Assembly (NCBI RefSeq): GCF_900114315.1 | Contig: NZ_FOSQ01000001.1 | Coordinates: 310,001-374,000 of the forward strand | Direction of reading: 5' to 3' | DNA from: Falsiroseomonas stagni DSM 19981 | GTDB taxonomy: Bacteria > Pseudomonadota > Alphaproteobacteria > Acetobacterales > Acetobacteraceae | DNA length: 64,000 nt | Shown: piece after piece, positions 1 through 64,000 of the stretch | Layout: each line of letters starts with the position of its first letter | How positions within the stretch are numbered: position 1 is the stretch's first letter | Position numbers and translations under genes: made by a program | The notes under the pieces: generated by a model | Told to the model about the DNA's origin: nothing | What the model saw: only the letters and a program-made list of their open reading frames with translations | Database searches by the model: none

Positions 1-1
1 G

Positions 2-385
2 GGCGGACGCGTCGATTTCATGATGGACAACATCGCGACGCTGCTGCCGCTGGTGCGGGACGGGCGCCTGCGCGCCCTTGCCGTCTCCACCGCCGATCCC
101 GCCGCCGCGGCGCCCGAACTGCCGACGGTGGCGGCCACGCTGCCGGGATATCACGACGCCAGCTTCAACTACCTGCTGGCCCCCGCGCGCACGCCGCCGG
201 AGGTGATCGCGGTGCTCAACGCCACGGTCAACACCATCCTCGACCAGCCCGCCATGCGCGCGCGGTTCGAGGCACTGGGAATCGAGAAGCTGGGCGGCAC
301 GCCGCAGGCACTGGCCGCCATGGTGCGGGAGGAATCGGATCGCTGGGGCCCGGTGATCCGCCAGGGAGGGATCACCGCCGAATGA
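2..385 (+). CDS. Bug/TctC-family solute receptor, C-terminal part
   Basis: Only the last ~128 codons are in the window; the start lies to the left. The reading frame is open from base 2 and begins GGRVDFMMDN, which aligns with the same segment of the complete receptors at 382, 2125 and 3223 (for example SGRIDFMFAT in the last). It continues with the family pattern LRALAVST and the APARTPPEV segment near the C-terminus. Family knowledge: periplasmic receptors of the tripartite tricarboxylate transporter type that bind organic acids; many copies have no adjacent TctAB membrane genes. Its stop overlaps the next start (ATGA), so the two are translationally coupled. Confidence 0.85.
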   Translation, partial: GGRVDFMMDNIATLLPLVRDGRLRALAVSTADPAAAAPELPTVAATLPGYHDASFNYLLAPARTPPEVIAVLNATVNTILDQPAMRARFEALGIEKLGGTPQALAAMVREESDRWGPVIRQGGITAE

Positions 386-1344
386 GCATCACCCGTCGCG
401 CCGCCATCGCCGCGGCCCTCGCCACGCCTTCCCTTGCATGGGCCCAGGCCTTCCCCAACCGCCCGTTGCGGATGATCTGCCCCTTCGCCGCCGGCGGTTC
501 CGCCGATGCCAGCGCGCGGCAACTCGCGGAGCCGCTTTCCGCGGTGCTCGGCCAGCCCGTGGTGGTGGAGAACCGCCCCGGCGGCGGCGCCACCATCGGC
601 GCGCAGGCCGTGGCGCGGGCGCAGCCGGATGGGCACACGCTGCTCTACGGCACGCCGGGGCCGCAGATCATCAATCCGCACCTCATGCGCAGCGTGCCCT
701 ATGACCCGGAACGGGATTTCGCCCCCGTCGCCGGCTACAAGCGCGCGCCGAACCTGCTGGCGGTGCATCCCGGCCTGCCGGTGCGCAACGTCCAGGAGCT
801 GATCGCGCTGGCAAAGGCGCGGCCCGGCACGCTGACCTTCGCCTCCTCCGGCATCGGATCCTCCTCCCACCTGGCGGGGGAGATGCTGAAATTCCTGGCG
901 CAGATCGACATCACCCATGTGCCCTATCGCGGCACCAGCCAGGCGCTGACGGACCTCATGGGCGGCACGGTCAGCATGGCGCTGGACACGCTCTCCATCC
1001 TGCTGCCGCCGTCGCGTTCGGGTCATCTCCGTGCGCTTGGCGTCACCACGCCGCAGCGTTCCGCGCTGGCGTCCGACCTGCCCGCCTTGGCGGAAACGCT
1101 GCCGGGCTTCGATGCCGCGCCGTTCAACTACATCGCCACCACCGGCGGCACGCCGGCGCCCATCGTCGCGCGGCTCAACCAGGCCGTGGTCGGCATCCTC
1201 AACGACCCTGCCTACCGCGCCCGCATGGAAGCGCTGGGCGAGGAAGCCACGCCCTCCACGCCGGAGGAGCTGGCGGCGACCATCCGCGCGGAAAGCGCGC
1301 GGTGGAAACAGGTGATCGAGGCAGCGGGGATTCGCGCGGAATGA
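382..1344 (+). CDS. Bug/TctC-family tripartite tricarboxylate transporter receptor
   Basis: 320 residues, the usual family length. A short N-terminal signal peptide (SITRRAAIAAALATPSLAWAQ, probably cut after AWA) precedes the mature start FPNRPLRMICPFAAGGSAD, which carries the ligand-binding loop PFAAGGSAD. Further family marks are ENRPGGGATIGA, VPYRGTSQALTDLMGG and a C-terminal WKQVIEAAGI helix. It is expected in the periplasm, binding an unidentified carboxylate. It overlaps the receptor upstream and the enoyl-CoA hydratase downstream by 4 bases, so the receptor and the CoA enzyme are probably made from one message. No TctA or TctB gene is visible nearby. Confidence 0.9.
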   Translation: MSITRRAAIAAALATPSLAWAQAFPNRPLRMICPFAAGGSADASARQLAEPLSAVLGQPVVVENRPGGGATIGAQAVARAQPDGHTLLYGTPGPQIINPHLMRSVPYDPERDFAPVAGYKRAPNLLAVHPGLPVRNVQELIALAKARPGTLTFASSGIGSSSHLAGEMLKFLAQIDITHVPYRGTSQALTDLMGGTVSMALDTLSILLPPSRSGHLRALGVTTPQRSALASDLPALAETLPGFDAAPFNYIATTGGTPAPIVARLNQAVVGILNDPAYRARMEALGEEATPSTPEELAATIRAESARWKQVIEAAGIRAE

Positions 1345-2120
1345 GCACGCCTTACGAGACTCTGACTCTGGAGGTGGCGGACTACGTCGCCACCGTCACG
1401 CTCAACCGCCCGCCGGTGAATGCGATGAACCTCGCCATGCGGCAGGAGATCGTGCGCGCCTTCGACGAATTGCATGACCGCGACGATGTCCGCGCCGTGG
1501 TGCTGACCGCGAACGGCAAGGCTTTCTGCGCCGGCGCGGACCTCAAGGAACGCCCGAACATCGCCGGCGAGCCCGGCGCCTATCCCCGCCACAACCGCCT
1601 GACGCGCGCCGTCTTCGACAGCGTGATGGAATGCGGCAAGCCGGTGATCGCGGCCGTCAACGGCCTCGGCATCGGCGCGGGCTGCGTGCTGGCGCTCTGC
1701 GCCGACATCATCCTGGTGGCGGAGGAAAGCTACCTGGCGATGACGGAGGTCGATGTCGGCCTGGCCGGCGGCGTGCGCCATGTGCTGCGCCATCTCGGCC
1801 AGTCCGATGCGCGCCTCATGATCTACACCGCGCGCCGCTTCACCGGCCCCGATCTGCTGCGCATGGGCGCGGCCTCCCTCTGCCTGCCGCGCGACGCGCT
1901 GCTGGCGGAGGCCCAGAAGATCGGGCGGGAGATCGCGGGCAAGGTGCCGCTCGCCGTCCAGGCCGCGAAGAAGAGCTTCCAGGTCACCGAATACATGCCG
2001 CTGCATGAGGGCTACCGCTTCGAGCAGTCGCAGACCGTGGCGCTGGCCTCCACCGAGGATACGCAGGAAGCCTGGAAGGCCTTCGCCGAGAAGCGGAAGC
2101 CCATCTTCAAGGGACGCTGA
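1341..2120 (+). CDS. Enoyl-CoA hydratase/isomerase (crotonase) family
   Basis: 259 residues. Crotonase landmarks are LNRPPVNAMN near residue 20, the oxyanion-hole segment KAFCAGADLKE near residue 55, and AVNGLGIGAGCVLALCADI followed by the acidic segment TEVDVGLAGG. The start at 1341 overlaps the preceding stop (ATGA) and fits the family N-terminus; an in-frame start 39 bases upstream would add non-conserved residues. It is expected to act in the cytoplasm on a short-chain or branched acyl-CoA. The substrate cannot be read from sequence. It sits between two receptor genes, suggesting uptake and CoA-dependent catabolism of a carboxylic acid. Confidence 0.88.
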   Translation: MSTPYETLTLEVADYVATVTLNRPPVNAMNLAMRQEIVRAFDELHDRDDVRAVVLTANGKAFCAGADLKERPNIAGEPGAYPRHNRLTRAVFDSVMECGKPVIAAVNGLGIGAGCVLALCADIILVAEESYLAMTEVDVGLAGGVRHVLRHLGQSDARLMIYTARRFTGPDLLRMGAASLCLPRDALLAEAQKIGREIAGKVPLAVQAAKKSFQVTEYMPLHEGYRFEQSQTVALASTEDTQEAWKAFAEKRKPIFKGR

Positions 2121-2124
2121 GACC

Positions 2125-3087
2125 ATGCAACGCCGCGCGCTTCTCGCCACGCCCCTTCTGCTGCCCGCTCTGGCGCGTGCCCAGGAATCCTGGCCGCAGC
2201 GCGCGGTCTCCCTCGTGGTGCCCTTCGCCCCCGGCGGCCCGGTGGACAATGTTGCCCGCCCGGCGGCGGAGGGGCTGCGTCGTCGCCTCGGCCAGCCCGT
2301 GGTGGTGGAGAACCGCGCGGGCGCGGGCGGCGTCGTCGGCGCGCGCTACGTCGCCGCCGCCAGGCCCGATGGCTATACGCTGCTCGTCGGCTCCTCCGGC
2401 CCGCTGGTCATCGCGCCCGCGGCGGGCGGCGCCAGCGCGCCGGACCTGCTGAACGCCCTCGCCCCCGTCGCGCTGATCGCGGACAGCCCGCAGATCCTGG
2501 TCGTCACGCCGAACCTGCCGGCCCGCAGCCTCGCCGAATTCGTGGCCCTCGCGAAGGCGCGGCCGGGCGAGATCAACATGGGCTCCGCCGGCATCGGCAC
2601 CACGCCGCACCTGGCGGCCGAACTGCTCGGCCAGCTCGCCGGCATCCGGCTGGAACACGTGCCCTATCGCGGCACGGGCGCGGCGCTGCCCGATCTGATG
2701 GGCGGGAAGATCGAGGCGCTGTTCGGCGACATCTCCGCGGTGCTGAACCTGGTCGAGAATGGCCGCCTTCGTGCGCTGGCCACGACGGCGCCGCGGCGCT
2801 CCCCCCTCGTCCCCGCCATCCCGACCACGGCGGAGGAAGGCTTTCCCCAGTTGGTCGTCCGCAACTTCCAGGCCCTGCTGGCGCCCGCCGGCACGCCACG
2901 GCCCGTGCTGGACCGCATCGCAGCCGCGCTCAACGAAGCGCTGGCCGAGGAGGCCGTCCGCGGCGCGCTCGCCCGCCAGGGGGCCGAGCCCGCCGCCAGC
3001 AACCCGGAGCATCTCGCGGAATACCTCGCCCAGGAACGCGCGACCTGGACGCCGGTGATCCGCGCCATCGGCCTGCGCCTGGATTGA
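2125..3087 (+). CDS. Bug/TctC-family solute receptor
   Basis: 320 residues. Signal peptide QRRALLATPLLLPALARAQ, then the family start WPQRAVSLVVPFAPGGPVDN with binding loop PFAPGGP. ENRAGAGGVVGARYVAAARPDGY, VPYRGTGAALPDLMGG and APAGTPRPVLDRIAAALNEAL follow the family order. The start was chosen because the signal peptide begins there; the open frame extends 40 codons upstream into the crotonase gene. It lies 4 bases after the crotonase stop. Ligand unknown. Confidence 0.9.
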   Translation: MQRRALLATPLLLPALARAQESWPQRAVSLVVPFAPGGPVDNVARPAAEGLRRRLGQPVVVENRAGAGGVVGARYVAAARPDGYTLLVGSSGPLVIAPAAGGASAPDLLNALAPVALIADSPQILVVTPNLPARSLAEFVALAKARPGEINMGSAGIGTTPHLAAELLGQLAGIRLEHVPYRGTGAALPDLMGGKIEALFGDISAVLNLVENGRLRALATTAPRRSPLVPAIPTTAEEGFPQLVVRNFQALLAPAGTPRPVLDRIAAALNEALAEEAVRGALARQGAEPAASNPEHLAEYLAQERATWTPVIRAIGLRLD

Positions 3088-3222
3088 CGCCATCCGGATT
3101 GATGCACGAAACAGCACGGCCCGCGCATTCTTTCCATTTGTCGCATGGGCCGCCCTGGGACAGGATGCGCCGCTTTGAATGAGGCGGCAGAACGACCGCC
3201 CGACGGGAGAATAGAACGGACC

Positions 3223-4194
3223 ATGAAGATCGCACGGCGCGCCCTGATCGCCTTGCCCCTGCTAGCGGTCCCTGGCCTTGCCCGCGCGCAGGCCGCGCCC
3301 TGGCCGAACCGGCCCGTGCGCATCGTCGTGGCCTTCACGCCCGGCGGCACCACGGACATCATCGCGCGCCTGGTCGGCGCCCACCTCTCGGAAATGTGGG
3401 GCCAGTCCGTCGTCATCGACAACCGCCCGGGCGCCGGCGGCAATATCGGGACCGAGCATGTCGTCCGCTCCGCCCCCGATGGCTACACCATCATGGTGGG
3501 CTCCGTCGGGCCGCTGGCGGTGAACCAGTCCCTCGTCCGCAACATGCCCTATGACACGCTGCGCGACCTGGCGCCGATCACGCTGCTGGCGGGGGTGCCG
3601 AACATCCTCGTGGTGGCGCCGAACCACCCCGCCCGCGATGTCGCCGGCCTGATCGCGGAGGCGAAGCGCCGGCCCGGGCAGTTGTCCTATGGATCGACGG
3701 GCGTCGGCACCTCCTCCCACCTCTCGGGCGTCATGCTGGACCAGATGGCGGGCATCCGGACGGAGCACGTGCCCTATCGTGGCGCCGTCGCGCTGAACGA
3801 TTTGCTGTCGGGCCGCATCGACTTCATGTTCGCCACCATCCCCTCCGTCATGGAACAGATCCGCGGCAACCGCCTGCGGCCGCTCGCCGTCTCCTCCACC
3901 CAGCGGTCGCGGTCGAACCCGGATGTGCCGACGATGGTCGAACTCGGCTTCCCCGAATTCGACGCATCCTCCTGGTTCGGCATGGTGGCGCCGGCCCGCA
4001 CGCCGCCCGAGATCATCCGCAAGATCGCGGATGACAGTCACGCGGCGTTGCGCGTGCCCGCCATCGAACGCACCATGATCGAACAGGGCGCCGACCCCGT
4101 GGGCAATGGCCCGGAAGCCTTCGGCACCTTCATCGCCCATGAGATCAGGCGGTGGTCCGCCATCGTCCGCGCCTCCGGCGCATCGCCCGAATAA
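3223..4194 (+). CDS. Bug/TctC-family solute receptor
   Basis: 323 residues, with signal peptide KIARRALIALPLLAVPGLARAQA and mature start WPNRPVRIVVAFTPGGTTDI. It has the family marks IDNRPGAGGNIGTEHV, VPYRGAVALNDLLSG and APARTPPEIIRKIADDS. The start is the ATG directly before the signal peptide. It is separated from the previous receptor by 135 bases and so probably has its own promoter. The class II aldolase gene follows 18 bases later, so receptor and aldolase are probably co-transcribed. Ligand unknown. Confidence 0.9.
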   Translation: MKIARRALIALPLLAVPGLARAQAAPWPNRPVRIVVAFTPGGTTDIIARLVGAHLSEMWGQSVVIDNRPGAGGNIGTEHVVRSAPDGYTIMVGSVGPLAVNQSLVRNMPYDTLRDLAPITLLAGVPNILVVAPNHPARDVAGLIAEAKRRPGQLSYGSTGVGTSSHLSGVMLDQMAGIRTEHVPYRGAVALNDLLSGRIDFMFATIPSVMEQIRGNRLRPLAVSSTQRSRSNPDVPTMVELGFPEFDASSWFGMVAPARTPPEIIRKIADDSHAALRVPAIERTMIEQGADPVGNGPEAFGTFIAHEIRRWSAIVRASGASPE

Positions 4195-4212
4195 GACCCG
4201 AGGAACCGACCC

Positions 4213-5010
4213 ATGCCCGACAGCGCCGCCGAACGCTTCCAGATCCCCTCCATGCGCGACCGCGTCTCGCCAGAGGAATGGCAGGCCCGCATCGACCTCG
4301 CCGCCTGCTACCGCCTGACGGACCTCTACGGCATGTCCGACATGGCCGCGAACCACATTTCTGTTCGAGTGCCCGGTGAGGATGGCGCCTTCCTCATCAA
4401 CGCCTATGGGATGCTCTATGAGGAGATCACCGCGTCGTCGCTCGTGAAGATCGACGTGCATGGCAACGTGCTGGCGAAGCCCGAATTCCCGGGCGGCCTC
4501 TCCTACGGCGTCAACCGCGCGGGCTTCGTCATCCATGGCGCGATCCATGAGGCGAAGCACGAGATCGCCTGCGTCATCCACACCCATACCTGGCCGGGCA
4601 TGGCCGTCTCCTCACTGGAATGCGGCCTGCTGCCGATGAACCAGACCTCCATGCGCTTCGCGAAGATCGGCTACCACGACTATGAAGGCGTGGTGCTGGA
4701 CCTGGAGATGCAGGAACGCCTGGTCCGCGACCTCGGCGACAACAACGCGCTGATCCTGCGCAACCACGGGCTGCTGACCATCGGCAAGTCGGTCGGCGAG
4801 GCCTTCAACGCCATGCACCGGCTGGAACTCTCCTGCCGCGCGCAGCTGGCCGCGCAGGCGACCGGGCAGAAGCTGGTGGAGGTGCCGCAGGCCGTGGTGG
4901 ATGCCACCTGGAACAACTACCAGCCCGGCACGCGCCGCCCCTATGGCGTGATGGAATGGCCGGCGCTGCTGCGGAAGCTGGACCGGATCGACCCGTCCTA
5001 CCGCGACTGA
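4213..5010 (+). CDS. Class II aldolase/adducin family protein
   Basis: 265 residues. Family signatures are the substrate-loop segment SDMAANHISVRVPG near residue 45, the zinc-site motif HTHTWPGMAVSS (about residues 124-135) and LRNHGLLTIGKSVGEAF with the third metal histidine. Such proteins are zinc aldolases, epimerases or decarboxylases for sugar phosphates and hydroxy acids, plus many of unknown substrate. It follows a solute receptor and precedes a dihydroxyphthalate-decarboxylase-like gene, so a role in catabolism of an imported acid is the best inference. A specific enzyme name is not supported. Confidence 0.85.
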   Translation: MPDSAAERFQIPSMRDRVSPEEWQARIDLAACYRLTDLYGMSDMAANHISVRVPGEDGAFLINAYGMLYEEITASSLVKIDVHGNVLAKPEFPGGLSYGVNRAGFVIHGAIHEAKHEIACVIHTHTWPGMAVSSLECGLLPMNQTSMRFAKIGYHDYEGVVLDLEMQERLVRDLGDNNALILRNHGLLTIGKSVGEAFNAMHRLELSCRAQLAAQATGQKLVEVPQAVVDATWNNYQPGTRRPYGVMEWPALLRKLDRIDPSYRD

Positions 5011-5062
5011 ACCCTCGCCGCCGCCACCGAGAGAACGCCGCCCGGGCAACCCCCGGGTGGCG

Positions 5063-5920
5063 ATGAGGATCGCCTTGACCCTGTCCACGCTGCGCGCCGC
5101 CATCGGCGCCTATCCCGAAACGGCTGCGCTGCTGGAAGGCCGCGTGGGGTCGGACCTGCTGGCGCTGGACAACATCCGCCACACCCCGCCCAGCAAGGCC
5201 TTCCCGGCGATGGTGCGGCAATCCGCCTTCGAGGTCAGCGAGATGGCGATCGCCACCTTCCTGATGGCCAAGGCCTATGGCAAGCCGATGGTCCTGCTGC
5301 CCGTCGTGCTGGCCGAACGCGCGCAGGAATCCGCACTGCTGACCGCCATCGATGGCCCGGTCCGCGGCCCTGCCGACCTCTCCGGCGCGCATATCGCGGT
5401 GCGGGCCTACAGCCAGACCACGGGGATGTGGCTGCGCGGCAGCCTCGCGGAGTTCCACGGCATCCGTGCCGACGCCCAGCGCTGGACGACCTTCGAGGAC
5501 GCGCATGTCCCCGAATTCATGGATCCACCCTGGGTCACGCGCGGCACCGCCGCGCAGGACCTGCTGGCCATGACACGATCGGGAGAGGCCGCGGCCGGCA
5601 TCTTCGGCAATGACCTGCCGACGGGACTGCGCACCGTCTTCCCGGATCCCGAGGCCGCCGGCGCGCAATTCCGCGACCGCCACGGCTTCATCCCCGTCAA
5701 CCACCTGGTGGTGGTGCGGCGGGATGTGGCGGATGCCCGCCCGGAACTGCTGGTGGAACTCATGCGGATGCTCGCCGCATCCGGCGCGCGCATGCACACG
5801 CGCGAGACCCTTCGGCCCGCCTTGGCGCTGGCCATCCGGTACTGCACGGAACAGGGAATGATGCCGCGGCCGCTCTCGGTGGAGGAGGCCTGGGAAGGCC
5901 TGCCGGCGGCGATCCCGTAG
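5063..5920 (+). CDS. 4,5-dihydroxyphthalate decarboxylase-like / periplasmic-binding-fold protein
   Basis: 285 residues. The combination FEVSEMAIATFLMAKAYGKP, VRAYSQTTGMWLRG and the DLPTGLRTVFPDPEAA segment resembles the Pht5 group, which uses a substrate-binding-protein fold, and related ABC receptors. There is no signal peptide, favouring a cytoplasmic enzyme. Start choice: ATG at 5063; an in-frame GTG lies 6 bases upstream, and neither has a convincing ribosome site. It is the last gene of the block and converges on a cytochrome gene. Family identity is by recall of motifs, so the reaction is tentative. Confidence 0.6.
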   Translation: MRIALTLSTLRAAIGAYPETAALLEGRVGSDLLALDNIRHTPPSKAFPAMVRQSAFEVSEMAIATFLMAKAYGKPMVLLPVVLAERAQESALLTAIDGPVRGPADLSGAHIAVRAYSQTTGMWLRGSLAEFHGIRADAQRWTTFEDAHVPEFMDPPWVTRGTAAQDLLAMTRSGEAAAGIFGNDLPTGLRTVFPDPEAAGAQFRDRHGFIPVNHLVVVRRDVADARPELLVELMRMLAASGARMHTRETLRPALALAIRYCTEQGMMPRPLSVEEAWEGLPAAIP

Positions 5921-5926
5921 GGAAGG

Positions 5927-5956
5927 GGGCGGCGGCCGGTCTACCGGCCACCGCCC
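5927..5956. terminator. Bidirectional hairpin between convergent genes
   Basis: GGGCGG-C-GGCCGG, loop TCTA, CCGGCC-A-CCGCCC: two 6-bp stem blocks separated by one mismatch. It lies between the stop of the decarboxylase-like gene (+) and the stop of the cytochrome c gene (-), the expected place for a shared terminator. There is no clear T-run on either strand. Confidence 0.6.
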
Positions 5957-5962
5957 ACCCGG

Positions 5963-6337
5963 TCAGCCCTGGGTCTTCAGGTAGGCGATCAGGTCGTTCA
6001 GCTGCTGCTCGTTCCGGATACCCGGGAAGGACATGCTGCCGCGGGGCAGGAGATCCTTCGGGTTGCCGATGTAGCGGCGGAGGTTTTCCTCGGTCCAGGT
6101 CTGGCCCGCGCGCCATTCCTGCATGTTGGCGGAATAGCGGAAGCCCTCGATCGAGCCCGCCGCGCGGCCGACGATGCCGTGCAGGTTGGGGCCGACGCCG
6201 TTCCGGCCGCCGGCATCGATGGTGTGGCAGGCACGGCACTGGTTGAACACGCGGGCACCGGCCGCGGCATCCTGCGCCTGGGCGGCGAAGGGAGCGAAGG
6301 CAAGGGCCGTCACCATGGCCAGAGTCAGATGTCGCAT
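5963..6337 (-). CDS. Small soluble class I cytochrome c
   Basis: 124 residues. A Sec signal peptide (HLTLAMVTALAFAPFAAQAQ) is followed by the heme motif C34-R-A-C-H38 and a candidate distal ligand Met102 in GSMSFPGI. This is the layout of a monoheme c2/c552-like electron carrier in the periplasm. It lies just left of the photosynthesis cluster, convergent with the catabolic block. A role as electron donor to the tetraheme PufC or as a respiratory carrier is possible, but only the location suggests the former. Confidence 0.85.
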   Translation of the reverse strand: MRHLTLAMVTALAFAPFAAQAQDAAAGARVFNQCRACHTIDAGGRNGVGPNLHGIVGRAAGSIEGFRYSANMQEWRAGQTWTEENLRRYIGNPKDLLPRGSMSFPGIRNEQQLNDLIAYLKTQG

Positions 6338-6556
6338 TCCAGCGATCCTCCTTGAACGTGTCTCGTCGAAACGGCCCCGCCGCGGGCGTCTTCAGGCGCG
6401 GCGCAGGTTGAACGAGCCTCAACGCTTATGGCGTCTTTCCCGCCCGGCGCAAGGTGGCGCCAGCAGCGGAGGGCGCAACCCTCCCAGCGCATGAAACTGC
6501 CTTCAGGTTGCCGCCACACGCGCTACGATTGCGTGCTGAAGGGCAGGGATGCGCGC

Positions 6557-6823
6557 ATGGCTGAATTCTTCGCCACCGGCCACGTCGCCGACCTGGTGCT
6601 GCTGGTGCTGGTGCTGGAGGCGGCGCTGCTGGTGGTCTGGCACCGCCGCACCGGCCGCGGCCTGGCGCCCGCCGCCGTGCTGGGCCTGGCCCTGCCGGGC
6701 GTGGCCCTGGTGCTGGCGCTGCGGGCCGCCCTGGTGGGCGCGGGCTGGCCCTGGGTGGCGATGGCGCTCACGGGCGCCTTCGCCGCGCATCTCCTCGACC
6801 TCTGGCTGCGGGTTCGCCGCTGA
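6557..6823 (+). CDS. Small hydrophobic membrane protein, function unknown
   Basis: 88 residues starting MAEFFATGHVAD, with about three hydrophobic segments (residues ~9-25, ~37-55 and ~58-80) and an arginine-rich C-terminus (LWLRVRR), consistent with an inner-membrane protein. The frame is open further upstream, but those residues are Arg/Gln-rich and unlike a protein start. No family recognised. It converges on hemC with an 8-base gap. Coding status rests on length, hydrophobic pattern and lack of an alternative gene here. Confidence 0.5.
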   Translation: MAEFFATGHVADLVLLVLVLEAALLVVWHRRTGRGLAPAAVLGLALPGVALVLALRAALVGAGWPWVAMALTGAFAAHLLDLWLRVRR

Positions 6824-6831
6824 ACCGCCGG

Positions 6832-7872
6832 TCAGCCGAAGATGTCGGCCGGGCTGTCCCGCCGCAGGCTTTCGCCCAGCTCGCGGCCCATCGCCGCCGC
6901 ATCCGCCTTGGCACCCCAGAGCTTCCGCTTCAGCAGGAAGGACCCATCCGCCCGCGCCACGAGGCCGGTCAGTAGCAATTGCCCATCCGGCATCACCTGT
7001 GCATGGCCCCCGATCGGCGTGCGGCACGACCCGTCGAGCGAGCCCAGCAGCGCGCGCTCCGCCGCGCTGACGGAGGCAGCCTCCCCATCCTCGATGGCGG
7101 AGAGCAGTTCGCGCAGTTCCACGTCATCGGCGCGGACGGTGACGCCGACGATGCCCTGGCAGGCCGCCGGCACCATCGTCTCCGCGTCCAGCACCACCGC
7201 GGCCTCATGCGCCATTTCCAGCCGCTTGAGGCCCGCGATGGCGAGCAGCGACGCCTGCGGCCCGCCTTCCGCCCGCACCTTGGAAAGCCGGGACTGCACG
7301 CTGCCGCGGATGATCTCCACCTGCAGGTCGGGGCGCGCATGCAGCAGCTGGCTCTGCCGGCGGACGGAGGCCGTGCCGATCAGCGCGCCGCGCGGCAGGC
7401 AGGCATAGGGATCGTCGCGATCGACGCCGGCGCAATCGGGGCCGGTGACGATGGCATCGCGGCTGTCCTCCCGCTTCAGCGCGCAGGCCAGGACGATGCC
7501 GGGCGGCAGCTCCGTCTCCAGGTCCTTCATGCTGTGCACGGCAAAATCCACGCGGCCATCGAGCAGCGCCTCATGGATCTCCTTCGCGAAGAGACCCTTC
7601 CCGCCGATATCGGCCAGGCGCTTGTCCTGGATCTTGTCGCCGCTGGTGGCGATGACGCATTCCTCGAAGGCCTTCACCTCCCGCAGCAGCGGGCAGACCT
7701 TGGTGATGAGTTCGAGGAAATGCCGCGTCTGCCACAGTGCCAGCGGCGATCCCCGCGTGCCGACCTTCAGCGGCAGGGTGCGCGTGGACTGCCGGTGATG
7801 GGGCGAATGCCCGTGCATGGCACCGCGGTGGCGGTGGCCCTCGGTGGATTGGTCGAGTGATGACAGCAGCAT
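6832..7872 (-). CDS. hemC: Hydroxymethylbilane synthase (porphobilinogen deaminase)
   Basis: 346 residues if the ATG at 7872 is used; a shorter form from ATG 7818 is possible. The conserved N-terminus VGTRGSPLALWQT begins about 40 residues in, so there is a His-rich N-terminal extension (HRHRGAMHGHSPHH). Family marks include HSMKDLETELP, GTASVRRQSQLL and RGSVQSRLSKV. The cofactor cysteine is in GSLDGSCRTPIGGHA. It polymerises four porphobilinogens to hydroxymethylbilane for heme and bacteriochlorophyll. It follows bchP on the same strand after 40 bases, so it may be transcribed with the leftward PGC operon, an unusual linkage. Confidence 0.95.
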   Translation of the reverse strand: MLLSSLDQSTEGHRHRGAMHGHSPHHRQSTRTLPLKVGTRGSPLALWQTRHFLELITKVCPLLREVKAFEECVIATSGDKIQDKRLADIGGKGLFAKEIHEALLDGRVDFAVHSMKDLETELPPGIVLACALKREDSRDAIVTGPDCAGVDRDDPYACLPRGALIGTASVRRQSQLLHARPDLQVEIIRGSVQSRLSKVRAEGGPQASLLAIAGLKRLEMAHEAAVVLDAETMVPAACQGIVGVTVRADDVELRELLSAIEDGEAASVSAAERALLGSLDGSCRTPIGGHAQVMPDGQLLLTGLVARADGSFLLKRKLWGAKADAAAMGRELGESLRRDSPADIFG

Positions 7873-7912
7873 GCTCAGGCGTCTCCGCGCGCGGGGAGGA
7901 GGAGGAGGTGCG

Positions 7913-9115
7913 TCATGCCCGGGCGAAGCCGAACAGATGCGCGAGGTCCTTGAAGAAGATCCGCACATGCGCCATCGGATCGCGGCGCACGAGTTCCTTG
8001 TTCATGTAGGATTCCCAGGTCAGGCGCTGCACGTCCTTGTCCTGGCAGATCTTCACGAACTTCTCCCGCCGCTTGTCGGAGGAGTACCAGAAGTACTGCA
8101 TGATCCCGAGGATCCAGAAGACGCGGCCATGCGCCTTCATGAAGCGCTTGCGCGCGGTGGCGAGTGCCCGCGAATCCCCGGTCGCGACGAATTCCGCCGC
8201 GGCATCGGCGGCGAGCCGCCCGCACAGCATGGCGTAGTAGATGCCCTCGCCCGATGCCGGCGCGACCACGCCGGCGGCATCGCCGGCCAGCACCACGTCC
8301 CGGCCGTTGTCCCACTTCTTCAGGGGCTTCAGCGGAATGGGCGCGCCTTCGCGGCGGATGGTCTTCAACTGGTCCATGCCCGTCGCCGCGCGCAATTCGC
8401 CGACCGAACCGCGCAGCGAGAAGCCCTTATGCGCGGACCCCGTACCGATGGAGATCTTGTCCCCATGCGGGAAGATCCAGCTGTAGAAATCGGGCGAGTA
8501 GCGGCCGTTGTAGACGACGTCGCAGCGCCTGGCGTCGTACTTGGCGATCTCGTCGCCCTTCGGCGCTTCCACGATCTCGTGGTAGGCGAAGACGCAGGGA
8601 ATCTTCTCCGCGCCCTTCACCGTCTGCTTGCCGACCTGGCTGCGCGCGCCATCGGCGCCGATCACGCAGCGCGTGCGCAGGCGCAGCGGCGCCGTGCCAT
8701 CGGGCGCACCCTTGGGCGTCCAGGTGACGACCGTGACGCCATCGGCGTCATGCTCCACCGCCTCGAAGCTCCCGGTCAGGCGCTCGGCACCCGCTTCCGC
8801 GGCGCGGACGCGCAGGAATTCGTCGAAGACATCGCGGTCCACCATGCCGACGAAGCCGTTCTCCACGGGCATGTCCACCTCCTTGTCGGTGGGGGAGATC
8901 ATGCGCGCGGCGTTGATGCGGGCGACGATCAGGTGGTTCGGGATGTCGAAGTCCCGGATCGCGCGGGGCGGAATGGCACCGCCGCAGGGCTTGATGCGCC
9001 CCGCCTTGTCCAGCAGCGCGACGGTCCGCCCCTGCCGCGCCAGGTCATGCGCGGCGGTGGCGCCCGCGGGGCCACCCCCTACCACCACCACATCGAAGAT
9101 CCCGGCGCTGTTCAT
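7913..9115 (-). CDS. bchP: Geranylgeranyl reductase (bacteriochlorophyll a)
   Basis: 400 residues. The FAD-binding start FDVVVVGGGPAGATAAHDLARQG and the motifs ADGARSQVGKQ and LAGDAAGVVAPASGEGIYYAM mark the BchP/ChlP flavoprotein family. It reduces the geranylgeranyl tail to phytyl at the membrane. Start choice: ATG 9115 has GGAAGG 9 bases upstream; the alternative ATG at 9124 directly abuts that site and would not be read well. It lies 17 bases after the BCD transporter gene, forming ppsR-bchG-transporter-bchP. Confidence 0.96.
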   Translation of the reverse strand: MNSAGIFDVVVVGGGPAGATAAHDLARQGRTVALLDKAGRIKPCGGAIPPRAIRDFDIPNHLIVARINAARMISPTDKEVDMPVENGFVGMVDRDVFDEFLRVRAAEAGAERLTGSFEAVEHDADGVTVVTWTPKGAPDGTAPLRLRTRCVIGADGARSQVGKQTVKGAEKIPCVFAYHEIVEAPKGDEIAKYDARRCDVVYNGRYSPDFYSWIFPHGDKISIGTGSAHKGFSLRGSVGELRAATGMDQLKTIRREGAPIPLKPLKKWDNGRDVVLAGDAAGVVAPASGEGIYYAMLCGRLAADAAAEFVATGDSRALATARKRFMKAHGRVFWILGIMQYFWYSSDKRREKFVKICQDKDVQRLTWESYMNKELVRRDPMAHVRIFFKDLAHLFGFARA

Positions 9116-9132
9116 GGAGGCCATCCTTCCGT

Positions 9133-10476
9133 TCAGTCGCCATTGGCCAGCCGCGCATCGCGGCTGCTGATCGAAGCGTAATCGCGTGACTTTTCCGTTG
9201 CCGGCCGCCCGATCCGGGCAGCGAGCATCGCGGACGCCAGGAACAGCAGGGCATCGGCCACGAAGACGGTGACGTAGCCGCCGCCGGCGCTGCCCGTGAC
9301 CAGCCGGCCCACATCCAGCACCACCGTGCCGGCCAGACCGCCCGCGCCGAAGGCGATCGCCTGCGCCGCGCCGAACATCCCCATCCGCACGCCTTCCCGC
9401 CCATCCCGCCCGCGGGAGACGAGCTGCATCATCGACGCGATGGCCGCCGCGGCGAAGGCGCCATTGGCGACGCCCAGGGCGAAGAAAGCCTCCCGGATCG
9501 GGAAGCCGATGCCCGCCATGCCCGCGCCCGCCAGCGTCGCCAGCAGCGCCGCCGCCGCCAGGCAGCCGCCCACCGCCCAGGCACGCAGTACAGCGATGCG
9601 GCCGCCGGACAGGCTGCCGACGATGGCGATGACGATCATCCCCACCAGCACGCCGCCATGCTGCATCGAGGAAAGCCTGGTGGTCTCCCCGAGCGTCATG
9701 CCGAAGACGGTGCCGGCGAAGGGCTCCAGGATCAGGTCCTGCGCGCTGTAGGCCAGCATGGAGACGAAGACGAAGATGGTGAATTGCCGCGCCTCGGGCT
9801 CCGCCCAGACCTGCTTGAGGGCCACCATGAAGGGTGCCTGCGTCGCACGGTCCGCATCCCGCCGCGCGGGGCTCGGCCCCTCGATCTCCGCCACCGCCAG
9901 CAGCGCCAGCAGGAAGGCGATCACGGAAACGCCCGCCGCCACCGCCACCAGGCGCGGGCCCGAATAGGGGTCCAGCAGCCTGCCGGAAATCGCGGTGGTG
10001 ATGACGAAGCCCGCGATCATCATGATCCACACCAGGCTCGCGGCCGCCGGCCGCCGTGCGGGCGCAACCCGCGCCGCCAGCAGCACCAGCAGCGAAGTTC
10101 CCGCCGCGCCGACGCCGATACCCACCAGCAGGAAGGCCAGCACGGCCAGCGCGATGCCGGGGACCAGCGCCGTGCCCATCCAGGCCGTCGCCACCGCCGC
10201 CAGCACGCCACCCAGCCCCAGCACCGCCATGCCGCCGATGATCCAGGGCGTGCGACGCCCGCCCTGGTCCGACCCATGGCCAAGCCGCGGCCTGAGCATC
10301 TGCACGGCGTAGTGCAGCGCCACCAGCACGCCCGGCAGCGTCGCCGGCAGCGCGTGTTCCACCACCATCACGCGGTTCAGCGCCGCCGTGGTCAGCACGA
10401 CGATGGCGCCAAGCGAAGTCTGCACCAGGCCGAGGCGCAGGATGCCGAGCCAGCCCAGCGGCGGAAGCGCGTTCAC
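9133..10476 (-). CDS. BCD-family (PucC-like) MFS transporter of the bchG-bchP region
   Basis: 447 residues with about 12 hydrophobic segments. LQ/GLVQTSLGAIVVLTTAALNRVMVVEHALP at the N-terminus matches the BCD (bacteriochlorophyll delivery) transporter family, whose other copy here is lhaA at 22878. Position between bchG and bchP is that of ORF428/bch2 in Rhodobacter. Proposed role: handling of (bacterio)chlorophyll or assembly of pigment proteins in the inner membrane. It begins with GTG overlapping the bchG stop (GTGA), so the two are translationally coupled. Confidence 0.92.
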   Translation of the reverse strand: MNALPPLGWLGILRLGLVQTSLGAIVVLTTAALNRVMVVEHALPATLPGVLVALHYAVQMLRPRLGHGSDQGGRRTPWIIGGMAVLGLGGVLAAVATAWMGTALVPGIALAVLAFLLVGIGVGAAGTSLLVLLAARVAPARRPAAASLVWIMMIAGFVITTAISGRLLDPYSGPRLVAVAAGVSVIAFLLALLAVAEIEGPSPARRDADRATQAPFMVALKQVWAEPEARQFTIFVFVSMLAYSAQDLILEPFAGTVFGMTLGETTRLSSMQHGGVLVGMIVIAIVGSLSGGRIAVLRAWAVGGCLAAAALLATLAGAGMAGIGFPIREAFFALGVANGAFAAAAIASMMQLVSRGRDGREGVRMGMFGAAQAIAFGAGGLAGTVVLDVGRLVTGSAGGGYVTVFVADALLFLASAMLAARIGRPATEKSRDYASISSRDARLANGD

Positions 10477-11384
10477 GGCATGCCGCCAGACAGCGCGACC
10501 GCGCTCACCATCATGCCCGACACATACAGCGTGATGCCCGTGCCATTGTACCAGGGCGCCAGGCCGCGCGGGTCCCGCAGCAGCTTGCGCATCAGCAGCC
10601 CCTGCGCCACCAGCACGCCTGCCACCATCGCCGCCTGCAGGGGCGCGCCCCAGGCCAGCAGCAGCGCCGCCACCACCGCCTGCGGCGCCGCCATGAACAG
10701 GCAGGCCACCTTCGCCGCGCGTTCGGCGCCCAGGATCACCGGCAGGGACCGCAGCCCGAAGCGCGTGTCACCCTCGATCGACTTGAAGTCGTTCAGCGTC
10801 ATGATGCCATGCGCGCCCAACCCGTAGAGCACCGCCACCAGCACCACCTTCGGGTCCGGCGCGCTGCCCGCCAGCACCGCGGTCGCGGTGAGCCAGGGCA
10901 GGGTCTCGTAGCTCATCCCGCAGGCCAGATTGCCCCACCAGCCATTCTGCTTCAGGCGCAGCGGCGGCGCGGAGTAGATCCAGGCCATGACCACCGCCAG
11001 CACCGTCGCCGCGAAGCCCCAGGGCCCAAGTGCCGCGCCGACGAGCAGGGAGGCGAAGGTCCAGCCGATCGCGACATACAGCCCGCTCCGCCCCGGCATC
11101 CGGCCCGAGGGAATCGGCCGCTGCGGTTCGTTGATGGCGTCCACATGCCGGTCGAACCAGTCATTCACCGCCTGGCTCATGCCGCAGACCATCGGCCCCG
11201 CCAGCAGGATGCCGAGCGCGATCATCGGATAGACATCAAGGAAGGCGGCGCCGGACGCCACCGCGCCGCAGGCGAAGGCCCACATCGGCGGGAACCACGT
11301 GACCGGCTTCAGCAGTTCCAGCACCGCCGAGGGCTGCAACCGCTGCCCGCCCGCACGCCCCACGATGTCGGTCCCGCTCGGCAT
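10473..11384 (-). CDS. bchG: Bacteriochlorophyll a synthase (geranylgeranyl transferase)
   Basis: 303 residues, UbiA prenyltransferase superfamily. The first aspartate-rich motif is NDWFDRHVDAINEPQRPIPSGR near residues 78-99; the second segment is LNDFKSIEGDTRFGLRSLPV. KPVTWFPPMWAFACGAVASG is the typical BchG N-terminal segment. About eight membrane helices are visible. It esterifies bacteriochlorophyllide a with geranylgeranyl diphosphate. The start is 3 bases after the ppsR stop. Confidence 0.97.
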   Translation of the reverse strand: MPSGTDIVGRAGGQRLQPSAVLELLKPVTWFPPMWAFACGAVASGAAFLDVYPMIALGILLAGPMVCGMSQAVNDWFDRHVDAINEPQRPIPSGRMPGRSGLYVAIGWTFASLLVGAALGPWGFAATVLAVVMAWIYSAPPLRLKQNGWWGNLACGMSYETLPWLTATAVLAGSAPDPKVVLVAVLYGLGAHGIMTLNDFKSIEGDTRFGLRSLPVILGAERAAKVACLFMAAPQAVVAALLLAWGAPLQAAMVAGVLVAQGLLMRKLLRDPRGLAPWYNGTGITLYVSGMMVSAVALSGGMP

Positions 11385-11387
11385 GGG

Positions 11388-12815
11388 TCAGTCCTGCCCC
11401 TCATCCGCCGTCAGGTCGCCGAGGCCATAGCGCCGCAGCTTCACGTAGAGCGACTGCCGCGACAGCCCGAGCATTTCCGCCGCCGATGCGCGGTTGTCGC
11501 CGGTCAGTTCCAGCGCGGCCTCGATGCACAGCCGCTCGATCGCGTCCGTCGCTTCCCGCACCAGATCCTTCAGCGGCACCCGGCCGATGAGTTCCGTCAA
11601 CTGCTCCACGGACCGCGTGGCACCTTCCTGCGCGCGCACCGGCGGCCGCAGCCGCGGCCCGATGTCGCGGATCGCGAAGCCGAAGCAGGGCTGGCCGCCA
11701 TTCATCACGGACACGGCGGAGATCTCGACCTCCGACTGCCCGCCCAATTCGCCCCGCAGCGTGGAGGCGTAAAGGCGGACGGAACCCCGGCTGCGCAGCG
11801 TGGAGAGCAGCACCTCCACCTCCACCCCCTGCCGGCCGAGCCAGCGGTCCAGCGGCTCGCCCCGCGCCTGCTCCTCCGTCGTCACCTGCGCCATGTCGAG
11901 GAAGGCGGCGTTCGCGGTCAGGATGCGGGCGGCGCTGTCGGTGACGACAAAGGCGTCCGGCACCACTTCCACAACCTTCAGCAGCTTGGTCTTGGCTTCC
12001 GGCAGCATCAGCGCCTGGCCGGCATCGCCGATGACGGAGAACCGCACCAGGAACAGCAGCCCGCCTTCCTGCCGGAAGGTCGAGGCGGAGACGAGGACAT
12101 CCTGCGCGCCCTCCGCCAGCCGGGCGCGGACATCATCGGCGCGACCGGCGCTGCGCACGGTGGCGAGCAGCGCCTGAACGGCGGCGCGGTCCTCCGGCGC
12201 GAAGACATCGGACAGGACGCGCCCCGGCATCCGGCGCGCGGTGCGACCGAACAGCCGCTGGGCGGAGGGATTGGCCTCCATGATCCGCTGCGACTCGGCT
12301 TCCAGGATCAGCACCGGGTCCACGGACATCTGGAACAGCAGGCGGTAGCGGGTCTCCGCCTGGCGAAGGCGGGAATAATCCCGCTCCATGGATTGCTGCA
12401 CCTCGACCAGGCGCTGCTGCAGCTGGGAGACGGGGCGAAGATCCCGCCCGAAGACCACGCGACGCCCCTGGCTGCCGACCGGCGCCACGGAGCAGAGGAG
12501 GGGGATCGAGGCACCGCGGGCCGAAAGCTGGTTCACATGGCGCCAGCGCGGCGCCTCGCTCGCCGGCGGCTGCTCCAGCATCGCATCGACCTTGGGGCGG
12601 CTGTCCTTCGCGACCGTGTCGCCCCAGAAGCGACCCAGCCAGCCATCATGCGAATCGAACTCGCGGGCCAGCTCCTCGCTGCTGAAGGCCAGGTCACGAA
12701 TGGCCCCGCTCGCATCAAGCACGAGCGCGATGTCCGCGGCAGCCGCGATCAAGCCCGCGGTTGCATCCGCATCGAGCTGTCCGAGCGACGTCCTTGGGGC
12801 ATTGAACGATTTCAC
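11388..12815 (-). CDS. ppsR: PpsR/CrtJ transcriptional repressor of photosynthesis genes
   Basis: 475 residues: N-terminal PAS-like region, a glutamine-rich helix (QLQQRLVEVQQSMERDYSRLRQAE), two further PAS regions (one with ILEAESQRIMEANPSAQRLFG) and a C-terminal FIS-type helix-turn-helix (ELTGDNRASAAEMLGLSRQSLYVKLRRYGLGDL). A cysteine sits just before that helix in RLCIEAAL, comparable in place to the redox-active HTH cysteine of CrtJ/PpsR. The family binds TGT-N12-ACA palindromes under oxygen; such sites occur at five places in this window. It heads the bchG operon and lies downstream of the AerR/PpaA-like gene. Confidence 0.95.
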   Translation of the reverse strand: MKSFNAPRTSLGQLDADATAGLIAAAADIALVLDASGAIRDLAFSSEELAREFDSHDGWLGRFWGDTVAKDSRPKVDAMLEQPPASEAPRWRHVNQLSARGASIPLLCSVAPVGSQGRRVVFGRDLRPVSQLQQRLVEVQQSMERDYSRLRQAETRYRLLFQMSVDPVLILEAESQRIMEANPSAQRLFGRTARRMPGRVLSDVFAPEDRAAVQALLATVRSAGRADDVRARLAEGAQDVLVSASTFRQEGGLLFLVRFSVIGDAGQALMLPEAKTKLLKVVEVVPDAFVVTDSAARILTANAAFLDMAQVTTEEQARGEPLDRWLGRQGVEVEVLLSTLRSRGSVRLYASTLRGELGGQSEVEISAVSVMNGGQPCFGFAIRDIGPRLRPPVRAQEGATRSVEQLTELIGRVPLKDLVREATDAIERLCIEAALELTGDNRASAAEMLGLSRQSLYVKLRRYGLGDLTADEGQD

Positions 12816-12919
12816 GAGCCATCCCGTCCTTCATCCCAGGGGCCCCCCTTCTCAACCCACCCCTCATGATCGTCAACATACTGATTCAATGTGTAAAATC
12901 CGACTGGCCTTCCGGCCGG

Positions 12920-13882
12920 TCAGGCTTCCCGCATCAGCAGCGCCAGCAGCGTCTCGGCCTTGAGAGCTGCCTGCTGCCCGTCCGGAGCGGTGGCATCGGC
13001 GCCAACCAGCGCTGCCAACTCCGGTCGGTCGATGAATACCCGTCCGCCGACGAGCACCCCGATCTGCGGATTCCGCGAGGCCCTGCGGACCTCCCGGATC
13101 GTCGTTGCCAGAACCTCCAGCCTGTCCTCGCAGGCCAGCGAAAGGCCGACGGCGGCGAACCATTGCCGCCGCACCATCGCGGCCAGTTCCTTGGTCGTGG
13201 TGCCGCTGCCGGAACTGACGTCCCAGCCCTGGCGACGGAAGAATTCGCCCACCATCAGCAGGCCGAAGCTGTGCTGTTCGCCGGGCACGGGCGCCAGCAG
13301 GATGCGGCGATCGACATCGGCGCGCCCGATGCGGGGCTGGAAGGCGGGGCTGTTCTCCAGCACCACCTGCTGCAGGCAGCAGAGGCCGACCGTCACGGCC
13401 GTGAAGTCGCAGCGATCCTGTTCCCACAATTCGCCAAGCCGCCGGGCGACGGGGGCAAGAAGCTGCAGGTACACCATCTCCAGCGGCATGCCGCGGGCAC
13501 GAAGGCCGCTGATGTAGTCAAGCGCCCCGGACAGATCCCCGGTCATCGCCAGGCCGGCGACCACGGAGACATCCTCGGGCTGCGGAAACGCCCCGCCTGG
13601 CGTCTCGATATAGGCGGGGGAGTTCGCTTCCCGCCGGGCAAGCACGAGACGGGGGATGACCTCCGTCTCCAGCGTCCGGGCGAGCAGCGCGACGCGCCGC
13701 CTCTCGCCGCCCGGGGGCTTGGCCTGCCGCGGCGGCGCGCGCGGATTGGCCTGCGGGGATTGTCGATCGCCATCGCCGGCCTGGTCACGCGACAGGCCCG
13801 GGGCGCCGCTGGCACCCCCCTCCTTGGCCTGTGTGCTGACCTCACTCATGGCGTTTCCCGTGGTCGTGGGCTTCGGCGACAT
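12920..13882 (-). CDS. ppaA: AerR/PpaA-like cobalamin-binding antirepressor
   Basis: 320 residues. The first ~65 are low-complexity and charged or proline-rich. Then come a helical region and a B12-binding Rossmann-like domain (RRILLAPVPGEQHSFGLLMVGEFFRRQGW) in which E202-x-H204-x-x-G207 replaces the classical D-x-H-x-x-G, keeping the cobalt-ligand histidine. Family knowledge: AerR/PpaA binds cobalamin, senses light and modulates CrtJ/PpsR. Start choice: ATG 13882 has GGGAG 7 bases upstream; ATG 13849 is an alternative. It lies upstream of ppsR and divergent from bchF, and the boxes at 13926-13959 could also affect it. Confidence 0.85.
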   Translation of the reverse strand: MSPKPTTTGNAMSEVSTQAKEGGASGAPGLSRDQAGDGDRQSPQANPRAPPRQAKPPGGERRRVALLARTLETEVIPRLVLARREANSPAYIETPGGAFPQPEDVSVVAGLAMTGDLSGALDYISGLRARGMPLEMVYLQLLAPVARRLGELWEQDRCDFTAVTVGLCCLQQVVLENSPAFQPRIGRADVDRRILLAPVPGEQHSFGLLMVGEFFRRQGWDVSSGSGTTTKELAAMVRRQWFAAVGLSLACEDRLEVLATTIREVRRASRNPQIGVLVGGRVFIDRPELAALVGADATAPDGQQAALKAETLLALLMREA

Positions 13883-13925
13883 CGCCCTGCTCCCGTGATG
13901 ACACTTCAACCGCACCGGCCCTTCC

Positions 13926-13959
13926 TGTCAATCGCGATTTACGTCAATCACGCTTGACA
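13926..13959. promoter_or_regulatory. Two adjoining PpsR-like boxes, bchF / ppaA divergent promoter
   Basis: TGTCAATCGCGATTTACG (13926-13943) and CGTCAATCACGCTTGACA (13942-13959) each match TGT-N12-ACA with one mismatch and share two bases. The right half of the second contains TTGACA (13954-13959), usable as a -35 element for the rightward bchF operon, so PpsR binding would occlude the polymerase. The site lies ~190 bases upstream of bchF and 44 bases upstream of the leftward ppaA start. Confidence 0.65.
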
Positions 13960-14148
13960 CTACGAGGTCCGGGCTTCTAGCCTCCCTGAACAAGGACGAG
14001 TGGGAGAGAAAGAAATGCGCGGTTCCAGGCCTTCGGGGCCAGTTTGCGCAGGCTTTCTCGGCAGTTTCTCCCTTCGTCGGCCGTCGTGCAGGGGCAGCGG
14101 CAGCCTCGTGCGGCCAACGGACCGCCTTTGACGGAGGGTTGTCAAGCA

Positions 14149-16025
<1,877 letters not shown>

Positions 16026-16029
16026 CGCC

Positions 16030-17640
16030 ATGCAGCTCGCCGTCTGGACCTATGAAGGCCCGCCCCATATCGGGGCGATGCGCATCGCCACCGCGATGGA
16101 GGGCGTGCACTACGTGCTGCACGCGCCGCAGGGCGATACCTACGCCGACCTGCTGTTCACGATGATCGAGCGCCGTTCGAAGCGCCCGCCCGTCACCTAC
16201 ACCACCTTCCAGGCGCAGGACCTCGGCGGCGATACCGCGAACCTGTTCCGCCAGGCCGTTCTCGATGCCTATGAACGCTTCCGCCCGCAGGCGCTGCTGG
16301 TCGGCTCCAGCTGCACGGCGGAGCTGATCCAGGATGATCCGGGTGGCCTGGCCAAGACGCTCGGCCTGCCGATTCCCGTCGTGCCCCTCGAACTCCCCGC
16401 CTATCAGCGGAAGGAGAATTGGGGTGCCTCCGAGACCTTCTATCAGCTCGTCCGCGCCTGCGCGGGGCCGCATGTGCCGGCGCCCGGCACCCGACGTGCA
16501 CGTGGCAGCGCACCTCGCTGCAACATCCTCGGCCCGACCGCGCTCGGCTTCCGCCACCGCGACGATGTGCCGGAAGTGGAGCGCCTGCTGGAGACGCTCG
16601 GCATCGAGGTCAATGTCATCGCGCCGATGGGCGCGACACCGGCGGACCTCGCGCGGCTCGGCGATGCCGATTTCAACGTCGTGCTCTATCCCGAAGTGGC
16701 GGGGCAGGCGGCGTCCTGGCTCAAGCGCAGCTTCGGCCAGAACTTCACGACGATCGTGCCGATCGGTGTCGGCGCAACGAAGGATTTCGTGGCGGAGGTC
16801 GCGCAGCTCGCCGGCGTGCCCGCCGCCACCGCCAACGGCACGCTGCGGCTGCCCTGGTATTCGCGCTCGGTGGACAGCACCTACCTCACCAACAAGCGCG
16901 TCTTCATCTTCGGCGATGCCACCCACGCCATCGCCGCCGCCCGAGTCGCGAGCCAGGAACTCGGCTTCCAGGTCGTCGGCCTCGGCAGCTATTCCCGCGA
17001 ATTCGGCCGGGAGATCCGCGCCGCCGCCGCCACCCATGGCGTCGAGCCGCTGATCACCGACGATTACCTGGAGGTCGAGCAGCAGATCGCGACGCTGCAG
17101 CCCGAACTGGTGCTGGGCACGCAGATGGAACGCCATGTGGCCAAGCGCCTCGGCATTCCCTGCGCGGTCATCTCCGCACCCGTCCATGTGCAGGATTTCC
17201 CCGCCCGGCATTCGCCGCAGATGGGGATCGAGGGTGCGAACGTGCTGTTCGACACCTGGGTCCACCCCCTGATGATGGGGCTGGAGGAACATCTCCTCGG
17301 CATGTTCCGGGAAGATTTCGAGTTCAACGACGGCGCGCAGCCTTCCCACTTGGGACATGGTGCGCCGTCACAGCTGGGCAAGGAGGCCGCGCCCGCCGCG
17401 CAGCCCCTGCCCGCGCCCGCGGCAGTGACTCCCCACGCTGCCGCGGGCGACCCCTCTGCTGCCGTCATCGGCACGCTGGTGGTCGCCTGGGGTGCCGATG
17501 CCGAGAAGGAGTTGAAGAAGATTCCCTTCTTCGTCCGCGGCAAGGCGCGTCGCAACACCGAACGGTTCGCGCAGGAACGCGGGATCGGGACCATCACGCT
17601 CGAGACGCTCTACGATGCCAAGGCGCATTACTCGAGGTGA
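16030..17640 (+). CDS. bchB: Light-independent protochlorophyllide reductase subunit B
   Basis: 536 residues. Asp36 ([12 protein letters not shown]) is at the position of the unusual aspartate ligand of the NB cluster in Bch[35 protein letters not shown] and the C-terminal helical domain ([21 protein letters not shown]...) are typical. A low-complexity Ala/Pro-rich linker (about residues 440-485) connects the domains. It is the partner of BchN and the electron acceptor from BchL. bchH begins 27 bases later. Confidence 0.97.
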
Positions 17641-17667
17641 CACTTCGTCATACACGCAGGGGGCACC

Positions 17668-22877
<5,210 letters not shown>

Positions 22878-22881
<4 letters not shown>

Positions 22882-24317
22882 GCACCCAGCCCGGCCGCAT
22901 CATCCGTCTCTGGCAGGGCGTGGGGCCGCATCTGCTGCCCTTCGCCAGCGCCACCTCCGAACGGCTGCCGATGTCGCGCCTGCTGCGCCTGTCGCTGTTC
23001 CAGATTTCCTGCGGCATGGCGGCCATCCTGCTCGTCGGCACGCTGAACCGCGTGATGATCGTGGAGCTGAAGGTGCCGGCCTGGCTGGTGGCCAGCATGG
23101 TCGCCCTGCCGCTGGTCTTCGCGCCGCTGCGCGCACTGATCGGCTTCCGATCCGACAACTACAAATCCGTGCTCGGCTGGAAGCGCGTGCCCTATCTGTG
23201 GCTCGGCACGACCATCCAGTTCGGCGGGCTCGCCATGATGCCCTTCGCGCTTCTGGTGCTGTCCGGCGATACCTGGGCTGATCCCTGGGCCGGGCAACTT
23301 GCCGCCGCGATCGCCTTCCTGATGACGGGCGCTGGCATGCACATGGTGCAGACCGTGGGCCTCGCGCTGGCGACCGATTTGTCCCCGCGCGACCAGCAGC
23401 CCAATGTCGTCGCCATGCTCTCCGCCATGCAGTTGTTCGGCATGGTGCTCGCGGGGCTGATCTTCGGCGCGCTGCTCGCCGATTTCTCGCAGCTTCGACT
23501 GATCCAGGTAGTGCAGGGCGCCGCCGCGCTGACGCTGATCCTGAACTTCATCGCCGCCTGGCAGCAGGAAGCGCGCGACCCGACGCGCACGGCGAAGACC
23601 GATGCGGAGGAGCCGGGCTTCCTGGAAAGCTTCCGCATGCTGCGCCAGACTGGCCCCTGGAACCGGCGCCTGCTGGGCGCAGGCCTCGGCACGGCTGGCT
23701 TCGCCATGCAGGATGTGCTGCTGGAACCCTATGGCGGCCAGATCCTCGGGCTGAGCGTCGGTGGTACCACGGCGCTGTCCGCGGGCCTCGCGGCCGCCGC
23801 GGTCTGCGGCTTCCTGCGCGCGGCGCGGCGGCTCAGCCAGGGCACGGATGCGCATATGGTCGCGGCGCATGGCGGCCTGTTCGGCATCGCCGGCTTCAGC
23901 CTCATCGTCCTGGCCGCACCGTTCGGGACGACGCTCCTCTTCGCGATGGGCGTGGGCCTGATCGGCTTCGGCGCCGGCCTGTTCGGCCATGCCACACTGA
24001 CGGCCTGCATGGCCGCGGCGCCGCCGGAACAGACGGGCCTCGCCCTCGGCGTCTGGGGCGCAGTGCAGGCCACCGCGGCGGGCTGCGCCATGGCCTTCGG
24101 CGGCGGGCTTCGCGATGCCGTCTCTGCGCTGGCGGAATCCGGCGCGCTCGGCGACGGCCTCACCGGCCCCGCCACTGGCTATCTCGGCGTTTATCTCATC
24201 GAGATTGCGCTGCTGTTCGTCACTCTCGCCGTCGTCGGTCCCCTGGTGCGCAGACAGCGCCAGGTGCCGGCGCGGCCCGTCACCGGGACCGGCCTCGCCG
24301 GCCCCGCGCCTGTGTAA
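22878..24317 (+). CDS. lhaA: LhaA, BCD-family light-harvesting 1 assembly protein
   Basis: 479 residues with 12 predicted membrane segments. LFQISCGMAAILLVGTLNRVMIVELKVPAWLVA and FRSDNYKSVLGWKRVPYLWLGT are characteristic of the PucC/LhaA group. Position between bchM and puhA is the conserved one for lhaA. The known homologue in Rhodobacter is needed for LH1 assembly in the membrane. The start overlaps the bchM stop (ATGA). Confidence 0.95.
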
Positions 24318-24347
24318 CCCGTCAGGATCCAAGGAAGCGGAGGCCGC

Positions 24348-25115
24348 ATGTCCACGCCCGTCAATTTCGATATCGCCGCGATGTCGCTCTACGCCTTTTT
24401 CGCCTTCTTCACGGGGCTGGTGCTCTGGCTCCACCGTGAAGGGAAGCGGGAGGGCTATCCGCTGGTCTCCGACCGGCCGGAAAAGCCGCTGCGCGCGCCC
24501 ATCCAGGGCTTCCCCGGCGTGCCGGACCTCAAGGTCTTCAAGCTGGCGCATCCCGAGCACGCCCCGGCGCGCGAGGCCGAGCGCGACATCAGCGCGCATG
24601 TCGTGGCCGCGGACCCCTATCCGGGCGCGCCGCTGATCCCGACCGGCAACGCCATGCAGGATGGCATCGGCCCGGCAGCCTGGGCGCATCGCGCCGATGT
24701 GCCGGACATGACCTTCGACGACAACGTGCCGAAGATCGTGCCGCTGCGCGCCGCGGCCGGCTGGTCGGTGGACGAGGCCTGCCCCGATCCCCGCGGCAAG
24801 CCGGTCCGCACGCTCGATGACAAGATCGCCGGCGTGGTCGTCGATCTCTGGGTCGACAAGTCGGAGTACATCCTCCGCTACCTGGAGGTGGAGGTGACCG
24901 GCAGCGACCGTCGCGTGCTGGTGCCCATGTTCCTTGCCACCGTGAACAGCAACGGCGTGGTCCGCGTCGTCTCCGTCACGGCCGAACAGCTCGCCGCCGC
25001 GCCCGGCATCCGGAACCCCGAGCAGATCACGCTGCTGGAGGAGGACAAGGTCTCCGCCTATTTCGGCGGCGGGCATTTCTACGCCACGCCGGAGCGCAGT
25101 GAGCCCTTCGTATGA
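24348..25115 (+). CDS. puhA: Photosynthetic reaction centre H subunit
   Basis: 255 residues. A single membrane helix (about residues 12-30, SLYAFFAFFTGLVLWLHREGKREGYPL) is followed by the cytoplasmic PRC-barrel domain. PGFP-like PIQGFPGVPDLKVFKLAHP and YILRYLEVEV are typical H-subunit segments. It caps PufL/PufM and shapes proton entry to QB. An AAGGAAGCGGAGG ribosome-site region precedes the ATG. It overlaps puhB by 4 bases. Confidence 0.97.
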   Translation: MSTPVNFDIAAMSLYAFFAFFTGLVLWLHREGKREGYPLVSDRPEKPLRAPIQGFPGVPDLKVFKLAHPEHAPAREAERDISAHVVAADPYPGAPLIPTGNAMQDGIGPAAWAHRADVPDMTFDDNVPKIVPLRAAAGWSVDEACPDPRGKPVRTLDDKIAGVVVDLWVDKSEYILRYLEVEVTGSDRRVLVPMFLATVNSNGVVRVVSVTAEQLAAAPGIRNPEQITLLEEDKVSAYFGGGHFYATPERSEPFV

Positions 25116-25786
25116 GCGGCACGAAGAAGCTTCCGATCTTCGAGCATGACGGGGAGCCCATCCCGGGCCTCCCGGCCGTGCTGCCGGAGGGTGAGGTCAT
25201 CCTCTGGCAGGGCGCCCCGCGCTGGGGTGGCATCGCGCGCCGTGCGCTCCACCTCCGTGGCCTCGCCCTCTACTTCGCCTTCATCGGCGTGCTGCGTGGC
25301 ACGGCGATGGCGGCGGAGGGCGCATCGACGCTGGACGCGACGCTCGGCGGCCTGCTGATGCTGCTGGTGGGGGCGGTGCCCATCGGCCTGCTGGCGGGCT
25401 TCGCCATCCTCTCGGCGAAGACGTCGCTCTACACCATCACCAACCGTCGCGTCGTGATGCGCGTCGGCGTCGCCCTGCCCATGACCATCAGCCTGCCCTT
25501 CGCCCTGATGCAGAGCGCGGGCGTGGTGAAGCACAGCGATGGCACGGGCGATATCAGCATGACCCTGGCCGCGCCGCACCGCGTTGCCTGGATCGCCATC
25601 TGGCCGCACACGAAAAGCTTCCGTGTTGCGCGGCCAGAGCCCACACTGCGTGCACTGGCCGATGCGGACCAGGCCGCGCAGATTCTGGCACGGGCGCTGG
25701 CCGCCCATGCCGCGATGCCGGTCCCCGCGATGGCGGCCGACAGCAACCGCCAGACCGCGCGCCCCGGCGCCGCGGCGCTGGCCTGA
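25112..25786 (+). CDS. puhB: PuhB, reaction centre assembly protein
   Basis: 224 residues. EGEVILWQGAPRWGGIARRALHLRG leads into a bacterial-PH (YdbS-like) domain with membrane helices near residues 50-70 and 78-105. TSLYTITNRRVVMRVGVALPMTISLPF is the conserved PuhB segment. It is needed for efficient assembly of the reaction centre-LH1 core in Rhodobacter. The start overlaps the puhA stop (ATGA). Confidence 0.93.
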   Translation: MSGTKKLPIFEHDGEPIPGLPAVLPEGEVILWQGAPRWGGIARRALHLRGLALYFAFIGVLRGTAMAAEGASTLDATLGGLLMLLVGAVPIGLLAGFAILSAKTSLYTITNRRVVMRVGVALPMTISLPFALMQSAGVVKHSDGTGDISMTLAAPHRVAWIAIWPHTKSFRVARPEPTLRALADADQAAQILARALAAHAAMPVPAMAADSNRQTARPGAAALA

Positions 25787-25803
25787 GAAGGGGAGGGAGA
25801 ACG

Positions 25804-26253
25804 ATGACACAGGCGATACGGCATCCGCTCTCCGGCAAGGGCCCGATTCTCGCCGCCGCCCTGCTCATCGCCGCGACCCTCGCGCTGACGACCATGCCGC
25901 CGATCGGTGGTGGCGTGCAGTATGAGGGCCATGCGAATGCGCAGCGCGACCTTCTCTTCACTGATCGTGCCGATGGCGGCGTCATCGTCACCGATGCGCG
26001 CAGCGGCCAGGCGATCGGCGAACTCGCACCGGGCGAGGATGGCTTCATCCGCGGTGCGCTGCGTGGCCTGGTGCGTGAACGCCGGATCGGTGGAATCGGC
26101 CAGGAGACTCCCTTCCGCCTCACCGGCTGGTCCGATGGCCGGCTGACGCTGGAAGATCCCGCAACCCGCACGCGGCTGGACCTCGCCGCCTACGGCACGA
26201 CCAATGCCGAAGCCTTCGCACGCTTCCTGTCAACCAAGGAGAACCAGAGATGA
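25804..26253 (+). CDS. puhC: PuhC, photosynthetic complex assembly protein
   Basis: 149 residues. One N-terminal membrane anchor (ILAAALLIAATLALTTM, about residues 14-30) is followed by a periplasmic domain with RDLLFTDRADGGVIVTDARSGQAI and GFIRGALRGLVRERR. These are the marks of the PuhC family, which organises the LH1-RC core. It lies 17 bases after puhB with GGGAGGGAG before the ATG, and overlaps the next small gene by 4 bases. Confidence 0.9.
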   Translation: MTQAIRHPLSGKGPILAAALLIAATLALTTMPPIGGGVQYEGHANAQRDLLFTDRADGGVIVTDARSGQAIGELAPGEDGFIRGALRGLVRERRIGGIGQETPFRLTGWSDGRLTLEDPATRTRLDLAAYGTTNAEAFARFLSTKENQR

Positions 26254-26570
26254 ACGGCCACTGGGGAGTGGGCCGGGCGATCTTCGGTGGGAATGAAACC
26301 CTCGAAGTGCCCTGTTCAGTGGATATCGAACGCACCGCCGACAGCTTCCATGCCTATGCGGTGCCGGAGGACGTGTTCCTCAATCCGGGCGACCAGGTGA
26401 TCGTGCACGGCACGACCGGCCGCGTCGAATTCGGCGAACGCTATACCTTCGAGACGAGTGCGACCGTGATCCGCGCCAACGCCTTCCAGCGTTTCTGGAC
26501 GCAATGGGTCGCGATCTTCGAACTGACCGAACTCTACCATTGCGGGTTTGAAGCGCGGGAGGTCACGTGA
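26250..26570 (+). CDS. Small conserved PGC protein between puhC and acsF
   Basis: 106 residues, soluble in appearance, with no signal peptide or membrane helix. Segments [28 protein letters not shown] suggest a beta-rich fold. It is coupled by ATGA to puhC and by a TGATG overlap to acsF, so translation is tightly linked to both. A gene of this size is seen in the same place in other alphaproteobacterial PGCs (from memory), but I know no assigned function. An accessory role for the cyclase is only a guess from position. Confidence 0.75.
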
Positions 26571-27676
26571 TGGACTCGCTCCCCCCCAGCGGCCTCACCG
26601 CCAATGGCATGACACCCGGCGGCCGCCCCGATGCCGATGGCGTCGCGACGCAAATGGCGCTGACCGAGACGGTGCTGTCGCCCCGCTTCTACACCACCGA
26701 TTTCGCCGCGATGGACAAGATCAGCATCGAGCCCGTGCGCGAGCAGTGGGACAAGATGATGGCGGAATTCCACGCCGACCCGAATCGCGGCCACTTCACC
26801 CGCACATCGGAGTTCGACGAGTTCGACCTGAAGGCCCTGCCGGAGCCGCTGCAGAAGGAGTTGCTGGAATTCCTGGTCAGCTCCGTCACGGCCGAGTTCT
26901 CGGGCTGCGTACTGTACGCGGAGATCAAGAAGCGCGTCACGAATCCCGACATGAAGGACATCTTCAGCGTCATGGCGCGGGATGAAAGCCGCCATGCCGG
27001 CTTCATCAACGACGCGCTGAAGGATCTCGGCGTCGGCGTGGACCTCGGCTTCCTGACCAAGGCCAAGAAGTACCACTACTTCCAGCCGAAGTTCATCTTC
27101 TACGCCACCTACCTGAGCGAGAAGATCGGCTACGCCCGCTACATCACCATCTTCCGCCAGTTCGAACGTCACCCGGAACTGCGGTTCCACCCGATCTTCA
27201 AGTGGTTCGAGAACTGGTGCAATGACGAGTTCCGCCATGGCGAGGCCTTCGCCCTGCTGATGCGCGCCAACCCGCACCTGCTGCACGGCTTCAATACCTA
27301 CTGGGTGCGGTTCTTCCAGCTCGCGGTCTTCGCCACCATGTATGTGCGCGACCATGCGCGCCCGGAATTCCACAAGGCCCTCGGCATGACGCCGACGGAT
27401 TACGACATGAAGGTCTTCCGCATCACGGAAGAAATTTGCCGCCAGGTCTTCCCGGCGACGCTCGACATCGACAACCCGTCCTTCCTGCGGGGGTTGGAGC
27501 GCCTGCGGAAGATCGCGGATGCACTCGGTGAGGCGAAGCGCCAGGGCGGCGTGGTCGGCGGCATCAAGCGCATCGGCCTGTCCGCCGCGGCGGCCGCCAG
27601 CTTCGCGCGCCTCTATTTCCTGAAGCCCAGGCGCCACGCCCTGCCGGACGATGCCCGGCTGGCGCCGGCCTGGTAG
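26570..27676 (+). CDS. acsF: Aerobic Mg-protoporphyrin IX monomethyl ester oxidative cyclase
   Basis: 368 residues, ferritin-like diiron protein. Iron-ligand motifs are [27 protein letters not shown] and [11 protein letters not shown]. It uses O2 to form ring E of the bacteriochlorophyll precursor. Start choice: ATG 26570 lies 7 bases after GGGAGG; a GTG at 26567 is directly adjacent. The window also encodes BchE, the oxygen-independent enzyme for the same step, so the organism seems equipped for both oxic and low-oxygen pigment synthesis. Confidence 0.96.
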
Positions 27677-27691
27677 GCGGGACGAATCGCC

Positions 27692-28495
27692 ATGGCGGAG
27701 CATGGTCTGCCCGCGCTGTTCACCCTGTTCCTGTGGTGGTTCAGCACGGGCGTGATCCTCTACCTCGATGGTCTTCGGCAGGAGACCTTTCGCTGGACCA
27801 TGCTCGGCGCCACCACCCTTGCCCTGGCCGGCCTCGCCGGCCTGCATGCCACGGCCTGGGACACCACGACGCAGGGCGCCTATCTCGGCTTCGTCTGCGG
27901 CGTGCTGGTCTGGGGCTGGATCGAGACAGCCTTCCTGACCGGCATGGTCACGGGCCCGTCCCGACTGGCCTGCCCGCCCGGCGCCACCGGGTGGGTCCGG
28001 CTGCGGGCGGCGCTGGCGGCGATCCTGTGGCACGAACTGGCCATCATTGCCGGTGCGTTGCTGATCCTGGCCGTCACCTGGGGCGGATCCAACCAGGTTG
28101 GATTCTGGACCTTCATCGCCTTCTGGGTGATGCGGCAGAGCGCCAAGCTCAACGTCTATCTCGGTGTGCGCAACCTGGCGGAGGCTTTTCTTCCCGACCA
28201 TCTGCGCTATCTCGAAACCTTCTTCCGCCGGCGGCGGATGAATGCGCTGTTCCCGGTCTCGGTCATCGCCGGGACCGCGGCCTGCGTGCTGCTGTCGATG
28301 AAGGCGGCGGCCGTGGGCGCGACACCGCATGAGGTGGCGGGCTACTCGCTGCTCGCCAGCCTCGTCGCCCTCGGGCTGCTGGAACACTGGTTCATGGTGT
28401 TGCCGGTGCCCGCGGACGCGCTGTGGCGCTGGGGGCTTGCCTCCCGCTCCGCCGCGCAACGGGAAGGGCGCCCCGCGCCCGCGCCCGTGGCTTGA
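27692..28495 (+). CDS. puhE: PuhE, photosynthetic complex assembly membrane protein
   Basis: 267 residues with about seven membrane segments. WWFSTGVILYLDGL, WGWIETAFLTGMVTGP and FWVMRQSAKLNVYLGVRNLAEAFLPDHL are hallmarks of the family (often annotated DUF3623). Position after acsF and before hemA is the conserved one. Mutants of the Rhodobacter gene alter bacteriochlorophyll level and RC-LH1 formation. The C-terminus ends in a short Ala/Pro-rich tail. The start is 15 bases after the acsF stop. Confidence 0.92.
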   Translation: MAEHGLPALFTLFLWWFSTGVILYLDGLRQETFRWTMLGATTLALAGLAGLHATAWDTTTQGAYLGFVCGVLVWGWIETAFLTGMVTGPSRLACPPGATGWVRLRAALAAILWHELAIIAGALLILAVTWGGSNQVGFWTFIAFWVMRQSAKLNVYLGVRNLAEAFLPDHLRYLETFFRRRRMNALFPVSVIAGTAACVLLSMKAAAVGATPHEVAGYSLLASLVALGLLEHWFMVLPVPADALWRWGLASRSAAQREGRPAPAPVA

Positions 28496-28498
28496 TGC

Positions 28499-28536
28499 GG
28501 CGCAAGGCCAAGGCGGCACGAAGCCGCCAGGCTGCG
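28499..28536. repeat. Nested hairpin between puhE and hemA
   Basis: An inner perfect stem GGCGGC (28512-28517) / GCCGCC (28523-28528) with loop ACGAA is enclosed by outer complementary GCGCA / TGCGC arms. It is in the 103-base gap. No T-run follows, so it could attenuate, or stabilise the upstream transcript, rather than stop transcription. Confidence 0.4.
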
Positions 28537-28598
28537 CCTGAGACTAACCCGCCGGGGCGGTTCCCGGCGGCTGCCAGACCGGCCATGGGGGGTCCGAG

Positions 28599-29810
28599 AT
28601 GAACTACGAGTCCTTCTTCCGTGCCCAGCTCGATGGTCTCCGGCGCGAAGGCCGCTACCGCGTCTTCGCCGATATCGAACGCCAGGCCGGCGACTTCCCG
28701 AAGGCCATCCGCCACCGCAATGGCCGCACCTCCGAAGTGACGGTGTGGTGCTCCAACGACTATCTCGGCATGGGGCAGCACCCGAAGGTGCTGGCCGCGA
28801 TGCATGCGGCGCTGGATCGCTACGGCGCCGGCGCGGGCGGCACGCGCAACATCTCCGGCACCAACCACGAACATGTCCTGCTGGAACGCGCGCTCGCCAC
28901 CCTGCACGGGACGGAGGACGCGCTGCTGTTCAACAGCGGCTACATGTCCAACTGGGCCTCGCTCTCCACCCTTGCCTCGCGCATGCCGGGCTGCGTCATC
29001 GTCTCCGACGAGATGAACCATGCCTCGATGATCGAGGGCATGCGCCACAGCCGCGCCCAGCGCCGCATGTTCCGCCACAACGACGTGGAGGATCTGGAGC
29101 GCGTGCTGTCGGAACTCGACCCCTCCTGCCCCAAGCTGGTGGCGTTCGAGAGCGTCTATTCCATGGACGGCGACATCGCCCCCATCGCCGCCATCTGCGA
29201 CGTCGCCGACAAGTACGGCGCCATGACCTATTGCGATGAGGTGCATGGCGTCGGCCTCTATGGCGCGCATGGCGGCGGCATCACGGACCGCGACGGTGTC
29301 TCCCACCGCCTGACCGTCATCGAGGGGACACTCGCGAAAGCCTTCGGCGTGATCGGCGGCTACATCGCCGGCAGCAACGCGATGTGCGATTTCGTCCGCA
29401 GCTTCGCGTCCGGCTTCATCTTCTCGACCGCGCTTCCGCCGGCCGTCGCGGCCGGCGCCCGTGCCAGCATCGAACACCTCATGGTCTCGAACACCGAGCG
29501 GGAGCGCCTGCACGAACGCGCCGCCACGCTGCGCAAGCGCCTGGATGCCATCGGTGTGCCGCATCTCGACAACCCCAGCCACATCGTCCCCGTGATGGTG
29601 GGCGATCCCGTGGTCTGCAAGTCGATCAGCGACATCCTGCTCGACGAACACGGCGTCTATGTGCAGCCGATCAACTATCCCACCGTGCCGCGCGGCACCG
29701 AAAGGCTGCGCATCACGCCCGGCCCGGTGCATAGCGATGCTGATATGGATCACCTCGTGAACAGCCTCTCCGCCGTCTGGTCGCAATTCAGCCTCAGGCG
29801 GGCCGCCTGA
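28599..29810 (+). CDS. hemA: 5-aminolevulinate synthase
   Basis: 403 residues. The PLP lysine is Lys247 in [19 protein letters not shown]-terminal [16 protein letters not shown] and [19 protein letters not shown], with [16 protein letters not shown], identify ALA synthase rather than other alpha-oxoamine synthases. It condenses succinyl-CoA and glycine, the first step of tetrapyrrole synthesis. Its place inside the PGC links precursor supply to pigment demand. A TGATG overlap joins its stop to an upstream in-frame start of bchI. Confidence 0.97.
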
Positions 29811-29854
29811 TGGACCAGGCGCCGGGCACGCTCCCCGCCAAGGGGGAAGACACG

Positions 29855-30922
29855 ATGGCCAGCACCGCGACGCGGCGCCGTCGTTTCGCGCCGCCGGCGC
29901 CCACGGGGAAGCTCGTCTTCCCCTTCGACGCGATCGTGGGGCAGGACGAGATGAAGCTCGCCTTGCTCATCGCCGCGGTCGATGGCTCGGTCGGTGGCGT
30001 GCTCGTCTTCGGCGACCGCGGCACGGGCAAGTCCACCGCGGTCCGCGCCCTGGCGGCGCTGCTGCCGCCGATGGAGGTCGTGGCCGGCTGCCGTTTCGGC
30101 TGCGACCCGGCGAAGCCCGCCAGCGATTGCGTGCATTGCCGTGGCCTGTCCGCCCCGCCCGTGCAGACCGTGCCCGTGCCGGTGGTGGATCTGCCGCTCG
30201 GCGCGACGGAGGATCGCGTCGCCGGTGCGCTCGACATCGAACGCGCGCTGGCGGAAGGGGTGAAGGCCTTCGAACCCGGGCTGCTCGCCCGCGCCCATCG
30301 CGGCTTCCTCTACATCGATGAGGTGAACCTGCTGGAGGATCACCTCGTCGACCTCCTGCTCGATGTCGCGGCCTCCGGCGAGAATGTCGTGGAGCGCGAG
30401 GGCATCAGCATCCGCCATCCCGCGCGCTTCGTCCTGATCGGCTCCGGCAACCCCGAGGAAGGGGAGCTGCGCCCGCAGCTGCTGGACCGCTTCGGCCTGA
30501 GCGTCGATGTCCGCACCCCCACCGACCTGCCGACGCGGGTGGAGGTGGTGCGCCGCCGCGATTCCTTCGAACATGACCCCGCCGGCTTCGTCGATCGCTG
30601 GCACCGCGCCGCCCAGGTGACGCGCAAGAAGATCCTCGCCGCCCGCCGCCTGCTGCCGCGCATCACCGTGCCGGACGCGACGGTGGAGAATGCCGCGCGC
30701 CTCTGCCTCGCGCTCGGCACCGATGGGCTGCGCGGCGAACTCACGCTGATCCGCGCCGCCCGCGCGCTGGCGGCGCTGGAGGGGGACCGCGAGGTCGGCC
30801 TCGCCCATCTCCGCCGCATCGCGGCCCCCGCGCTCCGCCACCGCCTGCGCCGCAACCCGCTGGATGAGGCCGTCGCCACCACCCGCGTGGAACGCGCATT
30901 GGTGGAAGTGTTCGGCGCGTGA
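29855..30922 (+). CDS. bchI: Magnesium chelatase AAA+ ATPase subunit I
   Basis: 355 residues. Walker A is GDRGTGKST (about 53-61) and Walker B is LYIDEVNLL (Asp near 155). FPFDAIVGQDEMKLALLIAAVD begins the AAA+ core. It drives Mg insertion with BchD and BchH. Start choice: ATG 29855 has GGGGGAAG just upstream and leaves 23 residues before the FPF motif, matching the family; ATG 29810, overlapping the hemA stop, would add 15 residues. The stop overlaps the bchD GTG start (GTGA). Confidence 0.95.
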   Translation: MASTATRRRRFAPPAPTGKLVFPFDAIVGQDEMKLALLIAAVDGSVGGVLVFGDRGTGKSTAVRALAALLPPMEVVAGCRFGCDPAKPASDCVHCRGLSAPPVQTVPVPVVDLPLGATEDRVAGALDIERALAEGVKAFEPGLLARAHRGFLYIDEVNLLEDHLVDLLLDVAASGENVVEREGISIRHPARFVLIGSGNPEEGELRPQLLDRFGLSVDVRTPTDLPTRVEVVRRRDSFEHDPAGFVDRWHRAAQVTRKKILAARRLLPRITVPDATVENAARLCLALGTDGLRGELTLIRAARALAALEGDREVGLAHLRRIAAPALRHRLRRNPLDEAVATTRVERALVEVFGA

Positions 30923-32697
30923 CGGAAGCGGCGGGCCACCCGCCGGCCGAGGATGCGGCCCGCGCCGCGCTTCTGCTGGCCGTGGATCCCGTCGGCCTCG
31001 GCGGTGCCGCGCTGCGCTGCGCGCCTGGGTTTCCGCGTGACCGCTGGCTCGGCCTGCTGCGCGTGGCGCTGCCGGAAGGCACGGCCATGAAGCGCCTGCC
31101 GACCGGCGTGCCGGATAGCCGCCTGCTGGGCGGGCTCGACCTGACCGCGACGCTCAGCGCCGGTCGGCCCATCGTCGAACGCGGCGTGCTGGCCGATGCC
31201 CATGGCGGCCTGGTGCTGGCCGCGATGGCGGAGCGGATGGACAGCGCCACCGCCGCCAAGATCGCCGCCGTGCTGGATGCCGGGGAGGTTGCGGTCCAGC
31301 GCGACGGGCTCGGCGTGACCATCCCCGCCCGCATCGGCCTGGTGGCGCTGGATGAAGGCGCGGCGGAGGAGGAACAGCCGCCCCCCGCGCTGCTGGAACG
31401 CCTCGCCTTCCGCCTGTTCCTGGATGAATTGCCGCAGCAGTCCGTGCTGCGCTGGCCCGTGCCGGACCGCGCCGCCATCGCTGGCGCCCGCGCCCGCCTG
31501 GCCGATGTGACGGTGCCGGAGACGGTGCTGGAGGCGCTGGTCGCCGCCGCCCTCGCCTTCGGCATCGACAGCGCCCGCGCGCCCCTGCTGGCGCTGCGCG
31601 CCGCCCGCGCCGCGGCCGCGCTGGCAGGCCGGTCGGAGGTGGCCTCGGAAGACGCCGGCCTCGCCGCCCGCCTGGTCTATGGCCCCCGCGCCACGCGCAT
31701 GCCGGCGCAGGACGAAGCACCGCCCGAACCACCCCCGCCCGAGCCCCCGCCACCGGATGCGGAGAACAGCGCCGACCAGAAGCCCGAAGGCGGCCCGGAC
31801 CCGCAGACACTGCAGGAGATGCTGCTGGCTGCGACCCAGGCGGCGCTTCCCTCCGGCCTGCTCGCGGCCCTCGGCGCGGATGCCCGCAACGCCGCCCGCC
31901 GCAGTGCCGGCGCGCAGGGGCGGGAGGGCCAGCGCCGCAAATCCCAGCTCCGCGGCCGCCCCATCGGCACCCGCGCCGGCGCGCTGCGCGATGGCGCGCG
32001 CCTGTCGATCGTGGAGACGCTGCGCAGCGCCGCCCCCTGGCAGCCGCTGCGCCTGCGCGAACGCGCCGGCCGCCCCGGGCCACGCATCCTGGTCAAGCGC
32101 GACGACATCCGCCTGATGCGCTTCCAGCAGAACACGGAGACGACAGCGATCTTCGTGGTCGACGCCTCCGGCTCCTCCGCCCTCAACCGCCTGGCGGAGG
32201 CGAAGGGTGCGGTGGAGATGCTGCTGGCCGATTGCTACGTCCGCCGGGACCGCGTGGCGGTCGTGGCCTTTCGCGGCCAGGCGGCGGAATTGCTGCTGCC
32301 GCCGACCAATTCCCTCGTCCGCGCCAAGCGCAGCCTGGCGGGGCTGCCGGGTGGCGGCGCCACGCCGCTCGCGCTGGGCCTCGATGCCGCCATGGCCCTG
32401 GCGGCGGAGGAGCAGCGCCGCGGCCGCACGCCGCTGATGATCCTGCTGACGGATGGGCGCGCCAATATCGGCCGGTCCGGCACGCCGGGCCGTCCGCAGG
32501 CGGAGGCCGATGCGCTTTCCGCCGCCATTCCCGTGCGACTCGCCGGCATTTCCGCGCTGCTGGTGGATACCTCGCCGCGCCCCGCCCCTTTCGCGAAGCA
32601 GATGGCGACCGCCATGGGCGCGCGCTACCTGGCGCTGCCCGCGGTGAGTTCGGAAAAACTCTCCGCCGCCGTCGCCGCCACCCGCGGCGCGGCGTGA
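30919..32697 (+). CDS. bchD: Magnesium chelatase subunit D
   Basis: 592 residues: a degenerate AAA+ region (about 1-260), a proline/acidic linker (about 268-285), then an integrin-I (VWA) domain with MIDAS motif D415-A-S-G-S and ILLTDGRANI. It forms the hexameric platform with BchI. The start is GTG coupled to the bchI stop. bchO follows 6 bases later, the usual bchIDO order. Confidence 0.96.
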   Translation: MTEAAGHPPAEDAARAALLLAVDPVGLGGAALRCAPGFPRDRWLGLLRVALPEGTAMKRLPTGVPDSRLLGGLDLTATLSAGRPIVERGVLADAHGGLVLAAMAERMDSATAAKIAAVLDAGEVAVQRDGLGVTIPARIGLVALDEGAAEEEQPPPALLERLAFRLFLDELPQQSVLRWPVPDRAAIAGARARLADVTVPETVLEALVAAALAFGIDSARAPLLALRAARAAAALAGRSEVASEDAGLAARLVYGPRATRMPAQDEAPPEPPPPEPPPPDAENSADQKPEGGPDPQTLQEMLLAATQAALPSGLLAALGADARNAARRSAGAQGREGQRRKSQLRGRPIGTRAGALRDGARLSIVETLRSAAPWQPLRLRERAGRPGPRILVKRDDIRLMRFQQNTETTAIFVVDASGSSALNRLAEAKGAVEMLLADCYVRRDRVAVVAFRGQAAELLLPPTNSLVRAKRSLAGLPGGGATPLALGLDAAMALAAEEQRRGRTPLMILLTDGRANIGRSGTPGRPQAEADALSAAIPVRLAGISALLVDTSPRPAPFAKQMATAMGARYLALPAVSSEKLSAAVAATRGAA

Positions 32698-32703
32698 CGC
32701 GCC

Positions 32704-33573
32704 ATGCCGCAATATCCGGCATGGGAACGCGAGGGCCGCGACTGGCCGAACCGGCACGCCAGCCGCTTCGTCCAGGCCGCCGGGCTGCGCTGGCATGTGC
32801 AGGTGATGGGGCAGGGGCCTGCGCTGCTGCTGCTGCACGGCACCGCCGCCGCCACCCATTCCTGGCGCGACCTGATGCCGCTGCTGGCCGAGCATTTCAC
32901 CGTGGTGGCGCCGGACCTGCCGGGCCATGGCTTCACGCAACCCGTGACGGGGCCGCGGCTTTCCCTGCCCGGCATGGCGGCGTCCGTCGGCGCGCTGCTG
33001 CAGGTCATGCAGGTGAAGCCCACCCTCGTCGCCGGGCATTCCGCCGGCGCCGCCATCCTGCTGCGCATGGCGCTGGACCAGCGGATCGCGCCCGACGCGA
33101 TCGTCAGCCTGAACGGCGCGCTGCAGCCGCTGGGCGACCAGCACGCCGCCTTCTTCACGCGCACGGCGCGGCTTCTGGTGGGCCTGCCCTTCGTGCCGAG
33201 CCTCTTCGCCTGGCGCGCAGCGGACAAGGCAGTGGCGGAGCGGCTGCTGACGGATACGGGCAGCCGGATCGACGCGCAGGGCGTGGACTACTACGCGCGC
33301 CTGTTCCGCCAGTCCGGGCACCTGGCGGCGGCACTCGGCATGATGGCGAACTGGGACCTGGTGCCGCTGCTGCGGGACCTGCCGCGCCTGGTGCCGCGAC
33401 TCCTCCTCGTCGTGGGGGCCAAGGACCGCGCGGTGCCGCCCGCGCAGGCGGATCGGGTTCGAGCGCGGCTGCCCTCCGCGCGCATCATCACGCTGCCTGG
33501 CCTCGGCCACCTCGCGCACGAGGAAGCGCCGGACCAGGCCGCCGCGATCATCATCGCGGAAGCCGCCCCATGA
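32704..33573 (+). CDS. bchO: BchO, alpha/beta hydrolase linked to Mg chelatase
   Basis: 289 residues, alpha/beta-hydrolase fold. Oxyanion motif LLLHGTAAATHSW, nucleophile elbow AGHSAGAAIL and a late GLGHLAHEE histidine complete a possible Ser-Asp-His triad. BchO genes regularly follow bchID; the biochemical reaction is not established, though a role in Mg-protoporphyrin formation is proposed. The start is 6 bases after bchD. Confidence 0.92.
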   Translation: MPQYPAWEREGRDWPNRHASRFVQAAGLRWHVQVMGQGPALLLLHGTAAATHSWRDLMPLLAEHFTVVAPDLPGHGFTQPVTGPRLSLPGMAASVGALLQVMQVKPTLVAGHSAGAAILLRMALDQRIAPDAIVSLNGALQPLGDQHAAFFTRTARLLVGLPFVPSLFAWRAADKAVAERLLTDTGSRIDAQGVDYYARLFRQSGHLAAALGMMANWDLVPLLRDLPRLVPRLLLVVGAKDRAVPPAQADRVRARLPSARIITLPGLGHLAHEEAPDQAAAIIIAEAAP

Positions 33574-33637
33574 TCGTTTCACGCTCGCGTCCCGCTTGCC
33601 CGCGCGCTAGCCTGCCCCTGTGGCAGGGAGGTCCGAT

Positions 33638-34657
33638 ATGACGAACGCCGAGGACCTTGCCGTCTGCCATCGCCTGCTGGCGGGCGGGTCGAAATCCTTC
33701 CGCGCCGCGTCCCTGCTGCTGCCGTCCCGCATCGCCGATCCCGCCGCCGCGCTCTACGCCTTCTGCCGGGTTGCCGATGATGCGATCGATGAGGCCGCGG
33801 CGATGCAGGATGCGCTGGAGGGGCTCTATCGCCGGCTCGACGACATCTATGCGGGCCGGCCGCAGGCGCATGCCGCGGATCGCGCCTTCGCCGGCGTGGT
33901 CACGGCCTTCGGCATTCCGCGCGTCCTGCCGGATGCGCTGCTGGAAGGCTTCGCCTGGGATGCGGAGGGGCGGCACTACCGCGACCTCGCTGCCCTGCAG
34001 GATTATGCCGCGCGGGTCGCCGCCGCCGTCGGCGCGATGATGACGCTGCTGATGGGCGTGCGCGATCCCGTGGCCATGGCGCGTGCCTGCGACCTCGGCG
34101 TCGCGATGCAACTGACCAACATCGCCCGCGATGTGGGCGAGGATGCGCGCAACGGTCGCCTCTACCTGCCGCTGGAATGGATGCGGCAGGAGGGTGTGAA
34201 CCCCGCCGATTTCCTGGCCGACCCCGTCTTCACCCCCGGCCTCGGCCGCGTGGTGCAGCGGCTGCTGGAGGCGGCGGATGCGCTGTATGACCGGGCGGAG
34301 CAGGGCATTCCGCTGTTGCCGCGCGACTGCCGCGCGGGCATCGGCGCCGCGCGCCATGTCTATGCGGAAATCGGCCGCGCCGTGGAACGCCAGGGCCTCG
34401 ATTCCATCAGCCGTCGCGCCACCGTCTCCGGCCGCCGCAAGGCGCTGCTGCTGGCGCGCGCGATCGGGTCCTTCGCGCTGCGCCCCGCGGCAGATTCGGC
34501 GCCCCCGCTGCCGGCCACGCGATTCCTCGTGGATGCCGTCACCGCCACCGCGGCGCCGGGCGATCGCACCGCCCCGCAGCGCCTGCCGGACCGCATCGCC
34601 TGGGCGGTGCAGCTGTTCGACCGGCTGGACAATGATCCCGGCCATTACGCGCGCTGA
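33638..34657 (+). CDS. crtB: Phytoene synthase
   Basis: 339 residues. SKSFRAASLLLP, AFCRVADDAIDE (first Asp-rich motif) and QLTNIARDVGEDARNGRLYLPLEW (second motif) are squalene/phytoene synthase signatures. It condenses two GGPP molecules to 15-cis-phytoene. Start choice: GGGAGG precedes ATG 33638; a GTG 18 bases upstream is less likely. It lies between bchO and bchE, away from crtI and crtE. Confidence 0.95.
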   Translation: MTNAEDLAVCHRLLAGGSKSFRAASLLLPSRIADPAAALYAFCRVADDAIDEAAAMQDALEGLYRRLDDIYAGRPQAHAADRAFAGVVTAFGIPRVLPDALLEGFAWDAEGRHYRDLAALQDYAARVAAAVGAMMTLLMGVRDPVAMARACDLGVAMQLTNIARDVGEDARNGRLYLPLEWMRQEGVNPADFLADPVFTPGLGRVVQRLLEAADALYDRAEQGIPLLPRDCRAGIGAARHVYAEIGRAVERQGLDSISRRATVSGRRKALLLARAIGSFALRPAADSAPPLPATRFLVDAVTATAAPGDRTAPQRLPDRIAWAVQLFDRLDNDPGHYAR

Positions 34658-34667
34658 CGCGCCCCTG

Positions 34668-34685
34668 TGTCGTTCCGAGTTGACA
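34668..34685. promoter_or_regulatory. PpsR box upstream of bchE
   Basis: TGTCGTTCCGAGTTGACA is an exact TGT-N12-ACA match. It is 67 bases before the bchE start, just after the crtB stop. Its right half is a TTGACA hexamer (34680-34685), a possible -35 element. Confidence 0.75.
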
Positions 34686-34693
34686 CACATCAA
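34680..34693. promoter_or_regulatory. FNR-like box upstream of bchE, overlapping the PpsR box
   Basis: TTGAC-ACAC-ATCAA matches the FNR/FnrL consensus TTGAT-N4-ATCAA at 9 of 10 defined bases. It shares six bases with the PpsR box. FnrL control of bchE is known in Rhodobacter; a site here would allow low-oxygen activation of the oxygen-independent cyclase. Confidence 0.6.
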
Positions 34694-34752
34694 GGCCTGA
34701 TCGCCGCCCCCTGCACCAGACTTCCCCCGCCGGCCAACGGAGGGAGGCGTCG

Positions 34753-36447
34753 ATGCGCATTGTCCTGGTCCATCCGAACTACCACTCCGGCGGTGCGGAG
34801 ATCGCCGGCAACTGGCCGCCCGCCTGGGTCGCCTACCTCGCGGGCTATCTGAAGAACGCGGGCTACACCGACATCACCTTCATCGACGCGATGACGGACC
34901 ACATGAGTGACGACCAGCTGCGCGACGCGCTGCGCCTGTTGCAGCCCGACCTGGTCGGCGCCACCGCCATCACCCCCGCCATCTACGCCGCCGAGTCGCT
35001 GCTGCAACTCGCCAAGGAATGCTGCCCGAAGGCCGTCACCGTGCTGGGCGGCATCCACGGCACTTTCATGTACCCGCAGGTGCTGACCGAAGCGCCCTGG
35101 ATCGACGTGGTGGTGCGGGGAGAGGGCGAGCAGGTGCTGCTCGACCTCGTCCGCTGCATCGATCGCGGCGCCTGGGCCACGGAACGCGGCACGGTGAAGG
35201 GCATCGCCTATCTCGAGGACGGCAAGGTCACCGCCACCCCGGCCGCCAAGCCCATCGCGGATCTCGACCTGATCCAGCCGGATTGGGGCATCCTCGACTG
35301 GAAGAAATACATCTACATCCCGACCGGCAAGCGCGTCGCCATCCCCAACATGGCGCGCGGCTGCCCCTTCACCTGTTCCTTCTGCAGCCAGTGGAAATTC
35401 TGGCGCGACTTCCGCGTGCGCGATCCGAAGAAGGTGGTGGATGAGATCGAGACGCTGGTCCGCGACCATGAGGTCGGCTTCTTCATCCTGGCCGATGAGG
35501 AACCCACCATCCACAAGAAGAAGTTCGTCCAGTTCTGCGAGGAGATGATCGCCCGCGGCCTGCCCGACAAGGTGCAATGGGGCATCAACACCCGCGTCAC
35601 GGACATATTGCGGGACGAGGCGCTGCTGCCCTTCTACCGCAAGGCCGGCCTGGTGCATGTCTCGCTCGGAACGGAAGCCGCCGCGCAACTCAAGCTCGAC
35701 CGCTTCAACAAGGAAACCACCGTCGCCCAGAACAAGCGCGCCATCCAGCTGCTGCGCGAAGCCGGCATCGTCACGGAAGCCCAGTTCATCGTGGGGCTCG
35801 AGAACGAGACGGTGGAGACGCTGGAGGAAACCTACCGGATGGCGCTGGACTGGAATCCGGACATGGCGAACTGGGCCATGTACACGCCCTGGCCCTTCAG
35901 CGACCTGTTCCAGGAACTCGGCGACAAGGTGGAGGTCTTCGACTTCTCCAAATACAATTTCGTCACGCCGATCATGAAGCCGGATGCGATGGACCGCGCC
36001 ACGCTGCTGGACCGGACCATGGCCAACTACCGGCGCTTCTACATGCGCAAGGCGTTCCTGGGATATCCGTGGGAGAGGGACAAGCGGCGGCGCAGCTACC
36101 TCGTCGGCTGCCTCAAGGCCTTTCTCAAATCGGGCTTCCAGCGGACCTTCTATGATCTCGGCAAGGTCGGCTACTGGGGGCCGCAATCGAAGAAGCAGGT
36201 GGATTTCCACTTCGACGAAAGCCGGACGCTGGCCGCCCGCAATCCCGTCGCCATCCCGCACAACGCGATGTGGAAGACCATGCACCGGCCGAAGGTGAAG
36301 CTCCCCGCCGCCAATGCTGCCAGTGCCGCGATGGCCTGTGGCGGCGGCAAGGAACAGTTCGAGGAGGATGAGGCCCCCCGGATGAAGGCCTGCGGCGGCG
36401 GTACGCAGCAACTACCCGAATCCGTCCCCTCCCCGGCGCGGGAATAG
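34753..36447 (+). CDS. bchE: Oxygen-independent Mg-protoporphyrin IX monomethyl ester cyclase
   Basis: 564 residues: an N-terminal B12-binding-type domain ([20 protein letters not shown]), then a radical-SAM domain with Cys204-x3-Cys208-x2-Cys211 ([13 protein letters not shown]), and a C-terminal region. Near the end are two ACGGG motifs (Cys529 and Cys547). It adds the ring E oxygen from water, the anaerobic alternative to AcsF. It has its own promoter region with PpsR and FNR-like sites; bchJ follows after 4 bases. Full length, with no lesion seen. Confidence 0.95.
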
Positions 36448-36451
36448 CGCC

Positions 36452-37054
36452 ATGGATGGCGGGGTTGCGGTGGCGGGCGGGCGCATCGGCCCCAACGCCA
36501 TCACCCGCATGGCGGAGGCCATGCGCCATTCCATCGGCGATGCGCGGACCCATGCGGTCTTTGCCGCCGCGGGGCTGGAGGCGCGGCTCGACCATCCGCC
36601 GGCAGCGATGGTGCCGGAGCGGGAGGTCACGCTGCTGCACCGCTCGGCCCGCGAAGCGCTGGGCACGGCCCACGCCACGCAACTCGCCCGCCGCGCCGGC
36701 ATGCTGACGGGCCAGTATCTGCTGGCCCATCGCATCCCGAAGCCGGCGCAATGGCTGATGCGCGCGCTGCCCGCGCCGCTGGCCGCGCGGCTTCTCGTCG
36801 CCGCCATCGCCCGCCATGCCTGGACCTTCGCCGGCAGCGGCCGCTTCAGCGCGCGGCACGGCAACCCCCTGGTGCTGGAAATCGCCGGCGGGCCCATCGC
36901 GCTGGCGGGGCCCGCGGAACAGCCGGTCTGCGATTTCTACACCGCGACCTTCGGCACGCTGTTCCGCGCCCTCGTCAATGCCGAGGCGGAGGTGGTGGAA
37001 ACCCACTGCACCGCCATGGGCGCCCCCTCCTGCGTCTTCGAGGTGCGCTGGTAG
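36452..37054 (+). CDS. bchJ: BchJ, V4R-domain bacteriochlorophyll biosynthesis protein
   Basis: 200 residues. The C-terminal V4R domain is shown by CDFYTATFGTLFRALVNAEAEVVE and the paired cysteines in THCTAMGAPSCVFEV. BchJ was first called 4-vinyl reductase and is now thought to help deliver or control porphyrin intermediates. It forms a two-gene unit with bchE (4-base gap) and converges on the DUF2189-like gene with a 4-base gap. Confidence 0.9.
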   Translation: MDGGVAVAGGRIGPNAITRMAEAMRHSIGDARTHAVFAAAGLEARLDHPPAAMVPEREVTLLHRSAREALGTAHATQLARRAGMLTGQYLLAHRIPKPAQWLMRALPAPLAARLLVAAIARHAWTFAGSGRFSARHGNPLVLEIAGGPIALAGPAEQPVCDFYTATFGTLFRALVNAEAEVVETHCTAMGAPSCVFEVRW

Positions 37055-37058
37055 CGCC

Positions 37059-37850
37059 CTATGGCGCGACGACCATCCGATACAGGTGCCAGGTCGCGTG
37101 CCCCAGCACCGGCAGCACGACCGCCAGCCCGATGAACAGCGGCAGCGACCCCAGCAGCAGCAGCACCGCCACCACCAGGCCCCAGCCCAGCATCGGCGCC
37201 GGATTCGCCGCCACGGCGCGCAGCGAGGTGCCGACCGCCCGCGCCACGCCGCCATCGCGGTCCAGGAGCATGGGGAAGGACACCACCGTCAGCACCAGCA
37301 CCACCAGCGCGAAGCCGAGTCCGGCCAGGTTGCCCCACAGCAGCAGCCGGTGACCCACCGGTGTACCGAACACCACCCGCATCGCATCACCGGCATCCGC
37401 CGGCAGCGTGCCCACGGTGCGCGCGAAGATCATGTCGGCGACCCAGAGCCACCCGAGAAAAATCGCCGCCAGCAGCAGCGCCAGCGCGGCGATGGCGCCG
37501 AGTGCCGGGGATCGCAGCACGTCGAAGGCGTTCCGCCAGCCCGCGGCCAGCCCACGCTCCCGCCGCCGGCTGATCTCGTACAGCCCCAGCGCCGCCACGG
37601 GCCCGACCAGCGCGAAGCCGGCCGCCATGGGATAGAGCAGATGCATCGCATCGCCCCCCGCCGCCAGCGTGCCGGCGACCAGTCCGATCACCGGATACAG
37701 CACGCAGAGAAAGACAAGCTGCGTCGGCGCCGCGGCGAAATCCGCCCAGCCCCGCTGCAACGCGGTGCCCAGCGCCGCCATGCCGATCCGACGCACCTCG
37801 GGACGATCGGCCACCAGGGGTGCCGTCGCCGTGGTCCAAGCCGCAGCCAT
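37059..37850 (-). CDS. DUF2189-like integral membrane protein
   Basis: 263 residues with about six membrane segments. The pattern VRRIGMAALGTALQRGWADFAAAPTQ, VGPVAALGLYEISRRRERG and FPMLLDRDGGVARAV resembles the DUF2189 family. No function is known. GGAGG precedes the ATG by 8 bases. It lies 116 bases downstream of the NADH dehydrogenase gene on the same strand, so the two may share a transcript. Together they form a leftward insertion between bchJ and crtE. Confidence 0.7.
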   Translation of the reverse strand: MAAAWTTATAPLVADRPEVRRIGMAALGTALQRGWADFAAAPTQLVFLCVLYPVIGLVAGTLAAGGDAMHLLYPMAAGFALVGPVAALGLYEISRRRERGLAAGWRNAFDVLRSPALGAIAALALLLAAIFLGWLWVADMIFARTVGTLPADAGDAMRVVFGTPVGHRLLLWGNLAGLGFALVVLVLTVVSFPMLLDRDGGVARAVGTSLRAVAANPAPMLGWGLVVAVLLLLGSLPLFIGLAVVLPVLGHATWHLYRMVVAP

Positions 37851-37966
37851 CGCGAGATCCTCCGGGGAGGGTTGCGCGGACGGCCCGCTGCCGGAGCACC
37901 AGACCCCGCATCCCCGGAGATTGGCGCGAATCCCGCCCGCGCCGCTTCAACCCGCCGTGATCGCGG

Positions 37967-39307
37967 TCAATGGAGTTTGACGCCCGGCTCCGCCCGCTGG
38001 CTCACCAGCCCCGCCAGGGTCCGCCACAGGGTCGGCGCGCTGCCATGCAGGGCCGTCTGATGCATCTTGTACAGCGATCGGTACATCAGCCGCGCGAAAT
38101 AGCCCTCGATGAACATGGACTTGCCCACCAGGAACCCCATCAGGCTGCCGACCGTGCTGTATTTGCCCAGCGAGACCAGCGACCCGAAGTCGCGATAGAT
38201 GAAGGGCGCCGGCGTCCCGCCCGCGATGATGGTCTCGATCTGCGTGAACAGGTGGCTCGCCTGCTGGTGCGCCGCCTGCGCCCGCGGCGGCACCCAGGCG
38301 CCGTCGCCGCGCGGGCAGGCCGCGCAATCCCCGATGGCGAAGACCGATGGATCTCGCGTGGATTGCAGCGTGGGCTGGACGACGATCTGGTTGATGCGGT
38401 TCGTCTCCAGCCCGCCGACCTCCTTCAGGAAATCCGGCCCCTTCACCCCCGCGGACCAGACGACGAGCTCCGCCGGCAGCAGCGCGCCATCGGCGAAGAC
38501 CACCCCATCGGCGCGCACCTCCGCCACCCGCGTGCCGGTCTTCACCTCCACGCCCATCTGTTCCAGCAGCTTCGTCGTGGCGTCGGAGATGCGTTCCGGC
38601 AGCGCCGGCAGGATGCGTGGCGCGGCCTCCACCAGCACGATGCGGATGTCCTTCTCCGGCTTGATGTGGTCGAGGCCATAGGCCACCACCGCGCGCACGG
38701 TGCGGTGCAGCTCCGCCGCCAGTTCGGTGCCGGTCGCGCCGGCACCGATGATGGCGATGTGCAGCTGCCCCGGCCGCACCGGCTCCTCCTGCGCATTGGC
38801 GCGGAGGCAGGCATTCACCAGGCGGCGGTTGAAGCGGCTCGCCTGTTCCGGCGTTTCCAGCGGGATGGCGTGGCGCGCGGCGCCGGGCGTGCCGAAATCA
38901 TTGGTCACGCTGCCCACCGCCATGATCAGCGTGTCGTAGCCCAGCCGCGATGCCGGCGTGATCTCCCGCCCCTCATCATCCAGCATGGCGCCCAACTCGA
39001 TCGCCTTCGCCGCGCGATCCAGGCCCACCATCTCCCCGTACCGGTAGGTGAAGTGGTGCCAATGCGCCTGGGCCAGGTAGTTCAGCTCATGCTGCGCCCG
39101 GTCCATGCTGCCGGCCGCCACGGCGTGCAGCAGCGGCTTCCAGAGATGGGTGCGCGCCTTCTCCACCAGCGTCACCGTGGCGCGCCGCCCATCCCGGTAC
39201 CGGTCGCCGAGCCGCGTCGCAAGCTCCAGCCCCGCGGCGCCTCCCCCCACCACGACGATGCGATGGGGCCCATCCGGAGGCCCCTTGGCCGAGGCGCCTG
39301 CTTCCAT
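37967..39307 (-). CDS. ndh: Type II NADH:quinone oxidoreductase (NDH-2)
   Basis: 446 residues. Two dinucleotide-binding motifs are visible: FAD IVVVGGGAAGLELATRL near residue 16 and NAD IAIIGAGATGTELAAEL about 160 residues later. FAIGDCAACP is the second FAD contact. It has the NDH-2 C-terminal membrane-associating region (SMFIEGYFARLMYRSLYKMHQ). It passes electrons from NADH to quinone without pumping protons. Start choice: ATG 39307 with AGGAG 9 bases upstream. It is divergent from crtE across a region with two PpsR-like boxes, which suggests photosynthesis-linked control of the quinone pool. Confidence 0.85.
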   Translation of the reverse strand: MEAGASAKGPPDGPHRIVVVGGGAAGLELATRLGDRYRDGRRATVTLVEKARTHLWKPLLHAVAAGSMDRAQHELNYLAQAHWHHFTYRYGEMVGLDRAAKAIELGAMLDDEGREITPASRLGYDTLIMAVGSVTNDFGTPGAARHAIPLETPEQASRFNRRLVNACLRANAQEEPVRPGQLHIAIIGAGATGTELAAELHRTVRAVVAYGLDHIKPEKDIRIVLVEAAPRILPALPERISDATTKLLEQMGVEVKTGTRVAEVRADGVVFADGALLPAELVVWSAGVKGPDFLKEVGGLETNRINQIVVQPTLQSTRDPSVFAIGDCAACPRGDGAWVPPRAQAAHQQASHLFTQIETIIAGGTPAPFIYRDFGSLVSLGKYSTVGSLMGFLVGKSMFIEGYFARLMYRSLYKMHQTALHGSAPTLWRTLAGLVSQRAEPGVKLH

Positions 39308-39366
39308 GGGAATGCTCCTGGGGATGGGGGGCCACGGGCTGTCGAGCGGAAAGCCGTTGACTTGAG

Positions 39367-39397
39367 TGTAAGGATAGACTGACACTAGAAACTGACA
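39367..39397. promoter_or_regulatory. Two overlapping PpsR-like boxes between ndh and crtE
   Basis: TGTAAGGATAGACTGACA (39367-39384) is an exact TGT-N12-ACA site; TGACACTAGAAACTGACA (39380-39397) has one mismatch and overlaps it by five bases. They are 60 bases upstream of ndh (-) and about 120 bases upstream of crtE (+), so either or both genes could be controlled. Confidence 0.65.
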
Positions 39398-39517
39398 AGC
39401 AAAGATGACGGTCGATTGTTTCACGGCCCCATCGCCGCCCCGGGACCGCATCCGCGGACCCGCCGGGGGCGGTCAAGCGCGCCGCCACCCGCGGCCGAAG
39501 GATGGAGGATTCCCCGC

Positions 39518-40381
39518 ATGGATGCCATGACGCGGATCGAATCGAGCCTCGCCGATGCGGTGTTGTACGCGGAAGCCGCCGGCGCGCCCCCGCGCCTCGC
39601 GGCCGCGCTGCGCCATGCCGTCTTCCCCAAGGGCGGGCGCATCCGCCCGCGGCTGACGCTGGCCGTCGCCGCCGCCTGCGGGGATGACAAGCCGGCGCTG
39701 GCCTCCGCCGCCGCCGCCTCCATCGAACTCCTGCACTGCGCCAGCCTGGTGCATGACGATTTGCCCTGCTTCGACGATGCGGCGACCCGACGCGGCAAGC
39801 CGAGCGTCCACCGCGCCTTCGGCGAGCCCCTGGCGGTGCTGGCCGGCGATGCGCTGATCGTGCTGGCCTTCCAGACGCTGGCCCGCGCCGCCCCCTGCGC
39901 GCCGGAGCGACTCGGTGCGCTGATGATCGCGGTGGGCGATGGCGTCGGCGTGCCCTTCGGCATCGTCGCCGGCCAGGCCTGGGAATGCGAACCGCGCGCC
40001 GATTTGTCCGAGTACCAGCGGCAGAAGACCGGCAGCCTCTTCGCCGCTGCCACCATCGCCGGCGCCGCCGCCTGCGCCCATGCGGAGCCCGAGGCCTGGC
40101 GCCTGCTGGGCGACCGGCTGGGAGAGGCCTACCAGGTCGCCGACGACCTCCGCGACGCCGTGGAGGATGAGGCGACGCTCGGCAAGCCCGTCGGCGTCGA
40201 CAAGGCGCTGGGCCGGCCGAGCGCGGTGGCCGAGTTCGGCCTGATGGGCGCCGTCGCCCGCCTGCGCCGCCTGTCCCAGGATGCGGTGGAAAGCATCCCC
40301 GAATGCCGCGGCCAGGCCATGCTGCGCGGCCTGATCCTGCAGGAGGCCGGTCGCCTCGTGCCCCAGAAGCTGGCCGCCTGA
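39518..40381 (+). CDS. crtE: Geranylgeranyl diphosphate synthase
   Basis: 287 residues. First Asp-rich motif HDDLPCFDDA (Asp80 onward) with the two-residue insertion typical of bacterial GGPP and FPP synthases; second motif DDLRD at about residue 209. It makes C20 diphosphate for phytoene and for the bacteriochlorophyll tail. Start choice: GGAGG 9 bases before ATG 39518. It is followed by crtF after 14 bases. Confidence 0.93.
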   Translation: MDAMTRIESSLADAVLYAEAAGAPPRLAAALRHAVFPKGGRIRPRLTLAVAAACGDDKPALASAAAASIELLHCASLVHDDLPCFDDAATRRGKPSVHRAFGEPLAVLAGDALIVLAFQTLARAAPCAPERLGALMIAVGDGVGVPFGIVAGQAWECEPRADLSEYQRQKTGSLFAAATIAGAAACAHAEPEAWRLLGDRLGEAYQVADDLRDAVEDEATLGKPVGVDKALGRPSAVAEFGLMGAVARLRRLSQDAVESIPECRGQAMLRGLILQEAGRLVPQKLAA

Positions 40382-40395
40382 CGCCGGCGCCACGC

Positions 40396-41544
40396 ATGTC
40401 GGACGTCATGCCCGCCCCCGCGCCCGGATGGCGAGACCGCTTCCGTGAATTCCGCGAAGGCGTCACCGCCAATCCGCGCTTCCGCGCCTGGGCCGCCCGC
40501 TTCCCGCTGACGCGCCCGATGGCGCGCAAGCGGGCGGGGCAGCTCTTCGACCTCTGCGCCGGATTCGTCTATTCGCAGGTCCTCTTCGCCTGCGTGCGCC
40601 TGAAGATCTTCGACCTGCTGCACGAATCGGGGCCGTTGACGGAAGCGGCCCTGGCCCACCGCCTTTCCCTGCCGCCGGAAGGCGCCTCCCGCCTCCTCAA
40701 CGCCGCCGCCGCCCTGCAACTGACGCATCGCCGCGATGACGGGCTCTGGACGCTCGGGCCGCTGGGTGCCGCCATGATCGGCAATCCCGGCATCAGCGCG
40801 ATGGTGGAGCATCACGCGCTGCTCTATGCGGATCTCGCCGACCCCGTCGGCATGCTGCGCCGGGAACGCGGCGGCAATGCGCTCTCCGCCTACTGGGCCT
40901 ATTCCGGCGCCGACAGCCCGGGCGGGCTCGCCCCGGACAAGGTCGCCGACTACTCCGCCCTCATGGCTGCCTCCCAGCCCATGGTGGCGGAGGAGGTGAT
41001 CGCCGCCTTCGATTTCCGCCGCCACCAGGTCCTGCTGGATGTCGGTGGCGGGGAGGGGGCCTTCCTGGCCCATGTGGCCGCCGCCGCGCCCGCGCTGCGC
41101 CTCATGCTGTTCGACCTGCCCCCCGTCGCCGCCCGCGGCGCCGCCCGCTTCGCGGAGAAGGGCCTGGCGCCCCGGGCGCAGACCTTCGGCGGCGATTTCA
41201 CGACCGATGACCTGCCGCGCGGCGCCGACCTCATCAGCCTGGTGCGCGTGCTGCACGACCATGACGACGACGTGGTGATGGGCCTGCTGCGACGCGTGCG
41301 CGAAGCCCTGCCGCCCCATGGCCGCCTGCTTGTGGCGGAGCCGATGGCCGGCACCGCGGGGGCGGAGGCGATGGGCGATGCCTATTTCGGCTTCTACCTG
41401 CTCGCCATGGGCCGTGGCCGCCCGCGCCGCCCGGCGGAGCTGCAGGCGATGCTGGCCGCCGCCGGTTTCGCCGCCTCGCGCCTCATTCCCACCGGCACGC
41501 CGCTGCTGACGCGCGTGCTGGTGGCCGAAGCCGGTGTGGCCTGA
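40396..41544 (+). CDS. crtF: Hydroxyneurosporene/demethylspheroidene O-methyltransferase
   Basis: 382 residues. N-terminal helical dimerisation region, then SAM-binding LLDVGGGEGAFLAHVAA and catalytic-region VRVLHDHDDD. Sequence type and the crtE-crtF-bchC context identify CrtF. It methylates the 1-hydroxy group of acyclic carotenoids to give methoxy end groups. It needs a 1-hydroxylated substrate, normally made by CrtC, which is not in this window. Confidence 0.93.
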   Translation: MSDVMPAPAPGWRDRFREFREGVTANPRFRAWAARFPLTRPMARKRAGQLFDLCAGFVYSQVLFACVRLKIFDLLHESGPLTEAALAHRLSLPPEGASRLLNAAAALQLTHRRDDGLWTLGPLGAAMIGNPGISAMVEHHALLYADLADPVGMLRRERGGNALSAYWAYSGADSPGGLAPDKVADYSALMAASQPMVAEEVIAAFDFRRHQVLLDVGGGEGAFLAHVAAAAPALRLMLFDLPPVAARGAARFAEKGLAPRAQTFGGDFTTDDLPRGADLISLVRVLHDHDDDVVMGLLRRVREALPPHGRLLVAEPMAGTAGAEAMGDAYFGFYLLAMGRGRPRRPAELQAMLAAAGFAASRLIPTGTPLLTRVLVAEAGVA

Positions 41545-41575
41545 AAGCCTCTGTCGTGCCGGCCTGACGAAGGTG

Positions 41576-41593
41576 TGTCAGTTTCGCTTGACA
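41576..41593. promoter_or_regulatory. PpsR box 1 upstream of bchC
   Basis: TGTCAGTTTCGCTTGACA exactly fits TGT-N12-ACA; the right half contains TTGACA (41588-41593). It starts 71 bases upstream of the GTG start chosen for bchC, and 32 bases after the crtF stop. Confidence 0.8.
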
Positions 41594-41601
41594 TCCCCCA
41601 C

Positions 41602-41619
41602 CGTCAATCTACCCTGACA
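41602..41619. promoter_or_regulatory. PpsR box 2 upstream of bchC
   Basis: CGTCAATCTACCCTGACA has one mismatch to TGT-N12-ACA. It is 8 bases from box 1, the spacing seen for cooperative paired CrtJ/PpsR sites. The pair argues that the true bchC start is downstream, at 41647, and not in the open frame that runs through the boxes. Confidence 0.7.
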
Positions 41620-41646
41620 AATAATCAGAGGGAGCGGTCAGTCCAA

Positions 41647-42585
41647 GTGGACACCGTCGCAGTCATTCTCGAAGCGCCCGAGCGCCTCATCCTGAGCCGC
41701 CTCGAACTCTCGCCCCCGGGCGATGACGACGTGGTGGTGGATGTGGAGTGGAGCGGCATCAGCACCGGCACGGAGCGCCTGCTCTGGTCCGGCCGCATGC
41801 CGCCCTTCCCGGGCATGGGCTACCCCCTGGTCCCGGGCTACGAGACCGTCGGCCGCGTCAGCGCCGTCGGCATCCATGCCGACCGCCGCATCGGCGAACG
41901 CGTCTTCGTCGCCGGCGCCAAATGCTTCGGCCAGGTGCGCGGCCTGTTCGGCGGCGCTGCCGCCCGCCTCGTGGTGCCTGGCACGCGTGCCGTGCCGATC
42001 GATGAACGCCTCGGCGCCGATGGTGTGCTGATGGCGCTGGCCGCCACCGCTCGCCACGCCATTGCGGCGGAGCATTCGGTGCTGCCGGACCTCATCGTCG
42101 GCCATGGTGTGCTGGGTCGCCTCGTTGCCCGCCTGGTCGTCGCCGCTGGCGGGGCGCCCACGGTGTGGGAGACGAACCCGACCCGCGCCGATGGTGCCAT
42201 CGGCTACCAGGTCATGCAGCCGGAAGACGACCCGAAGCGTGACTATCGCTGCATCTGCGACGTCTCCGGCGATGCCGGGCTGATGGACCTGCTGGTGCAG
42301 CGCCTGGCCCCGCAGGGGGAGATCGTGCTGGCCGGCTTCTACAGCGCGCCCATCAGCTTCTCTTTCCCGCCCGCCTTCATGCGCGAAGCCCGCTTCCGCA
42401 TCGCGGCCGAGTGGCGGGAGCCCGACCTCATCGCCGTGCGTGACCTGATCGCCGAGGGCAGGCTCAGCCTCGAAGGTCTCATCACCCATACGCGTGACGC
42501 GGCCGCCGCGCCGGAGGCCTATCGCACGGCCTTCGGGGACCCCGCCTGCCTCAAGATGATCCTCGACTGGAGACAGACGCAATGA
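41647..42585 (+). CDS. bchC: 3-hydroxyethyl bacteriochlorophyllide a dehydrogenase
   Basis: 312 residues, medium-chain dehydrogenase-like. VDTVAVILEAPERLILSRLEL starts the family; TGTERLLWSGRMPPFPGMGYPLVPGYETVG is the conserved N-terminal segment. It oxidises the C3 hydroxyethyl to acetyl. Start choice: the GTG at 41647 gives the family length; GGGAG lies 12 bases upstream. The frame remains open to 41575 but passes through the two PpsR boxes. It overlaps bchX by 4 bases. Confidence 0.94.
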   Translation: MDTVAVILEAPERLILSRLELSPPGDDDVVVDVEWSGISTGTERLLWSGRMPPFPGMGYPLVPGYETVGRVSAVGIHADRRIGERVFVAGAKCFGQVRGLFGGAAARLVVPGTRAVPIDERLGADGVLMALAATARHAIAAEHSVLPDLIVGHGVLGRLVARLVVAAGGAPTVWETNPTRADGAIGYQVMQPEDDPKRDYRCICDVSGDAGLMDLLVQRLAPQGEIVLAGFYSAPISFSFPPAFMREARFRIAAEWREPDLIAVRDLIAEGRLSLEGLITHTRDAAAAPEAYRTAFGDPACLKMILDWRQTQ

Positions 42586-43601
42586 ACGGCCCCACCGCCA
42601 TCACGCCCGTGCGTTCGGCCCAGTCCACGATGGCCGAGGCGCTGCGCGCCGAAGCCGACCAGGGCCCGGATCCCGTGCACACCGCGCCGCCCAAGAAGGA
42701 AACGCAGATCATCGCCATCTACGGGAAGGGCGGCATCGGCAAGTCCTTCACCCTGGCGAATCTCAGCTACATGATGGCCCAGCAGGGCAAGCGCGTGCTG
42801 CTGATCGGCTGCGACCCGAAATCCGACACCACCAGCCTGCTCTTCGGCGGCCGTTCCTGCCCGACGATCATCGAGACGTCGTCGAAGAAGAAGGCGGCCG
42901 GCGAGCCGGTTGCCATCGGCGATGTCTGCTTCAAGCGCGATGGCGTCTTCGCCATGGAACTCGGCGGCCCGGAAGTCGGCCGCGGCTGCGGCGGGCGCGG
43001 CATCATCCACGGCTTCGAACTGCTGGAGAAGCTCGGCTTCCACCAGTGGGATTTCGACTACGTGCTGCTCGACTTCCTGGGCGACGTAGTCTGCGGCGGC
43101 TTCGGCCTGCCGATCGCCCGCGACATGTGCCAGAAGGTGATCGTGGTCGGCTCCAACGACCTGCAATCCCTCTACGTCGCGAACAACGTCTGCAGCGCGG
43201 TCGAGTACTTCAAGAAGCTCGGCGGCAATGTCGGCGTGGCCGGCATGGTCATCAACAAGGATGACGGCACGGGTGAGGCGCATGCCTTCGCGGAAGCCGC
43301 GGGCATTCCGATCCTGTCCGCCATCCCCGCCGATGACGACATCCGCCGGAAGTCCGCGAATTACGAGATCGTCGGCGTCCCCGGCGGCCCCTGGGCCAGC
43401 GTCTTCGAACAGCTGGCGACGCAGGTGGCGGAAGCGCCCCCGCTGCGCCCGAAGCCGCTCACGCATGACGCGCTGCTCGGCCTGTTCAAGGGCGAGGCCG
43501 TGGGCCGTGGCGTGGTGCTCGACCCCGCGACGATGGAAGACATGTGCGCGGCGGATGTGCTGAACAAGCCTTCCCTCGAAGTGGTCTACGAGGGCGCCTG
43601 A
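42582..43601 (+). CDS. bchX: Chlorophyllide a reductase iron protein
   Basis: 339 residues, NifH-like with P-loop [15 protein letters not shown] and bridging cysteines Cys136 (GRGCGGRGI) and Cys171 (DVVCGGFGL). KSF in place of KST after the P-loop lysine separates it from BchL. It delivers electrons to BchYZ for ring B reduction. The N-terminus has a ~40-residue variable extension. bchY starts 3 bases later. Confidence 0.97.
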   Translation: MNGPTAITPVRSAQSTMAEALRAEADQGPDPVHTAPPKKETQIIAIYGKGGIGKSFTLANLSYMMAQQGKRVLLIGCDPKSDTTSLLFGGRSCPTIIETSSKKKAAGEPVAIGDVCFKRDGVFAMELGGPEVGRGCGGRGIIHGFELLEKLGFHQWDFDYVLLDFLGDVVCGGFGLPIARDMCQKVIVVGSNDLQSLYVANNVCSAVEYFKKLGGNVGVAGMVINKDDGTGEAHAFAEAAGIPILSAIPADDDIRRKSANYEIVGVPGGPWASVFEQLATQVAEAPPLRPKPLTHDALLGLFKGEAVGRGVVLDPATMEDMCAADVLNKPSLEVVYEGA

Positions 43602-43604
43602 CCC

Positions 43605-45131
43605 ATGGACCAGCTCCCCCTTACCGCCGTGCCTGAAGCAGCCGCCCCCCTGGCGGCCGGCTCCGGCTGCCATGGCGGCCGGGAGACGCTGGACGCCGCG
43701 GCGCGAGCCGCCGGCAAGTCCGCGACCATGGACAAGCTGGCCGCGGACTACCCGCAGGGCCCCCATGACCAGCCGCAATCCATGTGCCCCGCCTTCGGGT
43801 CGCTGCGCGTCGGCCTGCGCATGCGCCGCACGGCGACGATCCTCTCGGGCAGTGCCTGCTGCGTCTATGGCCTGACCTTCACCAGCCATTTCTACGGCGC
43901 CCGCCGCACCGTGGGCTACGTGCCGTTCAATAGCGAAACCCTTGTGACGGGCAAGCTGTTCGAGGATATCCGGGACGCCGTGCACGCCACGGCGAAGCCG
44001 GAAGACTACGACGCGGTGGTCATCATCAATCTCTGCGTGCCCACGGCTTCCGGTGTGCCGCTGGACCTGCTGCCGAAGCAGATCGACGGCGTGCGCATCA
44101 TCGGCATCGACGTCCCCGGCTTCGGCGTGCCGACGCATGCGGAAGCCAAGGATGTCCTGGCCGGCGCCATGCTCCGCTATGCCAGGAACGAGGCCGAATC
44201 CGGCCCCGTCGCCCGCCCCCGCCAGATGGTCGATGGCGAACGTACCGTCGCCCTGATCGGCGAACTCTTCCCGGCGGACCCGATGGGCGTCGGCGCCATG
44301 CTGGCCCCGATGGGCCTGGCGCTGGCGCCGCAGACCCCGGCCCGCGAATGGCGCGACCTCTATGCCGCGCTGGACTGCGAAGTCGCCGCCGCGGTGCATC
44401 CCTTCTACACCGCCTCCATCCGCGAATTCCGCGCCGCGGGCCGTCCCGTGGTGGGCTCCGGCCCCGTGGGCCTGGAGGGCACGGAAGCCTGGCTGGCCTC
44501 CATCGGCCGCGCGGCGGGAATCCCCGACAGCGTCGTCGATCTCGCCAAGCAGCGCGTGCTGCCCGCGATCCGCGCGGCGCTGGCCAACGCGCCCATCAAG
44601 GCCCGCGTCACCGTCTCCGGCTACGAAGGCTCCGAGCTTCTCGTCGCCCGCCTGCTCAGCGAGGCCGGTGCCGAGGTCCCCTATGTCGGCACCGCCTGCC
44701 CCCGCACGGAGTGGAGCGAGGCAGATCGCCAGTGGCTCGAAGCCCGCGGCACACACGTGCAATACCGCGCGAGCCTGGAGCAGGATGTCGCCGCCATGCG
44801 CGACGCCAAGCCGGATCTCGCGCTCGGCACCACGCCGCTGGTGCAGAAGGCGAAGGAGCTCGGCATCCCCGCGCTCTACTTCACCAACATGGTCTCCGCG
44901 AGGCCGCTCTTCGGCCCCGCCGGCGCCGGCTCCATGGCCGCGATCGTGGCCGCGCAGACCAAGGGGCGCGAACGCTTCTCCCGCATGGTGAGTTTCTTCG
45001 AAGGTGTCGGCACGCCGGATGGCGCGGGCTACGGCTTCAAGGACAAGCCCGTCGATCCGCCCGGCTTCCGCGACCGCCAGCGCAAGCTGCGTCTCGCCAA
45101 GGCCAAGGCCGAAGAATCGGTGGGGACATGA
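43605..45131 (+). CDS. bchY: Chlorophyllide a reductase subunit Y
   Basis: 508 residues, nitrogenase-alpha-like. Cysteine-containing segments [34 protein letters not shown] and [16 protein letters not shown] carry the expected cluster ligands. [29 protein letters not shown] is typical of BchY. It is the partner of BchZ. The gap to bchZ is unusually long (163 bases). Confidence 0.96.
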
Positions 45132-45294
45132 CCGTGCCCCCTACCCGCACCGGCGCGATCCGGCTCGTCTCTTCCGTCCTGGCGGCGTCGGCCGGCTTGC
45201 CGATGCAACCAGCATCGGCTGCGCCGTCCTCCTGGCCAGCCCGAAAGATCCTTCGCCGGCTCATCGCCGTGCGGGCAGGGGGCACGGTCTGACG
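45132..45294 (+). other. Long bchY-bchZ spacer with a doubtful 54-codon frame
   Basis: In most PGCs I recall, bchY and bchZ overlap or nearly touch; here 163 bases separate them. A 54-codon frame at 45128-45292 starts with an ATG overlapping the bchY stop (ATGA) and ends 2 bases before the bchZ ATG. This could be a coupled leader peptide or chance. Its product is basic and Ala-rich with no recognised family. The bchZ frame is also open across the gap. Confidence 0.3.
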
Positions 45295-46818
45295 ATGCTC
45301 GTCCTCGACCATGATCGCGCCGGCGGCTATTGGGGCGCCATCTACGCCTTCTCCGCCGTGCGTGGCCTGCGCGTGGTGATCGACGGCCCGGTGGGCTGTG
45401 AGAACCTGCCCGTGACGGCGGTGCTCCACTACACGGACGCGCTGCCGCCGCATGAGTTGCCGATCGTCGTGACGGGATTGGATGAGGACAGCCTCTCCAA
45501 GAACGGCACCGAGGGCTCCATGCGCCGCGCTGCCGCGACGCAGGACCCCGATCTTCCCGCCGTCGTCGTCACCGGCTCGATCGCGGAGATGATCGGCGGC
45601 GGCGTGACTCCGCAGGGCAGCAACCTCCAGCGCTTCATCTGCCGCACGATCGATGAGGATCAGTGGCAGGCCGCCGACCGCGCCATCATGTGGCTCTGGA
45701 CGGAATTCGGCGCGCGTGGCCGCAAGATGCGTGCGCGCAACGCCAAGCTGGGCCCGAAGCCGCGGGTCAACATCATCGGACCGATCTACGGCACCTTCAA
45801 CATGCCGTCCGACCTGGCCGAGATCCGGCGCCTGGTCGAAGGCATCGGCTGCGAGATCAACCTGGTCTTCCCGCTGGGCAGCCATGTCGATGACATCGCC
45901 AAGCTGCCCGACGCCGACGTCAATATCTGCATGTACCGCGAATTCGGCCAGAAGCTGTGCGAGGAGCTGGAACGCCCCTGGCTCCGCGCCCCCATGGGCC
46001 TCTTCGCGACCACCAACTTCCTCCGCAAGCTCGGAGAGATGACGGGCCTCGACCCCGAGCCCTTCATCGAGCGCGAGAAGCACACCACGATCAAGCCGAT
46101 CTGGGACCTCTGGCGCAGCGTCACGCAGGATTTCTACGCCACCGCCAGCTTCGCGGTGGTGGCGACGGATACCTACACCCGCGGCCTGCAGCGTTTCCTC
46201 GGTGAGGAAATGGGCGTTCCCTGTGCCTTCGCCTTCAGCCGCAAGGCCGGCGAGAAGCCGGACAACGCCGCGGTCCGCGACGCCATGAAGAAGACGCCGC
46301 CGCTGGTGCTTTTCGGCAGCTTCAACGAACGGATGTACGCGGCGGAGCTGCACAGCCGCGCCGCCTACATCCCCGCTTCTTTCCCTGGGGCGATCATCCG
46401 TCGCGCCACCGGCACGCCCTTCATGGGCTATGCGGGCGCGACCTACATCATCCAGGAATACTGCAACGCGTTGTTCGACGCGCTCTTCCACATCCTGCCC
46501 CTCGGCACCGATCTCGATCGCGTGGAGCCCACGCCGGTCAGGAAGGCGGAGCCCTGGGACGATGATGCGGTGGCGCTGCTGGACGCGCATGTGGATGCCG
46601 CGCCCTTCCTGCTTCGCATCTCCGCTTCCAAGCGGCTGCGCGAACAGGTGGAACGCGCGGCGCGCGAGGCTGGGGAGCCGCGCATCGTGCAGGAACGCGT
46701 GCTGGCAACGCTGGGGGAGGTGGTCGCATCCGCGATCGCCGAGCCACCGGCTGCCGGCACCGGGAACAAAGCCGCCGGCGATCCTGCCGCGGCGAACGTT
46801 GCGGAGGGCGTCGCATGA
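45295..46818 (+). CDS. bchZ: Chlorophyllide a reductase subunit Z
   Basis: 507 residues, nitrogenase-beta-like. It starts [19 protein letters not shown], followed by [33 protein letters not shown]. The C-terminus holds the PCP-reductase-like helical domain plus a ~30-residue Ala/Pro tail that looks unconserved. With BchY it reduces the C7=C8 bond of chlorophyllide. pufB follows after 163 bases with its own leader. Confidence 0.96.
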
Positions 46819-46981
46819 CGATGCCCCTGCGTCCTTCCGATCCCGTTGTCCCCACCCGAGCGACAGCTTTCGTCGTCGGTACCAGGACCTCGGGTCGGCC
46901 ATGGCGGTTTCCCGCCACGCCGTACCCTGCCGCGCGGGCAAAGCGCGGTAACGGCCGAAAGGCAAGTTGGAGGTCATCATC
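46819..46981 (+). promoter_or_regulatory. puf operon leader region
   Basis: 163 bases between bchZ and pufB. A hairpin TGGCGG-TTTC-CCGCCA (46902-46917) is visible, and GGAGG (46969-46973) is the pufB ribosome site. I see no TGT-N12-ACA PpsR box; the closest has a 13-base spacer. No pufQ-like coding frame is recognised, so either pufQ is absent or located elsewhere. Confidence 0.45.
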
Positions 46982-47161
46982 ATGGCCGAAGGTTCAAGGA
47001 CCGGCCTGACCGAAGGCGAAGCGCGCGAGATCCACCGCCTCCTGATTCAGGGCTGGGCGTTCTCCGTCTTCGCGTCGATGGGCGCGCATATTCTGACGTG
47101 GCTGTGGCGGCCGTTGGTTTACGGCAACTCCGTGGTCCCGCCGGATTGGCGCTTCTTCTGA
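46982..47161 (+). CDS. pufB: Light-harvesting 1 beta subunit
   Basis: 59 residues. N-terminal LTEGEAREIHRLLIQGW with His18, then one membrane helix and the bacteriochlorophyll-ligand His36 in SMGAHILTWLWRP. This is the LH1 beta signature. Start: ATG 46982 with GGAGG 8 bases upstream; the upstream TTG in frame overlaps that ribosome site. With PufA it forms the antenna ring around the reaction centre. pufA begins 66 bases later. Confidence 0.95.
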   Translation: MAEGSRTGLTEGEAREIHRLLIQGWAFSVFASMGAHILTWLWRPLVYGNSVVPPDWRFF

Positions 47162-47227
47162 GGCTGAGCCGGGCCAACGGCTCGAGGCCGCAGGCCCGGA
47201 CACGACGAAACGAAGGAGAGAAAATCC

Positions 47228-47407
47228 ATGCATAAGATCTGGATGGTGGTTGATCCCCGCCGATCGCTGTTCCTCGCCATGGTTGGTGTCGTCGCCGTCG
47301 CGGCGCTGATCCACATCGTGGTGCTCAGCTCGCCGCGCTACTGCGACCACGTCGGTTGGTGCGCGACGGCGCCGACTTTCACCCCGGGGCAACCCGTGGG
47401 GCGATAG
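47228..47407 (+). CDS. pufA: Light-harvesting 1 alpha subunit
   Basis: 59 residues. N-terminal HKIWMVVDPRRSLFLAM is the LH1 alpha signature, one membrane helix follows, and bacteriochlorophyll-ligand His29 is in AALIHIVVLSSPRY. Two cysteines in the C-terminal tail (YCDHVGWCAT) are unusual for LH1 alpha. AAGGAGAG precedes the ATG. Small but unambiguous. It is followed by a structured intergenic region before pufL. Confidence 0.95.
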   Translation: MHKIWMVVDPRRSLFLAMVGVVAVAALIHIVVLSSPRYCDHVGWCATAPTFTPGQPVGR

Positions 47408-47421
47408 GCGGAACGCGCCAG

Positions 47422-47474
47422 TGTCGCTCCGCGACAGCGGGCGAGGCAAGCACAGCGGGCTTCGCCCGCTGTCG
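47422..47474 (+). promoter_or_regulatory. Competing hairpins in the pufA-pufL intercistronic region
   Basis: Three stems share arms. Stem 1: TGTCGC (47422-47427) with GCGACA (47431-47436). Stem 2: CGACAGCGGGCG (47432-47443) with CGCCCGCTGTCG (47463-47474), 12 bp perfect. Stem 3: ACAGCGGGC (47452-47460) with GCCCGCTGT (47464-47472), 9 bp with a TTC loop. Stems 2 and 3 use the same 3' arm and exclude each other. Intercistronic hairpins here are known in Rhodobacter to stabilise pufBA mRNA and set the antenna to reaction-centre ratio. Confidence 0.7.
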
Positions 47475-47527
47475 AGGACGGCACGGCACGGCGGGCACTG
47501 GTCCCGCCCTGATGGGAGCGTCAAGCG

Positions 47528-48352
47528 ATGGCGATGCTGACTTTTGAGCGGAAATATCGCGTCCGCGGGGGCACCCTGGTGGGCGGTGACCTGTTCGACT
47601 TCTGGATAGGGCCGTTCTGGATCGGCTTCTTCGGGATCACCACGGCCTTCTTCACCTTCATCGGTGTGGGGCTGATCCTGATGGGGGCGTCGATCCAGGG
47701 GACCTTCAACCCATGGCTCATCAACATCCCGCCGCCCGACCTGGCCTATGGCCTGCGCCTGGCGCCGATGCGGGAAGGTGGGCTCTGGCAGGCGATCACC
47801 GTCTGCGCGATCGGGGCCTTCGTGTCCTGGGCGCTGCGCCAGGCGGAGATCTCCCGCAAGCTCGGTATGGGCTATCACATCCCGATCGCCTACGGCGTCG
47901 CGGTGTTCGCCTATATCACCCTGGTCGTGTTCCGGCCGATCCTGATGGGCGCCTGGGGCCACGGCTTCCCCTACGGCATCTGGTCGCACCTCGATTGGGT
48001 GTCGAACGTCGGCTACCAGCACCTGCATTTTCACTACAACCCCGCGCACATGATCGCCGTGACCTTCTTCTTCACGACCGTCCTGGCGCTGTCGATGCAT
48101 GGTGGCCTGGTGCTGTCCGCACTGAACCCGCCGAAGGGCGAGCCGGTGAAGACGGCGGAGCATGAGAATACCTACTTCCGCGACCTGATCGGCTATTCCA
48201 TCGGCACGCTGGGCATCCATCGCCTCGGCCTGTTCCTGGCGCTTTCCGCCGGGTTCTGGAGCGCGGTCTGCATCGTCATCAGCGGGCCCTTCTGGACGCG
48301 TGGCTGGCCCGAGTGGTGGGGCTGGTGGCTCAACATGCCGATCTGGAAGTGA
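47528..48352 (+). CDS. pufL: Photosynthetic reaction centre L subunit
   Basis: 274 residues with five membrane helices. [33 protein letters not shown] opens the family. [24 protein letters not shown] carries the special-pair and accessory pigment histidines, and [12 protein letters not shown] the iron/QB region. It binds pigments and quinones with PufM. GGGAG lies 9 bases upstream of the ATG. pufM starts 18 bases after the stop. Confidence 0.98.
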
Positions 48353-48370
48353 GGCGAGGAGGAAACAGCC

Positions 48371-49351
48371 ATGCCCGAATATCAGAACCTCTTCACACGG
48401 GTGCAGGTCAGGGGTCCCACCCCTTACCCCGGCGTCCCCCTTCCCCGCGGCGACGTGCCGCGGGAAGGTGGCTCCCGCAACGTCACCCTCTTCGGCTACT
48501 TCGGTGACGCGCAGGTCGGCCCGATCTACCTCGGCCAGCTCGGCATCCTGTCGATCTTCTTCGGCTTCATCGCCTTCGAGATCATCGGCCTGAACATGCT
48601 GGCCTCGGTGAACTGGGATCTCGGCCAGTTCATCCGGCAGCTGTTCTGGCTGGCGCTCGAACCGCCGCCGGCCCATTACGGCCTGCGGATGCCGCCGCTC
48701 CGCGAAGGTGGATGGTGGCTGGTCGCCGGCTTCTTCCTGACGCTGTCCATCCTGCTCTGGTGGGCGCGCACCTATCGCCGCGCACGGCAGCTCGGCATGG
48801 GCACGCATGTCGCCTGGGCCTTCATGGCCGCCATCTGGCTCTACCTGGTGCTGGGCTTCATCCGCCCGATCCTGATGGGCTCCTGGAGCGAGGCGGTGCC
48901 CTTCGGCATCTTCCCGCACCTCGACTGGACCGCCGCCTTCTCGATCCGCTACGGGAACCTCTTCTACAACCCGTTCCACGCGCTCTCGATCGTCTTCCTC
49001 TACGGCTCCACGCTGCTCTTCGCGATGCATGCCGCGACGATCCTGGCGCTCGGCCGCTACGGTGGCGAACGTGAGATCGAGCTGGTGCTGGACCGCGGCA
49101 CCGCGGCTGAACGCGGTGGCCTGTTCTGGCGCTGGACCATGGGCTTCAACGCCAGCTTCGAGAGCATCCACCGCTGGGCCTGGTGGTTCGCCGTTCTCTG
49201 CCCCATCACGGGCGGCATCGGCATCCTCCTGACCGGCACGGTCGTCGACAACTGGTACCTCTGGGCCGTCGATCGGCACTTCGCACCGTCCTATCCCGCC
49301 CTCTGGGCACCGGTGGCCGATCCCGCAGCCCTGCAAGGAGCCCCGCGATGA
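48371..49351 (+). CDS. pufM: Photosynthetic reaction centre M subunit
   Basis: 326 residues. [27 protein letters not shown] is the typical start. [35 protein letters not shown] holds the special-pair histidine and an iron-ligand histidine. The C-terminus ends [24 protein letters not shown]. It is the partner of PufL. Its stop overlaps the pufC start (ATGA), so cytochrome synthesis is coupled. Confidence 0.98.
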
Positions 49352-50415
49352 GGTTCTCCACCCAGGTCCTGCTCGGCCTCGCCGCGCTGGTCTGCACGGT
49401 CGTGATCGTGCTGACCTTCGAACGTCCTCCCGTCCGCACCACGCAGATCGGCTATCGCGGCGTGGCGATGGAGGATGTCGCCAACCCCCGCACCCTCGCG
49501 GTGCGGGTGGCCGCCAACCGGCTGCCGGCCGTCCCGGAGGCCGCCGATACCGATGGCCCGAAGGCGTCCGAGACCTTCGAGAACGTCCAGGTGCTGGGCG
49601 AACTCAGCGTCGCGCAATTCGGCCGCATCATGCAGGCGATGACCGAATGGATCGCGCCTGCCCAGGGCTGCACCTACTGCCACAACCCCGAGAACATGGC
49701 CTCCGACGAGATCTATACGAAGGTCGTTTCCCGGCGGATGCTGCAGATGACGCGGCGGATCAACACGGACTGGACGGCGCATGTCGGCCAGGTCGGCGTC
49801 ACCTGCTACACCTGCCACCGCGGCCAGCCTGTCCCGGCCGAGGTGTGGGCCACCGCGGTGCTCCCGCATTCCGGCCTGCAGGCGCAGCGTGGCCAGAACC
49901 ACCCGGCGCCGGTCGCGAATGACAGCTCCCTGCCCGGTGATCCCTTCACGCCCTTCCTGCTGCAGGCGAACGAGATTCGCGTGATCAGCAACTCCTCCCT
50001 GCCTGGCCGCAACCCGGCCAATGTCATGCAGGCGGAGTGGACCTATTCGCTCATGATGTCGATGAGCGAAGGGCTCGGCGTGAACTGCACGCACTGCCAC
50101 AACAGCCGTTCCTTCGGAAACTGGGAAACCAGCCCGCCGGCGCGACTGACGGCATGGCATGGCATCCGCATGGTGCGGGACCTGAACACCGCCTACATCA
50201 CGCCGTTGCAGCCCCTCTGGGCCGCCAATCCGCGTGGTCCGGCCGATGGCCCGCATGGTGCGCGCCTTGGCCCGGGCGGTGATGCGCTGAAGATCAACTG
50301 CGCCACCTGCCACCAGGGTGCCAACCGTCCCTTCTACGGGGCGCCCATGCTGGAAGGGTACCCGGAACTGCGCCTCATCAGTGCGGGCCCGGCCAGGGCG
50401 GCTTCCGCCGAATGA
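49348..50415 (+). CDS. pufC: Tetraheme cytochrome c subunit of the reaction centre
   Basis: 355 residues. Four heme motifs are visible: CTYCH (Cys108), CYTCH (Cys153), CTHCH (Cys247) and CATCH (Cys318). The N-terminus ([21 protein letters not shown]) is a membrane anchor or atypical lipoprotein signal: Cys16 follows ALV, not the usual lipobox. It re-reduces the photo-oxidised special pair from the periplasm. It is the last gene of pufBALMC, followed by a strong hairpin. Confidence 0.97.
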
Positions 50416-50422
50416 CCGGCGC

Positions 50423-50449
50423 GGCGCCCGGCCGCGCTGGCCGGGCGCC
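50423..50449 (+). terminator. Strong hairpin after pufC
   Basis: GGCGCCCGGCC, loop GCGCT, GGCCGGGCGCC: an 11-bp perfect GC stem 8 bases after the pufC stop. There is no T-run, so it may act as a mRNA 3'-end stabiliser or a weak or Rho-assisted terminator for the puf operon. Confidence 0.65.
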
Positions 50450-50544
50450 GGATCGGTGCCTCCACTGCCGCGGCCGGTTCCCCATCCCGGGGGGCCGGCC
50501 GCAGCGCTTTCCGGGCCATCGGCCGATGGGGCATATCCAGGCCG

Positions 50545-50982
50545 ATGACCGAACTCCTCTCCCTGCTCGGGCTCTTCGCCTCCGCCTTCGGCGCCGCCAG
50601 CCTGCTGCCGCTGCAATCGGAACCCGTGCTGGTCGGCCTGCTGCTGCTGGGCGACATCCCCGCCTGGCTGCTGGTGCTGGTGGCCAGCATCGGCAACACG
50701 CTGGGCGCGGTGCTCAACTGGTGGCTCGGCGGCCAGGTGGACCGCTTCCGCGACCGGCGCTGGTTTCCCGTGCCGCCCGCCGCGCTGGACCGTGCCTCCG
50801 GCTGGTACCACCGCTGGGGTCGCTGGTCCCTGCTGTTGAGCTGGGCGCCGATCATCGGCGATCCGCTCACGCTGGTGGCCGGCGTGCTCAAGGAACAGCT
50901 GCCGACCTTCCTGCTGCTCGTCGCCATCGCCAAGACCGGCCGCTACGTCGTCCTCGCCTGGGCCACGCTGAGCCTGGCCTGA
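50545..50982 (+). CDS. YqaA/VTT (DedA-like) small membrane protein
   Basis: 145 residues. LLVLVASIGNTLGAVLNWWLGG and YHRWGRWSLLLSWAPIIGDPLTLVAGVL match the YqaA/VTT family pattern (a re-entrant-helix membrane protein with a conserved G-x-x-x-G-D region). DedA/VTT proteins are linked to lipid scrambling or transport; this member's role is unknown. It lies between pufC and crtI, 22 bases before crtI, so it probably shares the crtI transcript. Confidence 0.8.
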   Translation: MTELLSLLGLFASAFGAASLLPLQSEPVLVGLLLLGDIPAWLLVLVASIGNTLGAVLNWWLGGQVDRFRDRRWFPVPPAALDRASGWYHRWGRWSLLLSWAPIIGDPLTLVAGVLKEQLPTFLLLVAIAKTGRYVVLAWATLSLA

Positions 50983-51004
50983 ACTCCTTCCAGGAAACGT
51001 CACC

Positions 51005-52549
51005 ATGATGGATGGCATCGCCTTCCAGGGACTGGCCGAGGCCGCGCAGGATCCGCGCCCGCACGCCATCGTCATCGGCTCCGGCTTCGGCGGCCTGGCC
51101 GCCGCCATCCGGCTGGGCGCGCGCGGCTGGCGCGTGACGGTGCTGGAGAAGCTGGATGCGCCCGGCGGCCGCGCCTATGTCTACCGGCAGGACGGCTTCA
51201 CCTTCGATGCCGGCCCCACCATCATCACCGCGCCCTACCTGCTGGAGGAACTCTGGACGCTGTGCGGACGCCGCATGGCCGATGATCTCGACCTGCGGGC
51301 GATGAATCCCTTCTACCAGATCCGCTTCGACGACGGCACGGTGATGAACTGCTCCGCGGACCTCGATGCCACGCGGGCCGAGATCGCGCGCATCGCGCCG
51401 GAGGACCTGCCGGGCTTCGAGCGCTTCATCGCCGTCAGCGAACGCATCTTCGACATCGCCTTCGCCAAGCTCGCCGACCAGCCCTTCCACCAGCTCTCCA
51501 CCCTGCTGGCCGCGGTGCCGGACATGATGAAGCTCGGCGGCTGGCGCACGGTCTATGGCAAGGTCAGCGACTACTTCACCAACGACAAGCTGCGCATCGC
51601 CTTCAGCTTCCATCCGCTGCTGATCGGCGGCAATCCGCTGACGACGACGGCCTATTACTGCCTGATCGCCCATCTCGAACGCCTGCATGGCGTGCACTAC
51701 GCCATGGGCGGCATGGGCGCGGTGGTGAACGGCCTGGCGGGGCTGATCGAGGGCCAGGGCGGCCGCTTCCGCTTCAATGCGGAGGTCGAGCAGATCACCG
51801 TGGCCGATGGCCGCGCCAAGGGCGTGCGCTTGAAGGGCGGGGAGACGATCGCGGCCGATGTCGTCGTCTCCAACGCCGATGTCGGCTGGACCTATTCGAA
51901 GCTGCTCAGCGAACATCCGCGCAGGCGCTGGACCGATGCCAAGGTCGCGCGCACGCGCTATTCCATGTCGCTCTTCGTCTGGTATTTCGGCACCAACCGC
52001 CGCTTCGACAATGTCTACCACCACACCATGGTGCTCGGCCCGCGCTACCGCGAATTGCTGACGGATATCTTCAAGCGGAAGAAGCTGGCGAAGGATTTTT
52101 CCCTGTATCTGCACCGGCCGACGGCGACGGACCCCTCGCTGGCGCCGCCGGGCTGCGACAGTTTCTACGTGCTGTCGCCGGTGCCGCATCTCGGCAGCGG
52201 GACGGATTGGGCGCAGCAGGCGGAACCCTATCGCGCCGCCATCCAGCAGCGGCTGGAATCCACCGTGCTGCCGGGCCTTGGCGATTCGATCGTGACGTCG
52301 CGCATGCTGACGCCGCAGGATTTCCGCGACCGGCTGCTGTCGGTGAATGGTGCCGCCTTCTCGCTGGAGCCGCAGCTGTTCCAGTCCGCCTGGTTCCGCC
52401 CGCATAATGTCAGCGAGGAAGTGCGCGGCCTGTACCTGGTCGGTGCCGGCACGCATCCCGGCGCCGGCGTGCCCGGCGTGGTGAGCAGCGCGAAGATTCT
52501 CGACCAGGTCGTGCCGCATGGCGCGACCTTGGCGAGGGCTACCGCGTAG
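51005..52549 (+). CDS. crtI: Phytoene desaturase
   Basis: 514 residues. FAD motif HAIVIGSGFGGLAAAIRLGARGWRVTVLEK near residue 22 and the C-terminal CrtI signature YLVGAGTHPGAGVPGVVSSAKI. It desaturates phytoene in several steps to neurosporene or lycopene. ATG at 51005 with an adjacent in-frame ATG at 51008; AGGAAA is ~8 bases upstream. Its 3' end overlaps the convergent crtD by 11 bases. Confidence 0.95.
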   Translation: MMDGIAFQGLAEAAQDPRPHAIVIGSGFGGLAAAIRLGARGWRVTVLEKLDAPGGRAYVYRQDGFTFDAGPTIITAPYLLEELWTLCGRRMADDLDLRAMNPFYQIRFDDGTVMNCSADLDATRAEIARIAPEDLPGFERFIAVSERIFDIAFAKLADQPFHQLSTLLAAVPDMMKLGGWRTVYGKVSDYFTNDKLRIAFSFHPLLIGGNPLTTTAYYCLIAHLERLHGVHYAMGGMGAVVNGLAGLIEGQGGRFRFNAEVEQITVADGRAKGVRLKGGETIAADVVVSNADVGWTYSKLLSEHPRRRWTDAKVARTRYSMSLFVWYFGTNRRFDNVYHHTMVLGPRYRELLTDIFKRKKLAKDFSLYLHRPTATDPSLAPPGCDSFYVLSPVPHLGSGTDWAQQAEPYRAAIQQRLESTVLPGLGDSIVTSRMLTPQDFRDRLLSVNGAAFSLEPQLFQSAWFRPHNVSEEVRGLYLVGAGTHPGAGVPGVVSSAKILDQVVPHGATLARATA

Positions 52550-54023
52550 CGCTGTCTTCCAGCAGCTTCGCGGCCGCGAGGCGCCCGGACATCGCCGCCA
52601 TCGGGATGCCCGGGCCCGGATGCACGGACCCGCCCGCGAAATAGAGGCCCTTCACGCCGCCTTTCGCGCCGGGCCGCGCGAAGGTGCCCGTGGCGCCATG
52701 GCTGGCGCGGCCATACAGCGCGCCGCCGGTGCCGGGGAACAACCGATGAAAACCGGCCGGCGTGGTTGTCACGCTGTTGCGGCTGTCCATCGCGATCTCC
52801 AGCCCGCAATCGTGCAGGAGGCCAAGGCTCCGTGCCTCGATGTCCCGCAGCACGACTGGGTCGGGTTCGCCCCGGTCGCCATCCGGCGGCGCGTTCACCA
52901 GCAGCAGCATCCGCTCGGCAGCACCCGCCGCCACCTCTCCATGTCCCCGGTCCTGCGCGCAGAGATAGACGGTCGGCGCCGCCGTCACCTGCCGGCGGCG
53001 GAACACCGCATCGAATTCCTCCGCGTAATCCTCCGCGAAGAAGACGTTGTGATGCGTCAGGGGGAAGCCGCCGGTTGGCGCCTTCACGCACCAGGTGATG
53101 GCGGACAGCGATCGCGCCGCGCGCGGCGTATCCCGCACGCCGCGCCGCGCCCGCTCCCCCAGCATCCCCTGGCCGAGTGCCGCCACATCGCCGTTGAAGA
53201 CCACGGCTTCGGCCTCGATGCGCTCGCCATCCATCAGCCGCACGCCGATGACGCGCCCGCCCTCCACGATGATCTCCGCGGCTTCCGTGCCGAAGCGGAA
53301 CCGCGCGCCCTGGGTTTCCGCCAATTCGCGGATGGCCTCCGCCACGCGCTTCATGCCGCCCTTCACCAGCCAGACGCCGTCCTGCTCCACATGCGCCACC
53401 AGCATCAGCGTCGCCGGCGCCAGGAAGGGGGAACAGCCGCAATAGGTGGCGTAGCGCCCGAAGAGCTGCCGCAGCCGCGGGTCGGTGAAGTAGCCCCCGA
53501 GGGCCTGCCACATCGTCGCCCAGGGCATCGTCCGCCACAGCGCATCGATCCGCGACAGCCCGACGCGCCGCACCAGCTCCACCGGCGATGGCCGCTGCCC
53601 CGCGATGAAGCTGTCCTTCAGTGTTGCGAAGATGTCCGTGCTGCGCGCGACGAACGCCTTGTAGCCCCGCGCATCCGCCGCCCCCGCGAAAGCGCCGATG
53701 GCGTCGGCGCTGCGATCCACATCGGCAAACAGGTCGAGCCGACCGCCCCGCCGCCAGGCATGCCGCGCCAGCGTCTCCGCCGCGTACAGCTCAACGAACT
53801 CGTCCAGCCGTCGCCCGCAATCCTCGAACAGGCCCGAGAAAATCCAGCGCATGGTGAAGACGGTGGGGCCGCCATCGATGCCCACGCCATCCACCATCAC
53901 ATGCCGGGCCTTGCCGCCGGCGCTTGCCGCGCGGTCCAGCACCGTCACCTCGGCCCCGCGCCGGGCCAAATCGGTGGCCGCGGCCAGGCCGCCCATCCCC
54001 GCGCCGATCACCACCACGCGCAT
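52539..54023 (-). CDS. crtD: 1-hydroxycarotenoid 3,4-desaturase (methoxyneurosporene dehydrogenase)
   Basis: 494 residues, CrtI-like flavoprotein. It begins RVVVIGAGMGGLAAATDLARRGAEVTVLDR and has GIDGGPTVFTMRWIFSGLF, typical of CrtD rather than CrtI. The C-terminal GLYFAGGSVHPGPGIPMAAMSG is the family FAD segment. It inserts the 3,4 double bond in 1-hydroxylated or methoxylated carotenoids. It converges on crtI with overlapping 3' ends. The DUF2306-like gene stops 5 bases upstream, so the two are probably co-transcribed. Confidence 0.9.
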   Translation of the reverse strand: MRVVVIGAGMGGLAAATDLARRGAEVTVLDRAASAGGKARHVMVDGVGIDGGPTVFTMRWIFSGLFEDCGRRLDEFVELYAAETLARHAWRRGGRLDLFADVDRSADAIGAFAGAADARGYKAFVARSTDIFATLKDSFIAGQRPSPVELVRRVGLSRIDALWRTMPWATMWQALGGYFTDPRLRQLFGRYATYCGCSPFLAPATLMLVAHVEQDGVWLVKGGMKRVAEAIRELAETQGARFRFGTEAAEIIVEGGRVIGVRLMDGERIEAEAVVFNGDVAALGQGMLGERARRGVRDTPRAARSLSAITWCVKAPTGGFPLTHHNVFFAEDYAEEFDAVFRRRQVTAAPTVYLCAQDRGHGEVAAGAAERMLLLVNAPPDGDRGEPDPVVLRDIEARSLGLLHDCGLEIAMDSRNSVTTTPAGFHRLFPGTGGALYGRASHGATGTFARPGAKGGVKGLYFAGGSVHPGPGIPMAAMSGRLAAAKLLEDSATR

Positions 54024-54028
54024 GAAGG

Positions 54029-54775
54029 TCAGGCCGCCGCGCCGACCCGCCGGGCGCGGACCTGCCGCGCCTTCCGGTCCACATCCAGCCGGTGCCAGAT
54101 GATGATGGCCAGCCCCACGATCAGCGGCACCGACCACATGCCGGGATGCAAGGCCAGTTCAGGAAACACGCGGACGGAGCCGAAGGCCATGAAGGCGGTG
54201 TAGACGCTGATGCCCGCCCCCACCAACGCCTTGATATGCTCCTTCAGCCAATCCGCCCGTTCGATCTGCGGCTTGTGGATGAACCAGAGGTTCGTCAGCC
54301 CCGTCGCGACGCCGACCACCGCGATGCCGATCATCAGGTATTGCCCGATGAACCACCCATCCACCGCGCAGGCCAGCGCCGCGGCGATCACCGCGTATTG
54401 CAGCGCGACGTTGAGGGGATGCCGGTTCAGCGCATGCCGCCCCTTGTTGCGGATGGCGAGCCAGCCGTACCAGGCCAGGTTGATGGTCAGGATGCCGGTA
54501 TGCAGCATCATCCAGCCGAACAGCCCGCGGATGAAATTCGCATCGAACCGATCGGCGAGGTGCGGATGCGTGCCGAAGGGGTCCACCAGCGTCATCAGGC
54601 TCATGCAGACGGCGAAGCTGCCCGTCGCCATCATGGCGTAGGCGAAGACCTTCCCCCAGCGCGCATGGTTCACGCCGCCCTTGCGCCCGATCACCGGCAC
54701 CCAGAAGGCAATCGCCCCTGTGGTGCCCGTGACGATATGCGCCGCGATGAGGCCATGGAACACCAGCAGCTCCAT
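54029..54775 (-). CDS. DUF2306-like multi-pass membrane protein in the crt region
   Basis: 248 residues with about seven membrane segments. Early histidines (LLVFHGLIAAHI) and HARWGKVFAYAMMATGSFAV resemble the DUF2306 pattern; HTGILTINLAWYGWLAIRNKGRH follows. It is not recognisably CrtC or CruF. GGGAGG precedes ATG 54775 by 6 bases. It lies 5 bases upstream of crtD on the same strand and is divergent from the P450, with a PpsR-like box between. A role in carotenoid handling is inferred from place only. Confidence 0.65.
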   Translation of the reverse strand: MELLVFHGLIAAHIVTGTTGAIAFWVPVIGRKGGVNHARWGKVFAYAMMATGSFAVCMSLMTLVDPFGTHPHLADRFDANFIRGLFGWMMLHTGILTINLAWYGWLAIRNKGRHALNRHPLNVALQYAVIAAALACAVDGWFIGQYLMIGIAVVGVATGLTNLWFIHKPQIERADWLKEHIKALVGAGISVYTAFMAFGSVRVFPELALHPGMWSVPLIVGLAIIIWHRLDVDRKARQVRARRVGAAA

Positions 54776-54794
54776 CCCTCGCCTCCCGTATGAC

Positions 54795-54820
54795 GAAGTG
54801 ACAATGCCACTTGACACTTC
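54795..54820. promoter_or_regulatory. PpsR-like box in the P450 / DUF2306-like divergent promoter
   Basis: TGACAATGCCACTTGACA (54799-54816) fits TGT-N12-ACA with one mismatch. Its right half TTGACA matches those at bchF, bchE and bchC. It sits inside a wider inverted repeat GAAGTG (54795-54800) / CACTTC (54815-54820). It is ~32 bases from the P450 start and ~24 bases from the divergent start, so it could act on both. Confidence 0.55.
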
Positions 54821-54847
54821 CTGGTGTAAAGCGAGGGATATGCGGGC

Positions 54848-56227
54848 ATGCCCATCTCGTCGACCGCCCCCTTCATCCCGCCGCATCCGCAGCCCCGCTC
54901 GCCGATCGTGTCCCTGTTCCGCGCGGTGCTGCAGGGGGAGGGCAATCTCCTCGGCCTGCTGCCGGCCGAGGCCTACCGGATGCCCATCGGCCCGCTCGGC
55001 TATTCCCGCCGCTCCATCGTCGTCGTGAACGAACCGAAGCTGGTGCGCGAAGTCCTGGTGGACCCGCAGGGGATCTTCCCGAAATCGGACCTGATGGTGA
55101 ATGCGCTGGAGCCGCTGATCGGCGACAGCATCTTCGTGTCCAGCGGCCCCACCTGGAAGCGCCAGCGTGCCATGATGGACCCGGCGCTGACCCTGATGCG
55201 CGTCAACCGCGCCTTCGCCAGCATGGAGGCCGGCGCCGCCGAATACGAGGAAACGCTGCATCGCCAGGCGCAATCCGGCGCACTCTTCTCCCTCGACCTG
55301 GCGATGAGCCACCTGACAGCCGACATCATCTGCCGCTCCGTCTTCTCCACCTCCCTCGCCACCACCGTGGCGCATGAGGTCTTCGACGCCTTCACCTTCT
55401 TCGAACGCAGCGTCGCGCAGGTGGAGATCCGCCGCCTCATCATGGATCGCGCCTGGACGAAGATCCCCCAGACGCAGGCGGTGCTGGAAAGCTGCGCGCT
55501 GATCCGCCGCTGCCTCGGCGACCTGCTGGACAGCCACCTCGATGCCGGCCAGAGCTTCGACGACATCGCCAGCGCCGTCGTCGCCGCCCATGATGTGGAG
55601 GGCCGCGCCTTCACGCGGGAGGAGCTGATCGACCAGCTCGGCGTGCTGTTCCTGGCGGGGCATGAGACCAGTGCCAGCGCGCTGACCTGGTGCTTCTACC
55701 TGTTGGCGACGCGCCCCGAACTGGTGGCCCGCATCCGCGCGGAAGTCGCGGAGGTCTGCGGCGACGGACCCGTCACCTTCGAGCACACGAAGCGCCTGGT
55801 CTTCACCCGCAACGTGTTCAACGAGACGCTGCGCCTCTACCCCCCCATCACCTTCCTGCCGCGCGTCGCCAACGAAGCCACGCGCATAGGCGACTACAAG
55901 GTGAAGCGCGGCGCCCTCATCATGGTGGCGCCCTGGGTGCTGCACCGCCATCGCCTCTACTGGAAGGACCCCAACGTCTTCGACCCCGATCGCTTCACGG
56001 CGGAGCGGAAGGCGGAACTTGTCCAGGGCGCCTACATCCCCTTCGGCATCGGTCCCCGCATCTGCGCCGGCGCCGCCTTCGCGACGGTGGAGGCGACGCT
56101 GCTGATCGCCCGCCTGTTCCGCCACTTCGATTTCACGGTCGAGAATCCGGAGGCCGTCCGCCCCGCCGCGCGCCTCACCACGCGGCCGACGCGGCAGGTC
56201 ATGTGCCGGGTGGCCAGCGCGGGATGA
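54848..56227 (+). CDS. Cytochrome P450 at the right end of the photosynthesis cluster
   Basis: 459 residues. I-helix oxygen-activation motif A270-G-H-E-T-S, ExxR motif E326-T-L-R329, and heme loop FGIGPRICAG with Cys406 are all intact, so it should be a working monooxygenase. There is no N-terminal membrane helix, so it is probably soluble or peripheral. No ferredoxin or reductase gene is adjacent. It has a PpsR-like box upstream, lies beside crtD and crtI, and is coupled by ATGA to an ATP-grasp gene. A carotenoid-related hydroxylation is a reasonable guess; the substrate is not readable. Confidence 0.92.
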   Translation: MPISSTAPFIPPHPQPRSPIVSLFRAVLQGEGNLLGLLPAEAYRMPIGPLGYSRRSIVVVNEPKLVREVLVDPQGIFPKSDLMVNALEPLIGDSIFVSSGPTWKRQRAMMDPALTLMRVNRAFASMEAGAAEYEETLHRQAQSGALFSLDLAMSHLTADIICRSVFSTSLATTVAHEVFDAFTFFERSVAQVEIRRLIMDRAWTKIPQTQAVLESCALIRRCLGDLLDSHLDAGQSFDDIASAVVAAHDVEGRAFTREELIDQLGVLFLAGHETSASALTWCFYLLATRPELVARIRAEVAEVCGDGPVTFEHTKRLVFTRNVFNETLRLYPPITFLPRVANEATRIGDYKVKRGALIMVAPWVLHRHRLYWKDPNVFDPDRFTAERKAELVQGAYIPFGIGPRICAGAAFATVEATLLIARLFRHFDFTVENPEAVRPAARLTTRPTRQVMCRVASAG

Positions 56228-57354
56228 CCCGTACCGTCGTGCTCACGCTGGGCCGGCTGCCGAAGGCGCTGGACCTTGCCCGCGGCTTCGCCTCGGCCGG
56301 CTGGCGCGTCGTGGTCGCGGAGCCCTTCGCACGCCATCTCTGCGGCTCCTCCCGCGACGTCGCGCGCTCCATTCGCCTGCCCCCGCCTTCCCAGGGCAAG
56401 CGCGCCTATCTCGAAGCCCTCGCCAAGGTGGTCCGCGACGAATCAGCGGAGCTTGTGGTGCCGGTGTCGGAGGAGACGATGCATGTCGCGCACCTCCCGC
56501 CCCTGCTGCCGCCCGGCGCGCGCGTCGCCACCATGCCGCCGGACCGCGTGCTCGCTCTGCACCACAAGGGCAGCTTCGTCGATGCCGGCCTGGCCTACGG
56601 CCTGACCGTGCCCGAAAGCCTGCCCCTCGGCACGCCCGAAGCGGCCGGGCTCGCGAGTCACAGCGCCGTGGTGGTGAAGCCCGTCCACAGCTGCTCCGGC
56701 CGCGGTGTCCGCATCCTGGCCGCCGGCGATGCGCTGCCCGCCGAATCCGACCCCCATCTCGTGCAGCGCTTCATCCGCGGTGCGGAATTCAGTACCTGTT
56801 CGCTGGCCCATCAGGGCCGCGTCCTCGGCACCACCGTCTATCGCGGCGCGCAGATGTCGGGCTCCGTCGCCGTCTCCTTCGAACGGGTGGATCATCCCGC
56901 CATCGAATCCTGGGCCGCCCGCTTCATCGCCGCCAGCAACTGGTCCGGCTTCATCAGCTTCGACCTGATCGTGGACGATGCCGGCACGCCCTGGGGCATC
57001 GAGTGCAACCCGCGCACCACCAGCGGCCTGCATTTCTTCGAGTCCGCCGACATCGCGCGCAGCCTGGCCGACCCGACGGCCCCGCCGCCCCGTCACCGGC
57101 CGGAACGCACGTTGCAACAATTCTGGTCCTGCCTGACGGAGACGCAGCTCTCCCTGTTCAAGGGCGGCCCCTTCCGCGCGAATTTGAAGCGGCTTCTCAC
57201 CACGCGCGACGTCTGCTGGCAGGCGCGGGACCCCTGGCCGCTTCTGGCCATGCCCTATACCGCCTGGCCCATCATCCGCGACGCCGCGAAGAAGGGCGTC
57301 CCCTTCGGAGAGGTCGCGACGCTGGATGTCGGCTGGTACGAAGGCGCTACTTGA
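56224..57354 (+). CDS. ATP-grasp family protein coupled to the P450
   Basis: 376 residues. N-terminal Rossmann-like domain (TRTVVLTLGRLPKALDLARGFASAGWRVVVAE), a central ATP-grasp domain with AVVVKPVHSCSGRGVRIL and LVQRFIRGAEFSTCS, and metal/ATP motif E260-C-N-P-R. A ~90-residue C-terminal region with several Trp residues has no family I recognise. ATP-grasp enzymes join a carboxylate to an amine, thiol or other nucleophile through an acyl-phosphate. The start overlaps the P450 stop (ATGA). No biosynthetic partner other than the P450 is visible. Product unknown. Confidence 0.85.
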   Translation: MTRTVVLTLGRLPKALDLARGFASAGWRVVVAEPFARHLCGSSRDVARSIRLPPPSQGKRAYLEALAKVVRDESAELVVPVSEETMHVAHLPPLLPPGARVATMPPDRVLALHHKGSFVDAGLAYGLTVPESLPLGTPEAAGLASHSAVVVKPVHSCSGRGVRILAAGDALPAESDPHLVQRFIRGAEFSTCSLAHQGRVLGTTVYRGAQMSGSVAVSFERVDHPAIESWAARFIAASNWSGFISFDLIVDDAGTPWGIECNPRTTSGLHFFESADIARSLADPTAPPPRHRPERTLQQFWSCLTETQLSLFKGGPFRANLKRLLTTRDVCWQARDPWPLLAMPYTAWPIIRDAAKKGVPFGEVATLDVGWYEGAT

Positions 57355-57625
57355 TCGGGATGCCGTTGGCCCGCGCCACGGCACCGGGATCGACCGGCGC
57401 CCCGTTCGCCGCCTGCATCCGCCCCGGGCGCAGCGGCCGCCTGCCGAGCGACCAGTTCGGTGCCATCCGCACTTCGGGGTTCGGCACCGTCCAGCAGGAC
57501 CCGTCCTCATCCATGAAGACCACCCACATCAGGTGCGTCTCCGCGCCATAGTCGATGAGGAAATGCGCGATGCCCTCGCCCTTCGGCGTCGTCATCGGCA
57601 GCGGCGGGTCGAGTTGCAGGATCAT
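57347..57625 (-). CDS. Small conserved-looking protein, function unknown
   Basis: 92 residues, soluble. LDPPLPMTTPKGEGIAHFLIDYGAETHLMWVVFMDEDGSCWTVPNPEVRM resembles small proteins of unknown function found in other alphaproteobacteria (from memory). Its 3' end overlaps the ATP-grasp stop by 8 bases in convergent orientation. It lies downstream of the phnE genes on the same strand (47-base gap), so it may be the last gene of that unit. Confidence 0.6.
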   Translation of the reverse strand: MILQLDPPLPMTTPKGEGIAHFLIDYGAETHLMWVVFMDEDGSCWTVPNPEVRMAPNWSLGRRPLRPGRMQAANGAPVDPGAVARANGIPIK

Positions 57626-57672
57626 GCGGGGCGGAACGCAGGCTCAAGCGCCCCCGTTCCCCGTCATGATTC

Positions 57673-58536
57673 TCAGCGCTTCGCGATGCCTTCGCGGTCC
57701 CCGATCAGGCGGCGGCGGATGCGGGACGACAGCGTATCGATCAGCGCCACCGCCGCGATCATCAGGATGATGATGAAGGCGACCTCGTCCCAGTAGCGGA
57801 CCTTGATCCGTTCCGCGATCTGCAGCCCGATGCCGCCCGCCCCCACCACGCCGAGGATCGCCGCCGACCGCGTATTGGATTCGAGAAAATACAGTGCCTG
57901 CGCCACCATCACCGGCAGTACCTGCGGCAGCAGGCCGAAGCGCGTGCGCAGCAGGCGGTTGCCGCCCACGGCATCGATCCCCTCCGCCTGGCGCTTCTCC
58001 GCATTCTCGATCGCTTCTGCATAGAGTTTCGCGAGTACCGCGATGTCGGCGGTCGCGATCGCCAGCACGCCGGCCAGCGGCCCGAGGCCGACCGCCCGCA
58101 CATAGGCCAGCGCCCAGATCAGCTGGTCCACGCCGCGGAAGCCGTCGAAGATGCGCCGGAGCGAGAAATGCGCCAGCGTGTTCGTCACCACGTTGTTGGC
58201 GCCCATGAACCCCAGCGGCACGGCGATGATCGCGGCGAAAAGCGTGCCGAGGAAGGCCATCGCGATGCTCTCCGCGATGCCCTTCAGGATCTCCACCCAT
58301 TGTTCGCCCGGTGAGGGCGGGATCATGAGGGTGACGATGACGCCAAGCCCCGACAGCCCGTTCCACAGCCGCTGGGGCGTGATGTCGAACCACCAGAACA
58401 GGAACACCAGCCACCCCAGCGCCGCCGCCCCCGCCACGGCGCGGATCGCGCGCGTGCGGGGCGTGGCGCCGAAGGCCCGCGGATAGCGCGCGCGCAGCGC
58501 GGCGATCTGGTCCGGCGTGGGTTGAGCGAGTGCCAT
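57673..58536 (-). CDS. phnE: Phosphonate-type ABC transporter permease (second PhnE)
   Basis: 287 residues with about six membrane segments. The permease loop EAIENAEKRQAEGIDAVGGNRLLRTRFGLLPQVLP is the binding-protein-dependent transport (EAA) motif of PhnE. GVVGAGGIGLQIAERI is conserved near the C-terminus. It pairs with the upstream PhnE to form the membrane pore. ATG 58536 is 5 bases downstream of the other phnE stop. Confidence 0.88.
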   Translation of the reverse strand: MALAQPTPDQIAALRARYPRAFGATPRTRAIRAVAGAAALGWLVFLFWWFDITPQRLWNGLSGLGVIVTLMIPPSPGEQWVEILKGIAESIAMAFLGTLFAAIIAVPLGFMGANNVVTNTLAHFSLRRIFDGFRGVDQLIWALAYVRAVGLGPLAGVLAIATADIAVLAKLYAEAIENAEKRQAEGIDAVGGNRLLRTRFGLLPQVLPVMVAQALYFLESNTRSAAILGVVGAGGIGLQIAERIKVRYWDEVAFIIILMIAAVALIDTLSSRIRRRLIGDREGIAKR

Positions 58537-58541
58537 CGCCG

Positions 58542-59453
58542 TCAGCCCGCGCTGCCGCGCGTGGCGGAAGCGTTCAACCCCATGCGCAGCTTCTCCGACA
58601 CCACGTCGATCATGGCGACCGCGATGATGATCAGCACGACGATGGCGCTGATCTCCTCGTAATAGTTGAAGGCGATCACCTGGTAGAGTTCCGCGCCGAT
58701 CCCGCCCGCGCCGACGAAGCCGATGACGCTGGCGCCGCGCACATTCACCTCGAACCGCAGCAGCGCGTAGCTGAGGAAGTTGGGCGCCACCTGCGGCAGG
58801 ATGCCGAAGCGGGCGCGGTGGAACCAGTTGCCGCCGGCGGCGCGGATGCCCTCCACCGGCCCCGGCTCCGCATTCTCCACCACTTCCGCGAACAGCTTGC
58901 CATTGGCGCCCAGCGTGTGGATGGCGATGGCCAGGATGCCCGCCAGCGGCCCGATGCCGAAGGCCCAGACGAAGATCAGCGCGAAGACGATCTCCGGCAC
59001 CGTCCGGCACACTTCCAGGAAGCGGCGGGACAGGTGGTAGGCCCAAGGGTTGGGCGCCATGTTCCGCGCCGCGGGGAAGCAAAGCGCCAGCGCGCCCAGC
59101 GTGCCCGCCAGCGTCGCCAGCAGGGCCATCTGCGCCGTCTCGAACAGCAGCCAGGCCCATTTGTCGGCCCGGTACATCCAGGACGCGAAGCTGCCCTCCG
59201 TCTCCCAATTCGCGAAGAACACCTCCCACCGGAAGGTCGGCAGGGTCCGCCAGAAATACTCGCCGATGCGCGGCAGCCCGGCCAGGATCGCGGCGGGGGA
59301 GGCCTCGCTCACCAGCGCCGCGACATAGATGCAGACCAGCAGGACGCCACCCCAGAGCAGGGTGGCGTTGCGTCGGGCGCGGCGCGCCGCCTGGAAATCC
59401 GCCTCGATGCGTGGAACCGCACCGGGACGGGAAAGGGGGAGCGCCGCCGACAC
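58542..59453 (-). CDS. phnE: Phosphonate-type ABC transporter permease (first PhnE)
   Basis: 303 residues. N-terminal cytoplasmic ~30 residues, then membrane segments. The EAA-type loop is EVVENAEPGPVEGIRAAGGNWFHRARFGILPQV, and GFVGAGGIGAELYQVIAFNYYEE is conserved. The start is GTG 2 bases after the phnD stop. Two different PhnE genes in tandem imply a heterodimeric permease. Confidence 0.88.
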   Translation of the reverse strand: MSAALPLSRPGAVPRIEADFQAARRARRNATLLWGGVLLVCIYVAALVSEASPAAILAGLPRIGEYFWRTLPTFRWEVFFANWETEGSFASWMYRADKWAWLLFETAQMALLATLAGTLGALALCFPAARNMAPNPWAYHLSRRFLEVCRTVPEIVFALIFVWAFGIGPLAGILAIAIHTLGANGKLFAEVVENAEPGPVEGIRAAGGNWFHRARFGILPQVAPNFLSYALLRFEVNVRGASVIGFVGAGGIGAELYQVIAFNYYEEISAIVVLIIIAVAMIDVVSEKLRMGLNASATRGSAG

Positions 59454-59455
59454 GC

Positions 59456-60421
59456 TCAGCTGCGCCGGCGCCGCTCGGCCGCTTCCTCGCGGCGCAGCTG
59501 CACGATCGGCTCGAACTGCTCATGCGTCACCCGGGCATAGCCCAGGCCGCCGCCGCGCTCGACCTGCGCGTAGATCTGCGGGTGGGAGGTCGCCAGCGCC
59601 AGGTGGAAGGCGGTGATGTCGGCCTTGAAGGCATCCGGCAGGTCCTTCCGGACCGTCCAGGGGCCGTTCAGGATCGGGCGGGACCGCCAGATGATCCGCA
59701 GGTCGCGCATGTTCAGCATCCCCTTCTCGACCATGGCGCGAAGGTTGCCGCGGGTGAAGCCCTGCGCCTCGTCGCCCTGGCCGGAGGCCCAGGTCACGGC
59801 CGCATCATACTGGCGCTGCAGCACCGCGACCACCGCCTGCTCATGCCCGCCGCCGAAGCCGGTGCGGGAGAAGTACTGGCCGCTTTCCGTGCCGATGCCG
59901 GCGCCGCGCAGCTCGCTCCGCGGCACCAGGTAGCCGCTGGTGCTGTTCGGGTCGGCCCAGGCGAGGGACTTGCCCCGCAGCTGCTCCAGGCTGGTGATGC
60001 CGCTATCGGCCCGCACCACCATGACGGAGATGTAGGAGATGCTGCCATCGGCTTCCCGCGCCACGAACAGCGGCTCCACCGCGCCATTGGTGTCGAGCCA
60101 GGCGCCGGCATAGGCGGAGGCGCCCATGCTCGACATCTCGATCTGCCGGGCGCTGAAGGCCTGCATCACGCCGGCGTAGTCGGAGGCCGGGAACAGCCGC
60201 ACTGGCACGCCGAAGGTCGTCTCGATCAACTGGCGATAGGCGTCGTAGCGGCCGAGCCGGTCGGATTCATTCTCGCCGCCCAGCAGGCCGATGCGGATCT
60301 GGGGCACCTGCTGCGCCCAGGGGCGGCGGCCGGCGGCCGGCATGGCGGGGGCGGCTGTCTGCGCCGCTGCGGCAAAGGGCATCAGGCTGGCGGCAGCCAT
60401 CATCAGGCGACGGGTGATCAT
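59456..60421 (-). CDS. phnD: Phosphonate-type ABC transporter periplasmic binding protein
   Basis: 321 residues. Signal peptide ITRRLMMAAASLMPFAAAAQ. PhnD-type segments are IRIGLLGGENESDRLGRYD, FPASDYAGVMQAF, SLAWADPNSTSGYLVPRSEL and GGGHEQAVVAVLQRQYDAAVTW. The family binds phosphonates, phosphite or similar. No C-P lyase or phosphonatase gene is nearby, so the ligand is open. ATG 60421 with GGGAG 9-10 bases upstream. Confidence 0.88.
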   Translation of the reverse strand: MITRRLMMAAASLMPFAAAAQTAAPAMPAAGRRPWAQQVPQIRIGLLGGENESDRLGRYDAYRQLIETTFGVPVRLFPASDYAGVMQAFSARQIEMSSMGASAYAGAWLDTNGAVEPLFVAREADGSISYISVMVVRADSGITSLEQLRGKSLAWADPNSTSGYLVPRSELRGAGIGTESGQYFSRTGFGGGHEQAVVAVLQRQYDAAVTWASGQGDEAQGFTRGNLRAMVEKGMLNMRDLRIIWRSRPILNGPWTVRKDLPDAFKADITAFHLALATSHPQIYAQVERGGGLGYARVTHEQFEPIVQLRREEAAERRRRS

Positions 60422-60564
60422 CGGGGTCTCTCCCAGTGGGGTTGGAAAAACGCCGCCGATCCCGCCGCCCCTGGCCCTTTCAGGCCGGGCCTGAAGCCCC
60501 ATCCCCGTCCCGGCCGCGCCGCCCATCCGGCGCGCTGACCCTGTCGGGGATGACGCCGCAAGCC

Positions 60565-61392
60565 CTAGGCGATGGCGAGGCCGGCCTTCGGCGCGCGCTG
60601 GACCTTGGGCTTCACAGCCTCCTCGGCCTGTTCGTCGAACTCGTCCTCGGACACGCCGTAGATCTCGCGCACCTTCTCCCCGGTCAGCGCGGCGGGCGGG
60701 CCATCGAACATCACACGGCCTGCCTGCATGGCGACGATCCGGTCGCAATAATGCCGCGCGGTGTCGAGGTGATGGAGATTGGTCAGGACGGTGATCCCGT
60801 CCTCCCGGTTCACCTGGCGCAGCGCCTCCATCACCGTCCGCGCATTGCGCGGGTCGAGGCTCGCGATCGGCTCATCCGCCAGGATGAATTTCGGCTCCTG
60901 CATCAGCGCCCGGCAGATGGCGACGCGCTGCTGCTGGCCGCCGGAAAGCGTGTCGGCGCGCTGCAAGGCCGTATCCGCCAGGTCGAAGCGGTCCAGCGCC
61001 TGGATGGCCAGGGCCCGCTCCTCCGCCGTGAACAGGCAGAGCAGGCTGGTCAGCGTGCCCATGAAGCCGGGGCGGTGGTTCAGCCGGCCCACCAGCACAT
61101 TGGTCAGCACATCGAGGCGCTGCACGAGGTTGAACTGCTGGAAGATCATCGCGCAGTCCGTCCGCCAGCGCCGCAGCGCGGCGCCGCGGAGCGCGGTGAT
61201 GTCCTGGCCATCATGGATGATCCGGCCCTCGGAGGGTTCGGTCAGCCGGTTGATCATCCGCAGCAGGGTCGATTTCCCCGCGCCGGACCGGCCGATCACG
61301 CCCACCATCTGCCCGTCCGGGATGGAGAGGCGGACATCATTCACCGCCGTCACCGCCCCGAACCGACGTGTCAGACCCTGAAGCTCCAGCAT
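60565..61392 (-). CDS. phnC: Phosphonate-type ABC transporter ATP-binding protein
   Basis: 275 residues. Walker [12 protein letters not shown]-loop [22 protein letters not shown] (typical PhnC), signature [15 protein letters not shown] and Walker [14 protein letters not shown] ~30-residue acidic then basic tail follows the ABC domain. It powers import with PhnD and the two PhnE. The start lies 171 bases from the divergent NIPSNAP gene, where the operon promoter should be. Confidence 0.9.
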
Positions 61393-61563
61393 CCCCGCCG
61401 CCCTTTGATGAGACGGCCTATACATGCACCGGATGACACGGATGTTGCAGGGGAATGATGGTCCCGTGTCAGCGAATCGGCGGCGGTTTTCCCCCTGGGG
61501 CCCCTTCCGCCCCGGGGCGGGGCGCGCGATCCTCCGCCCCCGCAACACCAGGGGAACCGCCCG

Positions 61564-61893
61564 ATGATCGTCGACCTGCGCATCTACACCACGGCACCCG
61601 GCAAGCTGGCCGAATTCGTGTCGCTGTATGAGACCATGGCCTGGCCGCTGCAGCTGAAATACCTGGAGAACTGCCTGGGCTGGTACACGACGGTGGAGGG
61701 GGAGCTGAACACCGTCGTCCACCTCTGGGGCTATGCCGACCTGGCGGATCGCGACCGCCGCCGCACCGCCATGGCGGCGGACCCGGCCTGGGGCGCCTAT
61801 CTGAAGGAGGGTGCTGCGCGGGGGCTGCTGGTGAAGCAGGAAAACCGCTTCGTGCGGCCGACGGGGTTCTACAGCAAGTTCAAGGCCGGCTGA
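61564..61893 (+). CDS. NIPSNAP-family protein
   Basis: 109 residues, one ferredoxin-like dimeric alpha/beta-barrel domain. It begins [22 protein letters not shown], has [18 protein letters not shown] and ends FYSKFKAG, the NIPSNAP pattern. Bacterial members have no settled function. The ATG is preceded by AGGGGAACC. It is divergent from phnC and followed by a hairpin. Confidence 0.85.
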
Positions 61894-61899
61894 TCCGCC

Positions 61900-61922
61900 C
61901 GGGGGGAGCGCCGCTCCCCCCG
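61900..61922 (+). terminator. GC hairpin after the NIPSNAP gene
   Basis: CGGGGGGAG, loop CGCCG, CTCCCCCCG: 9-bp stem 6 bases after the stop codon. No T-run on the + strand. Probable terminator or 3'-end stabiliser. Confidence 0.55.
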
Positions 61923-62119
61923 ATACCCCCCACGCCAGGGTCGAAGGCGACCCTGGACCGCCAGGCATGACCCGCGAAACCTCTGGCGCCGCGCATGGGT
62001 TCCGGCTATGTTCACTGCGCCGCCACCCTTCTGCGCCCCCCGCGAAAACGGTGCTAAACGCGCATAAACGGCATAATCGGCTTAAGTCACTAAGCGACTA
62101 AAAAGTCACACCCGGACAT
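61923..62119. other. Convergent intergenic region with an AT-rich stretch
   Basis: 197 bases between the NIPSNAP gene and the 3' end of recR. Bases ~62040-62110 are markedly AT-richer than their surroundings, with repeated short AAACG(G/C) and AGTCAC/GACT words. No coding frame, tRNA or CRISPR is seen. It may hold the recR terminator. Confidence 0.35.
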
Positions 62120-62719
62120 TCACACCGGCCGCCGCGCCCGCAGCGCCGCCGCCAGCGTGCCCTCATCCAGCACATCCAGCGCGCCCCCCATCGGCACCCC
62201 CTGCGCCAGCCTGGTCACGGCCACATCGGCGGGCTTGAGGCGGTCCGTCAGGTAATGCGCCGTCGCCGTGCCATCGACGGTGGCGGGCAGGGCGATGATG
62301 ACCTCCGTCACCCCCTCCTGCTCCACCCGTCGAAGCAGCGGCTGGATGGACAATTCCTCCGGCCCGATGCCCGCGAGTGGGGAGAGGGTGCCGCCCAGCA
62401 CATGGTACAGCCCGTGATGGGCATGGGCGCGTTCCAGCGCCCAGAGGTCGGCCACCCCCTCCACCACGCAGACCAGGTGCCGGTCCCGCCGCGGATCCGT
62501 GCAGATGCCGCAGGGGGATTGCGCGTCGAGGTTTCCGCACACCTGGCAGGGCCGCACCGCCTCCGCCGCCGCCGTCAGCGCTTCCGCCAGCGGCAGCATC
62601 GTCTCCTCCGGCTTCATCAGCATGCGCAGCACCGCGCGCCGCGCGCTCCGCCGGCCAAGGCCGGGCGTGCGCGCCAGCAGCGCGATCAGGCGCTCGATGG
62701 GATCGTTCGGCAGTGACAA
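62120..62719 (-). CDS. recR: Recombination mediator protein RecR
   Basis: 199 residues. N-terminal [24 protein letters not shown] helix-hairpin-helix, the zinc motif [16 protein letters not shown], and the Toprim domain beginning [29 protein letters not shown]. It loads RecA in the RecFOR pathway. The best start is a TTG at 62719. It follows ybaB on the same strand in the conserved dnaX-ybaB-recR order. Confidence 0.95.
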
Positions 62720-62736
62720 AAGCAGGCCCTATCGCT

Positions 62737-62761
62737 CCCTCTCCCGCAGGGCGGGAGAGGG
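62737..62761. repeat. Palindromic repeat between ybaB and recR
   Basis: CCCTCTCCCGC, loop AGG, GCGGGAGAGGG: 11-bp perfect stem, followed by GTCGGGGTGAGGGTGGG. This type of palindrome with a GGTGAGGG tail is common as a dispersed intergenic repeat in many high-GC proteobacteria (from memory). It may also act between the two genes as a processing site. Confidence 0.6.
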
Positions 62762-62802
62762 TCGGGGTGAGGGTGGGACAGCGCCCACCCCGGACAGTCA
62801 GA

Positions 62803-63129
62803 TCAGAATGGCAGCTTGAGACCGCCGAGGCCGCCCGGGATGTTCATCCCCGCCGTCGCCTTCTGCATCTCCTCCGCCATCATCGCCTCCACCTTCTGCT
62901 TGGCGTCGGCATGGGCGGCGACGATCAGATCCTCCAGCACCTCCCGGTCATCCATCAGGGAGGGATCGATGGTCAGGCGGCGCAGGTCACCCTTGCCGGA
63001 CAGCCGCACCTTGACCATCCCGCCGCCGGAGGCGCCCTCCATCTCGGCGGCCTCCAGCTTCGCCTGCATCTCCTGCATGCGCGTCTGCATCTGCTGCGCC
63101 TGCTTCAGCATGTTGCCGAGGTTCTTCAT
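62803..63129 (-). CDS. ybaB: YbaB/EbfC nucleoid-associated protein
   Basis: 108 residues. [31 protein letters not shown] helix followed by [37 protein letters not shown]. It is a DNA-binding dimer. Start choice: ATG 63129 gives the conserved N-terminus; an upstream TTG at 63141, which overlaps the dnaX stop, sits 1 base after GGAGG and is less likely. Confidence 0.92.
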
Positions 63130-63137
63130 GGCGTCGG

Positions 63138-64000
63138 TCAATCCTCCGGTGAGATGTCGTCATCAAGCCCCGCCGGCTCCGCATCCGGCGGCGCGAAGTC
63201 ACGGCCTGGATCGGTGTCGTCGAAGGCCGAGGGTGGGGGCAACCCGTAATTGTCGAGGCTGGCATCACGAACCGCCTCGATCGTGGCGCCCGGGAAGGCG
63301 TCCAGCACCGCCTGCACCAGCGGGTGGGTGCGGGCCAGGGCGCGGCGATCCTGTTCGGCCGCGCGGCCCTGCTCGGCCAGCGTCGGCTCGCCTTCCGCAT
63401 TGGACAGCGCGACGGTCCAGCGCGTGCCCGTCGTCTCCATCAGCAGCGCGGTGATCTGCTGCGCCAGGTCGCGCGGCGCGTCCGCCTTGGTGCGAATCTC
63501 GACCCGGCCAGGCGTGACCTTCACGGGATGGACGCTGTGGACCAGGTGCGCGTGCAGCATCGGCTTCCGCCCATGCGCCAGCGCCGCGATGTCCCGGTAG
63601 CTGGCCACCACCGGCACCGCCGGCGCCGCGGGCGCCGCGGCCACGGCTTCCACGGGTTGTTGCGCGATGGCCACCGCCGCGCCGCCGCCGCCGGCAATGG
63701 CCCGCAGCCCGCCACCACCCGGCGGCGGTGCCGAAGGCCCGGCGGGCGCGGCGGCGCCCTGTTCCGTCAGCCGCCGCACCAGGTCGCCCGGCGTCGGCAG
63801 CTCCGCCACATGGGCGATGCGGATCAGCACCATCTCCGCCGCCGCGCGCCGGTCCACGCCATCCTGCGCGACCTCCTGCAACCCCTTCAGCAGCATCTGC
63901 CAGCAGCGCGCCAGCACCGGGATGGAGAGGCGATCGGCCAGCTGCGCACCGCGCACCCGCTCTGCCTCCGGCAGCGCCGGATCCTTGCGGAGTGCGGGCA
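63138..64000 (-). CDS. dnaX: DNA polymerase III subunit gamma/tau, C-terminal part
   Basis: About 287 codons are in the window; the N-terminal ATPase half lies beyond the right edge. The frame is open to base 64000 ([39 protein letters not shown]). Visible are the domain III helices, an Ala/Pro/Gly-rich linker, and the tau-like domain with HRLV-like [28 protein letters not shown]. Its stop lies 8 bases upstream of the ybaB ATG. Identity is supported by the conserved dnaX-ybaB-recR order. Confidence 0.88.

Follow-up and report, generated by a model that had tools for sequence, protein, structure and literature searches.

A linked cytochrome P450, ATP-grasp ligase and membrane protein that probably modify carotenoids in aerobic phototrophic bacteria

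A cytochrome P450, an ATP-grasp ligase and a multi-helix membrane protein (MEM) probably make an extra carotenoid modification in many aerobic light-using bacteria. Their genes lie together in the 64,000-nucleotide stretch of Falsiroseomonas stagni DSM 19981 that we analysed (the window). Across this and related loci the catalytic residues are intact, the three genes are linked and co-occur, they are nearly confined to phototrophs, and a version without the ligase exists. We consider it very likely that the module acts on a carotenoid, and reasonably likely that the three proteins form a single module tailoring carotenoids made by CrtC and CrtD. The detailed route, oxidation followed by activation of a carboxylate, is a tentative proposal to which we give somewhat less than an even chance. 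More tentative still is the reading of a new carotenoid branch in aerobic anoxygenic phototrophs, in which the P450 and MEM would make a carboxylate that the ATP-grasp ligase conjugates.

Gene arrangement and a candidate PpsR site

Matches to NCBIfam, Pfam and reaction-centre families agreed with the first-pass annotation in placing the P450/ligase pair inside a photosynthesis gene cluster, with puh, bch, puf and crt genes around it. Scores above the NCBIfam cut-offs identified puhA, puhB, acsF, puhE, hemA, bchI, bchD, bchO, bchE, bchJ, bchC, bchX, bchY and bchZ in the window; pufL and pufM were identified from reaction-centre family matches, and crtB was the best NCBIfam name for one gene that scored under its cut-off. 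The pair had been described as abutting crtD and crtI, which proved incorrect: MEM separates the P450 from crtD, whose start lies 5 bases past the MEM stop, and crtI lies beyond crtD (Table 1). The proposed ATGA coupling is real, with the P450 and ligase reading frames sharing these bases at 56224-56227. Among the 42 relatives that encode both proteins on the same strand, 26 share this -4 overlap and 41 have the two genes within 10 bases of each other (starts chosen by script).

Table 1. Features of the module and its carotenoid gene context in the window
Feature	Position	Strand	Evidence or remark
Cytochrome P450 gene, 459 aa	54848-56227	+	PF00067, 247.4 bits
ATP-grasp ligase gene, 376 aa	56224-57354	+	PF02655, above cut-off
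MEM, 248-aa multi-helix membrane protein gene	54029-54775	-	Divergent from P450
crtD, 1-hydroxycarotenoid 3,4-desaturase	52539-54023 (ATG at 54023)	-	NF045637, 659 bits (cut-off 580)
crtI, phytoene desaturase (context)	51005-52549	+	TIGR02734, 629 bits
crtF-like O-methyltransferase (context: spirilloxanthin series)	40303-41544	+	PF00891, 146 bits
PpsR-like palindrome TGAC-N10-GACA	54799-54816		In the 72-base MEM/P450 intergenic region

The PpsR-like box suggested upstream of the P450 is present as TGACAATGCCACTTGACA, one mismatch from TGTN12ACA. The window holds 117 positions with at most one mismatch to that pattern, and because such sites are common the box is no evidence within the window alone. 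Its conservation in relatives, however, upholds the suggestion in part: the exact box occurs in 18 of 43 related MEM/P450 intergenic regions, against 0.62 expected, or 0.51 expected from the rate elsewhere in the same 42 loci. When we grouped these 42 loci, the exact box was present in all 13 from Sphingomonadales, 3 of 13 from Acetobacterales and 2 of 3 from Rhizobiales, and in none of the 12 from Caulobacterales and allied bacteria or the single gammaproteobacterial locus. The 15 Halieaceae MEM/P450 regions likewise had no exact box and no enrichment. The source genome encodes PpsR (TIGR02040, 428 bits against a cut-off of 275; locus L054, G000 C22:455000-468000). This sequence pattern makes PpsR control of the module plausible in some Alphaproteobacteria.

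Linkage, distribution and carotenoid gene neighbours

Searching with the ligase yielded 44 loci, and 15 further Halieaceae loci were read. The P450 gene lies beside the ligase gene in 43 of the 44 and MEM beside the P450 gene in 42, the exceptions being at contig ends. All three genes are adjacent in 15 of 15 Halieaceae loci, where the ligase gene is reversed and convergent instead of operonic. Among 200 genomes of the family, 17 carry the P450, the same 17 carry MEM and 15 of those carry the ligase, so MEM is bound to the P450 (17/17) more tightly than the ligase is (15/17). The pair of the first-pass annotation does co-occur, but a third constant member, MEM, had been overlooked. Residue invariance (below) and inter-locus distances were taken from the 55 loci, out of 60, that allowed full-length comparison of all three proteins; the distances of the three proteins correlate with r of 0.89-0.92, partly through species phylogeny.

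Reaction-centre genes were found in 40 of 45 carrier genomes, and the five in which none was found are all metagenome-assembled. In the family, 16 of the 17 P450/MEM carriers have reaction centres, compared with 67 of the 200 genomes (Fisher p 8e-8, uncorrected for kinship). Relatives of the pair do not show the distribution that the first-pass annotation had named as refuting its idea, a prevalence in non-phototrophs and a lack of crt neighbours. The trio is not general among phototrophs, since only 14 of the family's 67 reaction-centre genomes have the ligase. A housekeeping role for the ligase was also rejected, because only 3 of 385 genomes of the class matched it, and two of these matches are distant (176 and 187 bits). 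Plasmid records overall gave 19 ligase matches, each below 60% identity, and one weak MEM match. On plasmids of Methylobacterium, Novosphingobium capsulatum and Thiodictyon, tblastn over the 17 kb surrounding crtD detected no member of the trio, and annotation of an 11-kb Roseobacter stretch contained none of the three genes. The module reaches across four or more alphaproteobacterial orders and into the marine gammaproteobacterial NOR5/OM60 clade. Its carriers include Paracraurococcus ruber (L008), Novosphingobium fuchskuhlense (L022) and Falsiroseomonas algicola (L003).

The gene next to MEM is crtD in 36 of the 44 loci and in 12 of the 15 Halieaceae loci. In six MEM-bearing loci crtD was not counted directly beside MEM: it is cut by the contig in L038, kilobases off in L008, L027, L032 and L036, and absent from locus L040. 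One locus, L064, has an operon crtD-crtC-P450 in which crtC and the P450 gene overlap, with MEM opposite and no ligase (crtD and crtC confirmed with NCBIfam, crtC below its cut-off). Because this module lacks a ligase, the P450 product seems useful alone. Locus L103 also has the order crtD-crtC-P450. In Novosphingobium-type loci the module neighbours are crtY, crtI, crtB and crtD; the crtY-cluster gene near the module in these carriers was confirmed by NCBIfam for L011.

CrtC matches came from 43 of the 45 carriers, the genome of the window among them, all scoring under the model's curated cut-off of 400 bits; PF07143, which matched 2 of the 45, is evidently the wrong model for CrtC. The presence of CrtC rules out that the trio substitutes for it. 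In a CrtD tree, 35 of 36 MEM-adjacent CrtDs grouped together with support of 92/90, below the 95/80 mark, leaving the Luminiphilus CrtD outside. The MEM-adjacent CrtDs stood apart from the CrtC-adjacent CrtDs of Acetobacteraceae, in a tree that is soft and has several long branches. Acetobacteraceae-type carriers have two or more CrtD-like matches per genome. Luminiphilus, most Sphingomonadales and Caulobacterales-group genomes have one match at E<=1e-75, so in such single-copy genomes the MEM-linked gene is simply CrtD. The idea of a dedicated CrtD paralogue beside MEM therefore holds only in part, as many carriers have a single CrtD. Co-occurrence, crt adjacency and near-confinement to reaction-centre genomes give good support to the earlier suggestion that the P450 and ligase tailor a carotenoid in phototrophs; for the accompanying chemistry, a hydroxyl or carboxyl group followed by carboxylate activation, the agreement is one of fit with intact residues.

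The enzymes and a proposed route

The motifs previously read in the P450 are all present, namely AGHET (residues 270-274), ETLR (326-329) and FGIGPRICAG (399-408). Within them A270, G271, H272, E273, T274, E326, R329, F399, G400, G402, C406 and G408 are invariant in the 55 loci. By its heme-thiolate motif, ExxR and I-helix acid-alcohol pair, the protein belongs to the cytochrome P450 superfamily. The nearest solved P450 structure is CYP97A3, at 175.9 bits with the single sequence and 218.8 bits with a profile; the next protein in the profile search of the PDB scored 183.7 bits. Among the immediate window neighbours (MEM, crtD and the ligase), no redox partner for the P450 was recognisable. MEM itself scored 12.7 bits against DUF2306 (PF10067), not reaching the gathering score of 31.6. 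Weak DUF2306 similarity was seen in 37 of 43 MEM members at E<=1 (best E 1.8e-5), and PDB searches turned up neither a fold match for MEM at E<=0.001 nor a sequence match at E<=1.

The ligase scored 36.8 bits against PF02655 (cut-off 23.2). Its residues K115, K152, D247, E260, N262 and R264 are invariant in the 55 loci; we take them to be nucleotide-binding lysines, Mg-binding acidic and Asn residues and a catalytic Arg. The predicted structure has a pLDDT of 92.4, and its best fold matches in the PDB are the L-amino-acid ligase 3vot, 2pn1 and PylC, with 4wd3 also matched (E 7e-16 to 1e-13 for the 50 best). Pfam score, invariant core residues and fold matches together assign the protein to the ATP-grasp superfamily. 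The model resembles carboxylate-amine ligases, fold matches that do not reveal the substrate; the likeness to L-amino-acid ligase consists of the fold (3vot) and a 23.9-bit profile score. The C-terminal region, earlier called unassigned, is not unique, since NF005315 (PRK06849, 'hypothetical protein') spans residues 3-371, although at 228.3 bits the match stays under the curated cut-off of 406. Two distant ligase relatives, L052 and L053, adjoin an F390-synthetase-related gene (TIGR02304, both below cut-off), and within their 4.1-kb stretches nothing matched the P450 or the crt proteins of the window.

From these data we infer the substrate, oxidised position, co-substrate, role of MEM and order of steps as follows. 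The substrates would be psi-end carotenoids of the spirilloxanthin series, joined in some lineages by those from a pathway that includes crtY. CrtI, CrtC and CrtD would provide a 1-hydroxy- or 1-methoxy-3,4-didehydro end group, and the P450 would oxidise a non-conjugated carbon there, producing an alcohol and perhaps, further on, a carboxylate. MEM may act as the membrane partner of the P450, in substrate presentation or electron delivery. In most carriers the ligase would activate a carboxylate as an acyl phosphate and couple it with an amine or alcohol to form a polar conjugate. We know of no earlier ATP-grasp enzyme in a carotenoid pathway. A search of openly licensed PMC literature found no description of a P450/ATP-grasp pair; a 2023 review counts P450s among the types of monooxygenase and states that CrtA is not a P450 (PMC10604819).

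The strongest alternative to this route needs no carotenoid carboxylate: the P450 would make a hydroxyl, and the ligase would activate a small amino or hydroxy acid and esterify it onto that hydroxyl. The fold matches suit it, as they include L-amino-acid ligases that act on amino acids (3vot, 4wd3) and PylC, and so does the ligase-less module of L064. However, ATP-grasp enzymes mostly form amides or thioesters. Neighbour clusters, judged by reading and mostly without family names, also yielded no conserved acid-supplying gene, nor any further conserved co-substrate gene beside the module. We regard such an ester as unlikely, although it deserves consideration.

Pigment chemistry, significance and known systems

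Published pigment data bear on these readings. Locus L028 shows that Ca. Phycosocius spiralis carries the module, and a paper on this organism reports spirilloxanthin by UV-visible spectrum only (PMC10008586). For Luminiphilus syltensis, another paper reports spirilloxanthin and states that 'Additional pigments were not observed' (PMC3679898). L. syltensis is kin of a carrier, locus L043 being from another Luminiphilus. Plain spirilloxanthin in carriers or their kin would imply that the product keeps the chromophore, is minor, is lost in extraction or is no carotenoid. The last case would apply if the module modified another photosynthetic membrane compound, such as a quinone, bacteriochlorophyll tail or hopanoid, with crtD adjacency reflecting co-regulation only. 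The carriers are phototrophs and no carotenoid product is known so far, but loci without bch or puf genes keep crt company (crtI, crtB and crtD in Novosphingobium-type loci, crtD-crtC-P450 in L064), and we judge this reading improbable.

Less probable again is that the P450 oxidises an in-chain polyene methyl, yielding an aldehyde like that of bacteriorubixanthinal or rhodopinal-type pigments. A cross-conjugated aldehyde shifts the carotenoid spectrum. Such a shift would be expected, yet the carrier Ca. P. spiralis shows a spirilloxanthin-like spectrum (PMC10008586), the ligase would be left without a carboxylate, and a search with the ligase alone found a close match in only 1 of 199 sampled Sphingomonadaceae genomes. 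In its favour, bacteriorubixanthinal is described as a light-harvesting carotenoid of Sphingomonadales phototrophs (PMC12654162), the review calls the genes for rhodopinal unknown (PMC10604819), and a crtY-cluster gene lies close to the module in Novosphingobium-type carriers. Least probable of all is that the P450 and ligase, instead of building a pigment, break down or detoxify oxidised carotenoids or apocarotenoids. One paper (PMC4391266) reports an 11-fold higher abundance of P450 genes in the genomes of marine gammaproteobacteria postulated to be K-strategists, and ties P450s to breakdown of recalcitrant compounds, but the conserved pairing with biosynthetic crtD and the ligase, and the PpsR-like box seen in some of the Alphaproteobacteria, argue against it.

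The preferred reading, a carotenoid-tailoring module, would have wider consequences. Aerobic phototrophs are described in two papers as making carotenoids in excess, most of them outside light harvesting (PMC12654162, PMC3176799), and a conserved gene module could explain part of that chemistry. The bolder reading of a new carotenoid branch, if true, would open genetic access to those polar carotenoids of aerobic anoxygenic phototrophs that take no part in light harvesting. The question of pigment modification becomes testable by gene deletion. Halieaceae (NOR5/OM60) and Roseobacter are named as dominant marine aerobic phototrophs (PMC3666943); given the module in Halieaceae, its product could be widespread in surface seawater. 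Carotenoid engineering also gains a candidate P450 and ligase, and a DUF2306-like membrane protein gains functional context.

Several known systems invite comparison. CYP97A3 (LUTEIN DEFICIENT 5), a plant carotenoid ring hydroxylase, is the top solved match to the P450 but a distant relative, and we do not claim membership of the same P450 family. CYP97A enzymes act on beta rings, whereas the crt genes identified in this window are those of the acyclic series. The ligase shares its fold and ATP-grasp core residues with the L-amino-acid ligase BL00235 (3vot), PylC and 2pn1, but at about 15-17% identity and a TM of about 0.6, and its family has a conserved C-terminal helical region of its own. 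The hypothetical ATP-grasp family PRK06849 (NF005315) matches it over nearly the full length, at a score under the curated cut-off. With respect to the spirilloxanthin enzymes CrtC, CrtD and CrtF of purple bacteria, the module as a rule lies with crtD, and CrtC is retained in the genomes that carry it (43 of 45); the standard spirilloxanthin pathway has neither a P450 nor a ligase, whereas the module brings both.

Gene layout and conservation of the module

The first-pass annotation had placed a cytochrome P450 gene and an ATP-grasp ligase gene directly against crtD. The pair itself is real, but its neighbor is a membrane-protein gene, here termed MEM, that separates it from crtD; we refer to P450, ligase, and MEM together as the module. 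The stretch from crtI to the ligase forms the downstream edge of the window's photosynthesis gene cluster, and a pattern search of 54600-57700 found no sigma-70-type promoter or terminator pattern. The closest loci to the window are those of Roseomonas ponticola and Falsiroseomonas algicola (ligase identity 89%). In the phosphonate transporter set, the two phnE genes and phnC scored above family cut-offs and phnD slightly below; the complete set recurs behind the pair only in the nearest loci, L002-L004. The ORF cluster of the VTT-domain protein comprises nine loci, Acetobacteraceae-type throughout.

Table. Features of the photosynthesis cluster and its downstream edge (window coordinates)
Feature	Position	Strand	Remark
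DUF2189 membrane-protein gene	37059-37850	-	inside photosynthesis cluster, between bchJ and polyprenyl synthetase gene
Pyridine-nucleotide-disulphide oxidoreductase gene	37967-39451	-	inside photosynthesis cluster, between bchJ and polyprenyl synthetase gene
Polyprenyl synthetase gene	39416-40381	+	
VTT-domain membrane protein	50545-50982	+	between pufC and crtI
crtI	51005-52549	+	convergent with crtD
crtD	52539-54023	-	start 5 bases past MEM's end
MEM, 248-aa membrane protein	54029-54775	-	
P450 gene	54848-56227	+	divergent from MEM across 72-base gap
ATP-grasp gene	56224-57354	+	ATGA overlap with P450 gene
Phosphonate ABC transporter genes (two phnE, phnD, phnC)	57676-61488	-	directly behind pair

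A pattern scan of genome_contigs, which reaches close relatives only, yielded 83 stretches, 44 of them coding for a relative of the ligase and many of these 44 being MAGs. The 44 loci belong to Acetobacteraceae/Roseomonadaceae, Sphingomonadales, Caulobacterales and allied families, Rhizobiales, and one gammaproteobacterium (Luminiphilus). Of these 44, 43 have P450 next to the ligase, 42 have MEM next to P450, and 36 have CrtD next to MEM. Contig ends account for the missing P450 (L015) and MEM (L013 and L015). In eight loci no CrtD was counted next to MEM: these two, one in which CrtD is cut by the contig end (L038), four with CrtD some kilobases from the module (L008, L027, L032, and L036), and one with none within the locus (L040). 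Genes of the bch, puf, or acsF type occur in 20/44 loci, which are of unequal length.

Within Halieaceae, the family of Luminiphilus, the ligase was matched in 41 of 140 genomes (at least 220 bits in 36). Ligase, P450, and MEM occur together in all 15 loci hand-picked from these matches; CrtD was counted beside MEM in 12, in a thirteenth (L094) CrtD is cut by the contig end, and bch genes lie within the same stretch in nine. In these loci the ligase is convergent with P450, so the adjacency of the trio has outlived a rearrangement. An alpha/beta-hydrolase-like gene (L092:4100-5026; weak NCBIfam match, 48 bits) lies between bchI and crtD in 9/15.

More distant ligase relatives adjoin an F390-synthetase-related gene in two 4.1-kb stretches (L052 and L053; TIGR02304, below cut-off), in neither of which the P450 or crt proteins of the window found a match, and a gene annotated as F390-synthetase-related in a plasmid match (H7). 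These neighbors suggest that the wider ligase family serves a different pathway.

Co-occurrence with phototrophy and carotenoid genes

Reaction-centre genes were searched in 200 genomes from the family to which the window belongs and in 45 carrier genomes. In the family sample (P450 at E ≤ 1e-120, ligase at 549 bits or more), the 17/200 genomes with P450 are precisely those with MEM, and they are spread over 11 of 102 genera. The ligase is present in 15 of these 17; G605 adds only a distant partial match (163 bits). Reaction-centre genes scored over cut-off in 67/200 genomes, including 14/15 ligase carriers and 16/17 P450/MEM carriers (Fisher P = 9e-7 and 8e-8, respectively, uncorrected for kinship). 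The carrier lacking them, G545, is an assembly 80% complete. The ligase is absent from 53/67 reaction-centre genomes and is thus an optional addition. Of the 45 locus-searched genomes, 40 contain reaction-centre genes; the other five are MAGs. Across the wider class, the ligase was matched in 3/385 genomes, closely only in the window genome; in Sphingomonadaceae, a close match was found in 1/199 (the genome used as centre) and distant ones in four.

CrtD was detected at E ≤ 1e-75 in 45/45 carrier genomes (over cut-off in 42) and CrtC (NF045922, always under cut-off) in 43/45. The window genome encodes two or more CrtD-type desaturases. At a second locus (L054, C22:455000-468000), about 92-94 kb downstream of the pair, a CrtD (512 bits) is followed by CrtC, adjoining PpsR (TIGR02040) and a bacteriophytochrome-like gene. 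Eight Novosphingobium-type loci (L009, L012, L014, L018, L020, L022, L023, and L024) combine the module with a crtY-cluster gene and with genes resembling crtI and crtB, the family names having been checked for one crtY (L011) and one crtI (L012). Separate contigs carry the ligase and the reaction-centre genes of N. sediminis (G011).

The ligase is absent from L064 (genome G534; module at 5669-10281), where the order is crtD (679 bits), crtC (317 bits, under cut-off), P450, with MEM opposite and crtC and P450 overlapping by 4 bases; P450 here shares one operon with crtD and crtC. The same order occurs in L103 (G528), on a short contig apart from that genome's MEM (L065). These arrangements indicate that P450 and MEM form the core and the ligase is the usual addition, which argues that P450 may act ahead of the ligase.

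The PpsR-like box

A PpsR-like box had been proposed upstream of the pair. It is present, and conserved in relatives, but departs from the consensus by one mismatch. The 18-mer of the window recurs unchanged in L002-L007, L025, and L037. Since the ligases of these loci share 57-89% identity with that of the window, the element as such is conserved. The window overall contains 10 exact boxes versus 2.9 expected, none of them in the P450/MEM promoter.

Exact TGTN12ACA occurs in 18/43 MEM/P450 regions (the window and 42 loci), versus 0.62 expected from shuffles (maximum of 200, 4) and 0.51 at the rate of the remainder of the 42 loci, counts that are not independent. In our grouping of the loci, the exact-site counts are 13/13 in Sphingomonadales, 2/3 in Rhizobiales, 3/13 in Acetobacterales, 0/12 in Caulobacterales and allied, and 0/1 in gamma. 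The 15 Halieaceae regions showed no box enrichment, with no exact site and 7/15 with at most one mismatch versus 4.5 expected (maximum of 200, 10). Several best-scoring 18-mers in Halieaceae MEM/P450 gaps (L092-L094, L098-L100, and L102) instead carry a candidate TGTCGA/TCGACA-type motif. Taken together, the box counts make PpsR control of the module plausible in part of the Alphaproteobacteria.

The enzymes and their proposed step

Judged by sequence, P450 and the ATP-grasp protein both look active. Invariance was scored over 55 relatives, from the 55/60 loci in which each of the three proteins reached at least 85% length. In P450 (PF00067, 247 bits), C406, E326/R329, and E273/T274 are unchanged, which we take to be the heme cysteine, the ExxR pair, and the I-helix residues. 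The ATP-grasp protein (PF02655, over cut-off) retains K115, K152, D247, E260, N262, and R264, with roles presumed from the superfamily. Its AlphaFold model (43-row alignment, pLDDT 92.4) most closely matches an L-amino-acid ligase (3vot), 2pn1, and PylC, followed by biotin carboxylase, GAR synthetase, and PurK. A profile search agreed for 2pn1 and 3vot; the single sequence had no PDB match at E ≤ 1. MEM is modeled as all-helical (pLDDT 88.5), with no significant solved fold for the model and no PDB match for the sequence. It resembles DUF2306 below threshold, and H13, H37, H70, and H180 are unchanged across the 55 relatives.

From this anatomy, P450 with MEM would oxidise a carotenoid end group, and ligation would come afterwards. 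The absence of any known conjugate weighs against such oxidation followed by ligation and is a real weakness. Many end-group changes are invisible in spectra. Some Acetobacteraceae phototrophs reportedly contain "carotenoic acids." The spectrum of the module carrier Candidatus Phycosocius spiralis (L028) is spirilloxanthin-like (PMC10008586); the modification should therefore spare the chromophore, which disfavours an in-chain aldehyde. The report on Luminiphilus syltensis, a strain that may carry the module, gives no additional pigments by spectroscopy (PMC3679898), which speaks against the proposed route.

The term "P450" is absent from the searched text of six papers on these organisms or clusters (PMC3176799, PMC10008586, PMC12700997, PMC10715153, PMC5989583, and PMC3679898), and PMC4391266 treats the P450s of these gammaproteobacteria solely as a broad class of genes. 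The enzyme families are already known; as far as our literature searches show, the module and its step are undescribed, and we rate the module as a probable new branch of carotenoid tailoring in bacteria. By both single sequence and profile, the best solved relative of P450 is CYP97A3, a plant carotenoid hydroxylase, a likeness that lends supportive but weak backing to a carotenoid role.
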